This document shows positions 1 to 54,746 of a stretch of 54,746 bases of DNA, one piece after another. Position 1 is the stretch's first letter; every line of letters starts with the position of its first letter. The notes beneath the pieces were generated by a model that saw nothing but the letters and a program-made list of their open reading frames with translations, did no database searches and had not been told where the DNA came from. Origin of the DNA: a virus; IMG/VR virus record IMGVR_UViG_3300000117_000028, positions 1 through 54,746 of that record, one strand, 5' to 3'. A program made the position numbers and the translations under genes.

Positions 1-1
1 G

Positions 2-43
2 TGGGTGGCTACGATCCACACATCTGAAGTAACTTACGCCTAA
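2..43 (+). CDS. 3' end of a YadA-like tail fibre gene (5' truncated)
   Basis: The frame starting at base 2 reads WVATIHTSEVTYA and then TAA. The same C-terminal peptide, with one or two changes, closes the two complete fibre proteins that end at 52333 and 53610. This is therefore the tail of a third or later family member cut by the window edge. It is probably the gene still open at base 54746, although the two ends are not in frame if joined directly, so sequence is missing between them. Confidence 0.8.
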   Translation, partial: WVATIHTSEVTYA

Positions 44-55
44 AGGAGAAACTCA

Positions 56-361
56 ATGGCTATTCAAAACAACATCGCAGAAGGCAACAGCCAGTACGGC
101 ATCGCTTTCAACAACGCTTACTACCGCATCGTGACAGCGGCAATCAGCCGTCAACGTGGAACTGATCCAAAGTTCAGCGTGATGATTGACCTGTCAGCAT
201 ATGCGACAGCTACACCTGGTGACGACACTCGTGAGGTGGACTTCAAGCGGTACAACGCAAACCTAGATGACGTTCAGGCTGCATCAGGTGACGCATTCAT
301 AGACAAGTGCTATGCTTGGGTAATGGCTCAGGACGACATGGACGGGTCTACTGCCGTTTAA
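56..361 (+). CDS. small hypothetical protein in the fibre/tail cluster
   Basis: A 101-residue protein follows the truncated fibre gene by 12 bases and has a clear AAAGGAG ribosome site. I do not recognise a family. It has no signal peptide, membrane span or cysteine-rich motif; it has a mixed alpha/beta composition and an acidic C-terminal third. Its place between a fibre gene and a repeat-rich structural gene, all on one strand with short gaps, suggests a virion or assembly protein. Confidence 0.75.
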   Translation: MAIQNNIAEGNSQYGIAFNNAYYRIVTAAISRQRGTDPKFSVMIDLSAYATATPGDDTREVDFKRYNANLDDVQAASGDAFIDKCYAWVMAQDDMDGSTAV

Positions 362-371
362 GGAGTAACAC

Positions 372-2327
372 ATGCTTGGCTTTTCCCCATTAGCTGCTGC
401 CCCACTTGCAGATGATGGGGCCATTGGTGTTGCATACTCTATAGTTGCAGCCAATGGTAGCCTTGCATTTACGGGCCAAGACGCTAAATTAAACTCTGTA
501 CGTAGTGTAGATGTAGATCACGGTAGCTTTACACTTACTGGTATAACCCTAACTAACCTGTCTGTACAAGACAACTTTTTAGCTAACACAGGTGTTTTTA
601 CTACTACAGGTCAAGCAGTTGCATTTGACGTAGATCGTGTCTACACGTTTACAGTAGACAATGGCAACTTCAGTGTTTCAGGTCAAGTTTCTGACTTAGA
701 TAAGTCTGTTAAGGTTGTAGGAACTCAGGGTAGCTTCAGTCTAACTGGTCAAGAAACTACACCTAAAGTAGGCTATAATGTTACAGCTGACAGTGGTAGC
801 TTCAGTCTAACTGGTCAAGAAGTCGTACTTAAATTAGGTGAACAACTATCTGTAGATGCAGGTAACTTTAGTTTAACTGGTGTTGATGCTTCCTTAACTC
901 TACGAGATAACTTCATAGTTGATGACGGTGGCTTTAATGTCACAGGTCAAGACTCTGTACTTAACGTTGATAGTATACTGTCTGCAGATGCAGGTGTCTT
1001 TACTGCTACAGCACAGGCTGCAGATGATCTTATCAGAGGTCAAATACTTACAGCCGCTAATGGTACGTTTAGCCTTACAGGTCAAAACAGTGTAAGTAGC
1101 ATAGAGTACCCTGTCGATTTAAGTACACTTGCACTAGTTGGACAGGCTTCTGTATTTAGTATTACATTCCCTGCAGGTGTAGGTTCCTTTACTTCTACAC
1201 TACAAGATGCTACACCTAATTCTGTACGTAGTGTTTATGTAACTTCTGGTAGCTTTACCTTAGCTGGACAAGACGCTAGTGTATCTGCACAACTTAATGT
1301 AGTAGCAGACGCAGGTACATTTACTCTGACTGGAGTAGATGCAGATCCTAGAAAAGTACAGCTTCTTGTTGCAGACACAGGTACGTTTTCACTTACAGGT
1401 CAGGGTGTTAATGCTGACATTGTTGAGGTTGTAGAAAGCAATAGCTACTCTCTAACAGGACAAGATGTAAATCTAACTAAGTCTGTAGTAGAGAGTGTAA
1501 TAAGTGAATCGTTTGCTGTAACAGGACAAGACTCTAATCTAAATATTAACAGGGTCTTATCTTCAGATGCAGGTACATTCAGCCTAACAGGACAAGCTCT
1601 TGTAGTCGGTGTCACAGGTGTAGTACAAACAGGTGATTTTACTTATACAGGTCAAGCTGCAAACGTTAATGCACAGCTAAACGTAACTGCAGATCAGGGT
1701 AGCTTTACAAGTACAGGTCAAGAAGTTGATCTAATAAGAGCTATCGGTGCAGACACAGGCAGCTTCGCACTAACAGGTCAAGATACAAACTTTATTAAGT
1801 CACTTAACCTGTATGCAGAAGCTGGTGTATTTACTCTAGAAGGTCAAGAGATTGACAGAGGAATATCTGAGGCAGCGCAGGTTGGCTCCTTTGTTCTAAC
1901 GGGTCAAGCTGCTACACTAGAGTATCTACCCGGTATTATACCTGATGCAGTTACTTTCAGTACTACTGGACAAGCTGCTGTATTTAATATTAACAATACT
2001 GCAGATAATGGTACATATACTTACAGTGGTCAAAACATAGGTATAGGTACAGCTACACCTATCACAATAGATGGCTTGACAGCAAGTACAAATAACGTTA
2101 CAATAAGTGAAAACGTTAATAACTACAATGCGGATGACTTCTCTACGGGTAGAGTATTTTACCTAAGAGTACAAGACAACAGAGATAAAGTATACGTAAC
2201 TACAACAAACAGCACTGTATATATTATACCTGAAAATAATAATAACACAGTTCATATACAACCTGAATCACGCACAGTGACTATAGCACCTCAAGACAAC
2301 AGAACATCTGTTTATATAGCAGCGTAA
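372..2327 (+). CDS. repeat-rich structural protein with about 25 GxFxLTGQ-type repeats
   Basis: A 651-residue protein built almost wholly from repeats of about 22-26 residues. Each ends in a beta-strand-like unit such as GSFSLTGQ, GTFTLTGV or GNFSVSGQ, preceded by a variable segment often ending DAG or DTG. After about residue 555 the repeats stop and a different C-terminal part of short TVYI/TVHI/TVTI strands with polar turns follows. Spaced glycines and beta-branched residues suggest an extended beta-solenoid or bead-like fibre. No cysteine or enzyme motif is visible. The position between fibre and adaptor genes fits a virion surface or tail-associated protein. The exact role is unknown. 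Confidence 0.8.
   Translation: MLGFSPLAAAPLADDGAIGVAYSIVAANGSLAFTGQDAKLNSVRSVDVDHGSFTLTGITLTNLSVQDNFLANTGVFTTTGQAVAFDVDRVYTFTVDNGNFSVSGQVSDLDKSVKVVGTQGSFSLTGQETTPKVGYNVTADSGSFSLTGQEVVLKLGEQLSVDAGNFSLTGVDASLTLRDNFIVDDGGFNVTGQDSVLNVDSILSADAGVFTATAQAADDLIRGQILTAANGTFSLTGQNSVSSIEYPVDLSTLALVGQASVFSITFPAGVGSFTSTLQDATPNSVRSVYVTSGSFTLAGQDASVSAQLNVVADAGTFTLTGVDADPRKVQLLVADTGTFSLTGQGVNADIVEVVESNSYSLTGQDVNLTKSVVESVISESFAVTGQDSNLNINRVLSSDAGTFSLTGQALVVGVTGVVQTGDFTYTGQAANVNAQLNVTADQGSFTSTGQEVDLIRAIGADTGSFALTGQDTNFIKSLNLYAEAGVFTLEGQEIDRGISEAAQVGSFVLTGQAATLEYLPGIIPDAVTFSTTGQAAVFNINNTADNGTYTYSGQNIGIGTATPITIDGLTASTNNVTISENVNNYNADDFSTGRVFYLRVQDNRDKVYVTTTNSTVYIIPENNNNTVHIQPESRTVTIAPQDNRTSVYIAA
453..2037 (+). repeat. 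array of about 25 degenerate coding repeats
   Basis: DNA-level repeats underlie the protein repeats. Units such as ggtagcttcagtctaactgg recur nearly unchanged (around 729 and 794), and others differ mainly at third positions. Spacing is usually 63-78 bases. Near-identical neighbouring units could allow copy-number change by recombination. The array limits are approximate. Confidence 0.75.
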
Positions 2328-2336
2328 GGAATACTT

Positions 2337-2654
2337 ATGTCATACAAATGGCCCGACAAAGATAAGGATGAAGTGGTAGACTACAGCGTAGACTGGTCAC
2401 GCTTCTTAGGTACAGACACTATCTCTGCTGCTGTATGGTTTATCTATGATTCAGACGGTACTAAAGAAGAAGTATCAGACACTGAGACAGTGAATGGATT
2501 GCAGTTTGTTCAGGGTACTATTTCTAATCAAGTATCTACAGCAAGGTTTGGGTTAGGTACAAATAACACCCGCTACACTATTGGCTGTAAGATTACAACT
2601 GCTGATGGTCTTACGTATGAACGTTCTATCTTCCTACGTATTAAGGAGAAGTAA
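2337..2654 (+). CDS. phage fibre-tail adaptor-like protein, Ig-like fold
   Basis: A 105-residue protein. The N-terminal pattern WPDKDKDEVVDYSVDWSRFL, the central inducing-strand pattern DTISAAVW, and the late TTADG...YERS block match small adaptor proteins often found next to tail genes in alphaproteobacterial phages. It probably has an immunoglobulin-like beta sandwich and may join fibres to the tail. It follows the repeat protein by 9 bases and precedes the head-tail adaptor gene by 3 bases. The family is recognised by pattern only. Confidence 0.6.
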   Translation: MSYKWPDKDKDEVVDYSVDWSRFLGTDTISAAVWFIYDSDGTKEEVSDTETVNGLQFVQGTISNQVSTARFGLGTNNTRYTIGCKITTADGLTYERSIFLRIKEK

Positions 2655-2657
2655 GAC

Positions 2658-3347
2658 ATGGCGTATGATTATATCAGCCTAGTAAATGACATTAACCGTA
2701 GACTTAATGAAGTAGAACTTACTAGCTCTAACTTTATTACCGCCACAGGTTATTATAGCTTTGCTAAGGATGCAGTAAATGCTTCTATCCGTCACATTAA
2801 TCAAGAAGAATTTGAGTGGCCTTGGAATCATGTAGAGGAAACTGAGGTGCTTGTAGCTGGTGAAGTTCGCTACAGTATGCCATACGATGCTAAGACTGTT
2901 AATATGAATACGTTTCGTATTAAGCGCAACGCAGACTTAAACGTTGAAACTGTTAAGTTAAAGATATTGTCATATGAAGAATACCTTGACAAATACGCAG
3001 ATTCAGAGTATAACTCTAGTACGAACAATAGATCTACACCCACTCACGTAGTACGTACACCTAGCCGTGAACTTATCTTTTACCCTAATCCAGACAAAGC
3101 ATACGAAGTAGTGTATGAATACTACGCTTTAGGCTATGACTTAGAAAGTGCTACAGACGTACCTAACTTACCTGAGCAGTATCGTTATGTTATTATAGAT
3201 GGTGCTATGTACTACGTATATCAGTTCCGTGGTGACATGCAGGCAGCACAATTAGCACTACAAAAGTTTGAGCAAGGTATTAAACAATTACGTAGCTTAC
3301 ATATTAATCGCACAGAATACCTGCGAGATACACGAGTACATTTCTAA
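2658..3347 (+). CDS. tail tubular protein A / SU10-type adaptor-like protein
   Basis: A 229-residue protein beginning with a helical segment typical of podovirus adaptors (YISLVNDINRRLNEVEL), then FAKDAVNASIRHINQEEFEWP, a marker seen in many marine podovirus adaptors. It would sit between the portal and the nozzle to extend the DNA channel, like T7 gp11. The stop overlaps the next start (TAATG), so it is translationally coupled to the nozzle gene, which supports the pairing. Its role is inferred from pattern and order. Confidence 0.7.
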   Translation: MAYDYISLVNDINRRLNEVELTSSNFITATGYYSFAKDAVNASIRHINQEEFEWPWNHVEETEVLVAGEVRYSMPYDAKTVNMNTFRIKRNADLNVETVKLKILSYEEYLDKYADSEYNSSTNNRSTPTHVVRTPSRELIFYPNPDKAYEVVYEYYALGYDLESATDVPNLPEQYRYVIIDGAMYYVYQFRGDMQAAQLALQKFEQGIKQLRSLHINRTEYLRDTRVHF

Positions 3348-4951
3348 TGGCTACACAGTGGCAGACATTTCCTATTGAGTTTAGAGGTGGTCTCATCTCT
3401 AACATGTCACCACTACAGCATGGTACTAATGCTGTTGGCTCTGCTACAATTCTACAGAACTTTGAGCCTAACAAAGAAGGTGGCTACGCTAAGATCAAAG
3501 GCTTTGAGAAGTTTAGCACTACAGCTGTACCGGGGTCTGGCCCTATACTATCGCTCAAAGTAATAAGCTCTGGGCGTATTGTTGTAGCTAGGCAGAATGG
3601 TTCTAACGTAACAGAGTACTACTACGGCACAGGTACTACGTGGACATCCATGGGTGCAAGACCTTTGCTTGGTGGTAAGGCTAAGCACGTTCTATATAAC
3701 CTAGACGGTGATGATAAAGTTATCTTTGTAGATAGTAATAACTACCCTGCTACTTACAACACATCAGGCAATACTCTCACCCCTATTACAGGTAGCACAG
3801 ATGTACTAGGTGCAGAGAATGTAGCAGTGTTTAAGAATACAGCATTCTACGCTAAGGGTAACAACCTATACTTTACTGCACCCTTTACTGTAGATGACTT
3901 TAGTGCAGCTAATGGTGCAGGTAGTATTAATGTAGGTAATGATGTTACAGGTCTTGTAGTATTTCGTGATCAGCTAATCATTTTTACTACCAGCACTATT
4001 AAACGCTTGACGGGTAATACATCTGCTGACTTCCAAGTTTCACCTATTACAGATCGTATTGGCTGTGTTAATGGTGACACTATTCAGGAAGTTGGTGGTG
4101 ACATTATGTATCTAGCACCTGATGGTATTCGACTACTAAGTGCTACTGATCGTATTGGTGACTTTGGACTAGACATTGCATCGGATAGTATCTTTAAAGA
4201 TGCTAATACTTTTATCAATAACTCTTCTATCTTTTCATCTGTACTACTACGTGAGAAAGCCCAGTATCGTATCTTCTCATATGTAGCATCAGAGCAAGAT
4301 AGCACAGCTAAAGGTCTTATAGCTACTAAGTTTGTATCACAAGGTGCTGCAGGTATTTCTTGGGCTACAACTAAAGGCATCAAAGTCTACGTAGCTGATG
4401 GTAGTTACTCTGGGTCACAAGAGACAATAGCTTTTGCTAATGAAGATGGTTACATCTATGTGTTAGACACAGGTAGTGACTTTGATGGGCTACCTATTGA
4501 GGCTATCTACGAGTCACCCTATATGCCTCTGTCTGATCCTCAGGTGCGTAAGTCATTCTACAAGATGACACTCTATGCAGAACCTACTGGTAGTATGACT
4601 CTGGATTTTAATGTTAAGTATGATTTCGGTTCATCTACAAACACAGGTGTTATACAACCCGCTACACAGAACATTGCAAGTACGGGTGTTTCTGTATTCA
4701 TATTTGGGGAATCTAGTTCTAACTTTGGACAAGCAGACTCTAATGATGCAACACAGGTAGATACATCTTGGCCCCTTTACGATCCTACTAAATCCTATGC
4801 TACATACGGCGGTGAGTTAGACAAAATCTACAACACAAATATTGTTGGCTCAGGTAAGACTATAGCCCTTCGTATTGAAGACAATTCTACAAACCCTACA
4901 TTCACTCTAGACACAGCCTTGCTAGAGTTTAGACAAAACGATAGACAGTAA
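3347..4951 (+). CDS. tail nozzle / tubular protein B-like beta-propeller
   Basis: A 534-residue protein. The N-terminus has the EFRGGLISNMSPLQHG and LQNFEPNKEGGYAKIKG patterns of short-tail nozzle proteins. The middle is rich in beta strands consistent with a propeller, as in P22 gp10 or T7 gp12. In the virion it would form the distal DNA channel and hold packaged DNA. It is coupled to the adaptor gene upstream and followed after 10 bases by a fibre gene, the usual podovirus order. Confidence 0.75.
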   Translation: MATQWQTFPIEFRGGLISNMSPLQHGTNAVGSATILQNFEPNKEGGYAKIKGFEKFSTTAVPGSGPILSLKVISSGRIVVARQNGSNVTEYYYGTGTTWTSMGARPLLGGKAKHVLYNLDGDDKVIFVDSNNYPATYNTSGNTLTPITGSTDVLGAENVAVFKNTAFYAKGNNLYFTAPFTVDDFSAANGAGSINVGNDVTGLVVFRDQLIIFTTSTIKRLTGNTSADFQVSPITDRIGCVNGDTIQEVGGDIMYLAPDGIRLLSATDRIGDFGLDIASDSIFKDANTFINNSSIFSSVLLREKAQYRIFSYVASEQDSTAKGLIATKFVSQGAAGISWATTKGIKVYVADGSYSGSQETIAFANEDGYIYVLDTGSDFDGLPIEAIYESPYMPLSDPQVRKSFYKMTLYAEPTGSMTLDFNVKYDFGSSTNTGVIQPATQNIASTGVSVFIFGESSSNFGQADSNDATQVDTSWPLYDPTKSYATYGGELDKIYNTNIVGSGKTIALRIEDNSTNPTFTLDTALLEFRQNDRQ

Positions 4952-4961
4952 GGACTAAAAC

Positions 4962-6572
4962 ATGGCAGGTTATATACGTCAGGATACAGCAAACAAAATT
5001 GCTAACGGTAACGTTATTGATGCAGATGACTTTGATGCTGAGTACAATGCCATTGAGGCAGGGTTTAACGCATCTACTGGTCACGCTCATGATGGTACTG
5101 CAGGCGAGGGTGCTCCTATCACTAAGGTAGGCCCAGCGCAAGACCTTATTGTTTCAGGTACAGCCCTTACGCCTAAGACTACTAACACTCTGGACTTAGG
5201 TACAGCCTCTGTACAATATAAGAATGCTTGGTTTGATGGTACTGTAGACACAGATGCCTTGACTGTATCAGAGAATGCTACAGTAGGTGGTACTCTTGGT
5301 GTTACAGGTATTATAACAGCTACAGGCGGTGTTACTGGTAACGTCACGGGTAATGTAACAGGTACAGTATCTGACGTATCTAACCATGACACAGATGCCA
5401 TCAGTGAAGGATCAACTAACCAGTACTTTACTACTGCTCGTGCTAGATCTTCTCTGTCAGCTACAGGTAATCTCAGCTACAACTCAGATACAGGTGTTAT
5501 TAGTTTTACACAGGGTGATACAGACACTGTAGCAGAAGGCACGACTAACCTATACTACACAGATGCACGTGCTACTGCAGCTGCTAAGGCTGCTATATCT
5601 GTAACTGACTCTGGTGGTGACGGTAGCCTGACCTACTCTGCTGGTGCTATTACATACACTGGCCCTAGTGCAGCTGAAACACGTGCTCACTTTAGTGGTG
5701 GTACAGGCGTAAGCATTACAGATGGTGTTGTAGCTATAGGTCAGGCTGTAGGTACTACATCTGATGTTACGTTTAACGACACTATAGTTAATGGCAACCT
5801 AACAGTAAACGGGACTACTACCACCGTAAACACTGAGACACTCAACCTTGCAGATAACCAGATTGTTCTCAACTCTAATGAGACAGGCACACCCACACAG
5901 AATGGTGGCATTGAGATTGAGCGTGGTACAGCCGCTAACAAAACACTTGTATGGAATGAGGCAGACGATAAGTGGACTGTAGGCAGTGAGACATTTGTAG
6001 CTGGTACATTTGAGGGTAATCTTACAGGTAATGCCAGTACAGCCACTACACTACAAACAGCCCGTATTATTACCCTTACGGGTGACGTGTCAGGTTCTGT
6101 GTCTTTTAATGGTGGTTCTGACGTTAGCATCACGGCTACCGTAGCAGATGACAGTCACAACCATGTTATCAGCAATGTTGATGGACTACAAACAGCCTTA
6201 AATGGTAAAGAAGCTGTTAATGTAGAAATACTTAAAGCAGATACAGACGATAATCTTACTGCAGGATACACAGCTACAGCAGATGATGATGGAACTAAGT
6301 CAAGTGGTACGTATACTCCCGCCCCTGCAGGCGGTAACTTAAAGCGTATTATTAATGGTGGTGCTTTTACATTAGCTGCACCTACAGCAGCAGGTGATTA
6401 TACTTTAGTTATTCAAATGACAAACAATGCATCTGCAGGTATAATAACATTAAGTGGTTTTACTAGAACCATTGATGAAGGGTATCTAACTACGACAGAT
6501 GGACACGACTTCTTTTTATTCATTACAAAAATTAATGGCTTTACTTCTTTGACCATACAGGCACTGCAATAA
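4962..6572 (+). CDS. tail fibre protein with TTNLYYTDARA-type repeats
   Basis: A 536-residue protein. The first 60 residues (IRQDTANKIANGNVIDADDF...GHAHDG) look like a virion-attachment region. The middle has glycine/threonine-rich strands such as GNVTGNVTGTVS and two copies of a STNQYFTTARA / TTNLYYTDARA unit common in marine phage fibres. Near residue 395 it has HNHVISNVDGLQTAL, another fibre signature. It is probably a trimeric fibre. The stop overlaps the next start by one base (TAATG). Confidence 0.8.
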   Translation: MAGYIRQDTANKIANGNVIDADDFDAEYNAIEAGFNASTGHAHDGTAGEGAPITKVGPAQDLIVSGTALTPKTTNTLDLGTASVQYKNAWFDGTVDTDALTVSENATVGGTLGVTGIITATGGVTGNVTGNVTGTVSDVSNHDTDAISEGSTNQYFTTARARSSLSATGNLSYNSDTGVISFTQGDTDTVAEGTTNLYYTDARATAAAKAAISVTDSGGDGSLTYSAGAITYTGPSAAETRAHFSGGTGVSITDGVVAIGQAVGTTSDVTFNDTIVNGNLTVNGTTTTVNTETLNLADNQIVLNSNETGTPTQNGGIEIERGTAANKTLVWNEADDKWTVGSETFVAGTFEGNLTGNASTATTLQTARIITLTGDVSGSVSFNGGSDVSITATVADDSHNHVISNVDGLQTALNGKEAVNVEILKADTDDNLTAGYTATADDDGTKSSGTYTPAPAGGNLKRIINGGAFTLAAPTAAGDYTLVIQMTNNASAGIITLSGFTRTIDEGYLTTTDGHDFFLFITKINGFTSLTIQALQ

Positions 6573-7453
6573 TGTTTCCTTTCCCAACCACGCCTAATAA
6601 AAAAGTATTTGATGCAAACTTTGGTAACAGTCAGAGGTATGATTCTGTATCTAAAGATTTCCAACCTGCAGGTATTGGGAGCGGCCCCCAGTGCACATAT
6701 TGGTCGCCAGACGGTACAAGGCTATATGCAGGATACAATAATTATATTTATCAGTATTCTATGTCTGTAGCCTGGGATATATCAACACTGGCGGTAGTTC
6801 AGGGTTTAAGTGTATCAAGTTCTACTTGGGGTATTTACTTTAAGCCAGATGGCACAGCGTTCTTTGTAGTAACTTCAAATAAGACCTTTTATAAGTACTC
6901 CTTAAGCACGGCATGGGATATAAGCACACTAACTGCAGATGGAGTTCTACTTTACGGTAACTATAGTTTTAGTTCTGCGATGTATGATAAGAGTGTCTCT
7001 GGCCTATTTATATCTTCAGATGGAACTAAAGTTTTTACTACAAATAGTGGTGGTAGCACTAATTATAATAAAATGTATCGTGTAGATTTATCTACTGCGT
7101 GGGATATCACTACAGGCAGCTATCACTCATTAGGAAACACGCAGCAAATTAATAACAGAGGTTTGTTTTTTAGCCCTGATGGTAGAAAGGTGTGGATCTC
7201 CAGTACTGCAAACGCTGGTAACGTAGAACAAAGAAGTTTAACAACGTCTTGGGATTTAAGTACTTCTTCTTTTGATATACAAAAGCCCAGTATTTCTATA
7301 AACTTGTCAGATCCAGAAACACACTTTATAAGTAGTAATCCGTTTTTTAGACCTGACGGTAGCAAAATGTACTTGCTTATGGAGGGGACAAATGCTGCTC
7401 CCGCACCAGATGATAAAATATTTCAGTTTTCTAGTGATGGCGCAGGTTCATGA
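6572..7453 (+). CDS. five-bladed WD40/TolB-like propeller protein, tail associated
   Basis: A 293-residue protein with five blades marked by SPDGTRLY, KPDGTAFF, SSDGTKVF, SPDGRKVW and RPDGSKMY. Four linkers carry AWDIST, AWDIST, AWDITT or SWDLST about 30-35 residues after the blade marker. This is a regular small beta-propeller. Immediate coupling to a fibre gene upstream suggests a fibre-tip or carbohydrate-binding part, but no binding site can be read from the sequence. The start overlaps the stop of the fibre gene. Confidence 0.75.
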   Translation: MFPFPTTPNKKVFDANFGNSQRYDSVSKDFQPAGIGSGPQCTYWSPDGTRLYAGYNNYIYQYSMSVAWDISTLAVVQGLSVSSSTWGIYFKPDGTAFFVVTSNKTFYKYSLSTAWDISTLTADGVLLYGNYSFSSAMYDKSVSGLFISSDGTKVFTTNSGGSTNYNKMYRVDLSTAWDITTGSYHSLGNTQQINNRGLFFSPDGRKVWISSTANAGNVEQRSLTTSWDLSTSSFDIQKPSISINLSDPETHFISSNPFFRPDGSKMYLLMEGTNAAPAPDDKIFQFSSDGAGS

Positions 7454-7704
7454 CACATGTAACATTGACACCAGACGAGCTAGAAGCTATGCTAGACAGG
7501 GCTGCAAGACGTGGAGCTAAAGAAGCCCTGTCAGCTATAGGCTTGCATGATACTAATGCAGCCAAAGACATAAACGAAATGCGAGACCTACTAGAAGCGT
7601 GGAGAGATACCCGTAAAGGTATTTGGACTACGATAGTAAAAATAACAACGGTAGGTGTGCTAACATTTATAGCAGGTGCTGTCTGGATGACACTAAACAA
7701 ATAA
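7450..7704 (+). CDS. small single-span membrane protein, DUF6127-like
   Basis: An 84-residue protein starting with an ATGA overlap on the propeller gene. It has an amphipathic N-terminal half (LTPDELEAMLDRAARRGAKE), a conserved-looking DINEMRDLLEAWRDTRK block, and one C-terminal hydrophobic span (TTVGVLTFIAGAVWMTL) ending in NK. The layout resembles the DUF6127 family of alphaproteobacterial phages. It probably inserts in the inner membrane. A lysis or ejection role is a guess. Confidence 0.65.
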   Translation: MTHVTLTPDELEAMLDRAARRGAKEALSAIGLHDTNAAKDINEMRDLLEAWRDTRKGIWTTIVKITTVGVLTFIAGAVWMTLNK

Positions 7705-7713
7705 GGCATAGAC

Positions 7714-10392
7714 ATGATTAATCAAATTAAAAATCCTACATTCGGTGGTTTTAAACCAGATGCTATGCAGCGTATTGCAGGTACACTGGGTTATACTGGT
7801 GACATGTCTGGCTTTCAACAGTACTTAGAACAGAACCCTGAAAAACTTACACAGATGGAACGGTTTAAACAAGCTGCTATGATGATGGCAAAGGGTGGTA
7901 GTGTACAAAAATTTCAGCCCGGTGGTATGCCGCAGACTATGCCTAACACTACTGGTGGTAGTACATCTCCAGATAGTTTGAATCAAGAAGAACAAATAAA
8001 TATGTTTAATCTAAAGATGTCTAATCAGCTACAAGAAAATAATGCTACACAACAACCTGCACAGATGGCTACACAAGTTACACCTGAACAGATAACAACA
8101 CAAAATCTTGAGCAGCAAAACAGTATGTTTAATCAGCAGAATGTTAATCAGCTACAAGGAAATACTGCTACACAACAACCTGCACAGGCTAATGGTGTTA
8201 TGCAAGGCCCAGAGCCTACAGAGCAACAAATAGCAATGCGAGATGCAAATAATGCGTTCATGAAATCTCCTGTTATTATGGCTGCTCAAGAAGCGTCAGA
8301 AGCTCTACAGAAACAAGCTATGCAGCAAGCAGGTCTTAGTGGCCCTCCTACTAATCAAGAAGAGGCAGACCGTTTTCGGGCTGCTTTTACCACTTTGGCA
8401 GAGAACAGCCCAGAGTTAAAAGCTGCACGTGATGCGCAGAATAAGTTTAATGCAGAGATGCAGAATAAATTTAAAAAAGCCGACAAAGAAGAAACTGGTG
8501 ACGTTAATAACATTGGGCAAGAAATTGAACAAGAATACACCAATGCACAAACAAACTACACACAACAAAGATTAGAACTACTACGTCTTCAACAAGAAGC
8601 TAAGGCAAATCCAGATGATACTAATTTGAAGGAACTTGTAGAAGCTAAAGGCAAAGAATTATCAGACACATACTCAAATCTTCAACAGCTTCAGCCACTA
8701 TATCAATCCACAAAAAAAACAATCAAAGATGTAATGACTGAACGTGCAGTTGATCCTACGTTGCCTGAAGGTACTAGTGTTACTGCAGAGCGTATTCAGA
8801 AAGAACCCGGACAGTTTATTGAGGCTGGTAGTGGTCAGGTGTCTGGTGAGTTTGGTGTAGATAAAGTTGCATTAGCTGATACATACCTTTCCCCAAACGT
8901 AGATCAGCCTGACACAGCTAAGTATGAAGCAGATATTGCCGCAGATAAAGTGGCTGCACAAACACAAGCACTACAGCCTGCACAAACAGATGAAGATGAT
9001 GCACGTGCTAAAGTAACTGCTGCTACGGCTACAGAAAGCATGGTTGGTGATCTTAATGCTGCACAGGGTACTGCTACTCTTATGAAGAATGAAGTACAAC
9101 GTGAGATACAAGACGGTGAGCTAGTATCTGGTGCTGCTGCAGATGCAACTAAGGCAGCTAAGTTTACTGAACAGATTGATGCAGCAACTGCTACACCATC
9201 AGAGAAAGCTACAGTACAGGGTCAACTTGTAGGACTGATGGAGCAGTTTGAAAGTGGTGAGCCGCCAGCGTGGGCTGCGGGTGCCATGCGTTTAGCTAAT
9301 CAGCAAATGGCTGCACGTGGTCTTGGCGCTTCCTCTATGGCAGGGCAGGCTGTTCTACAAGCAGCTATGGAAAGTGCTCTGCCTATTGCACAAGCTGACG
9401 CAGCTACAGTGGCAAAGTTTGAATCACAGAACTTGTCAAATCGTCAGCAACGTGCTATACTTGCAGCAGAACAACGTGCAAAATTTATGGGTCAAGAGTT
9501 TGACCAAGAGTTCCAGACACGTATACTAAATGCAAGTAAGATTAGCGACATTGCTAATATGAACTTTACTGCTGACCAACAGGTACAGCTAGAAAACGCT
9601 CGTTCAGTACAGACAATGAACTTAGAAAACTTGTCTAACCGTCAAGCTATGGTTCTTGCAGAGGCATCTGCACTAGCTAACCTAGACATGGCTAACTTGA
9701 ACAATCGTCAACAAACTGCTGTACAAAATGCTCAGAACTTCTTACAGCTTGATATGGCAAACCTGTCTAACGAACAACAGACAGAATTGTTTAAGTCGCA
9801 ACAAAATATTAACTCTATGCTTACTGACCAAGCTGCTGTTAATGCGTCACGTCAGTTTAATGCGCAGTCAGAGAACCAAGCTAATCAGTTCTACGACAAC
9901 TTAACCTCTACTATTAATATGCATAATAATGAACAACGGAATGCACAACAACGTTATAATTCAGGTCAAGTAAATGCTGCTAATCAGTTTAATGCTGAGA
10001 TAAAAAACAATCGTGAACAGTTTAATGCACAGAACCAGTTGATAGTTGATCAGAATAATGCAACATGGCGTAGAGAGATTTCGACTGCAGATACTGCTGC
10101 CATTAACCGTGCAAACGAATTGAATGCTATCAATACACTGGACATCTCTAACACTGCTTACAGTAATATGTGGCAACTATATGGTGATCAAATGGAGTGG
10201 GCATGGACAAGTGCAGAGAACCAACAAGATCGTTTAAATGAACTTGCGCAAGAACAGTTATCACTTGAAGAAAGGAAGATGATGATAGATGCAGAGTCTT
10301 CTAAATCTTTTGGTAGTCTTGTAAGTACTCTTTTGTTTACTGACATGTCTACGCTTGGCAAGACGTTTGGTGGAAGTATCTTAGGTTTTTAA
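7714..10392 (+). CDS. large glutamine-rich virion protein, probable ejection protein
   Basis: An 892-residue protein. Residues about 50-65 carry a KGG motif (MAKGGSVQKFQPGG). Residues about 95-160 are Q/N-rich with an internal duplication. The central part is charged and helical. The last third (about 570-860) has repeated LSNRQQ-type helical units (NLSNRQQ, NLENLSNRQ, NLNNRQQ, NLSNEQQ) and QFNAQ units suited to a long coiled coil. No enzyme motif is seen. It heads a run of genes that matches the place of T7 gp14-16 ejection proteins. Function is inferred from size, composition and position. Confidence 0.7.
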   Translation: MINQIKNPTFGGFKPDAMQRIAGTLGYTGDMSGFQQYLEQNPEKLTQMERFKQAAMMMAKGGSVQKFQPGGMPQTMPNTTGGSTSPDSLNQEEQINMFNLKMSNQLQENNATQQPAQMATQVTPEQITTQNLEQQNSMFNQQNVNQLQGNTATQQPAQANGVMQGPEPTEQQIAMRDANNAFMKSPVIMAAQEASEALQKQAMQQAGLSGPPTNQEEADRFRAAFTTLAENSPELKAARDAQNKFNAEMQNKFKKADKEETGDVNNIGQEIEQEYTNAQTNYTQQRLELLRLQQEAKANPDDTNLKELVEAKGKELSDTYSNLQQLQPLYQSTKKTIKDVMTERAVDPTLPEGTSVTAERIQKEPGQFIEAGSGQVSGEFGVDKVALADTYLSPNVDQPDTAKYEADIAADKVAAQTQALQPAQTDEDDARAKVTAATATESMVGDLNAAQGTATLMKNEVQREIQDGELVSGAAADATKAAKFTEQIDAATATPSEKATVQGQLVGLMEQFESGEPPAWAAGAMRLANQQMAARGLGASSMAGQAVLQAAMESALPIAQADAATVAKFESQNLSNRQQRAILAAEQRAKFMGQEFDQEFQTRILNASKISDIANMNFTADQQVQLENARSVQTMNLENLSNRQAMVLAEASALANLDMANLNNRQQTAVQNAQNFLQLDMANLSNEQQTELFKSQQNINSMLTDQAAVNASRQFNAQSENQANQFYDNLTSTINMHNNEQRNAQQRYNSGQVNAANQFNAEIKNNREQFNAQNQLIVDQNNATWRREISTADTAAINRANELNAINTLDISNTAYSNMWQLYGDQMEWAWTSAENQQDRLNELAQEQLSLEERKMMIDAESSKSFGSLVSTLLFTDMSTLGKTFGGSILGF
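8002..8187 (+). repeat. imperfect direct repeat of 63 bases inside the Q-rich gene
   Basis: Bases 8002-8064 and 8125-8187 are two 63-base copies that differ at a handful of positions. They encode MFN...NQLQ(E/G)N(N/T)ATQQPAQ. The 60-base spacer between them is also Q/T-rich. This looks like an in-frame duplication. Confidence 0.8.
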
Positions 10393-10404
10393 AGGAATAA
10401 TATA

Positions 10405-10620
10405 ATGAATTTATACACCGCTGCTGCAAAAAGTTATGCGAAAGCTGTACGTGATTTAGACAAGCGTAAGAAACCAACTATAGAACCACAGAAAACTGGT
10501 GGTCTACTTGGACGTAACATGGCACGTAAACCTAAGACGCAAGAGTCAAAAGAAAAAGAGCCATACGATATGGTTCTTGAGGCTATGGAACAAATTCGTG
10601 AGTATAGGAATAAAATATAA
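10405..10620 (+). CDS. small basic hypothetical protein in the ejection-protein operon
   Basis: A 71-residue lysine-rich protein with an AAAGGAATAATATA leader before its ATG. The N-terminal half carries basic heptad-like spacing (AAAKSYAKAVRDLDKRKK). The C-terminal 20 residues form a likely helix (YDMVLEAMEQIREY). The stop overlaps the next start. I do not recognise a family. Its setting suggests a minor virion or assembly component. Confidence 0.7.
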   Translation: MNLYTAAAKSYAKAVRDLDKRKKPTIEPQKTGGLLGRNMARKPKTQESKEKEPYDMVLEAMEQIREYRNKI

Positions 10621-11147
10621 TGGCACAAAATTATCGTAAGAGTTTTAATGCTCCTATCCCCGGACAAAGTTTAACTGCAGAGTTGGGTGCACGTCCTTGG
10701 CAACATACTCCTCAGTATGCCACAGTTGAAGAAGCTATGGATTTCTATGCACCACGTATCCTTGAGCCACAGTTCCGTGATAGTATAGTAGATGTAATGG
10801 AACTTGGTATTCCTTTAACTACTATAGCAAACTCTTTACAATCTGGTGGTGTGATGCAGGGTAAACACACTATTGATGTGGGTATCCTTATCATGCCTGT
10901 ACTAATTGAAATGCTATCTTACGTAGGTGACGAAGAAGGTGTTGACTACACTATCGGAACTGAGATGGAAGAAGAAGACAAGGATAAATTCCGTGACTCA
11001 ACCATTGCAAAAGCGATGCGTAACGTAAAGAAAGTAATGGAAGAGGCAGGAAGTAAACCCGTAGAGGAACTACCTGAGACTGGTGTTGAAGAAGAAAGTA
11101 TGGCTGAAGAACCTGCACCTGCAGGGTTAATGGCACGGAGGCAGTAA
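10620..11147 (+). CDS. hypothetical virion-region protein, acidic C-terminus
   Basis: A 175-residue protein with TAATG overlaps at both ends, so it is translated with its neighbours. The centre has a hydrophobic helical stretch (HTIDVGILIMPVLIEMLSYV). The C-terminal 60 residues are strongly acidic, followed by the basic end GLMARRQ. Similar proteins ending GLMARR occur near ejection proteins in marine podoviruses as far as I recall. No function is assigned. Confidence 0.7.
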   Translation: MAQNYRKSFNAPIPGQSLTAELGARPWQHTPQYATVEEAMDFYAPRILEPQFRDSIVDVMELGIPLTTIANSLQSGGVMQGKHTIDVGILIMPVLIEMLSYVGDEEGVDYTIGTEMEEEDKDKFRDSTIAKAMRNVKKVMEEAGSKPVEELPETGVEEESMAEEPAPAGLMARRQ

Positions 11148-12313
11148 TGGCATTTAATTTTGGGGCATTTCTTGGTGGGGCATCTGACAACTTGGTTGAT
11201 ATGATCAAGACTAAAGAAGCACAGTTGTATAAAGAAGAACAAGATGAAAAAGAACGTACACGTAAAGCTCGTGTAGCTGCAGCCAATCAGCGTAGGGCAG
11301 ATGAAAAAGAAGCTAAAGCACTAGCAGAAGGTCTAAGTCTATTCTATTCTGCCGATCAAGTAAAAGACATCATGAGTAAGGGTAAGACTGCAGGTAAGTA
11401 TGCAATATCTTACGCTGAGAACATGGCGAATAAAGGGTATGATGCTTCTGCAGGTTATGCTATGCCTAAGACTTCCATACAAAGTGAGTTTGCTTTTGAT
11501 ATAGACGATCCTCGTGGTTCACAGATTGACCCACAGATGGCTGAGATTGAAACGGGTAGAGTACAGGAGATGACAGAGGAAGTTGAAGCACAGCCCTTTG
11601 TATCTCGCTTTACACAGCCACCTAAAGATGCAGAGATGACTAAAGCAAAAACGTTTGAAGCACGTCTGGTTGAGCTAGACTTTCAGCGTACTAATGCTCC
11701 GACAGAAGCTCAACGTGAAGAGTTTAACTCTACTTATACTGAGACACTAAATGCCTACAAAAAATTTAAAGAACAGTTAGCTGATAAGGGAACGGATACG
11801 AGCAAGATTACTTTAAGTAATGCAGACCGTAGTAGGTATGTAAATAACGCCCTTGACCGAGCATTTCAAAATGTTTCTTGGGCTGAAAGAGATATATCAG
11901 GAAGGTTAAAACTATCTGTAACAGGAAATGAAGCCAACTCTTTTGATTTAAGAAAGAAAGCTGTAGTAGACTTGCGAGAATTAGCTGCTCAATATAATGA
12001 TCCTGCCTTTGATACTTTAATTAATGGCGTAGAGCGTGGTTACAAGGCGGATGTTGAAACTAAAAAACAAATCGTATATAGAGCATACTTAGGTGCACAA
12101 CGTGCTGCTACGGATAATGATGCTTCTATAGATTCGTATGACGCTAGTACAGCAAGAGCATTTAAGGCATTGCCCGAAAACGGAAGAACTAAAAAACAGT
12201 TAACGGAACAAGCCCAGCAAGGTTTTTACAAACAGAATGATGTTGTTGCATACACAGATGCAGAAGGCAATATGAAATTGGCTTTGATAAGTGATGGTGG
12301 GATATTCTATTAA
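11147..12313 (+). CDS. hypothetical internal virion protein, helical
   Basis: A 388-residue protein. The N-terminus (MAFNFGAFLGGASDNL) is glycine-rich and weakly hydrophobic, followed by a charged coiled-coil segment (about 20-65, KEEQDEKERTRKARV). The rest is helical and polar without catalytic motifs. Coupling by TAATG to genes on both sides places it among the probable ejection proteins. Confidence 0.7.
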   Translation: MAFNFGAFLGGASDNLVDMIKTKEAQLYKEEQDEKERTRKARVAAANQRRADEKEAKALAEGLSLFYSADQVKDIMSKGKTAGKYAISYAENMANKGYDASAGYAMPKTSIQSEFAFDIDDPRGSQIDPQMAEIETGRVQEMTEEVEAQPFVSRFTQPPKDAEMTKAKTFEARLVELDFQRTNAPTEAQREEFNSTYTETLNAYKKFKEQLADKGTDTSKITLSNADRSRYVNNALDRAFQNVSWAERDISGRLKLSVTGNEANSFDLRKKAVVDLRELAAQYNDPAFDTLINGVERGYKADVETKKQIVYRAYLGAQRAATDNDASIDSYDASTARAFKALPENGRTKKQLTEQAQQGFYKQNDVVAYTDAEGNMKLALISDGGIFY

Positions 12314-15300
12314 TGGAAGAAGATTACTTTGCATTTGATACTCCTTTAGTTTCAGACGAAGAAGAAGATAAAGAAGATTACTTTTCTTTTAGTACTCCTT
12401 TGCCTAAAACAGAACCTACAATAGATCAACCTCTGCCGCAGGAAGACTATACTACAGAGCAAAATACTACACCTGTAGTAGATATTGATGCACCTATTGC
12501 AGAACAACAGGTTTCTGAAGCTGAGATACAAACGAATGAGATACTTGATCAAGCAGAGGCAGACGAAAGTTATGTTGATCCACGCCTAGTTGCCGCTATT
12601 GAAAAAACACGTGTGCAGTATACAGAAGCCTATGGCGATGAATACATAAAAGCACAGAGTGGGATGGTATCTGACACGAACCAAAAGATTATAGAACGGC
12701 GTGATCAGTTAATAGATGCTATAAACAAAAGATATACAGATGAATCTGGTAATCTTTCAGAAGTAGGCCAACTTCAATTGGCTAAAGTAGAAGAACAATT
12801 CAAGACTACGGAGTTTACTCCTCGTAACTTTGAAGAAGACATACAGAAACAAGCAGATTATATATCTGAGTATATGTCTCAAACAGACAACCCAATCCAC
12901 CGTAAACTAATTGACGAAATGCTGGAACTAGGTTATGGAGTCAATAAAATATATGGTGTAATGACTGCTGCAGAGTTTAGTCCTATACTAGGTGGCGCTC
13001 TTTCCCTTGAAGAAACAGATGACAGATTGGAAGATGCAAAGGTTCTCTGGGAGCAGGGAGACTTAGCGAGTAGGGGGTTAGCTGGGGCAGTAGTAGCACT
13101 GCAAGGTTTAGAAGTAGGACTTGGCGCAGTAGTTGGTGGTAAGGTTGCTAAAAAAGGTGTTGAACTTCTTACTGGAACTAATGCCAAGAAGATGGCACGT
13201 GCTAGACTAAATGCCAAAGGTGCAGCTGCTGCTGAAACAGAGGTTGCCAAGGAAGCTGCTGCCGAAGCTAAGAAAGTTGCTGAAGCTAATAAAGAAATAC
13301 AACAAGCTTTAATTGATGCCTTTGAAACACGTACTGGTAAAACTATTTCTACAGGTGATGCAGGTAACAAGGTAATTGATCCAACACTTGTACGTCAAGC
13401 CGGTAAAGAAACGTCTGAAGAAATACTTAACTACAAAAACAAATCCGTTAAGGACACACTTGAAGAAAGTTTAGTTGATCAGACCGCACAGTTTGCACAC
13501 TTAACTGATTATCCAGATGTACTTGTGTCTCCACTATTGAAGCCAGAAAAGTTTGATGGCATTGTAGCTATTGCGGCTGACCTTAAAAAGGCTAACCCTT
13601 CTGCCTTTGGTAAGAATGAAACCATCATTGATGACTTATTTGAACTGACAGTCAATGAAGAACTACTTGCATCGGATGAACTGGCGACAATGCTGACGAA
13701 GTATAACATCTCTTTTGATGAATACGTCATGTCAGTTGTAGGCTCAGGTTCTGAGGCAGGTAAAATCCTAAACAAGCTGTCACAGATTGCTAAAGCAAGA
13801 CCCGCTAGTGCAGTTAATGCAGCTAAAGAGAAAGCTGCTAAAGAGGCCGCAGGGTCTATTCGTAAAACTATTATGAGGCTTGAGAATGTTCGCCGTGGTG
13901 GGTTGGTGTCACAGCTTGCTACTGCATCTCGTAACCTTACATCAGCGGTTATACGTGCTCCTCTGGAGAGCCTTGGTAACGTGATGGATGAATCCCTATA
14001 CAGACTGTCTAATGATGGTGTAGGGGCAGCTGCTGGTGCCCTATTCAACGGTGACGTATGGACAGATAGCTTCCGTCAAATGAAGTACATGTTCCGTAAT
14101 CCCATTGAGGCTAAACGATATACTGACCTGCTTCTAAAACGCCCAGAACTTGGGGATCAATTTGATCGTATGTTTAATAATATAAACGAAATACAAGCAC
14201 TGACAGGCCGGGGTAAAGGCGGTGTAGGTGACACTGTACTTACAGCACTTGAAGATGGTGTTGATTTACTAAACACACCTAACCGTTTACAGGAATATCT
14301 CATTCGCCGTGGTGCATTCTTTGGTGAGCTTGAGCGTTTGTCACGGCGTGAGTGGAACATAGACCTTATTGATACGCTAAACAAAGGTAAGATTCGTGAC
14401 CTACTTAACGATGCTTCTTCTGTACGTCCCGCAGGTACTCGTAGCTTTATGGACTTAGTAGATGACAGTGTAAATAAAGCACTAGATATTACATATGCCA
14501 AGCAACCTGACATCCCTGTGTTCCAAAGTACTGCAAGCTTTATTGTGCGTAATGGTTTAACTACTGTAATGCCTTTCCCAAGGTTTATGTTTAATAGCAT
14601 GGAATTGTTGGGGCAGTATGCTGGTGGTGCATCTATACCTATCGCACGTAAGATGGCAAGCATCGTAAGCAAAGGTCAGCGTGGCCCACTAACAGCTAAA
14701 GATCGTCAACGTATTCAACGTAACATCTTGGGTTGGTCTGCTATTGGTGCTGCCTATCAGTATCGCACAAGTGAAGATGCAAATGCAGACTATAAAATGG
14801 TCACTACTTCTGACGATGAGATGTTAGATACTACACCACAGTATCCACTGCGTCAGTTCTTGTATCTAGGTGAAGCAACTAAACGTGCTATGGATGGTAC
14901 ACTAGGTGATTGGTTTGACATTCGTGAGTTCCAAGATACATTCTTAGGTGTTAACTTCCGTACAGGTGTGGGCAATGTGTTCTTAGAAGAGGTTGCTGAT
15001 CTAGCAACTGGCCTTGATCTAACAGCTAAAGAAGCCACTGGTAAACTATTGGGTAGCGCACTGGGTCAATACCTATCTACATGGATGGTCCCATTTGGTC
15101 AGGTGATTGAGTCACAACGTGCGGCAGGTCTACGTGGAACTGCATACAAAGATGTACGGGAAGACCCTGATCTAGGGTTCTGGTCAACACTTGGTAATGA
15201 AGTCAAACGTCCGTTTGATCAGCGTGGATTTACCATGAGTGCGGAAGAAGAAGCTGCACTACCAGAGCGTGAGTTCTTATACTCTGAAGATGGAACTAAA

Positions 15301-15834
15301 GATCGTAAGAATGTACTGTCTCGTGTTATCTTTGGTCTTAACTTCCAAGAGAAAGATGCGAAGTACGGTGAGTACTTAAAGGGTAAAGGTATGCGGGAGT
15401 GGGAGCTTGGTAGTAAGTCTCGTGTTCCAAGTATTCAACGGACAGAAAATAAAGAACTGCGTAAATACATTCCTACTATTGTAGACATTGCACAGAACAT
15501 GGAAACATATGTACGTGAAGCTTACCAAACTAAGTCAGATGAATTTAAAGCAAAGGTATCTGAGAACCAGTATGTCAACTCTGAAATTATTCCTTTGATA
15601 AAGTCACAGGTAAATAATTTAAAGCGTGAGCTACGTGACGCAGGTATGCAGTACATGTCAGGTGATCCTTACTTGATTGCGCAAACTCAGTACAGGCGTA
15701 TGTCACCTGACTTCCGCAAGTATGCTACCGTTAAGTTCATAGAGAATAATGGTAGGTCACCAGACGGATCAAACACAGCTGACCTACAAGAGATGATCCA
15801 GCTAGGTAAGGCATACAAAGAAGCCATACGATAA
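12313..15834 (+). CDS. very large internal virion / DNA ejection protein
   Basis: A 1173-residue protein and the last gene of the late block. The first 90 residues are acidic with repeated EDYF(A/S)F.TPL units. A glycine-rich hydrophobic stretch lies near residues 255-285 (LAGAVVALQGLEVGLGAVVG), followed by an alanine-rich coiled coil. The remainder is long and helical. I see no lytic transglycosylase motif, unlike T7 gp16. Size and end-of-block position support an ejection protein crossing the cell envelope. The stop lies just before a terminator hairpin. Confidence 0.7.
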   Translation: MEEDYFAFDTPLVSDEEEDKEDYFSFSTPLPKTEPTIDQPLPQEDYTTEQNTTPVVDIDAPIAEQQVSEAEIQTNEILDQAEADESYVDPRLVAAIEKTRVQYTEAYGDEYIKAQSGMVSDTNQKIIERRDQLIDAINKRYTDESGNLSEVGQLQLAKVEEQFKTTEFTPRNFEEDIQKQADYISEYMSQTDNPIHRKLIDEMLELGYGVNKIYGVMTAAEFSPILGGALSLEETDDRLEDAKVLWEQGDLASRGLAGAVVALQGLEVGLGAVVGGKVAKKGVELLTGTNAKKMARARLNAKGAAAAETEVAKEAAAEAKKVAEANKEIQQALIDAFETRTGKTISTGDAGNKVIDPTLVRQAGKETSEEILNYKNKSVKDTLEESLVDQTAQFAHLTDYPDVLVSPLLKPEKFDGIVAIAADLKKANPSAFGKNETIIDDLFELTVNEELLASDELATMLTKYNISFDEYVMSVVGSGSEAGKILNKLSQIAKARPASAVNAAKEKAAKEAAGSIRKTIMRLENVRRGGLVSQLATASRNLTSAVIRAPLESLGNVMDESLYRLSNDGVGAAAGALFNGDVWTDSFRQMKYMFRNPIEAKRYTDLLLKRPELGDQFDRMFNNINEIQALTGRGKGGVGDTVLTALEDGVDLLNTPNRLQEYLIRRGAFFGELERLSRREWNIDLIDTLNKGKIRDLLNDASSVRPAGTRSFMDLVDDSVNKALDITYAKQPDIPVFQSTASFIVRNGLTTVMPFPRFMFNSMELLGQYAGGASIPIARKMASIVSKGQRGPLTAKDRQRIQRNILGWSAIGAAYQYRTSEDANADYKMVTTSDDEMLDTTPQYPLRQFLYLGEATKRAMDGTLGDWFDIREFQDTFLGVNFRTGVGNVFLEEVADLATGLDLTAKEATGKLLGSALGQYLSTWMVPFGQVIESQRAAGLRGTAYKDVREDPDLGFWSTLGNEVKRPFDQRGFTMSAEEEAALPEREFLYSEDGTKDRKNVLSRVIFGLNFQEKDAKYGEYLKGKGMREWELGSKSRVPSIQRTENKELRKYIPTIVDIAQNMETYVREAYQTKSDEFKAKVSENQYVNSEIIPLIKSQVNNLKRELRDAGMQYMSGDPYLIAQTQYRRMSPDFRKYATVKFIENNGRSPDGSNTADLQEMIQLGKAYKEAIR

Positions 15835-15838
15835 CAAT

Positions 15839-15864
15839 AAAAAAGGGCGGCTTAATTGCCGCCC
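15839..15864 (-). terminator. intrinsic terminator between convergent gene blocks
   Basis: GGGCGGC (15845-15851), a TTAATT loop and GCCGCCC (15858-15864) form a perfect 7-bp GC stem. Read leftwards it is followed by a run of six T, the classic layout for stopping leftward transcripts just after mazG. Read rightwards the tail is only GATTTATG, so it would stop late transcripts less well. Confidence 0.85.
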
Positions 15865-15873
15865 GATTTATGT

Positions 15874-16239
15874 CTACCGTTTGTCTCCACTACCTTGGAG
15901 TACACCCCTAGCCTTTCGGTCATGTAGCTTACGTAAGTTATTCTTTGCAAGCTCTGTCATGTCTACGTTTAGATCACGGCATAGTGCTGCAATATACCAG
16001 AGGCAATCTCCTACTTCATCTGCAATTGCTTCACGATCAAACTTACCATCACGTAAAATCTTCTTCACCTTGTTGGCAACTTCACCCGCCTCTGCAGCCA
16101 ATCCTAGTGCAGGGTATAGTACCTGATGATCTATTTTATAGATAGCAGTTTCTGATGCCATGTCTTGGTACGACTTGAAGTTTATGTTTTCATATTTCTT
16201 TTCCATAAATTGTCTAGCCTCTTCCTGTAACTTGTTCAT
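15874..16239 (-). CDS. mazG: MazG-like nucleotide pyrophosphohydrolase
   Basis: A 121-residue all-helical protein with the MazG metal-binding pattern: E50 and E53 in LAAEAGEVANK, then E75 and D78 in ADEVGDCLWY. It would hydrolyse NTPs or dNTPs to NMPs. In phages MazG is thought to adjust nucleotide pools or the starvation signal ppGpp. It is the last gene of the leftward block, overlaps the gene before it by 26 bases, and ends beside the terminator. Length fits the short single-domain phage form. Confidence 0.88.
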   Translation of the reverse strand: MNKLQEEARQFMEKKYENINFKSYQDMASETAIYKIDHQVLYPALGLAAEAGEVANKVKKILRDGKFDREAIADEVGDCLWYIAALCRDLNVDMTELAKNNLRKLHDRKARGVLQGSGDKR

Positions 16240-16438
16240 GATCCCTTATCCGTCTTAACTGATCAAAGTAGGCTTTATTAAACCCACGTTCCCATTCCCT
16301 GTACTGCATTGTGTCACTTGGAAATGGGTTAGAAATACGTCCTTGCCTAAAATCTTTGTAGCCTCTCTCTTGTTGAAACTTTAACGGTGCATCGTACTTA
16401 CCAAGGCCACGTTGTTTGCGTGTCATTTGTTTTTGCAT
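16214..16438 (-). CDS. RMF/CrpP-like small protein
   Basis: A 74-residue basic protein. AAGGAG lies 8 bases before the second in-frame ATG (16438), which I take as the start. The segment ERGYKDFRQGRISNPFP followed by YREWERGFNKAY matches the ribosome modulation factor / CrpP pattern: GY, then G-R-x-x-N-P, then W-x-x-G-(W/F)-x-x-A. Bacterial RMF binds 30S ribosomes and drives 100S dimers. A phage copy could act on host translation. Identification is by motif and the function is inferred. Confidence 0.55.
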   Translation of the reverse strand: MQKQMTRKQRGLGKYDAPLKFQQERGYKDFRQGRISNPFPSDTMQYREWERGFNKAYFDQLRRIRDHEQVTGRG

Positions 16439-16450
16439 ATGCATATCTCC

Positions 16451-16900
16451 TTATACTACGTTGATTAATTCTGCTTCTGTGTACGGTATGTGATAAAACT
16501 GTTCACCCTTTAGGATGTTGCGTCCCTGTGCTTCACGTAACCGATCCTTAGTTAGGCTTGTATCTTTGATACGCCACGCTTGCTTCATGTCGTTACGAAA
16601 GATGTAGAAGTTTAGTACCCCATTCTCCCCCTCATATTTATCAAGTAATCTCCCTTTACGTTCTGGAATACGTATCTCTTTCCAGTGTGTGGGCCAATCA
16701 CTTTTCCAAGCTACCTTTACTTCTGCTTCATTGTAGTATGTATACTCTTCTTTCTTAGATACAATGTCTACGTAGTAGTTCTCTTCTGTGTTTTCAATGT
16801 CGTGACCAACACTCTCTAAGTATTGTACGAGTTTGTCTTTGGCTGGTGCATCATAACTTTTATAAAGCTTAGTGCTAAATTGTTTACGAGTAGGTTTCAT
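16451..16900 (-). CDS. hypothetical protein with possible PD-(D/E)XK-like core
   Basis: A 149-residue protein with a good AAGGAG site before its ATG. The segment YYVDIVSK...YNEAEVKVAW places an Asp about 15 residues before E-x-K on a beta strand, the usual geometry of PD-(D/E)XK nucleases. It is followed by a conserved-looking WPTHWKEIRIPERKGRLL. The protein is short for an independent nuclease, so a defunct or accessory fold is possible. It sits beside glutaredoxin and RNR. Confidence 0.55.
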   Translation of the reverse strand: MKPTRKQFSTKLYKSYDAPAKDKLVQYLESVGHDIENTEENYYVDIVSKKEEYTYYNEAEVKVAWKSDWPTHWKEIRIPERKGRLLDKYEGENGVLNFYIFRNDMKQAWRIKDTSLTKDRLREAQGRNILKGEQFYHIPYTEAELINVV

Positions 16901-17120
16901 GTATATACTCCTTCAATTCTGTGTAACCACCTAAGTGAGTTCCATCTGGTTTAAATATCTGTGGTACTGTAGTTATACTTGATCTTTTTAATAAGGACAA
17001 TATCCATTTACTACTGTCTGATTGTATGTTGTACTCTGTGTAATCTAACCCTGCACCTTTCATGAGGGCTTTCGCAGCATCACAGAAGCTACATTGATTA
17101 CGTGTTATTATCACCCACAT
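16884..17120 (-). CDS. glutaredoxin
   Basis: A 78-residue thioredoxin-fold protein with an N-terminal C10-S-F-C13 redox motif, the cis-proline motif TTVPQIF near residue 52, and a GGYTELKEY C-terminal glutathione-binding region. It would reduce disulfides using glutathione and probably regenerates the class II ribonucleotide reductase encoded just upstream. A GGAG site sits 8-9 bases before the ATG, and it overlaps the DUF1289 gene by 23 bases. Confidence 0.88.
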   Translation of the reverse strand: MWVIITRNQCSFCDAAKALMKGAGLDYTEYNIQSDSSKWILSLLKRSSITTVPQIFKPDGTHLGGYTELKEYIHETYS

Positions 17121-17298
17121 TTAATTGTCTCCATTTTAATTGTTGTTTAAGTTTTTTTTGATCGTGTTCACTCATTATACTCCATTCACGAATCTCGTCA
17201 ATAGTTCTTTTGCACCCCGCACAATAACCGTGTTCAATACGACACACTTTTGTGCAGGGTGATGGTATGTTACCTACGTTAGGTCTACGATTTCGCAC
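17098..17298 (-). CDS. DUF1289 cysteine-rich protein
   Basis: A 66-residue protein. The motif SPCTKVCRIEHGYCAGCKRT, followed by DEIREWSIMSEHDQ, is the DUF1289 signature with four cysteines that probably bind zinc or an Fe-S cluster. It starts with GTG inside the end of the RNR gene. No ATG start before the domain exists. Its biochemical role is unknown. The position between RNR and glutaredoxin suggests a link with redox or RNR function. Confidence 0.75.
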   Translation of the reverse strand: MRNRRPNVGNIPSPCTKVCRIEHGYCAGCKRTIDEIREWSIMSEHDQKKLKQQLKWRQLNVGDNNT

Positions 17299-19178
17299 GA
17301 GTCACCCGAGCAAGCCATCGTCTGCATACTTACTGTGTTGTCTTCATTCTCGTAGTTAGAAAGGTCTGACCAGTCAATGGATTCAGGCATTAGTGATAGC
17401 ATCTCTTCGTACTCTTCCTTAGTGCAATCCTGATATGGTGCCTGTTGGTAAGTATGATCTGAGTGTGGCAAGAATGACACACCTGACATCTCGTCAAAGT
17501 GCTCATATACAAATGCCCCCACAGCCATCCACTCAGCATCCCGTACTGAGATAGTCACAGATGGTTTGTGTTCACACCAGTGTCGCTGATAGGTGAGCCA
17601 CAACTCAAGCTGTTCTACAGCTGTCATATCATTACGTGTGACAGCCTGCTCAGGGGACTTGACAGGGAAGCTAAACACTACAGTAGAGTCAGGCTTCATA
17701 ACACAAGGCTCATTAGGAATGCCTTGGTCAATCATGAACTGTGTTAGTGGGTCTTTGTTATCACCACGCACAGTACGAATATAATAGGGGCTGTGACGAG
17801 CATGAATTCCACTAGCAGAATCAACCAGTTGTGATACCGTACCCGAAGGTTTAACACAGCTGATAGAAGTACTAGCAGGGATGCCAAGGCGTTCAGCCCA
17901 CTCAGCGTTAGTAGCCACAGCAATGGATCGTAAATGTTCAAGGGTCTTATCCAATCCGTTGTTAGATGATGTCATTAAAGGGTTGTCCATAATGCCTGTC
18001 ATAGACACACCAAGCAACCGTTCTTCTGCAGTATTGTTTTGCCACACCTTACGTAGGTAGGGGAACTTAATCAGTGTAGACTGTATTGTACCTAAAATAG
18101 TGGCAAGCTTAACCTTACGTTCCAAGTCTTTCAATGTATCCGTTGCACGTACCACGCACTCCGTTAGATTACAAAACTGATATGGGCGCAAGATGATTTC
18201 CGAACACGGGTTGGTCCCGAACTCATGGTTAGGATCACGCCTACCAAACTTAGCTGCTTGCTTCTTGGATGCCTCACGGTTGAAGATACCACGCTCACCA
18301 GACTTAGACTCAACCAGAGACAGCCACTCACGCATGAATGTTTCCATGTCTGGCTTCTCAGTGTATGAGACAGAGTTGTTAGCCAAGGCACGATGCCCAG
18401 CTGTTTCCCACCACTGCCCTGACTTAGCGTGACGCATACGATCATCACTAAGGTTAGACAGAGAGATCATAGCACTGCGGCGTACACCACCTACAACAAC
18501 GATCTGACCAATGAAGCACATCAAGTCGTGACACTCCATAGAGGATAGCTTACGTCCTTGTGCTGCCTTGAAAGTAGACACAGCAAAGTTAAATAGTTCT
18601 ACGAGTGGCGCTGGGCCTGATGCTCTACCGCCGAATGTTTTAAGCCTTGCACCTGCAGGGCGTACCTGTGATACATCCCACTTAGGAATCTCACCAGCCC
18701 AGAGGAGTGCAAGAACTTGACGGAACCCCTTAGCCCAACCTTCCTTACTATCCTTAACGACAACGACAGACTCACTCTGGAACAGCTCAGGCACTTCTGG
18801 AAGCTTGCTGACGAACTGGCGCTCAACGGAGAACCCGACACCAGTACCACAGAGGAGAATGTACATAGCCTCATCAAATGATTTAGGGTCATCTACGGGT
18901 AGGTAGCTACAGTTGTAGCCTGCTGTGTTGTCACGATCTAGGGCTGGTCCAGCTGTCATCATAGCTCTCATGGATGGCATGATCTCTTGGCCTACGATAG
19001 CTTGTTCAATATCCTTTATGTAGCTGTTGTCTATGCCACCAAGTGCCTTACGTACTACGTTATCCATATAACGTCCTACTGTTTCACTCCATGACTCACG
19101 GCCCTTGCCATCAAAGTACTTGGCGTAGCGTGACTTGTGGATAAACGATTGATAGTCTGTTGGTAAATAATTATTCAT
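17274..19178 (-). CDS. nrdJ: class II (adenosylcobalamin-dependent) ribonucleotide reductase
   Basis: A 634-residue monomeric-type enzyme that would make deoxynucleotides using a B12 cofactor. The active-site block N323-P-C325-S-E327 is intact. C90 (NCSYL) and C336 (FCNL) form the expected redox pair, and C623/C628 form the C-terminal reducing pair. The spacings match the Lactobacillus enzyme (11 between C325 and C336, 5 between the last two). GAGGAG lies 5 bases before the ATG at 19178, so I prefer it to the GTG six bases upstream. The host must supply cobalamin. Confidence 0.93.
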   Translation of the reverse strand: MNNYLPTDYQSFIHKSRYAKYFDGKGRESWSETVGRYMDNVVRKALGGIDNSYIKDIEQAIVGQEIMPSMRAMMTAGPALDRDNTAGYNCSYLPVDDPKSFDEAMYILLCGTGVGFSVERQFVSKLPEVPELFQSESVVVVKDSKEGWAKGFRQVLALLWAGEIPKWDVSQVRPAGARLKTFGGRASGPAPLVELFNFAVSTFKAAQGRKLSSMECHDLMCFIGQIVVVGGVRRSAMISLSNLSDDRMRHAKSGQWWETAGHRALANNSVSYTEKPDMETFMREWLSLVESKSGERGIFNREASKKQAAKFGRRDPNHEFGTNPCSEIILRPYQFCNLTECVVRATDTLKDLERKVKLATILGTIQSTLIKFPYLRKVWQNNTAEERLLGVSMTGIMDNPLMTSSNNGLDKTLEHLRSIAVATNAEWAERLGIPASTSISCVKPSGTVSQLVDSASGIHARHSPYYIRTVRGDNKDPLTQFMIDQGIPNEPCVMKPDSTVVFSFPVKSPEQAVTRNDMTAVEQLELWLTYQRHWCEHKPSVTISVRDAEWMAVGAFVYEHFDEMSGVSFLPHSDHTYQQAPYQDCTKEEYEEMLSLMPESIDWSDLSNYENEDNTVSMQTMACSGDSCEIVDLT

Positions 19179-19341
19179 TCTCACTCCTCGTTAGTATTTT
19201 AATATTTTTAATCGTCATACCATCCACATCGTGGATAAAATCCTGTAGCGTAATCTCAATCTCAGGATCAATGAATCCGTCTACAGGGACTTGGTATTCA
19301 TCTTCATCTACGTCTAGCGTTAAGAATACTTTAACTATCAC
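19171..19341 (-). CDS. small acidic hypothetical protein (GTG start)
   Basis: A 56-residue protein with GGAG before its GTG; the only nearby ATG is out of frame and stops at once. It overlaps the RNR start by 8 bases. It has alternating strands (VKVFLTLDVDEDEYQVPVDG) then EIEITLQDFIHDVDGMTIKNI, a pattern I recall from small proteins in many phages. No function is known to me. Tight coupling to RNR argues that it is real. Confidence 0.65.
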   Translation of the reverse strand: MIVKVFLTLDVDEDEYQVPVDGFIDPEIEITLQDFIHDVDGMTIKNIKILTRSENE

Positions 19342-19356
19342 TTCATACTCTCCTTC

Positions 19357-19683
19357 CTAGAAGTTTACTGTTAGTACATTGCCATCACGTTTATCTACTC
19401 GTGGTTCAGGTTCGTCATCTCCGTATGTTTCATCAACTATCTTTAATAAGCTGTGACGAAACTCTGCATTACTTTCCATCAATGAAATAGCAGAAATCAA
19501 CATCTCTGTTAACATACGTAAATGTGCGTAGTCCTCTTTGTTTAAATTATTGTAGTCTGTTGTAAGCATACCTACGTCAATATCACCTGTCCACTCTCCG
19601 TCTTCTACGTAGGGTGAGACACGTATGATAAAGTCATTAGGATCAAACTTTATGAATGATGATAGGTCTCGTTCTTCTGTCAT
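19357..19683 (-). CDS. hypothetical protein
   Basis: A 108-residue acidic protein starting at MTEERDLSS. GGAGT lies 4 bases before this ATG, so longer in-frame starts upstream are unlikely. It has a strand-rich middle and a helix (AHLRMLTEMLISAISLMES). It sits 2 bases after the endonuclease I gene. I do not recognise a family. Confidence 0.7.
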   Translation of the reverse strand: MTEERDLSSFIKFDPNDFIIRVSPYVEDGEWTGDIDVGMLTTDYNNLNKEDYAHLRMLTEMLISAISLMESNAEFRHSLLKIVDETYGDDEPEPRVDKRDGNVLTVNF

Positions 19684-19684
19684 G

Positions 19685-20137
19685 CTAACTCCTTTTAATT
19701 TTGTCATTAGGGAATACCACCAAGTCAGGGTGGTTGTCAATGCCTTTTTCTTTTAGCCAATTTTCTGGGACAATCCTATCTGCATACAGGAATTTATTCT
19801 TTTTACACCATGTACCATATGTACTCTTGGCACCCTTACTTAGCTTACGCTTGCTGCTTTCAAACACAAAGCGTATGTCTAGGTTAGGGTGTTGCTTTTT
19901 AATAGCAACATGTTTACGTCTGTCACTAGCTGTAAACAATCCCTTTACTTCTATGATTAATCCGTTAGGCAGTACAAAGTCAGGGGTATAGGTGCGGTAC
20001 ATCAAGTCTTCCCATTCAATTTTAATGGCTTCATACTTGAACTTTACTTTGTGTTCTTTCAAGTAATCTTTGACTTTGATTTCTAGTCCACTCCTATACC
20101 CATGCTTCATTGCGGCACGGAACTGCTTGCCATTCAT
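19685..20137 (-). CDS. endonuclease I, Holliday junction resolvase (T7 gp3-like)
   Basis: A 150-residue protein. The catalytic set E19, D53, E63 and K65 (GLEIK, TPDF, IIEVKG) has almost the same spacing as T7 endonuclease I (E20, D55, E65, K67). The enzyme cuts four-way junctions as a dimer, resolves replication branches before packaging, and can help degrade host DNA. Its ATG overlaps the stop of the coiled-coil gene upstream (TAATG). Confidence 0.9.
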   Translation of the reverse strand: MNGKQFRAAMKHGYRSGLEIKVKDYLKEHKVKFKYEAIKIEWEDLMYRTYTPDFVLPNGLIIEVKGLFTASDRRKHVAIKKQHPNLDIRFVFESSKRKLSKGAKSTYGTWCKKNKFLYADRIVPENWLKEKGIDNHPDLVVFPNDKIKRS

Positions 20138-20343
20138 TAGATTACCCAGCCGCCTCGCATGGTACGAATGCCAAGACTCTTTAGCTCTTCCATGATTGCT
20201 CCGTCTGCTGCCTTACGTGCTTCCATAGCGGTGCGTAAACCTGCGTAACGTTTCTCATGTAGCTCACGTTTACGTTCCCTTAGTTCTTCTTCCATTGCAG
20301 TAATCTCTTCCTGCATTTGTTTTACTTCGTCATCACCTAGCAT
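20137..20343 (-). CDS. small coiled-coil protein
   Basis: A 68-residue protein. Residues 5-45 are highly charged with heptad spacing (VKQMQEEITAMEEELRERKR), so it is probably a coiled-coil dimer. It lies between the Cas4-like nuclease and endonuclease I with a GAGGAG site. No family is recognised; a partner or regulator of the nucleases is possible but unproven. Confidence 0.7.
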   Translation of the reverse strand: MLGDDEVKQMQEEITAMEEELRERKRELHEKRYAGLRTAMEARKAADGAIMEELKSLGIRTMRGGWVI

Positions 20344-20346
20344 AAT

Positions 20347-21198
20347 TTACTCCTCTATATATGCCACAATCTTTGGGTCTTTTGCTTTTGACATACGGGC
20401 TGGTTCTTCTACCATGTTAGGCCAACACGCATGTCTATAATCACAGAATCTACAGCCATCGTTTAGTACCATATTTCCTGTTGGCTTACCCCGAAAGTGC
20501 TCAGGCACTGGGGAGAAGCAACGTTTGAATACGTTCTTGTTAACTGTCTCAACTGTATCTTTGATCTTGTCCAGTTCATTATCCATGTTAAGGTTATCAG
20601 CTGGTACGTACTTAAACTCACCATTGGCTTTGTTTACTACCCACCAACCACCAGCACGTTTGCCAGATGCTTTAGCATAACCTGCAAGCTGTCCTACGTA
20701 ACCAAAACTATCACCCTTTGCAAGCGTGTCAAAGGATTCAAACTTGTTACGGTAAGACCAGTCAGAGGCTGACTTCACATCATCAACAGCACCATCAACA
20801 ATGAGATCATAACTGCCGTGGACTTTAGTTCCTGCGGTGTCACCTACATCTAATGTAACATGGTCTGTGTCTTCAAACTTTACTCCTGCTTCTGTTAGTA
20901 GTCCTTTGAATACAGCCTCTACTATATCACCTAGCATCATGTTCATGATGAAGGTTGTCGGCTTGGGTAGTGCAGTCTCAGGTCTGTTCTTTTCAAACCA
21001 CAGTTGGCAAGTAGGACGCCCAACATTGGACATCCTTATTCTAAACTCACCACGAGACTTGCCACTACCAAACTGACGTTTCAATGCATCAGCAATTTCG
21101 GTAGCCACCTGCTGGATTGTTTCATCCCGCATGGTGGACTTACCGTTAACTGCGTCCGTCATATACTGGTGTAATGCCAGTTCGCCGGGATGGTTCAT
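20347..21198 (-). CDS. PD-(D/E)XK exonuclease with four cysteines (Cas4/AddB-like)
   Basis: A 283-residue protein. The nuclease core is YDLIVDGAVDDVKSA with D131, D140 and K142. C64 near the N-terminus plus C249, C252 and C258 (CRFCDYRHAC) near the C-terminus give the C...CxxC...C arrangement that holds a 4Fe-4S cluster in Cas4 and AddB nucleases. It would process DNA ends during replication or recombination. Its start overlaps the SSB-like gene stop (TAATG). The codons for S57-N-V-G overlap a diverged copy of the recurrent palindrome. Confidence 0.8.
   Translation of the reverse strand: MNHPGELALHQYMTDAVNGKSTMRDETIQQVATEIADALKRQFGSGKSRGEFRIRMSNVGRPTCQLWFEKNRPETALPKPTTFIMNMMLGDIVEAVFKGLLTEAGVKFEDTDHVTLDVGDTAGTKVHGSYDLIVDGAVDDVKSASDWSYRNKFESFDTLAKGDSFGYVGQLAGYAKASGKRAGGWWVVNKANGEFKYVPADNLNMDNELDKIKDTVETVNKNVFKRCFSPVPEHFRGKPTGNMVLNDGCRFCDYRHACWPNMVEEPARMSKAKDPKIVAYIEE
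21018..21031. repeat. palindrome copy 1 (variant) inside the Cas4-like nuclease gene
   Basis: GCCCAACATTGGAC, one base off the consensus, encoding S-N-V-G. It is the most distant copy from the divergent region and may be a chance match or a decayed copy. Confidence 0.5.
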
Positions 21199-22091
21199 TA
21201 CACGAAGTCCTCTTCGTCAATGTCCACAAATGCTTCAACAGTATCTGTATCTGTGTCATCATTCTTGTAGGCGTTTTCATCCCAAGCACCCTTGATGTAG
21301 TCGTTGTAGTTAGTAACCCATGCAAGGAAGTTTGCAAACGTTTCCTGCTCAGGGTCTGTAACATCAAGTGTCTCTTGTAGGTCAAGAGCTAAGGTAGGAA
21401 GATAGAATACACTACCATTTGGAAGTGCACGTTCTTCTGTCGCAGCTTTCATGTTGTGCTGTACAGGAAGTCGGCGCATCTTACTTAGCTTAGTAAAGAT
21501 AGTACCCGCAGTTTTAAATGCGTCACGGTTCTCAATCTCCCAGATGAATGCTTGAGGTTCCAAGTCCACAGGATTACCTTGTGCATCTGTTACATCGTGC
21601 ATCTCTACAGTACCAAACATAACACGAACACGTTTGATCTGACGGATCAGGTCTTGTGTTTTCTCTGGCAATGCTTTGAAGTCTTCAATCCATCCAGCAG
21701 GTTTACCACAGTTGAAACCACCGTCATTGTCTTTGAGATCACTGTTTAGATCGTTAGCCATAAGTGTCTTGACGTAACGATTAGGTGTAGTGTCACTACC
21801 TTTGATGAACCGCTTGTACATAAAGCGTTGTAGGTATGGGCGGATAGTAGCTGTGGGTGCATAGTAGGTAGGCCCATCTGGAATTTCCAGTTTGTATGTA
21901 CCACCTGATACAACTTCCATCTTTACTTTCTTACCGTTGATTGTGTCTTCACCCATGATAGCTGAGTGATTGATACGCAAACGTGCAAGTGTGCTTGCTT
22001 GTGATTTCTGTTTACCAGAATCCACAGACATGCCCATTGCCTCTGCCATTGCTGCGTAGTTACCTGTATTGATTGTTGCGATCTGTGTCAT
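21198..22091 (-). CDS. probable single-stranded DNA-binding protein
   Basis: A 297-residue protein ending in a long acidic tail with an aromatic near the end (DTVEAFVDIDEEDFV), the hallmark of T7 gp2.5-type and bacterial SSBs. The acidic tail recruits polymerase and helicase. The start MTQIATIN has GGAG at 8-9 bases; the ATG six bases upstream is too close to it. It lies directly downstream of the DNA polymerase and before the exonuclease. No OB-fold motif is obvious by eye, so the call rests on tail and context. Confidence 0.65.
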   Translation of the reverse strand: MTQIATINTGNYAAMAEAMGMSVDSGKQKSQASTLARLRINHSAIMGEDTINGKKVKMEVVSGGTYKLEIPDGPTYYAPTATIRPYLQRFMYKRFIKGSDTTPNRYVKTLMANDLNSDLKDNDGGFNCGKPAGWIEDFKALPEKTQDLIRQIKRVRVMFGTVEMHDVTDAQGNPVDLEPQAFIWEIENRDAFKTAGTIFTKLSKMRRLPVQHNMKAATEERALPNGSVFYLPTLALDLQETLDVTDPEQETFANFLAWVTNYNDYIKGAWDENAYKNDDTDTDTVEAFVDIDEEDFV

Positions 22092-22128
22092 AAACATTCT
22101 CCTTTTGTTTTAGCGAACCCTAGTTATA

Positions 22129-24180
22129 TCATGCTACATCATTTGTGTCAAGCCAGTTTGGACCAATCTTTGCCTCAAGAAGTAGTGGTACATTGAAGTC
22201 TAACCCCCACTTCTTGTTGACGATTGTTAGTAGCTTGTCATTGGCTGCACTTATGATACGTAATACTTTTTCCTCTTCTTCTGGATGCACATCAATCACG
22301 ATTGAATCGTGTACTGTATTGACTATGCATGATTGCATTTGATTTGCCTCTAATAACTTGTCAATGTATATCAGAGATATAGGTACAATGTCAGCCGTAG
22401 CAAACGATTGCACCGGAAAGTTTTTGATCTGTGTGAAAAATGTCACAGTACCATTAGCTCTACGTGTTACATCAGGGAAAGAGAACTCCCGACCTGATGG
22501 TGTCTTGATCTTGCCTGTAGCTAGAGCCTCACGTGCAAGATCCTTGTGCCACTTACCAATACCTGAGTACTTCTTAGTGAACTGCTCATAGTACGCTGCC
22601 TCTGCTGGGGTACGACCAAACCCACTAGCCCCATACAAAGGAGCAAATGTGTGTGCCTTGGCTTCCTGACGTGACATAGTTTGACCTGCATCACTGATCA
22701 CCTGTGCAGTGTATGAGTGTACATCAAACCCTGTAGTCACTTCATCAATGGCGGTCTTGTCCTGTGATAAGAATGCTGCCACACGAAACTCAAGCTGTGC
22801 AAAGTCAGCTTCCATAATCTGACCGCCAGTCCAACGTGATTTGAATACACGCTTCACTGGAAACGTACCACCACGTGGCATGTTCTGCATGTTAGGATCG
22901 GCACCAGATAAACGTCCCGTAGCTGTACGGTGTTGCAGTAGTCTGACGTGTAGAAGACCATCTTGTTTTACATGTGTTGATATGCCTTCCACAAAGCTTG
23001 ATAGATATGTATCAACGGCAGACAGACGGCGAACTCGTTGTAAGAACAACACTGCGTCCTGCATACCACGTTGTCTAGCGATACCTTCAAGGTACTCAAG
23101 TTTATCTTTGCTTGTTGCGAAACCGTTAGCTGAGGCCCATTTTGCTGTAGGTGCATTGAACTTTAACCCCGCAACAGACGAATGAATATCAATAAATATA
23201 TAACCTGAACTATCGCAGGTAGTACATTTATTTGTTCGTGCATAGAGTGTTCCATCTTTCTTTACCTTCCGTATCTGACCAGTGCCGTTGCATGTTGTGC
23301 ACTGCTTTGCTTTTTGTTTGTACAACGTCTTAGTATTCTGGCGTACTGTACTACGATAGTCCGTATCAGACATACGATACGAATCAAATAGGTCAGCCCA
23401 TACTTTTTTGTCATGGGGTTTCTTACTGTAGATAACCCAAGACAATTGCTCTGGACTATTGAGATTGATAGGACGATCACCCATCAACTCACTGATCTGT
23501 TCCTCAAGGTCACGTATCAACTGGTCACGTTCCTGTTGGAACTCTTGCCGCACACCCTCAAGTGCATCCATGTCTACACTGAACCCACGCTGATATACTT
23601 TAGCAAGGTGTATAGCTAACTGATTGGTCAGCCGTATAGTTCCGTCCAGTGAAGTGCATTCCTCGTATGATGTCTGCAAACGAAGATACAATTGCTGTGT
23701 GGCATGTAAGTCATGTGACAAGTACTCTGACAACTCTGCGTGTGGAATGTCACGTACTGAGTAGCCCTGCTTGAAATACTCCTTGAGTGTGTCTTGCTTC
23801 TGTGTGTCAAGGTTGTACCGTTCTGCACAAGCATCAAGTGATAGAGCTTCTTTCTGCCCACGCTGCAACACGTACTCACCTAGCATGGTGTCAAAGATAG
23901 GGCCATTGTATGTGAAGCCAGACTCCCAAAGCCAAAGCAAGTCGTGTGCAGCGTTGTGCATAATTAGAAGGGCGGTGTCATCCAGTTTCTGTTGGACAAT
24001 CAGCCGCCCCTCTGTGGTAGGTTGTTGCTCTGCGTGATCAAAAGTTACAATGTCTTGGTTTCCAAGATCATCTAGCATACCTACCATTACCAGTGTATTC
24101 TCTGGCTCAAACGGATCAAGGTGCATCTTACCATTCCGCTTTACCACAGTGTTTTCTACGTCAAGGGTAAGGTGTTTCAT
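22129..24180 (-). CDS. polA: family A DNA polymerase with DnaJ-like zinc insertion
   Basis: A 683-residue protein. The 3'-5' exonuclease domain has D7 and E9 (LDVEN), HNAAHD near 75 and YLSHDLHA near 153. The polymerase domain has motif A EADFAQLEF (D459), motif B RQEAKAHTFAPLYG (R504, K508, F512, Y516) and motif C VHDSIVID (H624, D625). Between them C294TTC297NGTG and C319TTC322 match the CxxCxGxG zinc repeats of DnaJ. The same unusual architecture was described for phage HMO-2011. It is the replicative polymerase. A GGAG site and ATG at 24180 fix the start. Confidence 0.95.
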   Translation of the reverse strand: MKHLTLDVENTVVKRNGKMHLDPFEPENTLVMVGMLDDLGNQDIVTFDHAEQQPTTEGRLIVQQKLDDTALLIMHNAAHDLLWLWESGFTYNGPIFDTMLGEYVLQRGQKEALSLDACAERYNLDTQKQDTLKEYFKQGYSVRDIPHAELSEYLSHDLHATQQLYLRLQTSYEECTSLDGTIRLTNQLAIHLAKVYQRGFSVDMDALEGVRQEFQQERDQLIRDLEEQISELMGDRPINLNSPEQLSWVIYSKKPHDKKVWADLFDSYRMSDTDYRSTVRQNTKTLYKQKAKQCTTCNGTGQIRKVKKDGTLYARTNKCTTCDSSGYIFIDIHSSVAGLKFNAPTAKWASANGFATSKDKLEYLEGIARQRGMQDAVLFLQRVRRLSAVDTYLSSFVEGISTHVKQDGLLHVRLLQHRTATGRLSGADPNMQNMPRGGTFPVKRVFKSRWTGGQIMEADFAQLEFRVAAFLSQDKTAIDEVTTGFDVHSYTAQVISDAGQTMSRQEAKAHTFAPLYGASGFGRTPAEAAYYEQFTKKYSGIGKWHKDLAREALATGKIKTPSGREFSFPDVTRRANGTVTFFTQIKNFPVQSFATADIVPISLIYIDKLLEANQMQSCIVNTVHDSIVIDVHPEEEEKVLRIISAANDKLLTIVNKKWGLDFNVPLLLEAKIGPNWLDTNDVA

Positions 24181-24188
24181 TGCGTCTC

Positions 24189-24386
24189 CTATATTGAATC
24201 GTTTGGATGCCAGTTATCCCATTCATCTTCTATTAATAGATCATTGCCATACACCTTGTCAAGTTCATTTTGAAACATTTTATCATTGGCGTACATCTGC
24301 ATTGCTTTCAATGCTTCTTTGCACGTCAAGTTTTGACGATGCATTTCTGATACAAGTGCTGCTGCATCTACTTCATCTTTGTTCAT
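24189..24386 (-). CDS. small acidic hypothetical protein
   Basis: A 65-residue helical protein with a GGAG site, 8 bases ahead of the polymerase gene. The C-terminus is tryptophan and acid rich (IEDEWDNWHPNDSI). No family is recognised. The spacing suggests co-translation with polymerase. Confidence 0.65.
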   Translation of the reverse strand: MNKDEVDAAALVSEMHRQNLTCKEALKAMQMYANDKMFQNELDKVYGNDLLIEDEWDNWHPNDSI

Positions 24387-24389
24387 TTG

Positions 24390-24629
24390 TTATCTCCCCT
24401 TTACTAACCGTGAATAGAAGGCACCCTCTGGACTACGTAGTGCCGTGTTTAAATCTAGCAACTGTTGGTACGACATATACAATATCTGATACTCATTTAG
24501 TGTGTTATCAAACTGTCTCAAGTAAACAACATCGTCATCACCGACTACCATTTCCACATCATTGAAGCGGTCATTTTCATCTAGTGTTGTTATGACTGCT
24601 GCATCACTTTCAAACTCAACTGTGTACAT
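24390..24629 (-). CDS. hypothetical protein
   Basis: A 79-residue protein, beta-rich in the first half (TVEFESDAAVITTLDENDRF) and helical in the second (ILYMSYQQLLDLNTAL). It overlaps the 42-residue gene upstream by 14 bases and leaves 3 bases before the next. No function is known to me. Confidence 0.65.
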   Translation of the reverse strand: MYTVEFESDAAVITTLDENDRFNDVEMVVGDDDVVYLRQFDNTLNEYQILYMSYQQLLDLNTALRSPEGAFYSRLVKGR

Positions 24630-24744
24630 CTGGCTGCTCTGCTACAAGAATGTTAACGTGAGCTACGTTACCTTCCACACGGGTGATAACATACTCAAGC
24701 CCTGCCTTGGTGAGTAACAATCTTAGTTGACCTATAGGTATCAT
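24616..24744 (-). CDS. 42-residue small protein
   Basis: A short frame starting MIPIGQLRLLLTKAGLEYVI and ending PDVHS. Its ATG overlaps the stop of the DUF3310 gene as ATGA, and its end overlaps the next start. This double overlap and the hydrophobic helix-strand pattern support a real gene that length filters would miss. It has no recognised family. Confidence 0.6.
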   Translation of the reverse strand: MIPIGQLRLLLTKAGLEYVITRVEGNVAHVNILVAEQPDVHS

Positions 24745-25037
24745 GTCTTATCCTTTCCATCTAGATGTATCAGACGATCCAAGTACCACTGTGACTTGAG
24801 TAGATCCTCTTGCTTGTTCTTGTAACGCCAGCGGTGTAGGTACTTAGCTATGTTACCACGAAGGTAGCCTATGTATTCCTCTGTGGTGAGGAAGTCTTCT
24901 ATGTAGTCAATGCACTCAATGCTACCCTTACCATAGTGCGCTGGGTTGTTGACGTTATCTGGTGTATGCTCTGCCAATACGGTCTCCTTAAAGTCTTCCT
25001 GCTCTTTCATCAATCGTTTCCACTCACTGTTTATCAT
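24741..25037 (-). CDS. DUF3310 family protein (phage nucleotide kinase-like)
   Basis: A 98-residue protein with the DUF3310 pattern: VNNPAHYGKGSIECIDYIED, then GNIAKYLHRWRYKNK and LLKSQWYLDRLI. Such proteins are common beside phage replication genes and are often labelled nucleotide kinase, but they have no P-loop and the enzyme role is unproven. GGAGG lies 7 bases before the ATG at 25037; the GTG one codon earlier is less likely. Confidence 0.75.
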   Translation of the reverse strand: MINSEWKRLMKEQEDFKETVLAEHTPDNVNNPAHYGKGSIECIDYIEDFLTTEEYIGYLRGNIAKYLHRWRYKNKQEDLLKSQWYLDRLIHLDGKDKT

Positions 25038-25071
25038 CACTCTTCCTCCAGACAGAAGCTACCCTCTGGTG

Positions 25072-25302
25072 TCATGGGTCTACCCCTCTCTCTTTCTGCG
25101 CCTTAATTACATCTTCATACTTGTTGAACAACTGCTCAAACTTCCACTGGTACACTTGCTGCATACCAAGCAGGGCGTTCATCAGTTCGTCTGGGGTAGG
25201 CTCACGCTCACCGTCACCTATCTGTTTGAAGATAGCCTTAAGGTCATCGCATACATGCCAGCAGTCCATTATCATTGGCTCTAAGTCATACAGTTTAGTC
25301 AT
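25072..25302 (-). CDS. hypothetical protein
   Basis: A 76-residue helical protein. GGGAGG is 6 bases before the second ATG (25302), which I take as the start. It overlaps the stop of the 51-residue gene upstream by 8 bases. It contains DCWHVCDDL and a C-terminal charged helix. I recall similar small proteins near ThyX in marine phages. The function is unknown. Confidence 0.65.
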
Positions 25303-25450
25303 CTTCATCCTCCCATTGTAGGCCAGTTTTAATTAACGACACAAAGCCCACGTTAAATATGGCTGCAAATGTCTCTGGGTCACACTCTACCTGCAACGTA
25401 GCACTGCCATCCTCATGCTCAGTTATTTCAGTTATTTTGACTTCACTCAT
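25295..25450 (-). CDS. 51-residue acidic small protein
   Basis: Begins [20 protein letters not shown] and ends QWEDEDD. A GGAG site lies upstream, its start overlaps the end of thyX by 8 bases, and its end overlaps the next gene. The [10 protein letters not shown] pattern resembles small phage proteins often found with nucleotide-metabolism genes. No function is known. Confidence 0.65.
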
Positions 25451-26093
25451 CGTCATCTCCTTGCATCAAAGCATCCCATGACACAGGAAATAACCTATCC
25501 ATGTGCCTATGGATATGCCATGCCACTAACCGTGTCTCGTACTGTGTGTCAGACTTACACCGTAGGTTACACATGTCAGCAAAGGCATCAAGGCTACCAG
25601 ACCAGTACCACTCAGTCATTGTAGACTGTGGCAGTACCATACGGGCTTGCTCCGGTGCTATACCTACCCGTAATAGCTCTTTGTATATATCCAGTTGGTT
25701 GTAGTTACCTAATGGCCCTTCATATTTTACTTCACCCTCACTACCTTGCTTCTTGTCAGCACTACGACCACGCCATACGTCAGGCACATAGAACTCAGGT
25801 TCATCATCTACGTAGCGCCTAGATATTTCGTTCCATCTCAAGAACTTATGCTTAACTAGCTGCCGTGCTACAAAGATTGGAGCCTTGACGTGGAAGGATG
25901 CGAAGCAATGCCCAAAGGGACTGATATGACGATGCTTGGCAAGGTAACGGATAAGCTTATCATCCTTAGCCTTGAGCTTAGGTGGACCCCAAGGATCGTC
26001 TTCCATCTCACTGGTCTTACCAAATGACACACGGGCAGCATTAGCTACGGTCAGGTCATTGCCCATGTGGTTTATGTATGTTGTTTTAATCAC
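25443..26093 (-). CDS. thyX: flavin-dependent thymidylate synthase ThyX
   Basis: A 216-residue enzyme making dTMP from dUMP with FAD, NADPH and methylene-tetrahydrofolate. The ThyX signature RQLVKHKFLRWNEISRRY lies at residues 77-94. The usual RHR is KHK (81-83), a conservative change, with the serine seven residues later (S91). A KHRHISPFGHC block at 53-63 and a C-terminal LVAWHIHRHMD also fit. The start is GTG with GGAG at about 8 bases, overlapping the endonuclease VII stop. Confidence 0.92.
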   Translation of the reverse strand: MIKTTYINHMGNDLTVANAARVSFGKTSEMEDDPWGPPKLKAKDDKLIRYLAKHRHISPFGHCFASFHVKAPIFVARQLVKHKFLRWNEISRRYVDDEPEFYVPDVWRGRSADKKQGSEGEVKYEGPLGNYNQLDIYKELLRVGIAPEQARMVLPQSTMTEWYWSGSLDAFADMCNLRCKSDTQYETRLVAWHIHRHMDRLFPVSWDALMQGDDDE

Positions 26094-26511
26094 GTGCTAT
26101 CTCCTCATGGTTTTGTAGGTACGCTAAGGCATTTCTAATTCTATTGATGTCATCTTTGAATGCACCAAGTCCTGTATTGCAATGATGACACAGCCAACCT
26201 CTATATGTTTCTGTATCATGGCAGTGATCAAGCACCCAATTCTGCAGTCTCTTCTGCCCCTTCTTGCCTATCTGATCAATGCTACGATCACATATAGGAC
26301 AAGTGTAATTGTCATCAGGATACGGATGCAACTTCTTTAGATAACTAACCAGATTGGATTGCTCCCTAGCGCAAGTACGGCACTTTCTTTTTATCTCACC
26401 TGATACCATGTGCTGAAAGTTATCAACTGGTTGTACAACACCACAGTTATTACATTCAAGTCCATCCTCGTAATGCTGTACAACCTTTTCAAATAGTTCT
26501 AGTTGGTTCAC
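26086..26511 (-). CDS. recombination endonuclease VII-like nuclease
   Basis: A 141-residue zinc-binding His-Me finger nuclease. Four zinc-ligand pairs are visible: CNNC, CRTC, CPIC and CHHC. The core VLDHCHDTETYRGWLCHHCN, then GLGAFKDDINRIRNAL, matches the T4 gp49 / endonuclease VII family. It would cut branched DNA. With endonuclease I this phage has two different junction-cleaving enzymes. The start is GTG, overlapping the helicase stop (GTGTGA). Confidence 0.87.
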   Translation of the reverse strand: MNQLELFEKVVQHYEDGLECNNCGVVQPVDNFQHMVSGEIKRKCRTCAREQSNLVSYLKKLHPYPDDNYTCPICDRSIDQIGKKGQKRLQNWVLDHCHDTETYRGWLCHHCNTGLGAFKDDINRIRNALAYLQNHEEIARD

Positions 26512-27731
26512 ACTGTATACCTCGCAGTCTTGTACTCTAGGTCACAATGTACAACACCATGCCAACCAGATAGTTTGTTCTTCACAACATTCAAGTGACG
26601 CTGTGTGTCTTCTTCCTCTTGCCCATCAACCACAGGGTTCTTGGCAATCAATACCATAAGGTCAGCTTCCGCTGCCTTACCAGTACGTGAGCCTTCCATC
26701 ATGCTCTGGTTCAGTAGAACCTTACCCTCTGCATCAGCTGATAGCTGAGACATGTAGAAGATAGCACAGTTGTGTGACTTGGCAATCTGACGGGCATAGA
26801 TAGCGTTAGCTTTCAGTGCTTCATCAGGACGTGAGAAGCCACCAGTACGGGCGAACTTATCACCCATGTCTAGGATTACAATGTCAGGCTTGTATGACTT
26901 ACACACAGACTCAACCCATGACATGTCACGATCACTTGCATCTTTGATCTTGATGTTGTCTGCAACAACTGAGTATGCATCACGGGCACGGGCTGGGTTA
27001 TCCTTCACCTCTTGCATAGTCATACCAGTAGCCGCAGTCAGATACCGTGCACCAACACGGTGTGATGCTTCTTCATTACATAAGATAACACACTTGGCAC
27101 CTTGATGTGCAAAGCCACCCGGTGCTGCAATGAGAGAGGCGTGAAAGGATGTCTTGCCTGTGTTGGGACGTGCACCCACTTCAATCAAGTGACCTGCATT
27201 GACGCCCTCTACCTTACGTGTAAGGGTAGGTATGTTGAATGACCATTGCGATTCAAGATCATTCTTTTCTAGCAGTGTGTCAACGTCAATGTCATCCCAC
27301 TCAATACGTAGGTCAGGGGTGAAGTCATCTGAGTAACGCTCAAGTATATCACGCAATGGCTCAAGGCTACCCTTCGTACCGTTTACGTAGTCAAACCCAA
27401 GGTTGGCAACGTCTTCTCCTACGACCTGCTGGAACAGCTTAGACAACACTTCCTGTGCTATGTCGCTGCCCATAGGGGCTTCCTTCTTGATCTGATTAAA
27501 CAGTGAACTGTAAGCGCCCTTCTGCGCTGTGGTGAGGGTTGGATTGTTGGACATAAACAATGCCTCAATTTCATCCGGTGTAATTGTACGCTCATAGCGA
27601 TCCATAGCTGTGTCGATTGCTTGCTTGATCTTACGCACATCTTTGCTGAACAGTCTATCAGGACACTTAGCACCACGATGATCATCGTAGAACTCTTTAT
27701 CCATAAGGCTGCGTATTAGTGATAGTTCCAT
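26508..27731 (-). CDS. DnaB/T7 gp4-like replicative helicase
   Basis: A 407-residue RecA-fold hexameric helicase. Walker A is GARPNTGKTS (186-195), Walker B is PDIVILDMGD (D288), and a sensor-like FYMSQLSADAEGK follows near 323. The N-terminal 150 residues lack zinc motifs, so primase is a separate gene (next upstream), unlike T7 where the two are fused. ATG overlaps the primase stop (TAATG), which keeps the two proteins in step. Confidence 0.9.
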   Translation of the reverse strand: MELSLIRSLMDKEFYDDHRGAKCPDRLFSKDVRKIKQAIDTAMDRYERTITPDEIEALFMSNNPTLTTAQKGAYSSLFNQIKKEAPMGSDIAQEVLSKLFQQVVGEDVANLGFDYVNGTKGSLEPLRDILERYSDDFTPDLRIEWDDIDVDTLLEKNDLESQWSFNIPTLTRKVEGVNAGHLIEVGARPNTGKTSFHASLIAAPGGFAHQGAKCVILCNEEASHRVGARYLTAATGMTMQEVKDNPARARDAYSVVADNIKIKDASDRDMSWVESVCKSYKPDIVILDMGDKFARTGGFSRPDEALKANAIYARQIAKSHNCAIFYMSQLSADAEGKVLLNQSMMEGSRTGKAAEADLMVLIAKNPVVDGQEEEDTQRHLNVVKNKLSGWHGVVHCDLEYKTARYTV

Positions 27732-28525
27732 TATACTTCTCCAAGTGTTGTTAGATTTTCTATGTCGGTAGGGTTTCGGTATTTCAGGTCATCTGTTAGT
27801 CGGAGTACCTTCACATCGTGAACATACCCTCGTAATTCTTTTGCGAATTGCAGTGTCTTTGGTAGGGCGTCAGGGTCTAGTGCAATTATAACCGTTGAGA
27901 ATTGTGAGAGATACTGCTTATGTACCTCAGAAAGTGAGGTGCCCAACACTGCTACCCCGACATACACTCCACCTTCTGAGCATCCAGATACATTAGTCTC
28001 ACCCACAATGGCAGCACTAACACAATCCTCAACGACTACTCCCGTTGTACCATAGCCACATGCATAGGGCAAGGGATTTTTACCATACCTTTTCCATTTA
28101 GGTATCTTTTTTCCTAGTGCTCTACCTGTCGCATCCACCATGATGTTGTTGTGCACCACAGGAAATACGACACGGTGTTCACGAACATCATACAACAAAC
28201 CGAGGTCACGAGCATCCAGTTCCCATGTGTCACAGAAGTCTCGCACAGCATCATAGTCTTTCACAAGCCACTCAGGTTTATGAAAGGATACTGCCTCAGT
28301 CTCTTCTGCTACAGAGCCTAGAGATTTACGAATGTCATCACTGGTAAGTGCGGTACGAGTACCACCAGACACACTACACCCTGCTTTGTAACAGTTCCAC
28401 ATAAGCTGACCCATGTTATTAGTTGCTGTAAATGTTTTAACTCCCCCACATACGGGACAGTTAGTACGTTTACTTTCACCATTCACTAAGTCCATATCAC
28501 TTATATGTTCTTGTATACTATTCAT
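27731..28525 (-). CDS. DNA primase (zinc-binding plus Toprim)
   Basis: A 264-residue protein. The N-terminal zinc ribbon has C23, C26, C45 and C50 (CPVC...CYKAGC). The Toprim core has E166 (GVVVEDCVSAA) and the D217-x-D219 pair (IIALDPDA). It makes RNA primers for the coupled helicase and polymerase. I choose the ATG at 28525 (MNSIQEH), which overlaps the integrase 3' end by 8 bases; a TTG 15 bases upstream is possible. Confidence 0.88.
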   Translation of the reverse strand: MNSIQEHISDMDLVNGESKRTNCPVCGGVKTFTATNNMGQLMWNCYKAGCSVSGGTRTALTSDDIRKSLGSVAEETEAVSFHKPEWLVKDYDAVRDFCDTWELDARDLGLLYDVREHRVVFPVVHNNIMVDATGRALGKKIPKWKRYGKNPLPYACGYGTTGVVVEDCVSAAIVGETNVSGCSEGGVYVGVAVLGTSLSEVHKQYLSQFSTVIIALDPDALPKTLQFAKELRGYVHDVKVLRLTDDLKYRNPTDIENLTTLGEV

Positions 28526-29645
28526 GTATATCACTTTCAATGTTATTCGCTACACTCAATTGTACATGTACGTTTCTTTGTGTCAAGGCATTATTTGCAC
28601 TTTCGTATGTATGCTTCATGTATGGTTTCACAGATGCAACATGTGTGTGACCTGTTACTGCCATGATTTGTGGTAGTGGAACGCCCCTGTCTACCATCTG
28701 TGTCACACCAGTTCTGCGTAAGTCCATCAGCCTTAGCTCTTCATTTAACTTTGCTAACCTCATGATGCGGCGTCCAACCTTGGACAGTCTTTCCATTGCA
28801 TACGGTTTAAACCTACCATCACGTGGCTGTGGATGTGGTGCCACCCATTCTTGAAAACCAAAGTCTGCTTTCTGCTCAAGCAACATAGCATTTAGATTGT
28901 CACTGATAGGTAGGAACACCTCTGCCCTACGCTTGCTCTGCTCTAATCGTAGCTGCTGTTTCTTTAGGTCAACATTCTCCCAGCGTAGCATACGCATGTC
29001 ACCTAATCGTTGGCACCATTCGTATGCCATCTGTACAATGAGACCAATGTTACGGTACTCAAAGTCGCTGTAAGCTACATCAAGAAACTTGACAACATCA
29101 CGATGCTCCCACACATTCTTGCGCTGCTGGGTTGCCTTACGTTTGATCTTTGCGAAAGGGTTTTGCTCTGCATGTTCCATTTGTATGGCGTAGTTATATA
29201 CCCTACTAGCACAGGTTGCCGCATGGTTAGCGAAGCTAATGCCACGCTTCACCCAATCCTCATATGCACGTTTTGCAATCTTAGGTGTGACATCTTTATA
29301 CTTGCGACACCCAATTGTCTGGTGAACAACGGTCAAGAAATACCTGTAGTCTACCTTAGTTGAGTCACGTAACATACTGAAATCGTTTGACAAGTAGTAG
29401 AAGTTAATGAGGTCAGTGACCTTGCTGCTAGGCTTTAGTTCTACAACTTGAGCTTGCTTGTCACGATATGCATCAATGTCTTTGTTGTACTCACGGGCAA
29501 TCCTTCTCGCAACCTTTATATCTCCACTAAGTTCCTCACGTTCTACTACTCCTGCATTCACCAGTGGCTGTGGTGGATTGAAACGGAATGAGATGTCACC
29601 AGAAGGTGACACTCGTTTCTGTACATATCGTGGTAGTTTAGGCAT
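28518..29645 (-). CDS. int: tyrosine integrase/recombinase
   Basis: A 375-residue protein with an N-terminal SAM-like core-binding region (about 70-180) and a catalytic domain. R213 lies in CQRLGDMRML, R310 in LMDLRRTG, H333 in TGHTH, and the likely nucleophile is Y342 in VKPYMKHTY. The usual His of the HxxR box is Met307, which is unusual and could lower activity. It would integrate or excise phage DNA, or resolve multimers. No repressor was found. The gene lies within the replication cluster, coupled to primase. A variant palindrome copy (28772) encodes S-K-V-G here. Confidence 0.9.
   Translation of the reverse strand: MPKLPRYVQKRVSPSGDISFRFNPPQPLVNAGVVEREELSGDIKVARRIAREYNKDIDAYRDKQAQVVELKPSSKVTDLINFYYLSNDFSMLRDSTKVDYRYFLTVVHQTIGCRKYKDVTPKIAKRAYEDWVKRGISFANHAATCASRVYNYAIQMEHAEQNPFAKIKRKATQQRKNVWEHRDVVKFLDVAYSDFEYRNIGLIVQMAYEWCQRLGDMRMLRWENVDLKKQQLRLEQSKRRAEVFLPISDNLNAMLLEQKADFGFQEWVAPHPQPRDGRFKPYAMERLSKVGRRIMRLAKLNEELRLMDLRRTGVTQMVDRGVPLPQIMAVTGHTHVASVKPYMKHTYESANNALTQRNVHVQLSVANNIESDIHE
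28772..28785. repeat. palindrome copy 2 (variant) inside the integrase gene
   Basis: GTCCAACCTTGGAC differs at one central base and encodes S-K-V-G near the integrase box II. AGTC follows on the plus strand, so its orientation is opposite to copies 3 and 6. Confidence 0.7.
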
Positions 29646-29778
29646 ATACTCTCCTTAGTTCTACTATAAAGTAGTCCTTCAGTATTTGTGTTACATGATC
29701 TTTGGAATAGGCATACAAGTAAACCTCTTGTGTCTCTCCAGACAACCCCTTGCGTAAGTCTGCTACGTACCTGTTCAT
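29638..29778 (-). CDS. 46-residue small protein upstream of integrase
   Basis: Starts MNRYVADLRKGLSGETQEVY and ends RRVYA. Its ATG shares a base with the stop of the DUF932-like gene (TAATG), and its 3' end carries the AAGGAG ribosome site and first bases of the integrase gene. This packing supports a real gene and translational coupling to the integrase. The sequence is basic and tyrosine rich and has no recognised family. It could be an excisionase-like partner, but there is no clear helix-turn-helix. Confidence 0.6.
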   Translation of the reverse strand: MNRYVADLRKGLSGETQEVYLYAYSKDHVTQILKDYFIVELRRVYA

Positions 29779-30608
29779 TATGCTGCCTCCAACAAACGGA
29801 ACTTGTCATCACTGACCCACTTACTTACCTCTTGCTCACGTGACCACATGCTGATTGCCTGTGTGTCATTACCTGTGTTACGTAGGTTGAACCCATTACG
29901 TTCATCAGCATACGATGCGTAGTTGGTGAAGGCAGAGTACAATGCCCACTTGTTATGACCACGTGTTGCAGCCTCTTGCAGGTATAGCATGTACATCTTT
30001 TCTGCTTTACGTTCAGACGAAATCATTTCATCAAGCAGCATCTTGATGTCTACATACTTAGTGGAAGTCTGTGCCCACACCTGCATCTTGCTGGCTTCTG
30101 TGTAGAAATCAGTACGAGCACGGGCTAATTCATATATGAAACTTTCCATAGAGAAGTTGGCAGTATTCTTCTTACGAATTTTGTCATACTCACCACGTAT
30201 TTGACCATTGGTGCAGAAGAAATCAATCGCACCAAAGAACACTTGGTTGCTGCACGAACCATCAATGCCATGAAGGCTGATGATACGGTTGCCAATGGTA
30301 GTTTGGTGCTTCTCTGTTGTGATCTCTACCTTCATGTCAGGCAGTTGAATGTCCAGCATAGACCACGCACCATTACGTGCAGTCTGCCAGTTGTATTTGG
30401 CATTAGTCAGTTCAGATGGATCAAGTTCTTCTGTCACTGTGTTCATAACGCCACGATAAAAGTCACCATGTGATGCACACTTGAATGACTTGCCGACAAT
30501 ACCAAGGTATTCGCCAGTGTCATTGTTGATGACGTACTTTTTGTCATTAACCTTCGTTGGTTCAAAGGATACGTCAAAGTCTAGGTAAGTTGGGATGTCA
30601 AACGGCAT
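29778..30608 (-). CDS. DUF932-like phage/plasmid protein
   Basis: A 276-residue protein with a GGAG site. Patterns NGAWSMLDIQL, IGNRIISLHGIDGSCSNQVF, DFFCTNGQI and NKWALYSAFTNYAS match DUF932 (phage/plasmid-like) proteins, which are common in mobile elements and of unknown biochemical role. It is expressed early with replication genes. A TTGACA lies upstream but lacks a good -10. Confidence 0.75.
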   Translation of the reverse strand: MPFDIPTYLDFDVSFEPTKVNDKKYVINNDTGEYLGIVGKSFKCASHGDFYRGVMNTVTEELDPSELTNAKYNWQTARNGAWSMLDIQLPDMKVEITTEKHQTTIGNRIISLHGIDGSCSNQVFFGAIDFFCTNGQIRGEYDKIRKKNTANFSMESFIYELARARTDFYTEASKMQVWAQTSTKYVDIKMLLDEMISSERKAEKMYMLYLQEAATRGHNKWALYSAFTNYASYADERNGFNLRNTGNDTQAISMWSREQEVSKWVSDDKFRLLEAA

Positions 30609-30670
30609 ATTAATCTCCTATCAGTTGTTTGTATGGCAACTGTGCCATAGTTATGTAGGTGTGTCAACAC

Positions 30671-31063
30671 TTACTTATAAAATATGTGTGAACCAAATGA
30701 TACAGTCGGAGTAAGTGACTTAGCCCAGTACGGTTTCACATATTTTGCATGGTAGTGTGTCGCCCCCTTAGTTATATCAGGTATGTACCCCATCATAACG
30801 TCATTAGCAACCAACACAGACCTAGCCCAAGCCACCGTGTCTGTTGGTGTGTCGGGTTTACCATCACAGAACCATGAAAACTGACAGTTTGACTTGCCTT
30901 TGACATACCCCTGCTTAACTACAGAGCACACATCATTAGGCCATCTGTCACTGGCGACCCTATTTAGGGTGACATTTGCTACAGCAACCTGCCCCCTCAT
31001 TTCCTCACTACGTGATTCGTGGTATATGTTTAATGCCATACACATTAACGCTGCACTAATCAT
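30671..31063 (-). CDS. SleB-type cell wall hydrolase
   Basis: A 130-residue protein of the Hydrolase_2 (SleB) family. ALNIYHESRSEEMRGQVAVA contains the catalytic Glu (E16), with LNRV, NDVCSVVKQ, CQFSWFCDG and GATHYHA following in the family order. It would cleave peptidoglycan. It has only a short hydrophobic N-terminus and no clear cleavable signal. It lies in the early block, away from the holin and M15 endolysin at 39-40 kb. Its ATGA start overlaps the small gene upstream. Confidence 0.85.
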   Translation of the reverse strand: MISAALMCMALNIYHESRSEEMRGQVAVANVTLNRVASDRWPNDVCSVVKQGYVKGKSNCQFSWFCDGKPDTPTDTVAWARSVLVANDVMMGYIPDITKGATHYHAKYVKPYWAKSLTPTVSFGSHIFYK

Positions 31064-31173
31064 TTGTTATCATCCTTCTGTGGTTTAGGGATTGGATGAC
31101 CCGACCAATCGTCACATGGGTCATCCTCTTTGCCATCACTGTAGCACCATAGGTGCATCGTGTATGTAGCCAT
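31060..31173 (-). CDS. 37-residue small protein
   Basis: Starts MATYTMHLWCYSDGKEDDPC and ends PKPQKDDNK. GGAG lies 10 bases before the ATG. The stop overlaps the SleB start as ATGA, and the gene overlaps the one upstream by 38 bases. It is tryptophan and cysteine rich and has no family. Confidence 0.55.
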   Translation of the reverse strand: MATYTMHLWCYSDGKEDDPCDDWSGHPIPKPQKDDNK

Positions 31174-31372
31174 ATTTTGTGTACTCCTCATGTATATATT
31201 CGGCACAATCAATGAACTCAATTGTTGTGCCGGGGTGATCATGAAGAGCCATGTGGATTGCAAAATCTGTCGCAGTATTCCAACAACTCACAGCGGGGTA
31301 TGTGTCATCAAGTTTTACAACAGATTTTACACCATCAATCTCAAGCGTTATATCATAAGCCATTGTAACCAT
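31136..31372 (-). CDS. hypothetical protein
   Basis: A 78-residue protein. After the start come strands (AYDITLEIDGVKSVVKL), then AIHMALHDHPGTTIEFIDCA. The start is ATG at 31372 with a weak AGAGG 10 bases away; an internal ATG nine bases later is also possible. It has no recognised family. Confidence 0.6.
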   Translation of the reverse strand: MVTMAYDITLEIDGVKSVVKLDDTYPAVSCWNTATDFAIHMALHDHPGTTIEFIDCAEYIHEEYTKYGYIHDAPMVLQ

Positions 31373-31385
31373 GCTTAGTCAACCT

Positions 31386-31610
31386 CTATCCTGCAAAGTG
31401 CGCTAGTTTACGTGGCTTCACACCATTACCAAACAGGTACACGGTACGCTTGCCAAAGTGGTACGCCACGGATGTCTCCATCCGCTGACGTTTGAACCAA
31501 CCCCGTGAGGTTGATTTACGTTTACGAAGTAAACCCTTTTTGCCAAACAGGTTGAACCGAAAGCCTTGTGATCCATCGTCCAAGGGTTTTGTTGCTACAA
31601 TTACAAACAT
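31386..31610 (-). CDS. small basic hypothetical protein
   Basis: A 74-residue arginine/lysine-rich protein with aromatic residues (GKKGLLRKRKSTSRGWFKRQ) and a strand-rich C-terminus (TVYLFGNGVKPRKL). The charge suggests nucleic-acid binding. It begins directly after the next gene's stop. The function is unknown. Confidence 0.6.
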   Translation of the reverse strand: MFVIVATKPLDDGSQGFRFNLFGKKGLLRKRKSTSRGWFKRQRMETSVAYHFGKRTVYLFGNGVKPRKLAHFAG

Positions 31611-31952
31611 TTATGCTACTCCTTCTAGTCTTGCATCTAATTCTTTTAGTTGTGTGATCAAGTACTTACGAGTACGCAGCAGCTTACCACGCTCCATATT
31701 GTTTTTACCTTCAATCACACCAGCTTCTTTGAGCAGTTCAACACGGTACACGACACGATTGAAATACTCATTTGTGTCTGATGCAATTTGCTTGAGGGTT
31801 TTGTCGCCCCAATTAGCTGCGATGTAATCATCCAACATAGAGTAGTTGTATGTGTATTTACGTGCCTTCTGCAGGTGGAATGTGTGTTCTACATACAACT
31901 CAGGGTTAGTTGTTTTAACTACAGGACGGGTGGTTTGTGTTGTGTTAGTCAT
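31611..31952 (-). CDS. hypothetical protein, possible winged-helix DNA binder
   Basis: A 113-residue protein starting MTNTTQTTRP with GGAG 7 bases upstream. The segment KTLKQIASDTNEYFNRVVYRVELLKEAGVI resembles a helix-turn-helix with recognition helix and wing, as in small winged-helix regulators. A role in early gene control is possible. This is a by-eye resemblance only. Confidence 0.55.
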   Translation of the reverse strand: MTNTTQTTRPVVKTTNPELYVEHTFHLQKARKYTYNYSMLDDYIAANWGDKTLKQIASDTNEYFNRVVYRVELLKEAGVIEGKNNMERGKLLRTRKYLITQLKELDARLEGVA

Positions 31953-31965
31953 GGTATAGCTCCTT

Positions 31966-32358
31966 TTAAGCTGTTGTAAGATCAAGTGTTAGGTCAAGGC
32001 TATGCCAGCCTATTGGCATACATACATGAGCATAGCCATTTGTCAAGTCCATGAGTATATCTCCTACGGACATACTGGGACGGTCACGGATATTGGCTGT
32101 CTTGATAGTACCATCACCATATCCATTGCCTTCATCAAAGATGGCCTCAAATGGGGTACGTTCTCGTGCCTCTACATCATGCATGATCATGGTAGGTTCA
32201 TACATATTGTGATGCAAACCATCATGCACGGCATCCTCTACATTCTCTCGTGTTGGCATACCAAGTGCAAAGTATGCTTTGGCATATACAGATGTTGGCA
32301 TACTGTTGATGCGCTCACTGTCTACATTTGTACGTTGGTAAATCATATATACTGACAT
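31966..32358 (-). CDS. hypothetical protein, YodL-like C-terminus
   Basis: A 130-residue protein. The N-terminus has SVYMIYQRTN and AKAYFALGMP. The C-terminal RPSMSVGDILMDLTNGYAHV followed by PIGWHSL resembles the SxSVGD..V and GF/GW features of YodL-type domains seen in phage and mobile-element proteins. The function is unknown. Confidence 0.6.
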   Translation of the reverse strand: MSVYMIYQRTNVDSERINSMPTSVYAKAYFALGMPTRENVEDAVHDGLHHNMYEPTMIMHDVEARERTPFEAIFDEGNGYGDGTIKTANIRDRPSMSVGDILMDLTNGYAHVCMPIGWHSLDLTLDLTTA

Positions 32359-32360
32359 GG

Positions 32361-32528
32361 TTAGGCTACCTTGTTGCTGCGGTAATTGGTTATACTATTA
32401 CGTAACGTCTGTTTACGCTGCCGTGCTTTGTCACGATCACGTTTCCAATCATCATTGAACTTGGACTGTCCAACGTTGGACGCTTTTCGTTTAGTCGTTT
32501 TGATGAAATTTTTCATCTCGTATTGCAT
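32361..32528 (-). CDS. 55-residue basic protein containing the palindrome-encoded SNVGQS
   Basis: GGAG lies 7 bases before the ATG at 32528, giving MQYEMKNFIKTTKRKASNVG and so on; 14 arginine or lysine residues are spread over its length. It overlaps the gene upstream by 38 bases and stops 2 bases before the next gene. Codons 15-20 (ASNVGQ) are the palindrome copy at 32468-32481. It probably binds nucleic acid, judging only from charge. Confidence 0.6.
   Translation of the reverse strand: MQYEMKNFIKTTKRKASNVGQSKFNDDWKRDRDKARQRKQTLRNSITNYRSNKVA
32468..32481. repeat. palindrome copy 3 (GTCCAACGTTGGAC)
   Basis: A perfect 14-bp palindrome inside the 55-residue basic gene, encoding S-N-V-G in the leftward frame. 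On the leftward strand it is followed by AGTC, as is copy 6. Confidence 0.85.
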
Positions 32529-32661
32529 CGTACTTCTCCTGTTTGCGGTTACGTTTAGCTTTGCTACCTTTCTTAGGTGGCACTACCTGTGGGGCTTTGC
32601 GCACTTGCAGCATAGCCTTTGCCACAGGATTTACAATCCCCACAGATACTTTTTTAGCCAT
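32491..32661 (-). CDS. small basic protein of T7-like phage type
   Basis: A 56-residue protein starting MAKKVSVGIVNPVAKAMLQV and continuing through PPKKGSKAKRNRKQ. Small proteins with the NPVAKxL...KK layout occur in many T7-like podoviruses, often among early genes, with unknown function. I prefer the second ATG (32661); one four codons upstream is possible. It overlaps the glycosylase-like gene by 8 bases. Confidence 0.65.
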   Translation of the reverse strand: MAKKVSVGIVNPVAKAMLQVRKAPQVVPPKKGSKAKRNRKQEKYDAIRDEKFHQND

Positions 32662-33283
32662 GTTCAAATCCATATGTTACACACTCTACATGATACCGTG
32701 ACACTACATCACCAGTATCCAAGGCACGGTTGGCACGATTACCAGCGACATACTCACACCATGAGTTCCACCAGTACTCGCTGCCCTCAACTTGGGTCAG
32801 TTCAACATACTGTTCAACCTTCTTGCGTACAGTGGCAGGTTTCATGGCGGCAGGTGGTGACTTCACAAGGTTAGGTGAGATACCCAAACGCTTGATGTTG
32901 TGACTGTCAATACAGGCTACGTTGAACCCAAGGCATTGGGCAAGGAAGGCAGCTTTGACCATGCCAAGGTTAGGTACAGCCATGAACAGTTGTATGACAT
33001 CTGCACAAGCCTCAACACTTTCGTAACCTTTGGTATCTGCTATGTGATACAGCTTGCCGTATAGGTACTCTGCATTGTCTACAAGGTACTTGTAACCTTC
33101 AGCCTTTTTGCCCCATAGGCAATCCGCATCATAGCCATCACGTTCTACTTTGACCATGCTACCACGGACAGTGGATAGGCCAGCTTGTATCGTAAGCAAC
33201 ACGAACAGGCCGTTATTTACCAAGGCATCTGGGCCACGCCATTTTACGAAGGCTTTGATTTCATTTACATCACGTTGATACAT
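32654..33283 (-). CDS. hypothetical protein resembling HhH-GPD DNA glycosylases
   Basis: A 209-residue protein starting MYQRDVNEIK. AAAGGA lies 5-6 bases before this ATG. The segment FMAVPNLGMVKAAFLAQCLG followed by NVACIDSHNIKRLGI resembles the helix-hairpin-helix (xPGxGxxxA) and the catalytic VDTHVxR of endonuclease III-type base-excision enzymes, including the aspartate. No C-terminal Fe-S cluster is present. It could remove damaged bases or counter base-modification defence. Moderate confidence in the fold and low in activity. Confidence 0.6.
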   Translation of the reverse strand: MYQRDVNEIKAFVKWRGPDALVNNGLFVLLTIQAGLSTVRGSMVKVERDGYDADCLWGKKAEGYKYLVDNAEYLYGKLYHIADTKGYESVEACADVIQLFMAVPNLGMVKAAFLAQCLGFNVACIDSHNIKRLGISPNLVKSPPAAMKPATVRKKVEQYVELTQVEGSEYWWNSWCEYVAGNRANRALDTGDVVSRYHVECVTYGFEHG

Positions 33284-33302
33284 TTTGTATCCTTTCAAAA
33301 GT

Positions 33303-33316
33303 GTCCAACATTGGAC
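33303..33316. repeat. palindrome copy 4, 19 bases before a start codon
   Basis: GTCCAACATTGGAC, nearly perfect. On the leftward strand it is followed by ACTTTTGAAAGGATACAAA and the ATG of the glycosylase-like gene. The distance to the ATG is 19 bases, as for copy 5. Confidence 0.88.
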
Positions 33317-33319
33317 GGT

Positions 33320-33547
33320 TTAAAGTGTTTCCCATTCGTCAGGTGTTATACCTGTCATCAAGAACTCACGTTCTTCTGGAGACAATTGTGGCATAGCATC
33401 CTGTATACATTTACCACCATTCTTCCAGTTGTCATACTGGCGATGTGTGAAAAACATGAGGCGGCAATTTTCTTCGCCTGACATGGTTGATTTTCTTGTT
33501 ACGAAAACAACATTGCCATCGTAGCCTTTGGGATAAAGCAATTGCAT
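33320..33547 (-). CDS. conserved phage protein (QLSPEEREFLMTGI family)
   Basis: A 75-residue protein. The segments RLMFFTHRQYDNWKNGG and IQDAMPQLSPEEREFLMTGI are typical of a small family found in many phages of different hosts. Members with extra CxxC pairs suggest a zinc ribbon, but this copy keeps only a few cysteines. The function is unknown. The leader AAAGGATGCTAAA plus the palindrome is shared with the gene downstream. Confidence 0.72.
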   Translation of the reverse strand: MQLLYPKGYDGNVVFVTRKSTMSGEENCRLMFFTHRQYDNWKNGGKCIQDAMPQLSPEEREFLMTGITPDEWETL

Positions 33548-33566
33548 TTTAGCATCCTTTTAAAGT

Positions 33567-33580
33567 GTCCAACATTGGAC
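33567..33580. repeat. palindrome copy 5, 19 bases before a start codon
   Basis: GTCCAACATTGGAC. On the leftward strand it is followed by ACTTTAAAAGGATGCTAAA and the ATG at 33547. Flanks AAACC and ACTTT are shared with copy 4, so the whole leader looks duplicated. Confidence 0.88.
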
Positions 33581-33610
33581 GGTTTGTTTCAGTGTTAGTA
33601 TTAAACATAT

Positions 33611-33650
33611 GTTATATAACACTTTCACTAAAGTATCAGTGTTATATAAC
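33611..33650. repeat. 13-bp perfect inverted repeat, each arm holding GTTATATAAC
   Basis: GTTATATAACACT (33611-33623) and AGTGTTATATAAC (33638-33650) are perfect inverted arms around a 14-base loop. Each arm contains the 10-bp palindrome GTTATATAAC, and the two palindromes are 30 bp apart start to start. It lies between the 53-residue membrane gene and the gene at 33547. It could be an operator pair or an RNA hairpin; no T-run follows, so it is a poor terminator. Confidence 0.75.
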
Positions 33651-33659
33651 TATGTAATA

Positions 33660-33821
33660 CTACTTGTCAATAGATGAAATGTGATAGCCACCAACATCTG
33701 GAATGTATATTCCATAGCCATCATCTTGAATGTATCCAAAGGATACCAGCAACAGATAGGCCAGAGCTACGCCGCAACCTACATAGGCAGCTATGACAAT
33801 ACGAATTTCAGCATAGGTCAT
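33660..33821 (-). CDS. 53-residue small membrane protein
   Basis: Starts MTYAEIRIVIAAYVGCGVAL with GGAG 6 bases before the ATG. Residues 6-28 form one hydrophobic span. The C-terminal 25 residues are polar and tyrosine/glycine rich (DDGYGIYIPDVGGYHIS). It probably sits in the inner membrane. An early-expressed host-takeover or superinfection role is possible but unproven. Confidence 0.65.
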   Translation of the reverse strand: MTYAEIRIVIAAYVGCGVALAYLLLVSFGYIQDDGYGIYIPDVGGYHISSIDK

Positions 33822-33855
33822 TATAATCTCCGATTATACAGTTAACATAGTCAGA

Positions 33856-33872
33856 CAGTCTCAGAGAGACTG
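33856..33872 (-). other. hairpin after the first early gene
   Basis: CAGTCTC (33856-33862), AGA, GAGACTG (33866-33872) make a perfect 7-bp stem 10 bases past the stop of the 33882-34472 gene. No T-run follows, so it may be an RNA-processing or partial attenuation site rather than a full terminator. Confidence 0.5.
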
Positions 33873-33881
33873 CCCAAGATA

Positions 33882-34472
33882 TTAACCTTGTTGTTGACGT
33901 TTAGTCAACTCAGACATCAAGTCTTCAATGATCTCTTCAAGATCAAGTTTGTTGATAGCAGCTTGAGCCAATATGGTATTAACCATAACTTTTCTTGTGA
34001 TTGGGCCAACAGTCATAGACTGCTTAGACTGTTCAACCAGCTTAGGCTGGTCATCAGACTGTCCAACATTGGACGGTTTACCTTCGGTAGTTTCATCATC
34101 TGCTTTAGCAGCTTTCCGCATTGCAGCTTGTAAAGCTGTTAGAGAGCTAAAACCTTTCTTGCTGTTAGCAATAAAGTCACGACACTCAACTTCGTTTTCA
34201 ACGAACCACAAAGCTTCAGAACGACGACGACGATCAATTACATTGATACCATACATCGTCAAAGTTTGACGACTAATCTGGCCGGAATCCAAAGTGGATT
34301 GAGCTTTCAACTCTTGCAAGAGTTTCCCAAGCCTAGTGTCGAAGCCAGAGGCTTTGATGGTATGTTTCAGACTGTTAGTCTGTTTCCAGATTGATGCCAA
34401 GGCTTTGCCTTCCTTAACGAGAGCTGAGATTGTAGTACCTTCGGTAGTTTTTGTTGTTGCTGAATTTGTCAT
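33882..34472 (-). CDS. hypothetical protein, first gene of the leftward block
   Basis: A 196-residue protein rich in T, K and Q, without membrane spans. A possible DNA-binding region is LDSGQISRQTLTMYGINV followed by DRRRRSEALW. The C-terminal 40 residues look helical (LAQAAINKLDLEEIIEDLMS). It is the first gene transcribed from the divergent region and carries palindrome copy 6 as SNVGQS. By position it could be an early regulator, but I do not recognise the family. Confidence 0.68.
   Translation of the reverse strand: MTNSATTKTTEGTTISALVKEGKALASIWKQTNSLKHTIKASGFDTRLGKLLQELKAQSTLDSGQISRQTLTMYGINVIDRRRRSEALWFVENEVECRDFIANSKKGFSSLTALQAAMRKAAKADDETTEGKPSNVGQSDDQPKLVEQSKQSMTVGPITRKVMVNTILAQAAINKLDLEEIIEDLMSELTKRQQQG
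34061..34074. repeat. palindrome copy 6 inside the first early gene
   Basis: GTCCAACATTGGAC with GGTTTA on its right flank. It encodes S-N-V-G in the leftward gene. The encoded context K-P-S-N-V-G-Q-S closely repeats that of copy 3 (K-A-S-N-V-G-Q-S). Confidence 0.85.
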
Positions 34473-34508
34473 TTCGGTAGTCCCTTTATCTATACTCTGT
34501 TTATATGA

Positions 34509-34548
34509 GAGAACCTATATCTCTCACAAATAGTGAGATATAGTTCTC
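34509..34548. repeat. imperfect inverted repeat upstream of the leftward block
   Basis: GAGAACCTATATCTCTCAC (34509-34527) and GTGAGATATAGTTCTC (34533-34548) pair with a few unpaired bases around the loop AAATA. It lies about 40 bases upstream of the first early start codon, so it would be either an operator near the promoter or a hairpin in the 5' leader. Confidence 0.65.
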
Positions 34549-34578
34549 TTTATAAACTAGTAGAGTATAGTATAAGTT

Positions 34579-34584
34579 TGTCAA
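34579..34584 (-). promoter_or_regulatory. candidate -35 element of the leftward promoter
   Basis: A perfect TTGACA on the leftward strand, followed by AT-rich sequence with TATACT-like boxes, but none sits at the ideal 16-18 base spacing. It is about 110 bases upstream of the first leftward gene. Low confidence. Confidence 0.3.
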
Positions 34585-34747
34585 GTCGGTTCTCATGACG
34601 TGATCCTCTGCGCCTGTCGTTTCACGCATGACTGCAGTAATTACAAGTAATTACGAAGTTGGTGCGCTAAACTCACGTGAGGCTTCAGTTCATGCTGCAT
34701 CACCAATTGTGTTGCATAAATGTCATATACTTCGTATATGGTAAAGT

Positions 34748-34761
34748 GTCCAACGTTGGAC
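34748..34761. repeat. palindrome copy 7 in the divergent region
   Basis: A perfect GTCCAACGTTGGAC with the same flanks (AGT left, GGT right on the plus strand) as copies 4 and 5. It lies 7 bases from the CATATAC/GTATATG hairpin. No start codon follows at the 19-base distance. Confidence 0.85.
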
Positions 34762-35047
34762 GGTGATTTCAATTGGCAGAGCAGCATGTGGCTTGTAGGA
34801 TCGTGCAGTGACCATCACAGATGGTGGGTAGGGTATTTTGTACATCGGCACTGCAACACACCTTCGGTGTGATAATGTAACAGTTTCATACACTCTAAAG
34901 AGTGGCAACTGATTCCATAACAGTTGTCGTAGACAAGTAAGTAGTTGATATTGCTTATACCTTCGGTATGTTGGTGAACTGAGGCATGATTTCTGTCCTC
35001 ACCTATGCCATGACGTTGCATTATGCAGGCAATTCCACATGAGAGGA

Positions 35048-35073
35048 GGGGGACGGGCAGGGGCCATGGGGGG
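35048..35073 (+). other. potential G-quadruplex motif
   Basis: Runs of 5, 3, 4 and 6 G are separated by loops of 2, 2 and 4 bases, inside an otherwise AT-rich region. This satisfies the standard G3+N1-7 four-run rule on the plus strand. Confidence 0.7.
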
Positions 35074-35168
35074 TAGCGTGGTATATGTATACACATATCT
35101 ACACAGATCAGGAAATATGACTGTTAACCACATTACATACATAGTGGTTTACACATTAATTGGGTAAG

Positions 35169-35210
35169 TTTGTGATCACAAAAGGAGGGTTACATACTAT
35201 GTGATCACAT
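35169..35210. promoter_or_regulatory. paired TGTGATCACA palindromes, candidate operators
   Basis: TTTGTGATCACAAA (14 bp, 35169-35182) and ATGTGATCACAT (12 bp, 35199-35210) share the 10-bp core TGTGATCACA, with centres 29 bp apart. They sit upstream of the candidate rightward promoter and look like a dimeric regulator's twin sites. Confidence 0.6.
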
Positions 35211-35228
35211 ATTTAATGTATCACGTAT

Positions 35229-35257
35229 TGTTACAGTGAGTCACATTATGTTACAGT
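35229..35257 (+). repeat. direct repeat TGTTACAGT, 20 bp apart
   Basis: Copies at 35229-35237 and 35249-35257, two helical turns apart, just before the candidate -35 box of the rightward promoter. Possible activator or regulator sites. Confidence 0.55.
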
Positions 35258-35271
35258 AATACGATTAGGGG

Positions 35272-35299
35272 TTGACATGCTGTGTTTTTTGTGTAAAAC
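35272..35299 (+). promoter_or_regulatory. candidate rightward promoter
   Basis: TTGACA (35272-35277), a 16-base spacer and TAAAAC (35294-35299). The -35 is perfect and the -10 matches four of six. The 5' leader would be about 190 bases and contain the iteron-like repeats. Confidence 0.4.
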
Positions 35300-35317
35300 T
35301 ACAATAGTAGAAACTAA

Positions 35318-35424
35318 GATGACACTTTAAGTGATTCACTTAGAATGATACACTTAAATGTATATATAGTTAGTTATAATTATACTTAACTAATATAACA
35401 GTTAAATGATACACTTTAAATGTA
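35318..35424 (+). repeat. iteron-like repeats around ATGAtaCACTTtAAatGTA
   Basis: Three related units: gatgacactttaagtg (35318), aatgatacacttaaatgta (35344) and aatgatacactttaaatgta (35405), with a weaker fourth (gtgattcacttagaatg, 35331). The CACTTTAAA core also follows palindrome copy 5 and appears beside copy 4. Possible origin iterons or regulator sites. Confidence 0.55.
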
Positions 35425-35495
35425 GGGTTATTAGATACAAGTACGTAACAAAGTTACGGACGGGAATTTGTATATTATTATAAAGGTACTTGACA

Positions 35496-35699
35496 ATGGA
35501 TAAAAAATCAGTAAAACTATATACTGACAATGTTCTTGTTGAGTTTTATAATCACGTACTCAATGGAACTATAGATAAATTACATATACCCCATAGTGAT
35601 GTATTCTATGTACGAGAAGCTGTACAGAACTACTATGGGAAGCCTTTTACGTTGGAGCACGTAGAGTGGGCTATGCGTGAAGAAGGATGGACTGACTGA
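35496..35699 (+). CDS. small hypothetical protein, first rightward gene
   Basis: A 67-residue protein. AAAGG lies 9 bases before the ATG at 35496; a TTG six bases upstream is less likely. It contains KLYTDNVLVEFYNHVLNG and HSDVFYVREAVQNYYG, helical and aromatic. I recall similar small proteins in marine phages. Being first in the rightward block it may be expressed early. The function is unknown. Confidence 0.65.
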   Translation: MDKKSVKLYTDNVLVEFYNHVLNGTIDKLHIPHSDVFYVREAVQNYYGKPFTLEHVEWAMREEGWTD

Positions 35700-35700
35700 C

Positions 35701-35979
35701 ATGACGGTTGAATACAGAGGTGAAACCTTTAGTGGTTACAATAAACCCAAGCGTACTCCCAAGCATCCCACTAAGTCACACGTAGTACTTGCTAAGGAAG
35801 GTACTACCATTAAGATGATACGCTTTGGTGAGCAGGGCGCAAGTACTGCAGGTAAACCTAAAGCAGGTGAATCAGATAAGATGAAGAAGAAACGTGCATC
35901 ATTTAAAGCACGTCATGCAAAGAACATTAAGCGTGGTAAGTTGAGTGCAGCGTACTGGGCTGATAAAGTTAAATGGTAA
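35701..35979 (+). CDS. small basic conserved protein
   Basis: A 92-residue protein starting one base after the preceding stop. The pattern KMIRFGEQGASTAGKPKAG, then KRASFKARHAKNIKRGKLSA and AYWADKVKW, is a basic family I recall from marine and cyanobacterial phages. High lysine/arginine content suggests nucleic-acid binding; virion or DNA-packing roles are guesses. Confidence 0.7.
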   Translation: MTVEYRGETFSGYNKPKRTPKHPTKSHVVLAKEGTTIKMIRFGEQGASTAGKPKAGESDKMKKKRASFKARHAKNIKRGKLSAAYWADKVKW

Positions 35980-35991
35980 AGGATTAACCCT

Positions 35992-36591
35992 ATGGGTATT
36001 GCAGGTAGGTTAGCTAAACGTGTAGCTAAGAATAAATTAAAAGACTTAGAAGTAGATGATCTAGTAGCACAGCAAAAAGCTAAACTTAAAAAAGCTAGAG
36101 CAAAAAATGCAGAGCCAAAAGACTCTGGTGACATTAGTGAAGTACTGATGCCAGAAGATCGTCCTTCTACTGATGCGGTAAAACAAACTAGTAAAGAACG
36201 ATTGATTAATGCTACAGGTGCTATATCAGCTTTGCTTACTAAAGCTGGACCTAAGCCTTTATCTATGGATAAGTATCGTTCTTTGCCTACGGCAGCACGT
36301 AATGCTTTTGCACGTCAGGCTAAGAAAGACTTTGACAATAAAGTTATTACGAAGCAACAATATGAAACTATTATTAAACGTATTGAGTCTGCAGAAGTAG
36401 ACAAGAATGTTCGTTCTATGGAACAAGGCATTGCTAATAAAAAAGCTAAACCTGTTACGATAGACAAGAGTATGGGCATAGATGAAAAAGACATGCCACG
36501 TAAACCAACTAAATTAAGTAAGGGTGGTATGCCTACAGGCAAGCCACGTGCAGGACATATGGACTATCGTAAAAAAGGATTATTTAAATAA
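35992..36591 (+). CDS. hypothetical protein with MGIAG(R/K)LAKRVAK start and KGG tail
   Basis: A 199-residue lysine-rich protein. Its first 13 residues are nearly the same as those of the next gene, so the two share an N-terminal tag or arose by partial duplication. The tail LSKGGMPTGKPRAGHMDY is one of the KGG segments found in several proteins here. The middle is helical. The stop and next start overlap (TAATG). The function is unknown. Confidence 0.68.
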   Translation: MGIAGRLAKRVAKNKLKDLEVDDLVAQQKAKLKKARAKNAEPKDSGDISEVLMPEDRPSTDAVKQTSKERLINATGAISALLTKAGPKPLSMDKYRSLPTAARNAFARQAKKDFDNKVITKQQYETIIKRIESAEVDKNVRSMEQGIANKKAKPVTIDKSMGIDEKDMPRKPTKLSKGGMPTGKPRAGHMDYRKKGLFK

Positions 36592-37022
36592 TGGGTATCG
36601 CAGGTAAACTAGCTAAACGTGTAGCTAAAGCAGCAACTAAACAAAACCCCCGTCAAGCACAGAGTGAAATGGGGACTAAGGGACAACGTGTGTATGCCCG
36701 TGGTCAGATTAAAGGTGGGGCAGCAGGTGCAGGTGCAGCGGGATTAACTGCGGCAGTTGTAGGTAAGATGTCGCTAGATGAAATGCGTCAACGTTTAAAG
36801 ACTGCAAAGGATGAAAAAGATCGTGCACTTCTTCGTGAGGCAATTACAAAGGCTGTAGCTGAAGCAAAGGACTACGTAGAAACTAAACCTACAACGTCGC
36901 CTCGTCCAAGATCACGCCCAATGGGAATGGCTAAGGGTGGCTATGCTAACTGTGGTGCCTCTATGCAAGCTACACAGAGTTCAACAAAAATGGCATACGG
37001 TGGTATGGCTAAAAAGAAGTAG
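36591..37022 (+). CDS. hypothetical protein, partial paralogue of the gene before
   Basis: A 143-residue protein starting MGIAGKLAKRVAK. A Gly/Ala-rich segment at 41-60 (GGAAGAGAAGLTAAVVG) may be a weak membrane or packing helix. The C-terminus has two KGG-like parts (MAKGGYANCGASMQATQ and MAYGGMAKKK). Similar C-terminal tags occur in many marine phage proteins. The role is unknown, perhaps virion associated. Confidence 0.66.
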   Translation: MGIAGKLAKRVAKAATKQNPRQAQSEMGTKGQRVYARGQIKGGAAGAGAAGLTAAVVGKMSLDEMRQRLKTAKDEKDRALLREAITKAVAEAKDYVETKPTTSPRPRSRPMGMAKGGYANCGASMQATQSSTKMAYGGMAKKK

Positions 37023-37215
37023 TGCTGTGTGGTTAGGTTTATTGTTAGCGTGTCTTAATCCTTCTGCAACTTCTTGTACCATTATGGCGAAAACAGATCA
37101 ACTGTTTTATAGTGAACAAGAGTGTGTGGCTGAAGGAACTGAGGTTGCTAACAATTTACGTAATAAAAATGTATACGCTATTCCAATGTGTGTAAAAATA
37201 GGAGATAACGCATGA
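37000..37215 (+). CDS. small secreted or lipoprotein-like protein
   Basis: The GTG at 37000 gives MVWLKRSSAVWLGLLLACLN as N-terminus: a basic start, a hydrophobic core and LLAC, which fits a lipobox. The remainder has paired cysteines (QECVAEGTE ... IPMCVKIGD). A second GTG at 37027 would drop the basic start. The stop overlaps the next ATG as ATGA. The layout resembles small envelope proteins near lysis genes; an outer-spanin role is possible but the gene is not next to the endolysin. Confidence 0.5.
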   Translation: MVWLKRSSAVWLGLLLACLNPSATSCTIMAKTDQLFYSEQECVAEGTEVANNLRNKNVYAIPMCVKIGDNA

Positions 37216-37298
37216 CTACTTGTAAAGGTTGTGAAACACGAGGTAACTGCTTGGCTGCAGATAAATGTTTAAAAAGAAGCTTGGGTAGTAAAGAATAA
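37212..37298 (+). CDS. 28-residue four-cysteine microprotein
   Basis: Starts MTTCKGCETRGNCLAADKCL and ends RSLGSKE. Cysteines at 4, 7, 13 and 19 give CxxC-x5-C-x5-C, suitable for one zinc ion. GGAG lies 7 bases before the ATG, which overlaps the previous stop (ATGA), and the next gene starts 3 bases after its stop. Small but well placed. Confidence 0.6.
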   Translation: MTTCKGCETRGNCLAADKCLKRSLGSKE

Positions 37299-37301
37299 GT
37301 A

Positions 37302-37667
37302 ATGGTTGCATCTCGTGATTATAACACTGCAACAAAAGGAATAATAGTTACCGCCACAACAGGCGGTGCTACTTCTAATGTTGTGTATACGTGTCCAGCT
37401 AACTTTGATGCAGAGATAGACTTCTTGCATATTACTAATGGTGACTCGGCTAATCACAATATAAGTATACAGTGGTATCACGCAGATACAGATACGTATC
37501 ATCATATTCTAAATGATAAAGCTATCACAGGTAAAGATGTGTATAATATTATAACGTCAGACAGGATATACTTACACGCAAATGATAAGATAACAGCCTT
37601 TAATGGTTCAAGTGGTAACTTGGAGGTGTTCCTATCCGCTAAAGAGTTTTTTAACCCTAACAGATAG
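37302..37667 (+). CDS. hypothetical beta-rich protein, likely virion component
   Basis: A 121-residue protein. GIIVTATTGGATSNVVYTCP, DFLHITNGDSANHNISIQWY and SDRIYLHANDKI are strand-rich patterns that I recall from small virion proteins of marine phages with an Ig- or jelly-roll-like fold. It has no signal peptide. Confidence 0.65.
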   Translation: MVASRDYNTATKGIIVTATTGGATSNVVYTCPANFDAEIDFLHITNGDSANHNISIQWYHADTDTYHHILNDKAITGKDVYNIITSDRIYLHANDKITAFNGSSGNLEVFLSAKEFFNPNR

Positions 37668-37679
37668 CACATAGCGGGG

Positions 37680-37748
37680 TTGCATTATTGTCTGTAGTAT
37701 GGTATAACTAAATATGGTATAACTCCTGTGTATACAAACGTGTATACA
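37680..37748 (+). promoter_or_regulatory. repeat-rich promoter before the DUF1127 gene
   Basis: TTGCAT (37680-37685), 17 bases, TATAAC (37703-37708). The 12-mer TATGGTATAACT occurs at 37698-37709 and 37713-37724, so the -10 box is duplicated. GTGTATACA follows twice (37728-37736 and 37740-37748). This suggests a regulated promoter within the rightward block. Confidence 0.5.
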
Positions 37749-37777
37749 TGATGTTCATGGAACAAGGAGTTATAAAC

Positions 37778-37927
37778 ATGAAATGGTTAATTAATTGGTT
37801 TGAAGCAGTAGCAGTAGCACAACAACGCCGTGCAGATTATTGGTTGCTTCGTAATATGTCAGATAAAGAATTAAAAGATATAGGAATTTCTCGTGGCGAA
37901 ATCTCCCAAAAAGTCTTCAACGGTTAA
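37778..37927 (+). CDS. DUF1127 (YjiS-like) small protein
   Basis: A 49-residue protein with AAGGAG upstream. The C-terminal part RRADYWLLRNMSDKELKDIG followed by ISRGEI is the DUF1127 signature. In Alphaproteobacteria such arginine-rich proteins act in RNA turnover and phosphate or stress control. A phage copy probably mimics or captures a host regulator. Its 3' end overlaps the next gene by 35 bases. Confidence 0.8.
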   Translation: MKWLINWFEAVAVAQQRRADYWLLRNMSDKELKDIGISRGEISQKVFNG

Positions 37928-38081
37928 TGCGGCTGGTAATTATACTAAGCCTGCTATGCGTAAGCGTCTTGTCGCCTCCGTTAAAGCTGGTGGCAAAGGT
38001 GGAAAGCCCGGACAGTGGAGCGCACGTAAGGCACAAATGGTTGCAAAGCAATATAAAGCAAAAGGTGGGGGCTATAAGTAA
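37893..38081 (+). CDS. small basic protein (GGKPGQWSARKAQ family)
   Basis: A 62-residue protein with a GTG start; AGGA lies 7 bases upstream, inside the DUF1127 gene. NYTKPAMRKRLVASVKAGGK, then GGKPGQWSARKAQMVAKQYK, is a lysine-rich pattern I recall from many phage and metagenome proteins, generally beside DUF5872-like genes as here. The function is unknown; nucleic-acid binding is likely from charge. Confidence 0.75.
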   Translation: MAKSPKKSSTVNAAGNYTKPAMRKRLVASVKAGGKGGKPGQWSARKAQMVAKQYKAKGGGYK

Positions 38082-38338
38082 TGGCCCTCGCCAAATCTCA
38101 AAAGAGTCTTAACAAATGGACAAAGCAGGATTGGAGAACTAAAAGTGGTAAACCTTCTACGCAAGGCCCAAAAGCTACTGGTGAACGCTATCTCCCGGCT
38201 AAAGCTATTAAAGCTATGTCTAGTGGAGAGTATGCAGCTAGTACTGCTAAAAAAAGAAAAGACACTCAAGCTGGTAAACAATTTTCTAAACAACCTAAAG
38301 CTGCAGCTGAAAAAGCTAAACGTTTTAGGCGCACGTAA
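38081..38338 (+). CDS. DUF5872-like small basic protein
   Basis: An 85-residue protein coupled by TAATG to the gene before. KWTKQDWRTKSGKPSTQG, GERYLPAKAIKAM and KQFSKQPKAAAEKAKRFR fit the DUF5872 pattern. The family is widespread in phages and bacteria with no known function. The protein is extremely basic. Confidence 0.75.
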   Translation: MALAKSQKSLNKWTKQDWRTKSGKPSTQGPKATGERYLPAKAIKAMSSGEYAASTAKKRKDTQAGKQFSKQPKAAAEKAKRFRRT

Positions 38339-38371
38339 ATAAAAACAAGTAAGACTATTGGAGAAATAAAT

Positions 38372-38545
38372 TTGTTGTGTGTGTTGGCCTTTGTTTCATT
38401 CGGTCACGCATGGACTGTAAGTGGTAACATTTTGTTTCAATATTGTTACTACGACTGTGGGTTGCCTAAAAACGGTTTGTTTTACGATAGGGTATATAGA
38501 GTAAGCTACAACTATGTATGCCCTATAGAGGTTAAGTTCAAATGA
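38372..38545 (+). CDS. 57-residue small secreted protein (TTG start)
   Basis: GGAG lies 8 bases before TTG. The N-terminus MLCVLAFVSFGHA looks like a short signal sequence with an AxA-like cut site, followed by a tyrosine and cysteine-rich body (QYCYYDCGLPKNGLFYDRVY). The stop overlaps the next ATG (ATGA). No ATG start is available. It lies immediately before the lysis region. Confidence 0.55.
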   Translation: MLCVLAFVSFGHAWTVSGNILFQYCYYDCGLPKNGLFYDRVYRVSYNYVCPIEVKFK

Positions 38546-39018
38546 TTGATCCCTTCACAGCCTTTGCTGCAGCACAGACAGCTGTATCTGCCATTAAGAA
38601 GGGTATTCAGTTAGGCAAGGACATTGGAGGTATCTCTAATGACTTAGCTAAGTTTGCTGGTGCTGTCTCTGATCTTAGCTTTGCACACAAGCAGTCAGAG
38701 AATCCACCTTGGTATGCTGTACTATTCGGTGGTAGTGGCCCTAGTGCGATGGACATCTTCGCTAAGAAGAAACAAGCGGAGGCTCTACGTGCTGAGATTA
38801 AACAGTATATTCAGTTTGCTTACGGGCAGAGTGCTTGGGAAGAGCTTCTCCACATTGAAGCGAAGGTACGTAAAGACCGTCAGAAAACTATGTATCGCAA
38901 GGCTGAGATTAAACAGGCTATTGTGGAGTGGAGCCTTGGTATATTGGTTGTTCTATCAGGAATTGGTGTTCTTGGCGTGGGGATTTATTTCCTCGGCAAA
39001 AAACAAGGAAAGTGGTAA
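38542..39018 (+). CDS. hypothetical protein with C-terminal membrane span
   Basis: A 158-residue protein. The N-terminus MIDPFTAFAAAQTAVSAIKK is a family marker I recall from proteins near lysis and packaging genes of marine phages. The middle is a charged helix. Residues about 130-150 form a membrane span (SLGILVVLSGIGVLGVGIYF) with a basic end. It is coupled with the next gene (TAATG). A holin-associated or virion role is unclear. Confidence 0.65.
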   Translation: MIDPFTAFAAAQTAVSAIKKGIQLGKDIGGISNDLAKFAGAVSDLSFAHKQSENPPWYAVLFGGSGPSAMDIFAKKKQAEALRAEIKQYIQFAYGQSAWEELLHIEAKVRKDRQKTMYRKAEIKQAIVEWSLGILVVLSGIGVLGVGIYFLGKKQGKW

Positions 39019-39263
39019 TGGCAACGACTGTACTAGATGATTGGAAAGTACTCCCAAGGCTAATGATGCTGGCAGTTACTGTACTCACGTATCAAGCAGT
39101 ACATTGGTTCATGTCCTTGCCTGACCCTAGCGTAGCGCAGTCTGGCCTTGTATCGGTCTGTATGGGTGCTCTCACAGGATGTTTCGGCATTTGGATGGGT
39201 AAAGAGTCTAAGACTAATGTAACACCCACACGTGTAGTGCATGAAGAAAGTTATAACAAATGA
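39018..39263 (+). CDS. two-span small membrane protein
   Basis: An 81-residue protein starting MATTVLDDWKVLPRLMMLAV. Two hydrophobic spans lie at about 13-31 and 43-60 (LVSVCMGALTGCFGIWMG), with a polar C-terminus. Size and topology fit a holin or holin-like partner, and it is coupled to the 3-TM holin gene by an ATGA overlap. Confidence 0.65.
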   Translation: MATTVLDDWKVLPRLMMLAVTVLTYQAVHWFMSLPDPSVAQSGLVSVCMGALTGCFGIWMGKESKTNVTPTRVVHEESYNK

Positions 39264-39616
39264 TAGGTCAGATTATAGGTGCAGTAGGTGGACTTGCTTC
39301 GTCTTACCTTGACGGTAAGGTAGCAATACAGAAAGCCAATGCAGAGATAAGAGTTAAGCAAGCAACAGGTGAGCTTGACTGGGACATTGCTGCAATGAAC
39401 AGCACCCAGAACTCTTGGAAGGACGAGTGGATTACTTTGTTATTTAGTATTCCTCTTATCCTAGCCTTCTGTGGTGACTGGGGTAACCAAATTGTACAGG
39501 CTGGTTTTGCATCCCTTGAGTCTATGCCTACATGGTATCAGTATTCACTGGGCGGTATTGTAAGTGCAAGCATTGGCATGAGATCAGTATCTAAGTTCTT
39601 TACAGGTAAAAAATAA
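39260..39616 (+). CDS. GTA-type 3-TM holin
   Basis: A 118-residue protein. The pattern SWKDEWITLLFSIPLILAF, then PTWYQYSLGGIVSASIGMRS, matches the 3-TM holin family first noted in gene transfer agents of Rhodobacterales. It would open the inner membrane at lysis. The next gene, one base away, is the endolysin. Confidence 0.78.
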   Translation: MIGQIIGAVGGLASSYLDGKVAIQKANAEIRVKQATGELDWDIAAMNSTQNSWKDEWITLLFSIPLILAFCGDWGNQIVQAGFASLESMPTWYQYSLGGIVSASIGMRSVSKFFTGKK

Positions 39617-39617
39617 T

Positions 39618-40070
39618 ATGACATTTAAACTATCTAACCGTAGCCTCGCTAAAATGGAAGGCGTAGATGAAAGACTAGTCGCAGTAGTCAAACGTGCTAT
39701 TGAGCTTACTAAGGTAGACTTCGGAGTTATTTATGGTCTACGCACAGTAGAAGAGCAAGAGAAGCTTGTAGCTGCAGGTAAGTCCCAGACTATGAAGTCC
39801 AAACACCTAGAGGGACGTGCAGTAGACCTCATGGCTTATGTGGATGGTAAGGGCGTATGGGAACTCAATGTTTACGATGATCTCTGTGACGCAATGAAAG
39901 AGGCAGCACGAGAACTTGGTGTAGCAATCAAGTGGGGTGCTGCTTGGTCTGAAGGTGATATCCGTACATACGAAGGTACAGCTGAAGACGCAATGATGGC
40001 ATATGTAGACTTACGCCGCAGTCAGGGGCGCAGACCGTTTATTGATGGCCCTCATTTTGAATTAATGTAA
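39618..40070 (+). CDS. endolysin, M15 (VanY-like) peptidase
   Basis: A 150-residue protein. SKHLEGRAVDL provides the zinc ligands H63 and D70, and DGPHFEL near the C-terminus provides H146. This is the D-Ala-D-Ala carboxypeptidase / L-Ala-D-Glu peptidase fold of T5-type endolysins. It cleaves peptide cross-links in peptidoglycan. It has no signal peptide, so it depends on the holin next door. Confidence 0.88.
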   Translation: MTFKLSNRSLAKMEGVDERLVAVVKRAIELTKVDFGVIYGLRTVEEQEKLVAAGKSQTMKSKHLEGRAVDLMAYVDGKGVWELNVYDDLCDAMKEAARELGVAIKWGAAWSEGDIRTYEGTAEDAMMAYVDLRRSQGRRPFIDGPHFELM

Positions 40071-40116
40071 TAGGTAGCAAACTTTATACTTGCAATACCT
40101 GAAAGAAAGAGTTATT

Positions 40117-40488
40117 ATGGCACGAGCACTAACAGAAAAACAAAAGAAACTACTTGAAGTCTTATTTGATGAGGCGGGTGGGGACATTGTTACTGCAAAA
40201 AAACTTGCAGGTTATTCCGATGCTACTTCATCTACTGAAGTTATTAACTCTCTTAAAGAAGAAATACTAGATGCCACATCTACTTATATGGCACGTAACG
40301 CACCTAAAGCTGCTATGGCTATGGTGGGTGCTTTGTATGATCCTACTGAGCTTGGTATTCGTGATAAAATGTCAGCGGCTAAAGAACTGTTAGATCGTAC
40401 TGGGTTAGTTAAAACAGAAAAAATGCAAGTAGAAGCTAGGGGTGGAGTAATGTTAATGCCACCAAAGCAAACGGAAGAAGATGACTAA
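40117..40488 (+). CDS. probable terminase small subunit
   Basis: A 123-residue protein. ALTEKQKKLLEVLFDEAGGD and KKLAGYSDATSSTEVINSL form a helix-turn-helix like that of terminase small subunits, followed by a helical middle with APKAAMAMVGAL. It would recognise phage DNA for packaging. It is two genes ahead of the large subunit and overlaps the next gene by 8 bases. Confidence 0.72.
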   Translation: MARALTEKQKKLLEVLFDEAGGDIVTAKKLAGYSDATSSTEVINSLKEEILDATSTYMARNAPKAAMAMVGALYDPTELGIRDKMSAAKELLDRTGLVKTEKMQVEARGGVMLMPPKQTEEDD

Positions 40489-40927
40489 AACATTAAAGCA
40501 ATGGAAGTTACCCCAACCGACTGACATAAAAGAAGACAATGAATGGGTTCCTATTCCCCGTATATCTAGGACCGTTCCATTTGGTTATGAGATAGACTCA
40601 GATGATCCTGATGTGCTTTTACCTATTGAGCACGAACTTGATATGCTTCAGCAAGCACAAAAGTATCTTAAACAATATTCATATCGTGAAGTAGCTAATT
40701 GGCTAACACGGAATACAGGTAGAGATATATCCCATGTAGGTTTACGTAAACGGTTGGAAAATGAACGACAGCGAAAAAACAAAGCTAGAAGCCTACGCAG
40801 ATGGGCAGACTATGCGAAAAAGGCAATCGCCAAAGCGGAAGAAATTGAACGTACAAGACTCGGAGCAAAAGTCAACGAAGGCGAAGACTACTACGAGGAA
40901 ACGGAGTCGGGCCAAATTAAAGCCTGA
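40481..40927 (+). CDS. helix-turn-helix protein before terminase large subunit
   Basis: A 148-residue protein. The segment YREVANWLTRNTGRDISHVG LRKR, followed by a long basic helix, is a DNA-binding layout often seen just before terminase in marine podoviruses and sometimes labelled small terminase. Its last 167 bases overlap the terminase large subunit frame. One of these two genes is probably the packaging specificity factor. Confidence 0.7.
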   Translation: MTKTLKQWKLPQPTDIKEDNEWVPIPRISRTVPFGYEIDSDDPDVLLPIEHELDMLQQAQKYLKQYSYREVANWLTRNTGRDISHVGLRKRLENERQRKNKARSLRRWADYAKKAIAKAEEIERTRLGAKVNEGEDYYEETESGQIKA

Positions 40928-42362
40928 ACCCGCAAAGATTGTTGAAGAGGTTCCTATTGAGGAACAGCATAACATAATCTTTAAACCTAATGAAGGACCA
41001 CAAACAGAGTTCCTTGCAGCGGGTGAGCGTGAAGTACTTTATGGTGGCAGCGCCGGAGGAGGAAAATCCTACGCCATGCTTGCCGATCCTCTACGGTACA
41101 TGGGACATCCTAGCTTTTCAGGATTGCTACTACGGCATACTACAGAAGAGTTACGGGAACTTATCTTTAAATCTCAAGAGATGTATCCCAAAATCTGGCC
41201 CGGTATTAAGTGGTCAGAACGCAAGATGCAGTGGACTGCGCCCTCTGGTGCAAGATTATGGATGTCCTACCTAGACAGGGAAGATGACGTTCTCCGCTAC
41301 CAAGGTCTGGCATTTAGCTGGATAGGCTTTGACGAGTTGACACAATGGGCTTCCCCATTTGCATGGAACTATATGCGATCTCGTCTCCGGTCCACTGCAC
41401 CTGACTTGCCTATCTTTATGAGAGCAACTACTAACCCCGGCGGCAGGGGACATCACTGGGTTAAGAAAATGTTTATTGACCCAGCACCAGCAGGGAAAGC
41501 CTTTAATGCAACTGATATTGAATCTGGTGAAGACCTTAAATATCCTGCAGGACACGAGAAGGCAGGAAAGTCTCTGTTCAAACGTAGGTTTATACCTGCA
41601 CGTCTTTCAGACAATCCTTATTTAAGTAAACAAGGTGACTATGAAGCAATGCTTCTGTCGTTACCTGAACAACAACGTAGACAGTTGCTTGAGGGCGACT
41701 GGGACATCAAAGAAGGCGCAGCCTTTACAGAGTTTGATAGAAACATCCACGTCATTGAACCTTTTAAAATACCACACAATTGGGTTAAGTTTAGAGCATG
41801 TGACTATGGATACGGCAGTAAATCCGGAGTTGTTTGGTTTGCAGTTTCTCCTGATGAACAGTTAATTGTGTATAGAGAATTATACGTAAGTAAGGTTCTT
41901 GCTACTGATCTAGCCGACATGGTACTAGATTTAGAAGCGGAAGATGGAAACATTAAGTACGGTGTACTTGACTCTTCTTTGTGGCATAAACGTGGAGATA
42001 CTGGTCCTAGTCTTGCTGAACAAATGATTATGAAGGGTTGTCGTTGGAGACCGTCAGATCGTTCTAAAGGTTCTCGTGTAGCAGGTAAGAACGAAATACA
42101 TAGGCGTTTACAGGTAGATGAGTTTACAGAAAATCCTAGAATGGTATTCTTTAATACTTGCACAAATATAGTGTCACAATTGCCAGCTATACCTTTGGAT
42201 AAAAAGAACCCAGAAGATATTGATACACATTCTGAAGATCACTTGTATGATGCCTTGCGCTATGGTATAATGTCCCGACCACGATTTAGTGTATTTGATT
42301 ACGATCCACACGGAAGACCTTCAATAGGTATGCGTGTAGCAGACGCAACGTTTGGTTACTAA
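40761..42362 (+). CDS. terL: terminase large subunit
   Basis: A 533-residue packaging motor and nuclease. Walker A is GGSAGGGKS (95-103), Walker B is FSWIGFDEL (D191, E192), and a motif III-like RATTNPGG follows at 221-228. The RNase H-like nuclease has D348 (RACDYG), D404 (GVLDSS) and D497 (HLYDALR). The first 60 residues are very basic and encoded in the overlap with the preceding gene. No good later start exists before the ATPase domain. Confidence 0.93.
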   Translation: MNDSEKTKLEAYADGQTMRKRQSPKRKKLNVQDSEQKSTKAKTTTRKRSRAKLKPEPAKIVEEVPIEEQHNIIFKPNEGPQTEFLAAGEREVLYGGSAGGGKSYAMLADPLRYMGHPSFSGLLLRHTTEELRELIFKSQEMYPKIWPGIKWSERKMQWTAPSGARLWMSYLDREDDVLRYQGLAFSWIGFDELTQWASPFAWNYMRSRLRSTAPDLPIFMRATTNPGGRGHHWVKKMFIDPAPAGKAFNATDIESGEDLKYPAGHEKAGKSLFKRRFIPARLSDNPYLSKQGDYEAMLLSLPEQQRRQLLEGDWDIKEGAAFTEFDRNIHVIEPFKIPHNWVKFRACDYGYGSKSGVVWFAVSPDEQLIVYRELYVSKVLATDLADMVLDLEAEDGNIKYGVLDSSLWHKRGDTGPSLAEQMIMKGCRWRPSDRSKGSRVAGKNEIHRRLQVDEFTENPRMVFFNTCTNIVSQLPAIPLDKKNPEDIDTHSEDHLYDALRYGIMSRPRFSVFDYDPHGRPSIGMRVADATFGY

Positions 42363-42372
42363 GGAAAAATAA

Positions 42373-44514
42373 ATGGCAGAAGAAAATGACATCTTTATTG
42401 AAGACAATTCAATTGCATTAGAGGATACAGATAACTCTACTGAATTTGATGCAGATACTTCAAAGATTATTCCATATGTAATGGAACGCTACAACCGTTC
42501 AGAAGACTATCGGCGTCAAGATGAAGAACGTTGGCTACGCTCATATCGTAACTATCGTGGTATCTATGGACCAGACGTACAGTTTACGGATGCAGAAAAG
42601 TCTCGTGTATTTATTAAAGTTACTAAGACAAAAACCTTAGCTGCGTATGGGCAGATTGTAGATGTATTGTTTGCTAACAATCGTTTTCCTTTGTCCATTG
42701 AACCTACAGAACTTCCAGAAGGTGTAGTCGCAGACGTACACTTTGATCCAGCTGAACCCGAACAAATGCGTGAAAATGGGTTGGATAAAGAAATTAACCC
42801 TTACGGTTTTAAGGGTGATGGTAAAGAGTTTCCTGCAGGAGCAACTCTTAAAACATTAAATGATATGCTTGGTCCTATCAAAGATAAGTTTGAGGGGGTT
42901 GATAATGTACAAGCTGGTGTAGGTAAAACTCCTACATCTGTTACATTTAGTCCTGCGATGATTGCAGCTAAAAAGATGCAAAAGCAAATACAAGATCAAT
43001 TGGAAGAATCATCTGCATCTAAACACTTACGTAGTACCGCTTTTGAAATGGCCTTGTTTGGTACTGGTGTAATGAAGGGTCCATTTGCTATAGACAAAGA
43101 GTATCCTAATTGGGATGAAGAAGGTAACTACGATCCCGTGTTTAAAACTATACCACAGGTATCTCATGTATCTGTGTGGAACTTTTATCCTGATCCAGAT
43201 GCTAATAGCATGGACGACGCTCAGTATATAATTGAACGTCATAAACTGTCTCGTACCCAAATGAGAGGGTTAAAGAAAAGACCTTACTTCCGTAGTACAG
43301 TTATTGATGAAGCAATTTCTTTGGGTGAAAACTATGATAAACAATACTGGGAAGATGATCTTTCAGACTACGCACCTGAGCATGGCATTGAACGTTATGA
43401 AGTCCTAGAGTACTGGGGCATGGTAGACGTTGAGATGTTGGAAGAACAGGGCGTAGATATTCCAGATGAACTTACAGCATTTGATGAGTTACAGGCAAAT
43501 GTATGGATTTGTAACAATAAATTAATTCGTATGGTGCTTAATCCATTTAAGCCTGCACGTATTCCTTATCAAGCTGTGCCTTATGAATTGAACCCTTATT
43601 CATTCTTTGGTGTTGGTATTGCTGAAAATATGGATGATACTCAAACACTTATGAATGGTTTCATGCGTATGGCAGTGGATAATGCAGTACTGTCGGGTAA
43701 TCTTCTTATTGAAGTAGATGAAACCAACCTAGTACCCGGTCAGGATTTATCTGTGTATCCCGGTAAAGTGTTTCGTAGGCAAGGCGGGGCACCCGGACAG
43801 GCTATCTTTGGTACTAAGTTTCCTAACGTTGCTGGTGAAAATCTACAGTTGTTTGACAAGGCACGTGTACTTGCGGATGAATCAACAGGCTTCCCATCTT
43901 TTGCACACGGACAAACTGGTGTATCTGGTGTAGGCCGTACAGCAAGTGGTATTAGTATGTTGATGGGTGCTGCTAGTGGCGGTATTAAGAACGTAATTAA
44001 AAACATTGATGATTATCTACTGCGCCCAATGGGTGAAGGTTTATTCCGCTTTAACATGCAGTTTAACTTTGACCCAGAGATGCGTGGTGACTTAGAAGTT
44101 AAAGCACGTGGTACTGAATCTCTTATGGCTAACGAAGTACGTAGTCAACGTTTAATGCAATTCTTGCAAGTATCCTCCAACCCAGCACTTGCACCATTTG
44201 CTAAGTTTCAATACATTATTCGTGAGATTGCAAAATCTCTTGAACTTGACCCTGACAAAGTAACCAACAATATGGACGAGGCTGCATTGCAAGCAGAACT
44301 TATGAAAGGTATGCAAGCACAACAGCCAGCACCAGAAGGTGGACCTGCACCCGTAGGAGCAAACCCAATGGACACATCAGGAGCAGGTGGTGGTAATATA
44401 GGCGTAGGTCAAGCACCAGTACCGGGAGAACAAGGATTTAGTGGTAATGCACAAGGACAAGGAGCACCTCAGCAAGCTCAAGGCAATGGTCAGCAACCAA
44501 GCCCAATGGTCTAA
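42373..44514 (+). CDS. portal protein
   Basis: A 713-residue protein following the terminase by 10 bases. Patterns YRNYRGIYGPDVQFTDAEKS, VFIKVTKTKTLAAYGQIVDV, VSVWNFYPDPDANSMDDAQY and GVGIAENMDDTQTLMNG are typical of podovirus portals of this size. It forms the 12-subunit ring through which DNA passes. The last 60 residues are Q/G/P rich and disordered. Confidence 0.88.
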   Translation: MAEENDIFIEDNSIALEDTDNSTEFDADTSKIIPYVMERYNRSEDYRRQDEERWLRSYRNYRGIYGPDVQFTDAEKSRVFIKVTKTKTLAAYGQIVDVLFANNRFPLSIEPTELPEGVVADVHFDPAEPEQMRENGLDKEINPYGFKGDGKEFPAGATLKTLNDMLGPIKDKFEGVDNVQAGVGKTPTSVTFSPAMIAAKKMQKQIQDQLEESSASKHLRSTAFEMALFGTGVMKGPFAIDKEYPNWDEEGNYDPVFKTIPQVSHVSVWNFYPDPDANSMDDAQYIIERHKLSRTQMRGLKKRPYFRSTVIDEAISLGENYDKQYWEDDLSDYAPEHGIERYEVLEYWGMVDVEMLEEQGVDIPDELTAFDELQANVWICNNKLIRMVLNPFKPARIPYQAVPYELNPYSFFGVGIAENMDDTQTLMNGFMRMAVDNAVLSGNLLIEVDETNLVPGQDLSVYPGKVFRRQGGAPGQAIFGTKFPNVAGENLQLFDKARVLADESTGFPSFAHGQTGVSGVGRTASGISMLMGAASGGIKNVIKNIDDYLLRPMGEGLFRFNMQFNFDPEMRGDLEVKARGTESLMANEVRSQRLMQFLQVSSNPALAPFAKFQYIIREIAKSLELDPDKVTNNMDEAALQAELMKGMQAQQPAPEGGPAPVGANPMDTSGAGGGNIGVGQAPVPGEQGFSGNAQGQGAPQQAQGNGQQPSPMV

Positions 44515-44665
44515 GTTTGAAGAATACTTAGATACTTTAATAAACCAACAACACCGCACTATGGAACAAACTAATGAATCTGTTGCGGTGTATAGATCAC
44601 AAGGCGCAATATATCAGTTACGTAGATTAAAACTATTAAGAGATGAAGTATTAAAGAATGGCTGA
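44486..44665 (+). CDS. small conserved protein after portal
   Basis: A 59-residue protein. QAQWSKFEEYLDTLINQQHR, then YRSQGAIYQLRRLKLLRDEV, is a helical pattern found after portal genes in related podoviruses as I recall. I take MVSNQ (44486) as start; starts at 44447 or 44441 would extend it into the disordered portal tail. It overlaps both neighbours. The role is unknown. Confidence 0.65.
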   Translation: MVSNQAQWSKFEEYLDTLINQQHRTMEQTNESVAVYRSQGAIYQLRRLKLLRDEVLKNG

Positions 44666-46970
44666 AGTAGGAAAGAAAACAGGTAAGCAAACACAAGCAG
44701 GTCGTGATGTATACGAAACACCTGAAGGTGAAATGGTATCCGAAAAATCTACAACTATTGAGTATAAAGGCAAGTGGATTAATGTTCCTACTATACACGG
44801 CGGTAAACAATATTCTGAAGATGAATTAATGGAAATGCTAGATAAGGGTTTAATAAAGCCTACTAGCGCACACGACAAATTAGAAGAAGCTATTCAGGCG
44901 GCACAAAGCCGTAGTGATTCTCTTGAATTTAATAAAGGCGGTACTCCTATGTTAGAAAAACAAATGGAACTCTTTGAAGATGGTGGCCTTCGTGATGAAG
45001 GTGGCATGGTAGATAAGGTATCTGGTAATGATGTACCAGTAGGTAGTACTCGTAAAGAAGTACGAGATGATATTCCTGCTATGCTGAGTGAGGGTGAGTT
45101 TGTTTTTCCAGCCGATGTAGTTCGTTATATTGGTTTAGAAAACTTAATGCGTATAAGACAAGATGCCAAGCAAGGCTTAAAACAAATGGATGCTATGGGT
45201 CAGATGGGTAATGGTGATGAAGCTGTGCTACCTGATGATATGCCGTTTGGTGTAATGGATTTAATTATTGTTGATGGTGAAGAAGAACCACAAGAGAAAG
45301 CACATGGTGGTGTTATTCACGCTAACCAAGGTACGTTTGTAACTCCTATGTTTAATCCATCAGATCAAGATGTACGTGAGTATAAAAACGATAAAGGTGA
45401 TAGCTTGTTTATACCATTCTTAGGTGGTGAACCAGTATACCCAATTCCAACAGGCTACTTTCCAGCAGGACAAGCACCAGCACCAGCAGAAACAGAAACA
45501 GAACAGGCTATTCCTGTAAGGGATAATAATGATCCACCACCTCCCCCACCACAATCAGAGTTCCAGAAAGCTGGCGGCTTTGGTATGGACACTTCTGCTA
45601 CAGACGGTAAAGTTTTAGATATGTGGATTAAAGAAGCGGAAAAAGTAGGTACTGTTGGCAATGTAGTTGCAGGCATTGCTACTGCTATTAACCCACTAAT
45701 GGGTGTTGCTATAGCTCTTGCAAACAAAAAACAAAAGAAAGACATTGTAGCAATGCTTGACGAAAAAATTGCTCAAGCAAAAAAGACCCCTATTGCAGGG
45801 CAAGTTAAAGCTTTACGTGATTTAAAAACTCGTTTGACAACAACCGAAGGTAAGGGTATACTGTCTAAAGTAGTTAGCGGAATTATGGATACTGTTTCTA
45901 ACGCACTAGGTTTTGGTGAGGAAGAAAAAGCAAAGGCAAAAGCTGTATCAGGTACAGTTGCTGGACAAGACCCAAATGAGCCTGATGCCGCAACCGAACA
46001 AGCTGTTGAGAAAAGTTTACGTCCACAACCTCGTCCTGATGGACTAAAAACAACAGCAGAAAATATAGCAGAAAGAGAAGCAAGAGAAGCAGAAATAGCT
46101 AAACTAGGACAAGAATCAGCAATCGCAATGGCAGAGGATCAGGATTTTATACAAAAAACCCTAGCGGAAAAAGCAGCAGCTAAATTTAATGCAGATGAAG
46201 AAGCCGTTATGAATCAGTCTGTTGATTTAGAAGCTACTGACGGACCTACTACACCAGAACTTCCTCGTGTGCGTGAGCTTCAAAGCTATTTAACCAAACT
46301 TGATACTGGAGAAGTTGAAGATAAAACATTATTTCAGCCTGATCGCAATAGCAGGTTTGGATTTGGAGGAAATGAAAATAGAATAGACGAGCCACCAATT
46401 ATAGCTATGCCAGAAGAACCTACTGTTTCAGTACCTTCGTTAACTGAACCAGATACATTACCTATACGCACTTCTTTAATGCAAGATAAAGCTAGGGCTA
46501 CAATAGCCGCTAATGCACCTGCTACTGTTACAACTGCTGTAGATGATCTTCGTAAAAGTATATCTGATTTGCTTGGCGCTGAAAGCGGAGCTACGGCTAT
46601 GTCCTCATTATCGGGCTTTGGTGAAAATGCATCAAGTCAAGCTATTAAATCGTATCTTGAAAAAGCTATGAATAACGTAGATACAATTATAAAAGGTCAG
46701 GATGCACCCACTGTTACACCTACTGCTGCAGCACCCGCACCAAGTGGTGGAAATGACGATGATGGTCCGAGCTTCACGGCTGCACCTACACCTACATCTA
46801 ATGTGGGCAATCTTCAGGGGATGTCTACAGCAGAAAAAACAGCAGCCGTGGCAAGAAAAACAGACAACCTATCATCTACAGAAAGAACAGGTGGTGCAAA
46901 ATTGGATAGTGCGCTAGGAATAAGTGGACTAAACAAAGGTGGCTTTGCTAAAAGAAAAAATAAAAAGTAA
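44658..46970 (+). CDS. large virion-region protein with KGG motifs and hydrophobic segment
   Basis: A 770-residue protein. Residues about 15-90 (YETPEGEMVSEKSTTIEY...INVPTIHGGKQYSEDELM...AAQSRS) form a small domain I recall from phage structural proteins. Then come KGG-type segments and DDIPAMLSEGEFVFPADVVR followed by MRIRQDAKQGLKQM, a widespread phage motif. Residues about 325-350 are hydrophobic and glycine-rich (VGNVVAGIATAINPLMGVAI). The C-terminus ends LNKGGFAKRKNKK. It is probably a minor virion or ejection-linked protein. Confidence 0.7.
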   Translation: MAEVGKKTGKQTQAGRDVYETPEGEMVSEKSTTIEYKGKWINVPTIHGGKQYSEDELMEMLDKGLIKPTSAHDKLEEAIQAAQSRSDSLEFNKGGTPMLEKQMELFEDGGLRDEGGMVDKVSGNDVPVGSTRKEVRDDIPAMLSEGEFVFPADVVRYIGLENLMRIRQDAKQGLKQMDAMGQMGNGDEAVLPDDMPFGVMDLIIVDGEEEPQEKAHGGVIHANQGTFVTPMFNPSDQDVREYKNDKGDSLFIPFLGGEPVYPIPTGYFPAGQAPAPAETETEQAIPVRDNNDPPPPPPQSEFQKAGGFGMDTSATDGKVLDMWIKEAEKVGTVGNVVAGIATAINPLMGVAIALANKKQKKDIVAMLDEKIAQAKKTPIAGQVKALRDLKTRLTTTEGKGILSKVVSGIMDTVSNALGFGEEEKAKAKAVSGTVAGQDPNEPDAATEQAVEKSLRPQPRPDGLKTTAENIAEREAREAEIAKLGQESAIAMAEDQDFIQKTLAEKAAAKFNADEEAVMNQSVDLEATDGPTTPELPRVRELQSYLTKLDTGEVEDKTLFQPDRNSRFGFGGNENRIDEPPIIAMPEEPTVSVPSLTEPDTLPIRTSLMQDKARATIAANAPATVTTAVDDLRKSISDLLGAESGATAMSSLSGFGENASSQAIKSYLEKAMNNVDTIIKGQDAPTVTPTAAAPAPSGGNDDDGPSFTAAPTPTSNVGNLQGMSTAEKTAAVARKTDNLSSTERTGGAKLDSALGISGLNKGGFAKRKNKK

Positions 46971-46979
46971 GCACCTAAT

Positions 46980-47039
46980 ATGACTGGCCTACCCATCCCC
47001 CTCCAACAAGGCTACGGTGGCCCCAGTAAGGAAGACTAA
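46980..47039 (+). CDS. 19-residue candidate leader peptide
   Basis: MTGLPIPLQQGYGGPSKED, with its stop directly followed by the scaffold ATG. It has no clear ribosome site. The scaffold's AAGGA site lies inside its end, so translation here would affect scaffold initiation. It may be chance. Confidence 0.3.
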   Translation: MTGLPIPLQQGYGGPSKED

Positions 47040-47915
47040 ATGTCAGAAAATATGGAAGTAATGGCTTCAACTATGGAAGCCCCCAAGAAAGTAGCATTTG
47101 CTAATAAAAAGTATTCAAACGAAGATAGACTTAAACGAGATGAAGAAGAACTAGAACGTTTGATTTCTGAACAAAAAGGTGAAGCGGTAGAGGAAAGTGA
47201 ACCTCAAGAAGTTGAACCAGCAAATGCAGAAGAACGCAGTTTTAAAAAACGGTATGGTGATCTCCGGCGACACCAGCAAGCTAAAGAAAAAGAATACGAA
47301 GATCGTATTGCAACACTTGAGAAACAATTAAACGAGTCAACTAAACAAGAGATTAAGCTGCCAAAGTCAGATGAAGACATTGAAGCTTGGTCTAAACGTT
47401 ATCCTGATGTTTCCGCCATTGTTGAAACAATTGCAATTAAAAAAGCAAAAGAGCAATCTGCCCAGTTAGAAGAGCGTGTACGGGCAGTAGACGAAATGCG
47501 TGAAAGTGCAGTACGTGAAAAAGCCGAAGTTGAATTACTTAAATTGCATCCAGACTTTAATGACATTCGTGATAACGATGACTTTCATGAGTGGGCAGAT
47601 GAACAACCTAAATGGGTGCAGGATGCATTATACGAAAATGATAACGATGCTCGTTCTGCCGCTCGTGCAATTGATCTTTATAAATCGGATCGTGGGATCA
47701 CCACTAAAAAGAAATCTACTTCAAAGGACGCCGCTCGTTCTGTAAACACACGAAGTGAGCGCAGCAATATTCAGGCTAATGGTAGCGGTAGTGCTATTCG
47801 TGAGTCTGAAGTACAAAAGATGTCTGCAATAGAATACGAAAAAAATGCTGACGAGATCATGGAAGCTATTCGTACAGGCAACTTTATTTACGATTTATCT
47901 GGTTCCGCCCGATAA
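47040..47915 (+). CDS. scaffold protein
   Basis: A 291-residue highly charged protein between portal and capsid genes. The N-terminal third is acidic with a coiled coil (KEKEYEDRIATLEKQLNES). The middle has IEAWSKRYPDV and ELLKLHPDFNDI, seen in podovirus scaffolds. The C-terminus is basic and serine-rich and then helical, a layout suited to binding capsid subunits. It guides procapsid assembly and is then lost. Confidence 0.8.
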   Translation: MSENMEVMASTMEAPKKVAFANKKYSNEDRLKRDEEELERLISEQKGEAVEESEPQEVEPANAEERSFKKRYGDLRRHQQAKEKEYEDRIATLEKQLNESTKQEIKLPKSDEDIEAWSKRYPDVSAIVETIAIKKAKEQSAQLEERVRAVDEMRESAVREKAEVELLKLHPDFNDIRDNDDFHEWADEQPKWVQDALYENDNDARSAARAIDLYKSDRGITTKKKSTSKDAARSVNTRSERSNIQANGSGSAIRESEVQKMSAIEYEKNADEIMEAIRTGNFIYDLSGSAR

Positions 47916-47921
47916 ATAGTA

Positions 47922-47949
47922 TTGACATATAGATTATTTATGATATAAC
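47922..47949 (+). promoter_or_regulatory. strong sigma70-type promoter for the capsid gene
   Basis: TTGACA (47922-47927), 16 bases, TATAAC (47944-47949). It is the best promoter match in the window and lies about 240 bases before the major capsid gene, fitting a need for high capsid expression. Confidence 0.7.
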
Positions 47950-47967
47950 TATATGTGAATAAGTGTA

Positions 47968-48011
47968 ATAGTATGGCCCCGCTAGGTATTAACTACGGTT
48001 ACCCATACTAT
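47968..48011 (+). other. long hairpin in the capsid 5' leader
   Basis: ATAGTATGG (47968-47976) pairs perfectly with CCATACTAT (48003-48011). Inside, CCG/CGG and TAG/CTA continue the stem with a one-base bulge. It lies directly downstream of the promoter, so it would be at the 5' end of the capsid mRNA and could protect it. Confidence 0.6.
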
Positions 48012-48074
48012 AAACACTAACATAGCAAACAATATAACTTTTCGGATTACCTAAAAACGTATGGCCCATTTAAA

Positions 48075-48103
48075 CTAAAGTATGACTGATCATCATAGTT
48101 TAG
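48075..48103 (+). other. second hairpin in the capsid leader
   Basis: CTAAAGTATGA (48075-48085) and TCATAGTTTAG (48093-48103) pair at 10 of 11 positions around a 7-base loop. No T-run follows. The leader between promoter and capsid gene contains no other gene. Confidence 0.5.
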
Positions 48104-48189
48104 ATATTAAGTGCACCCATAAACGATTAGCCTCTATAATAAGTAATACATAGTTTGCATCTGTAAAACTAATGCTAAGGAGAATTACG

Positions 48190-49260
48190 ATGGCATTCGG
48201 TTCCGCAGGGGGTTATACCAACCTCCCCAATGGTAACTTTTCCCCAGTTATCTATTCCAAACAGGTGCAACTTGCATTCCGCAAAGCATCTATTACTGAA
48301 GCAATCACTAACAATGATTATTTCGGAGAAATCGCCAACATGGGCGATACAGTAAAAATCATCAAAGAACCCGAAATTTCCGTGTCGGCATATCTACGTG
48401 GTACAACAATCGCACCACAAGATTTGGCTGATGCTGATTTCTCGTTAGTTGTTGATAAAGCTAACTATTTTGCTTTCAAAGTAGACGATATTGAAGAGGC
48501 TCATAGCCACATCAATTTCCAAACTCTTGCATCTGATCGTGCCGCCTTCCGTTTGGCTGACCAACATGACCAAGAAGTTCTTGGCTATTTGGCTGGTTAC
48601 AAACAGGCTGCATTACACGCAAATGCAGGCGTAGTAAACAATGTAGTCAATGGTACTAAAGCTAATGCAGCTGCAGGTACTGACGAACTCCTAGCAGCTA
48701 ACAAGCTGAATAAAGTTTCGTTTGGCAACATTACTACTGCTTCAGCTGCGGATCACTCTATCCCAGTTGCTGCACGTCTTCCCGGTGCAACGGCACTTCC
48801 AACTGCTTATGTCTCACCTGCAATGCTTGTTGCACGTATGGCACGTCTGTTGGATGCGCAAAACATACCTACACAGGGACGGTGGATCGTAATTGACCCG
48901 GTAATGATGGAAGTACTTCGTGACGAAGATTCACGTCTTTTGAACGCAGACTTCGGTGGTGCTGGTCTACAGAATGGTCTGGTGTTAAACAACTTCCACG
49001 GTTTCCGTGTACATGTTTCAAACAACCTTCCTTCCGTAGGAACTGGTCCATCGACAACAGGTACAGCTAACCAGAACACTAACTATGGTGTGATTGTTGC
49101 TGGACACGATTCATCTGTTGCAACTGCAGAGCAGATCAACAAGACGGAAACATACCGTGACCCAGACAGCTTTGCTGACATTGTTCGTGGTATGCATCTC
49201 TATGGGCGCAAAATCTTGCGTCCTGAAGGTCTTGTTACAGCTAAGTATAACTTGGCTTAA
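48190..49260 (+). CDS. major capsid protein
   Basis: A 356-residue protein. AAGGAG sits 8-9 bases before the ATG at 48190 (MAFGSAGG), so an in-frame start 18 bases upstream is unlikely. Patterns YSKQVQLAFRKASITEAITN, GDTVKIIKEP, LRGTTIAPQDLADADFSLVV, GRWIVIDPVMMEVLRDE and GFRVHVSNNLP fit T7-like/HK97-fold podovirus capsids. It is preceded by its own promoter and followed by a terminator. Confidence 0.9.
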   Translation: MAFGSAGGYTNLPNGNFSPVIYSKQVQLAFRKASITEAITNNDYFGEIANMGDTVKIIKEPEISVSAYLRGTTIAPQDLADADFSLVVDKANYFAFKVDDIEEAHSHINFQTLASDRAAFRLADQHDQEVLGYLAGYKQAALHANAGVVNNVVNGTKANAAAGTDELLAANKLNKVSFGNITTASAADHSIPVAARLPGATALPTAYVSPAMLVARMARLLDAQNIPTQGRWIVIDPVMMEVLRDEDSRLLNADFGGAGLQNGLVLNNFHGFRVHVSNNLPSVGTGPSTTGTANQNTNYGVIVAGHDSSVATAEQINKTETYRDPDSFADIVRGMHLYGRKILRPEGLVTAKYNLA

Positions 49261-49271
49261 AACAATTGCTG

Positions 49272-49296
49272 GGGGCTGGCTTCGGCTGGCCCCTTT
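49272..49296 (+). terminator. intrinsic terminator after the capsid gene
   Basis: GGGGC-TGGC / GCTG-GCCCC forms a 9-pair stem (two G-U pairs) with a TTCG tetraloop (49281-49284), followed by TTT. The T-run is short, so some read-through into the fibre genes is expected. Confidence 0.75.
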
Positions 49297-49320
49297 GTGC
49301 TTACTATAAAGGTTCTACTA

Positions 49321-49758
49321 ATGTCAATCACTACAGCAGTATGTAACAGCTTTAAGCAGGAACTGCTTGGTGGTGTGCATGACTTAGATACCGACACAAT
49401 AAAAGTTGCACTAATTAAAGTATCGCCAACTGGTACTTATAATTCAAGTACAACAAACTACGCAGACGTTACAAACAATTCAGATGAAGCTTTAGGTGTA
49501 GGTTATACTGCTGGTGGAAACACACTAACAGGTGCAACTATTGCTTTAGACAGTTCTACTGCTACAGTCGATTATGACAATACCACATGGTCATCCGTAA
49601 CTGTTTCTGCTGATGGGTGTATCATTTATAACTCATCTAAGTCCAACAGAGCTATTGCTGTAGTTTCTTTTGGTTCAACTAAGAAGTCTATCAATGGGGA
49701 TTTTACAGTTCAATTTCCCGCAGCAGACGCATCTAACGCCATAATACGTATTGCATAA
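49321..49758 (+). CDS. small virion protein, decoration-like
   Basis: A 145-residue beta-rich protein. AAAGG lies 8 bases before the ATG. TAVCNSFKQELLGGVHDL followed by DTIKVALIK is a marker common in proteins placed after capsid genes in marine phages. The place after the capsid terminator suggests a head decoration or stabilising protein. Confidence 0.68.
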   Translation: MSITTAVCNSFKQELLGGVHDLDTDTIKVALIKVSPTGTYNSSTTNYADVTNNSDEALGVGYTAGGNTLTGATIALDSSTATVDYDNTTWSSVTVSADGCIIYNSSKSNRAIAVVSFGSTKKSINGDFTVQFPAADASNAIIRIA

Positions 49759-49769
49759 GGAGTAAACAA

Positions 49770-50207
49770 ATGGCATCTTTTAATAAGGTTAATGACTTCG
49801 TTAAAAACGCAGTCCACAATATGGACTTGGAATCAGACCAGTTCGTAGTTGCACTATCAAACACAGCACCAGCATCTGAATCTTCAAATCCAGAATCAGA
49901 TGGTAATGGTATTATTGGTAATGTAACAGAGATAGCATATACAAATCTATCTTCTCGTAACATTACAACTACTTCATCTGCACAGTCAGGTGGTACATAT
50001 AAGTTGGTTCTTTCAGACATTACACTAACATCTACGGGTGGTTCAACTGGCCCATTCCGCTACATCTATATCTATGATGATACAGTAACAACACCTGCTG
50101 ATCCTATTGTTGGTTACTATGATTATGGTTCATCCTTAACTCTGAACGATGGTGATAGCTTTACTGTAGACTTTAATGCTGCTAACGGTGTAATTCAACT
50201 TACGTAA
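49770..50207 (+). CDS. small virion protein, related fold
   Basis: A 145-residue beta-rich protein with AAGGAG. KVNDFVKNAVHNMDL and DQFVVALSNTAPA mirror the first 30 residues of the protein before it, so the two may share a fold. The C-terminal half has FRYIYIYDDTVTTPADPIVG and LNDGDSFTVDF. Probably a minor head or tail component. Confidence 0.66.
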   Translation: MASFNKVNDFVKNAVHNMDLESDQFVVALSNTAPASESSNPESDGNGIIGNVTEIAYTNLSSRNITTTSSAQSGGTYKLVLSDITLTSTGGSTGPFRYIYIYDDTVTTPADPIVGYYDYGSSLTLNDGDSFTVDFNAANGVIQLT

Positions 50208-50219
50208 GGTTAAAGATCA

Positions 50220-50594
50220 ATGGTCACTCTTGTAAATAGAGCAAAGATGTCCACTAGTACGATAGGTACAGGGACAATAACTTTGGGTAGTGCCGAAAGC
50301 GGCTACCAGAGCTTTGCTGATGCAGGGGTGACTGATGGTGACACAGTAAGATATACTATTGAAGATGGCACAGCCTTTGAGATTGGCTCTGGTGTATATA
50401 CAGCCACAGGTACTACCTTGAGTAGGACAGTATCTGAAAGCTCTAACTTAGGTTCAGCTATCAGCTTGTCTGGTTCTGCAACTGTATTTGTTACAGCTAC
50501 TGCAAGAGATATTAATATATACGATGTAGATGGTGGTAATGCTTCGTCTGTTTATGATGCAAGTCTACAAGCTCTTGATGGGGGTTCTGCCTAA
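50220..50594 (+). CDS. fibre-region protein with TGTGTITLGSA domain
   Basis: A 124-residue protein. VNRAKMSTSTIGTGTITLGS, then GYQSFADAGVTDGDTVRYTI and the IEDG...EIGSG block, is a domain I recall at the N-terminus of tail or fibre proteins in alphaproteobacterial phages. It appears free-standing here, coupled to the first YadA-like fibre (TAATG), and may be its adaptor. Confidence 0.7.
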   Translation: MVTLVNRAKMSTSTIGTGTITLGSAESGYQSFADAGVTDGDTVRYTIEDGTAFEIGSGVYTATGTTLSRTVSESSNLGSAISLSGSATVFVTATARDINIYDVDGGNASSVYDASLQALDGGSA

Positions 50595-52333
50595 TGGCAA
50601 ATAAGATACAAATACGTAGAGATGTTGCTGCTAACTGGACTAGCAGTAACCCTACTTTGTCACAAGGTGAGCAAGGCTACGAGACAGACACAGGCAAGAT
50701 AAAGATCGGTGATGGCTCTACAGCTTGGACTAGCTTAGGTTATTCTTTTGAGGGTAGTACTGTAGGTGGTGCTACAGGCACAGACTACGATGATGATGTA
50801 AAGGTTCGTTTCGGTACTGGTAATGACTTAGAGATTTACCACGATGGTACGACAAATAATTCTTACATCAAAGAGACTAACGCTTCTGGTCACTTAATTA
50901 TCCAAGGCCAAGAAATACAATTTGATAATGCCGCTGGAACAAGTTTAATGAACTTGAGTGGTTCTCAAATTGAACTGTTGCATGGTGGCAGCACAAAGCT
51001 AGAAACCACGTCATCTGGCATTCAAACCACGGGTACAGTCAATGTAAACGGAGCCTACACTCTACCCACATCAGACGGTACTAACGGACAAGTGCTTACC
51101 ACAGATGGCTCAGGTGCTGTTACGTTTGCAGATGCTGGCGGCGGTGGGGCTGCTTTAGAGTTATACGCTGAGAACCCTAGTTCACCTACAGCGCCTAGTG
51201 CTACTGGCACAAATGCTGTTGCAATAGGTAGCGGTTCAAGTGCTACAGGAACAAAAGCAATTTCTATTGGTGACACTGGTTCTATTGCAGCGCAAGAAGC
51301 TGTAGGTATAGGTGATGCTGCTATTGTCTATAGTAGTGCTACACAAGGTGTTGCAGTCGGTAAGGATACTCAGGTAGGTGGTGCTTATTCGGCAGCCCTT
51401 GGTACAAAGGCAAATGTTTCAAGCGGTCAATATGCAACGGCAATTGGTTGTAATAGTGCTGCAGCTGGTGCAACAGTAGCTGGCAATGGCGCAATCGCAA
51501 TTGGTGCTTCCTACGCCTCTGGCACAGACAGCTTTGCTGCAGCTATAGATTTAAATTCGTCAAGCTATGGTGCACTTAGCAGTAATAGTGTTGCAATAGG
51601 TAAATATGCCAAGTCTAATAGTAGTAACGGAGTTGCAATAGGTAATGGATCATTAGCTTCAGGTTTAAGTGCTGTTACATTAGGTATAAGTTCATTAGCA
51701 AGTGGAACTTTTTCTACAGCAATAGGCTATGGGTCTTATGCATCGGCAGGTAACTCTGTATCTGTTGGTAGGTCGTCTAATGCATCTGGGAGCCAGTCTT
51801 TAGCATTAGGTTATCAATCAAGTGCTTCAGGTACACACTCTGCTGCTATTGGTAGAAACGCAAAAGCAGAGTTATATGGTAAATTAGCTTATACTGCACA
51901 TGACTTTGGTGCTAGTAGCATCTATAGCCAAGCAGGTACTTATGTACTTATGTCCGACACAACCGATGCTACAGCAGAGGCTCTGACAACAAACAACAGC
52001 ACTGCTGGCGCCACCAACCAAATCATCCTCCCCAACAACGGTGCCTACAGCTTCTCAGGCACAATCATAGCAAGGGAAGATGCAACAGATGGCAGTGACT
52101 ACGCAAGTTGGGAAATCAAGGGTGCATTGTTGCGTGACGCCAATGCTGCATCGACTGTGCTTGGCAACGGCATCAAGAATAAGCTGTATGCCTCTGCTGG
52201 TGCCTCTGCGTGGGACATTGCACTTACTGCTGACACAACCAACGGCGGCTTGAAGATAGAGGTCACTGGCGCAGCAAGCACAAACATTAGGTGGGTTGCC
52301 ACGGTCAACACAAGCGAGGTTACATACGCATAA
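50594..52333 (+). CDS. YadA-like trimeric tail fibre 1
   Basis: A 579-residue protein. Residues 1-50 (IQIRRDVAANWTSSNPTLSQ...GYETDTGKIKIGDGSTAWTSL) match the Mtd-like fibre N-terminal domain. A linker YTLPTSDGTNGQVLTTDGSG follows. Residues about 205-425 are YadA-head repeats of 14-16 residues (AIGxGSxAxG, ALGxxSxASG). The C-terminal 130 residues form a conserved tip ending NIRWVATVNTSEVTYA. It is probably a trimer with a left-handed beta-roll shaft, used for receptor binding. Confidence 0.85.
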   Translation: MANKIQIRRDVAANWTSSNPTLSQGEQGYETDTGKIKIGDGSTAWTSLGYSFEGSTVGGATGTDYDDDVKVRFGTGNDLEIYHDGTTNNSYIKETNASGHLIIQGQEIQFDNAAGTSLMNLSGSQIELLHGGSTKLETTSSGIQTTGTVNVNGAYTLPTSDGTNGQVLTTDGSGAVTFADAGGGGAALELYAENPSSPTAPSATGTNAVAIGSGSSATGTKAISIGDTGSIAAQEAVGIGDAAIVYSSATQGVAVGKDTQVGGAYSAALGTKANVSSGQYATAIGCNSAAAGATVAGNGAIAIGASYASGTDSFAAAIDLNSSSYGALSSNSVAIGKYAKSNSSNGVAIGNGSLASGLSAVTLGISSLASGTFSTAIGYGSYASAGNSVSVGRSSNASGSQSLALGYQSSASGTHSAAIGRNAKAELYGKLAYTAHDFGASSIYSQAGTYVLMSDTTDATAEALTTNNSTAGATNQIILPNNGAYSFSGTIIAREDATDGSDYASWEIKGALLRDANAASTVLGNGIKNKLYASAGASAWDIALTADTTNGGLKIEVTGAASTNIRWVATVNTSEVTYA

Positions 52334-53610
52334 TGGGTAAAATTGAATTAGATCACACAGGCTCAGGCAGCGGCGTTACACTTAGCTCTGACGGTACTGA
52401 CCTGCTCTTAGATGGAGCAGCTATTGGTGGTGGCGGTGCAGCACTTGAGTTGTATGCTGAGAACCCTAGTAGTGCTACAGCGCCAACAACGGCTGGTGCT
52501 AATGATATTGCTATAGGTAGTGGTGCTGATACTCTATTAACTTCTACTGATAAGTTGGCGATTGGAACTAGCACAACAGCGCAAGGCAACTACGCAACAG
52601 CAGTAGGTGCTTACGCTCGTGCTGACGGCAATAACTCATCCGCTGCTTTTGGATATGCAACCGATGCAGGAGGTCAAGGTGCTTTAGCTTTAGGGTATTT
52701 AGCTAGCGCTCAAGGCTCACAAGCTACTGCCATAAATTATTCTTACGCCTCTGGTGCAAGCAGCTTTGCAGCAGCTATAACCAACAACACGGCTAGCTAT
52801 GGTGCTACGGGGGCTAACTCTGTGGCTATTGGGTATCAGGCGAAAGCAACTCAAAGCTACGCATTTGCAGTTGGTTATCAGGCACAGGCAACAAACAACA
52901 CATCTATTTCAATGGGCTTTCAATCAGTATCTTCAGGCAGTCAAAGTATTGCTTTGGGATATAAAGGTCAGGCAACTGGAATTAAATCCTTTGGTGTTCA
53001 TAACAATACTAACGGTGGTGCAACAGGAACTAATTCAGTTGCAATTGGTGATAGCTGTTTGGCAAGTTCAGTTAATTCTATAGCTATTGGACAAAATGCA
53101 AAAGCTGATGCTAATACATCGGTTGCTATCGGTAAATACGTTGACACAAAAGGTATTTTTGGCAAGTTTGTATTTAGTGCTGCTTCTCTGTCAGGAAACG
53201 CCGATGGGTCTTCACAGTCAGGCAAGCAAGTTCTTATGTGTGACACTACAGATGCCACCGCAGAGGCTTTAAATGCTCATAATGGTACAGCATCTGCAAC
53301 CAACCAAGTCATCCTACCCAACAACTCAGCCTATTTCTTCAGCGGAACCTGCGTAGCTCGTGAGAGTGCCACCGATGGTACAGACATGGGTGCATGGGAG
53401 TTTAAGGGTTGCATACGCCGTGAAGCCAACGCTGGCACAACAACACTTGTTAGCTCAACTATTGACGAGTTCTCAGCACCTACGGGTTGGTCTATTGCAT
53501 TAAGTGCAGACACGACAAACGGTGGATTAGCTGTTACAGTGACAGGTGCGGCATCTACTAACATTAGGTGGGTTGCTACCGTACATACATCGGAGGTTAC
53601 ATACGCATAA
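52333..53610 (+). CDS. YadA-like trimeric tail fibre 2
   Basis: A 425-residue protein. The ATG overlaps the previous stop (TAATG) and begins MGKIELDHTGSGSGVTLSSD, matching the start of the next fibre gene; a start 42 bases upstream is unlikely. It lacks the Mtd-like domain. GGGGAALELYAENPSS links to YadA repeats at about 60-290, and then to a C-terminal tip closely similar to that of fibre 1 and ending NIRWVATVHTSEVTYA. Fibre 2 looks like a duplicated fibre with a new shaft. Confidence 0.85.
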   Translation: MGKIELDHTGSGSGVTLSSDGTDLLLDGAAIGGGGAALELYAENPSSATAPTTAGANDIAIGSGADTLLTSTDKLAIGTSTTAQGNYATAVGAYARADGNNSSAAFGYATDAGGQGALALGYLASAQGSQATAINYSYASGASSFAAAITNNTASYGATGANSVAIGYQAKATQSYAFAVGYQAQATNNTSISMGFQSVSSGSQSIALGYKGQATGIKSFGVHNNTNGGATGTNSVAIGDSCLASSVNSIAIGQNAKADANTSVAIGKYVDTKGIFGKFVFSAASLSGNADGSSQSGKQVLMCDTTDATAEALNAHNGTASATNQVILPNNSAYFFSGTCVARESATDGTDMGAWEFKGCIRREANAGTTTLVSSTIDEFSAPTGWSIALSADTTNGGLAVTVTGAASTNIRWVATVHTSEVTYA

Positions 53611-54746
53611 TGGGTGCTATTAATTTAAAACATAATGGTAGCGGTTCTGACATAACACTCTCTAGTGACGGCACTGACCTACTCTTAGACGGTACAGCTA
53701 TTGGTGGAGGTGGTGGTTCACCTGATCTGTTTGCTGATAATTGGAACGGTACATCCACACAACCAAGTGCAACGGGTGAAAACGCAGTCGCACTTGGATA
53801 TGGCTCTGTATCTAGTGGCATCCAAGGGATGGCACTCGGCACACGAGCAGTAGCTTATGGGTCTGGTAATACTACTTGGGGCATGGTTGCCTTCACGGAC
53901 TCATATGCTTCAGGCAGACATTCCTTAGCAGGTGCAATTGCATCAGGCATTTCTAGTTATGGCGCTACTGGTCAAGGCTCAGTAGCCTTTGGTCAGCAGT
54001 CCAAAGCTACAAGCAGTTATGCGACTGCCATTGGTATGACATGTACTGCATCAGGTAGCTATTCTACTGCAATAGGCGATAACGCTGTAGCATCACACGC
54101 AAATGGTATTGCCATAGGTGACGCCGCAACTACTTCAGCAACAAACCAAATTGCTCTTGGTGGTACAGCTGATACCGTAAAGATCAGCGGAACTTACACC
54201 CTACCCACCTCAGATGGTACTAACGGACAGGTTCTAACCACAGACGGTTCAGGGGCAGTTACCTTTGCTGATGCTGGTGGCGGTGGGGGTGCTGATCTGT
54301 ACGCTGCTGAGACTACAGGGTCTACTGACCCGACTGCTACAGGCACACTTTCTTTAGCCATAGGTTCTAGTGCAAACGGCTCTGGCACTAATGCAGTTGC
54401 TATTGGCAATGGGGCTGCAGCAGGGACTTACTCTGTTGGAATAGGTTGGAACGCAGGAAACACTGGGTCAAATAACACTATTATTGGTCGCACTGGCTCA
54501 ACAGCGGGTACGTCTGGCGCAACTGTTATTGGTTATAATGCTGATGTTGCTGACTACACGTCGAATCAGACTGCATTAGGGTATCAGGCAAAAACTAGCA
54601 GCGGTGCGCAAGCTACAGCTTTAACTCAGTCCTATGCTTCTGGTGGAAACAGCTTTGCAGCCGCTATAGCCAACAACTCATCTAGCTACGGCGCTACTGG
54701 TGCGAATAGCATTGCGATGGGATCGCTGGCAAAGGCTACTGGATCT
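53610..54746 (+). CDS. YadA-like trimeric tail fibre 3 (3' truncated by window end)
   Basis: Open from MGAINLKHNGSGSDITLSSD to base 54746 (379 codons). YadA repeats occur in two blocks, separated by a copy of the TLPTSDGTNGQVLTTDGSGA linker near residue 196, which in fibre 1 lies before the shaft. This suggests mosaic assembly of fibre modules. The C-terminal tip is absent here; a matching end peptide is at bases 2-43. Confidence 0.85.
   Translation, partial: MGAINLKHNGSGSDITLSSDGTDLLLDGTAIGGGGGSPDLFADNWNGTSTQPSATGENAVALGYGSVSSGIQGMALGTRAVAYGSGNTTWGMVAFTDSYASGRHSLAGAIASGISSYGATGQGSVAFGQQSKATSSYATAIGMTCTASGSYSTAIGDNAVASHANGIAIGDAATTSATNQIALGGTADTVKISGTYTLPTSDGTNGQVLTTDGSGAVTFADAGGGGGADLYAAETTGSTDPTATGTLSLAIGSSANGSGTNAVAIGNGAAAGTYSVGIGWNAGNTGSNNTIIGRTGSTAGTSGATVIGYNADVADYTSNQTALGYQAKTSSGAQATALTQSYASGGNSFAAAIANNSSSYGATGANSIAMGSLAKATGS

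Follow-up and report, generated by a model that had tools for sequence, protein, structure and literature searches.

The window analyzed here, the complete IMG/VR record IMGVR_UViG_3300000117_000028 (54,746 nucleotides), carries a cassette of YadA-type fibre genes that appears to be organized as a modular array. On the reading to which we incline, the first fibre would anchor the array, each later fibre would dock by an address peptide that is specified by the preceding tip, and the shafts between these ends would be exchangeable. Well over 100 IMG/VR contigs of several phage types hold related arrays, with one to four fibres each; these contigs are metagenomic assemblies and are not all independent. 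Phage isolates lack such arrays almost entirely. Judged from these sequences, the arrays have a common architecture, tips specific to their position, N-termini paired with the tip that precedes them, and shafts that have been exchanged. More tentatively, the pairing may constitute an address code in uncultured marine phages, in which a peptide class matched to the type of the preceding tip programs the order of one to four fibres.

The fibre genes and their genomic setting

The initial annotation had described a row of at least three YadA-like fibre genes with related ends, different shafts and TAATG coupling, and all of these features were borne out. YadA_head repeats (PF05658) are present in fibres 1, 2, and 3 (Pfam E-values of 1e-15, 4e-22, and 6e-20, respectively), and the TAATG overlaps lie at 50594, 52333, and 53610 (Table 1). 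The start of fibre 2 is the ATG at 52333; the GTG chosen by the ORF lister is further upstream, at 52291. Fibres 1 and 2 have a common tip (66% identity over 132 aligned residues; BLASTP E 1e-82) and end in the near-identical peptides RWVATVNTSEVTYA and RWVATVHTSEVTYA, while the first 35 or so residues are common to fibres 2 and 3 (MGKIELDHTGSGSGVTLSSDGTDLLLDG and MGAINLKHNGSGSDITLSSDGTDLLLDG). The shafts differ in repeat number, with 17, 13, and 16 YadA-like pentads in fibres 1, 2, and 3, the third of which is incomplete. These counts exceed those of every shuffled sequence (means of 6.0, 4.8, and 7.5; maxima of 12, 11, and 15). In addition, fibre 1 possesses an Mtd_N domain (PF18454) at residues 5-43 (Pfam E 2e-15), and fibre 3 holds a second linker and shaft start at 54173-54293 that is 82% identical to fibre 1 at 51034-51154. 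The YadA-like repeats are broken up by a conserved SYASG...SYGA segment, about 22 residues long, which occurs once each in fibres 1 and 2 (residues 306 and 137, respectively) and twice in fibre 3 (residues 98 and 341).

Table 1. Features of the fibre cassette in the window
Feature	Positions	Strand	Basis or remarks
End of last fibre of the same array (WVATIHTSEVTYA stop)	1..43	+	across contig break
W56, 101-aa conserved gene	56..361	+	directly after last fibre in nearly all arrays
Major capsid protein (P22-coat type), upstream border of cassette	48172..49260	+	tblastn
phrog_644 protein, first small cassette gene	49297..49758	+	phrog_644 E 2.4e-23
Small cassette gene	49770..50207	+	homologues precede first fibre in L089, L092, L094, L102, L103, L114
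124-aa module, separate gene in window	50220..50594	+	phmmer matches at first residues of first fibres
Fibre 1 (anchor fibre): Mtd_N, linker, YadA-like shaft, tip preceding K-class N-termini	50594..52333	+	Pfam, tip tree and classes; 579 aa
Tip of fibre 1, predicted beta-sandwich	51860..52330	+	AlphaFold2, Foldseek
Fibre 2: K-class N-terminal peptide (MGKIELDHTGSG), YadA-like shaft, tip preceding A-class N-termini	52333..53610	+	425 aa
N-terminal peptide of fibre 2 (K class)	52333..52437	+	class residues conserved across contigs; coupled to preceding tip
Fibre 3: A-class N-terminal peptide (MGAINLKHNGSG), shaft, internal linker, second shaft segment	53610..54746	+	379 aa so far, contig end

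The record is a circularly permuted contig that is broken inside the fibre array. At its other end, positions 2-43 encode WVATIHTSEVTYA and a stop codon, ending 12 nt before the next gene, W56. The ending WVATIHTSEVTYA is found in 28 of 101 tips of the type that precedes W56, here called LAST, vs. none of 120 other tips. From this tip end and the position of W56, the circular order must run from fibres 1, 2, and 3 through the last fibre to W56; the last fibre may be fibre 3 or a later one. W56 is well conserved (76% mean column identity in alignment A1) and also occurs on two metagenome-assembled bacterial contigs. Its predicted model (pLDDT 72) matches no PDB structure, and a search of 50,697 phage records found no match to W56 and only one weak match to fibre 2, in Cyanophage Cy-LDV1 (36%). 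Further downstream, positions 372-2327 of the window encode a 651-aa protein of many GxFxLTGQ-type repeats that starts with MLGFSPLAAAPLADD, and proteins with similar starts lie downstream of the arrays in L104, L141, and L147. In L275, an HNH endonuclease ORF (5372-5989) is located between the last fibre and W56, and a similar ORF end is found at that place in L273.

A role of W56 as a cap or chaperone of the tip is not supported, as W56 is retained in arrays that end in a different tip. In L229, L236, L257, and L242, the terminal fibre lacks the tip domain, ending in an LYG motif in the first three, and an extra gene precedes W56. The copy of this gene in L229 is a Phage_tail_APC chaperone (Pfam), and the other copies are similar by eye. 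Since terminal fibres with other end domains still have W56, not every element of the cassette is tip-dependent.

Based on its capsid, portal, terminase, and tail genes and its polymerase, the record is assigned to the HMO-2011-type podoviruses. By tblastn, its coat protein shares 89% identity with that of Roseobacter phage CRP-1 and 72% with that of HMO-2011. The gene order terminase, portal, coat, and tail is conserved, with synteny to CRP-1, CRP-9, CRP-13, and HMO-2011. The family A DNA polymerase (DNA_pol_A, Pfam E 3e-55) has a DnaJ_CXXCXGXG zinc segment at residues 288-329, a weak match (E 2e-5) below the Pfam gathering score. The interval between the coat and tail adaptor genes, in which the array lies, is empty or holds one short gene in CRP-1, CRP-13, and HMO-2011, and it holds one large fibre headed by the 124-aa module in CRP-207 (gp54) and CRP-603 (gp58). 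In most relatives, this module forms the N-terminal part of the first fibre, and a phrog_644 gene lies upstream of the arrays in many of them. The array is unusual for the HMO-2011-type group, since neither the tip nor the N-terminal peptide was found in any of 80 contigs with related coat genes (L008-L087); in several of these, the site is occupied by other genes, some of them fibre-like. HMO-2011 itself (L005) carries at 22025-28377 a row of roughly twelve short genes, annotated variously as tail fibre, tail-related, or C1q-domain proteins, which is unlike the YadA-type array. Elsewhere in the window, on the minus strand, a Phage integrase family protein (28518-29645; Pfam E 2e-17) suggests a temperate lifestyle, and a Recombination endonuclease VII domain protein (26086-26511) adjoins a ThyX gene. 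Scans of the window for tRNAs and Rfam families found nothing.

Relatives of the array were collected with fibre 2 (65 loci), with W56 (80 loci), and with a DNA pattern for the N-terminal peptide, which gave further loci; the samples partly overlap, and the HMMs were built from this same fibre family. The common plan comprises short genes, an anchor fibre, zero to three fibres that begin with the N-terminal peptide, and then W56. Comparison of fibre numbers across relatives, as the initial annotation had suggested, gave one, two, and three fibres in 24, 7, and 5 complete arrays of the W56-anchored sample, respectively, and L102 has four. Junctions between genes are 1-nt overlaps in 71 of 86 cases, and the genes of readable arrays are mostly open. 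Because the flanking genes vary (PhoH, other portals and coat proteins), the cassette must reside in different phage types. The anchors of the first fibres also vary, including the 124-aa module, Mtd_N, a podovirus tail-fibre type, and others, and the downstream N-terminal peptide is unchanged across phages whose anchors differ.

Tip types and the N-termini that follow them

The tip of fibre 1 is predicted with AlphaFold2 to form a beta-sandwich (pLDDT 89.8, pTM 0.83). The model strongly matches the tips of other YadA- and collagen-like viral fibres. It also weakly matches phage tailspike domains in the PDB and T4 gp9 (TM about 0.3-0.4), which connects the long tail fibres of T4, while a PDB search with the tip by sequence found no match. 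Tip-like domains also terminate single fibres, and the domain is therefore more than a joint.

Four classes of N-terminal peptide can be told apart at residues 3-8, namely K (MGKIELDH), Q (MGQIEINH), A (MG.IN.KH), and S (MG..N.DN). That the classes are so few is in part an effect of ascertainment, because the DNA pattern search constrains residues 4-10 of the peptides that it can detect; the W56-anchored sample, which is free of this bias, holds K, S, and A only. The class residues are conserved across contigs while synonymous codons vary. Correspondingly, the last 90 or so residues of the tips sort into types, each of which precedes one N-terminal class of the next gene, and the LAST type precedes W56. 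In the window, a K peptide comes after the fibre 1 tip and an A peptide after that of fibre 2.

Tips cluster by position in the array and not by phage, as seen in a tree of 96 tips. On this tree, the LAST label requires 3 changes vs. 29.8 when shuffled, and none of 500 shuffles required as few. The three middle tips that fall among the LAST tips are those followed by a gap of 11-12 nt instead of the 1-nt overlap. Within two-gene arrays, first tips are 75% and last tips 67% identical between phages, but the first and last tips of the same array are only 54.5% identical. Concerted evolution of the tips within an array was rejected because they group by position. In a held-out test, each of the 30 new tips located immediately upstream of W56 had a LAST tip as its nearest neighbor, among them the tips of 19 single first fibres. 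The tip of a first fibre is therefore of the LAST type if the fibre stands alone and of another type if a further fibre comes after it.

The association between tip and following peptide is close. Where the gene upstream of an N-terminal peptide was readable, a tip-domain gene lay directly before it in 122 of 123 cases, and the upstream gene of the single exception has a tip-like end, RVSASVFTSEFVYS. The nearest neighbors of a tip, taken from other contigs and at no more than 90% identity, predict the N-terminal class of the next gene in 115 of 120 cases (base rate 0.45). The C-terminal 90 or so residues suffice for this accuracy (115/120, at up to 95% identity), and the N-terminal part of the tip gives 75/120. 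For genes with an N-terminal peptide of their own, the tip predicts the next class in 21 of 23 cases and the gene's own class in 11 of 23. Simple nearness of tip and peptide was rejected as the cause by a shaft control: among pairs sharing 75-99% identity over the 270 nt that lead up to the peptide, 992 of 992 agree in class, whereas among pairs with this level of similarity over the 270 nt that follow, in the gene's own shaft, 10 of 21 do. This control does not reject inheritance of tip end and peptide as one block. Additionally, a gene's own class equals the next class in only 1 of 23 genes (6.0 expected, P = 0.006), a scarcity that could reflect polymerization of self-matched fibres. The avoidance is not absolute, as one array, L242, has a gene with matching classes at its two ends.

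Exchange of shafts

For the tandem fibres, the initial annotation had suggested either a mixed fibre or a stock for recombination. The latter is well supported by near-identical arrays with different shafts, and there is no specific support for the former. The opposing case that it had named, relatives with the same genes and no exchange, does not hold, because near-identical arrays differ in their shafts and shafts change position. Arrays L119 and L144 are 99.4% identical over 2861 nt, yet their first fibres are 445 and 719 aa long. Likewise, L092 and L094 are 99.4% identical over 4951 nt and have a different third shaft. Other near-identical pairs that differ in one shaft are L129/L132, L155/L187, L111/L128, and L116/L143. 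Moreover, 34 alignments of 85-97% DNA identity join the shafts of genes with a different N-terminal class or position, and many of them begin some 85-110 nt downstream of the ATG, where the peptide ends. For example, between gene 2 of L123 and gene 3 of L129, 22 of the first 96 nt are mismatched and 6 of the following 204. In the window, part of the fibre 3 shaft, from nt 672, shares 87.7% identity with gene 2 of L116, whose start is of the K class. The breakpoints lie at the edges of the block formed by the tip end and the address, and conserved stretches border this block on either side, with LPNNSAY lying in the tip and SSDGTDLLLDGTAIGGGG following the address.

Proposed assembly of the array and comparison with known systems

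Together, these observations are consistent with a mechanism in which the product of gene 1 attaches to the virion through an N-terminal anchor specific to the virion type. Each later gene opens with a conserved peptide of about 30 residues, in which residues 3-8 would serve as an address matched to the C-terminal 90 or so residues of the preceding fibre's tip. Each fibre trimer would then use its peptide to dock to the tip before it, or to a partner that this tip specifies, so that the fibres assemble in gene order until a LAST-type tip terminates the array. The shafts would be interchangeable units that recombination at the conserved ends moves between phages and between positions, so that surface recognition varies and assembly is undisturbed. 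Trimeric fibres, physical docking, a serial rather than a branched chain, and host contact by the shafts or the terminal tip are inferred elements of this reading.

It is also possible, though less likely, that the downstream fibres attach independently, each docking by its peptide to a common hub of the tail, with the pairing a trace of linkage. Short conserved N-terminal peptides that dock to an adapter or a first fibre are known (PMC6872550), and the tip end and next peptide may pass as one block between LPNNSAY and SSDGTDLLLDGTAIGGGG without physical contact, as the conserved borders and the breakpoints at the block's edges would allow. However, the same peptide occurs across phages with different anchors and tails, which makes a partner inside the cassette more likely than a tail hub. 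A hub would have no need for several conserved classes matched to the preceding tip, and Pfam and PHROGs scans of the fibres (E up to 0.01) found no T4gp10-like branching domain. The groups of phages G7C, KP32, and PhiK64-1 and the K1-5 adapter provide the closest examples of anchor-branched receptor-binding proteins. In these systems, the first protein has the virion anchor, later ones have only a short conserved N-terminal docking peptide, and central parts are swapped horizontally (PMC6872550). The window array likewise has an anchor domain in the first protein only and a short conserved peptide in the others, but it differs in its several matched tip and peptide classes, the pairing with the preceding tip, and the YadA-like shafts. 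No depolymerase was found in the fibres scanned with Pfam and PHROGs.

The mixed fibre of the initial annotation, with chains of different genes forming heterotrimers, is hardly probable despite the similar repeat type and related ends. The shafts differ in length and sequence, the N-termini differ (Mtd_N vs. address peptide), and the tips of one two-gene array resemble each other less than orthologous tips across phages do, all of which favors specialized homotrimers. Position-matched ends would also fit separate fibres joined in order better than co-trimerization. Alternatively, the genes could form an archive, with one fibre in use at a time and the rest in reserve for recombination or phase variation. 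While shafts have clearly been exchanged between positions, the open and coupled genes and the conservation of position-specific tips across phages make an archive very unlikely, and Pfam scans of selected window genes found no invertase near the array.

Joining of the fibres in series by matched ends, the preferred reading, has a parallel in the T4 long tail fibre, for which gp34, gp35, gp36, and gp37 are described as forming one fibre with gp34 phage-proximal and gp37 distal (PMC5537660). Both consist of several gene products, with serial joining proposed for the array. In contrast to T4, the array has one to four segments of one common domain architecture, and no sequence relation was detected. 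The variable host-recognition modules of marine phages (metaviromic islands) include tail fibre and C1q-like genes, which rank with the most variable regions of these genomes, and one fibre carries a YadA domain; ordered arrays or matched ends are not described in the passages of that paper on these genes (PMC3909814). CRP-207 gp54 and CRP-603 gp58 of Roseobacter phages lie at the same site, separated from the capsid gene by a short gene, and have the 124-aa N-terminal module, but only one fibre is annotated there. As in the YadA trimeric autotransporter adhesins, head repeats are present in all three fibres. However, no Pfam match to the C-terminal outer-membrane anchor barrel was found in them and the C-terminus is a predicted beta-sandwich tip, so the fibres have a YadA-like shaft and are not autotransporters. 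Similarly, fibre 1 possesses the N-terminal domain of Mtd, a target of a diversity-generating retroelement, with no Pfam match to its C-type-lectin variable domain.

How phages change their receptor-binding fibres without breaking assembly is a long-standing question. Here, sequence alone distinguishes the part that is exchanged from the conserved joints in more than 100 natural arrays of several phage types, among them one of the most abundant marine phage groups, and almost none of the phages concerned are known from cultures. If real, the address code would predict the natural neighbors among fibre segments and explain modular fibre change, and it would let recombination reshuffle the shafts without misassembly or self-polymerization.
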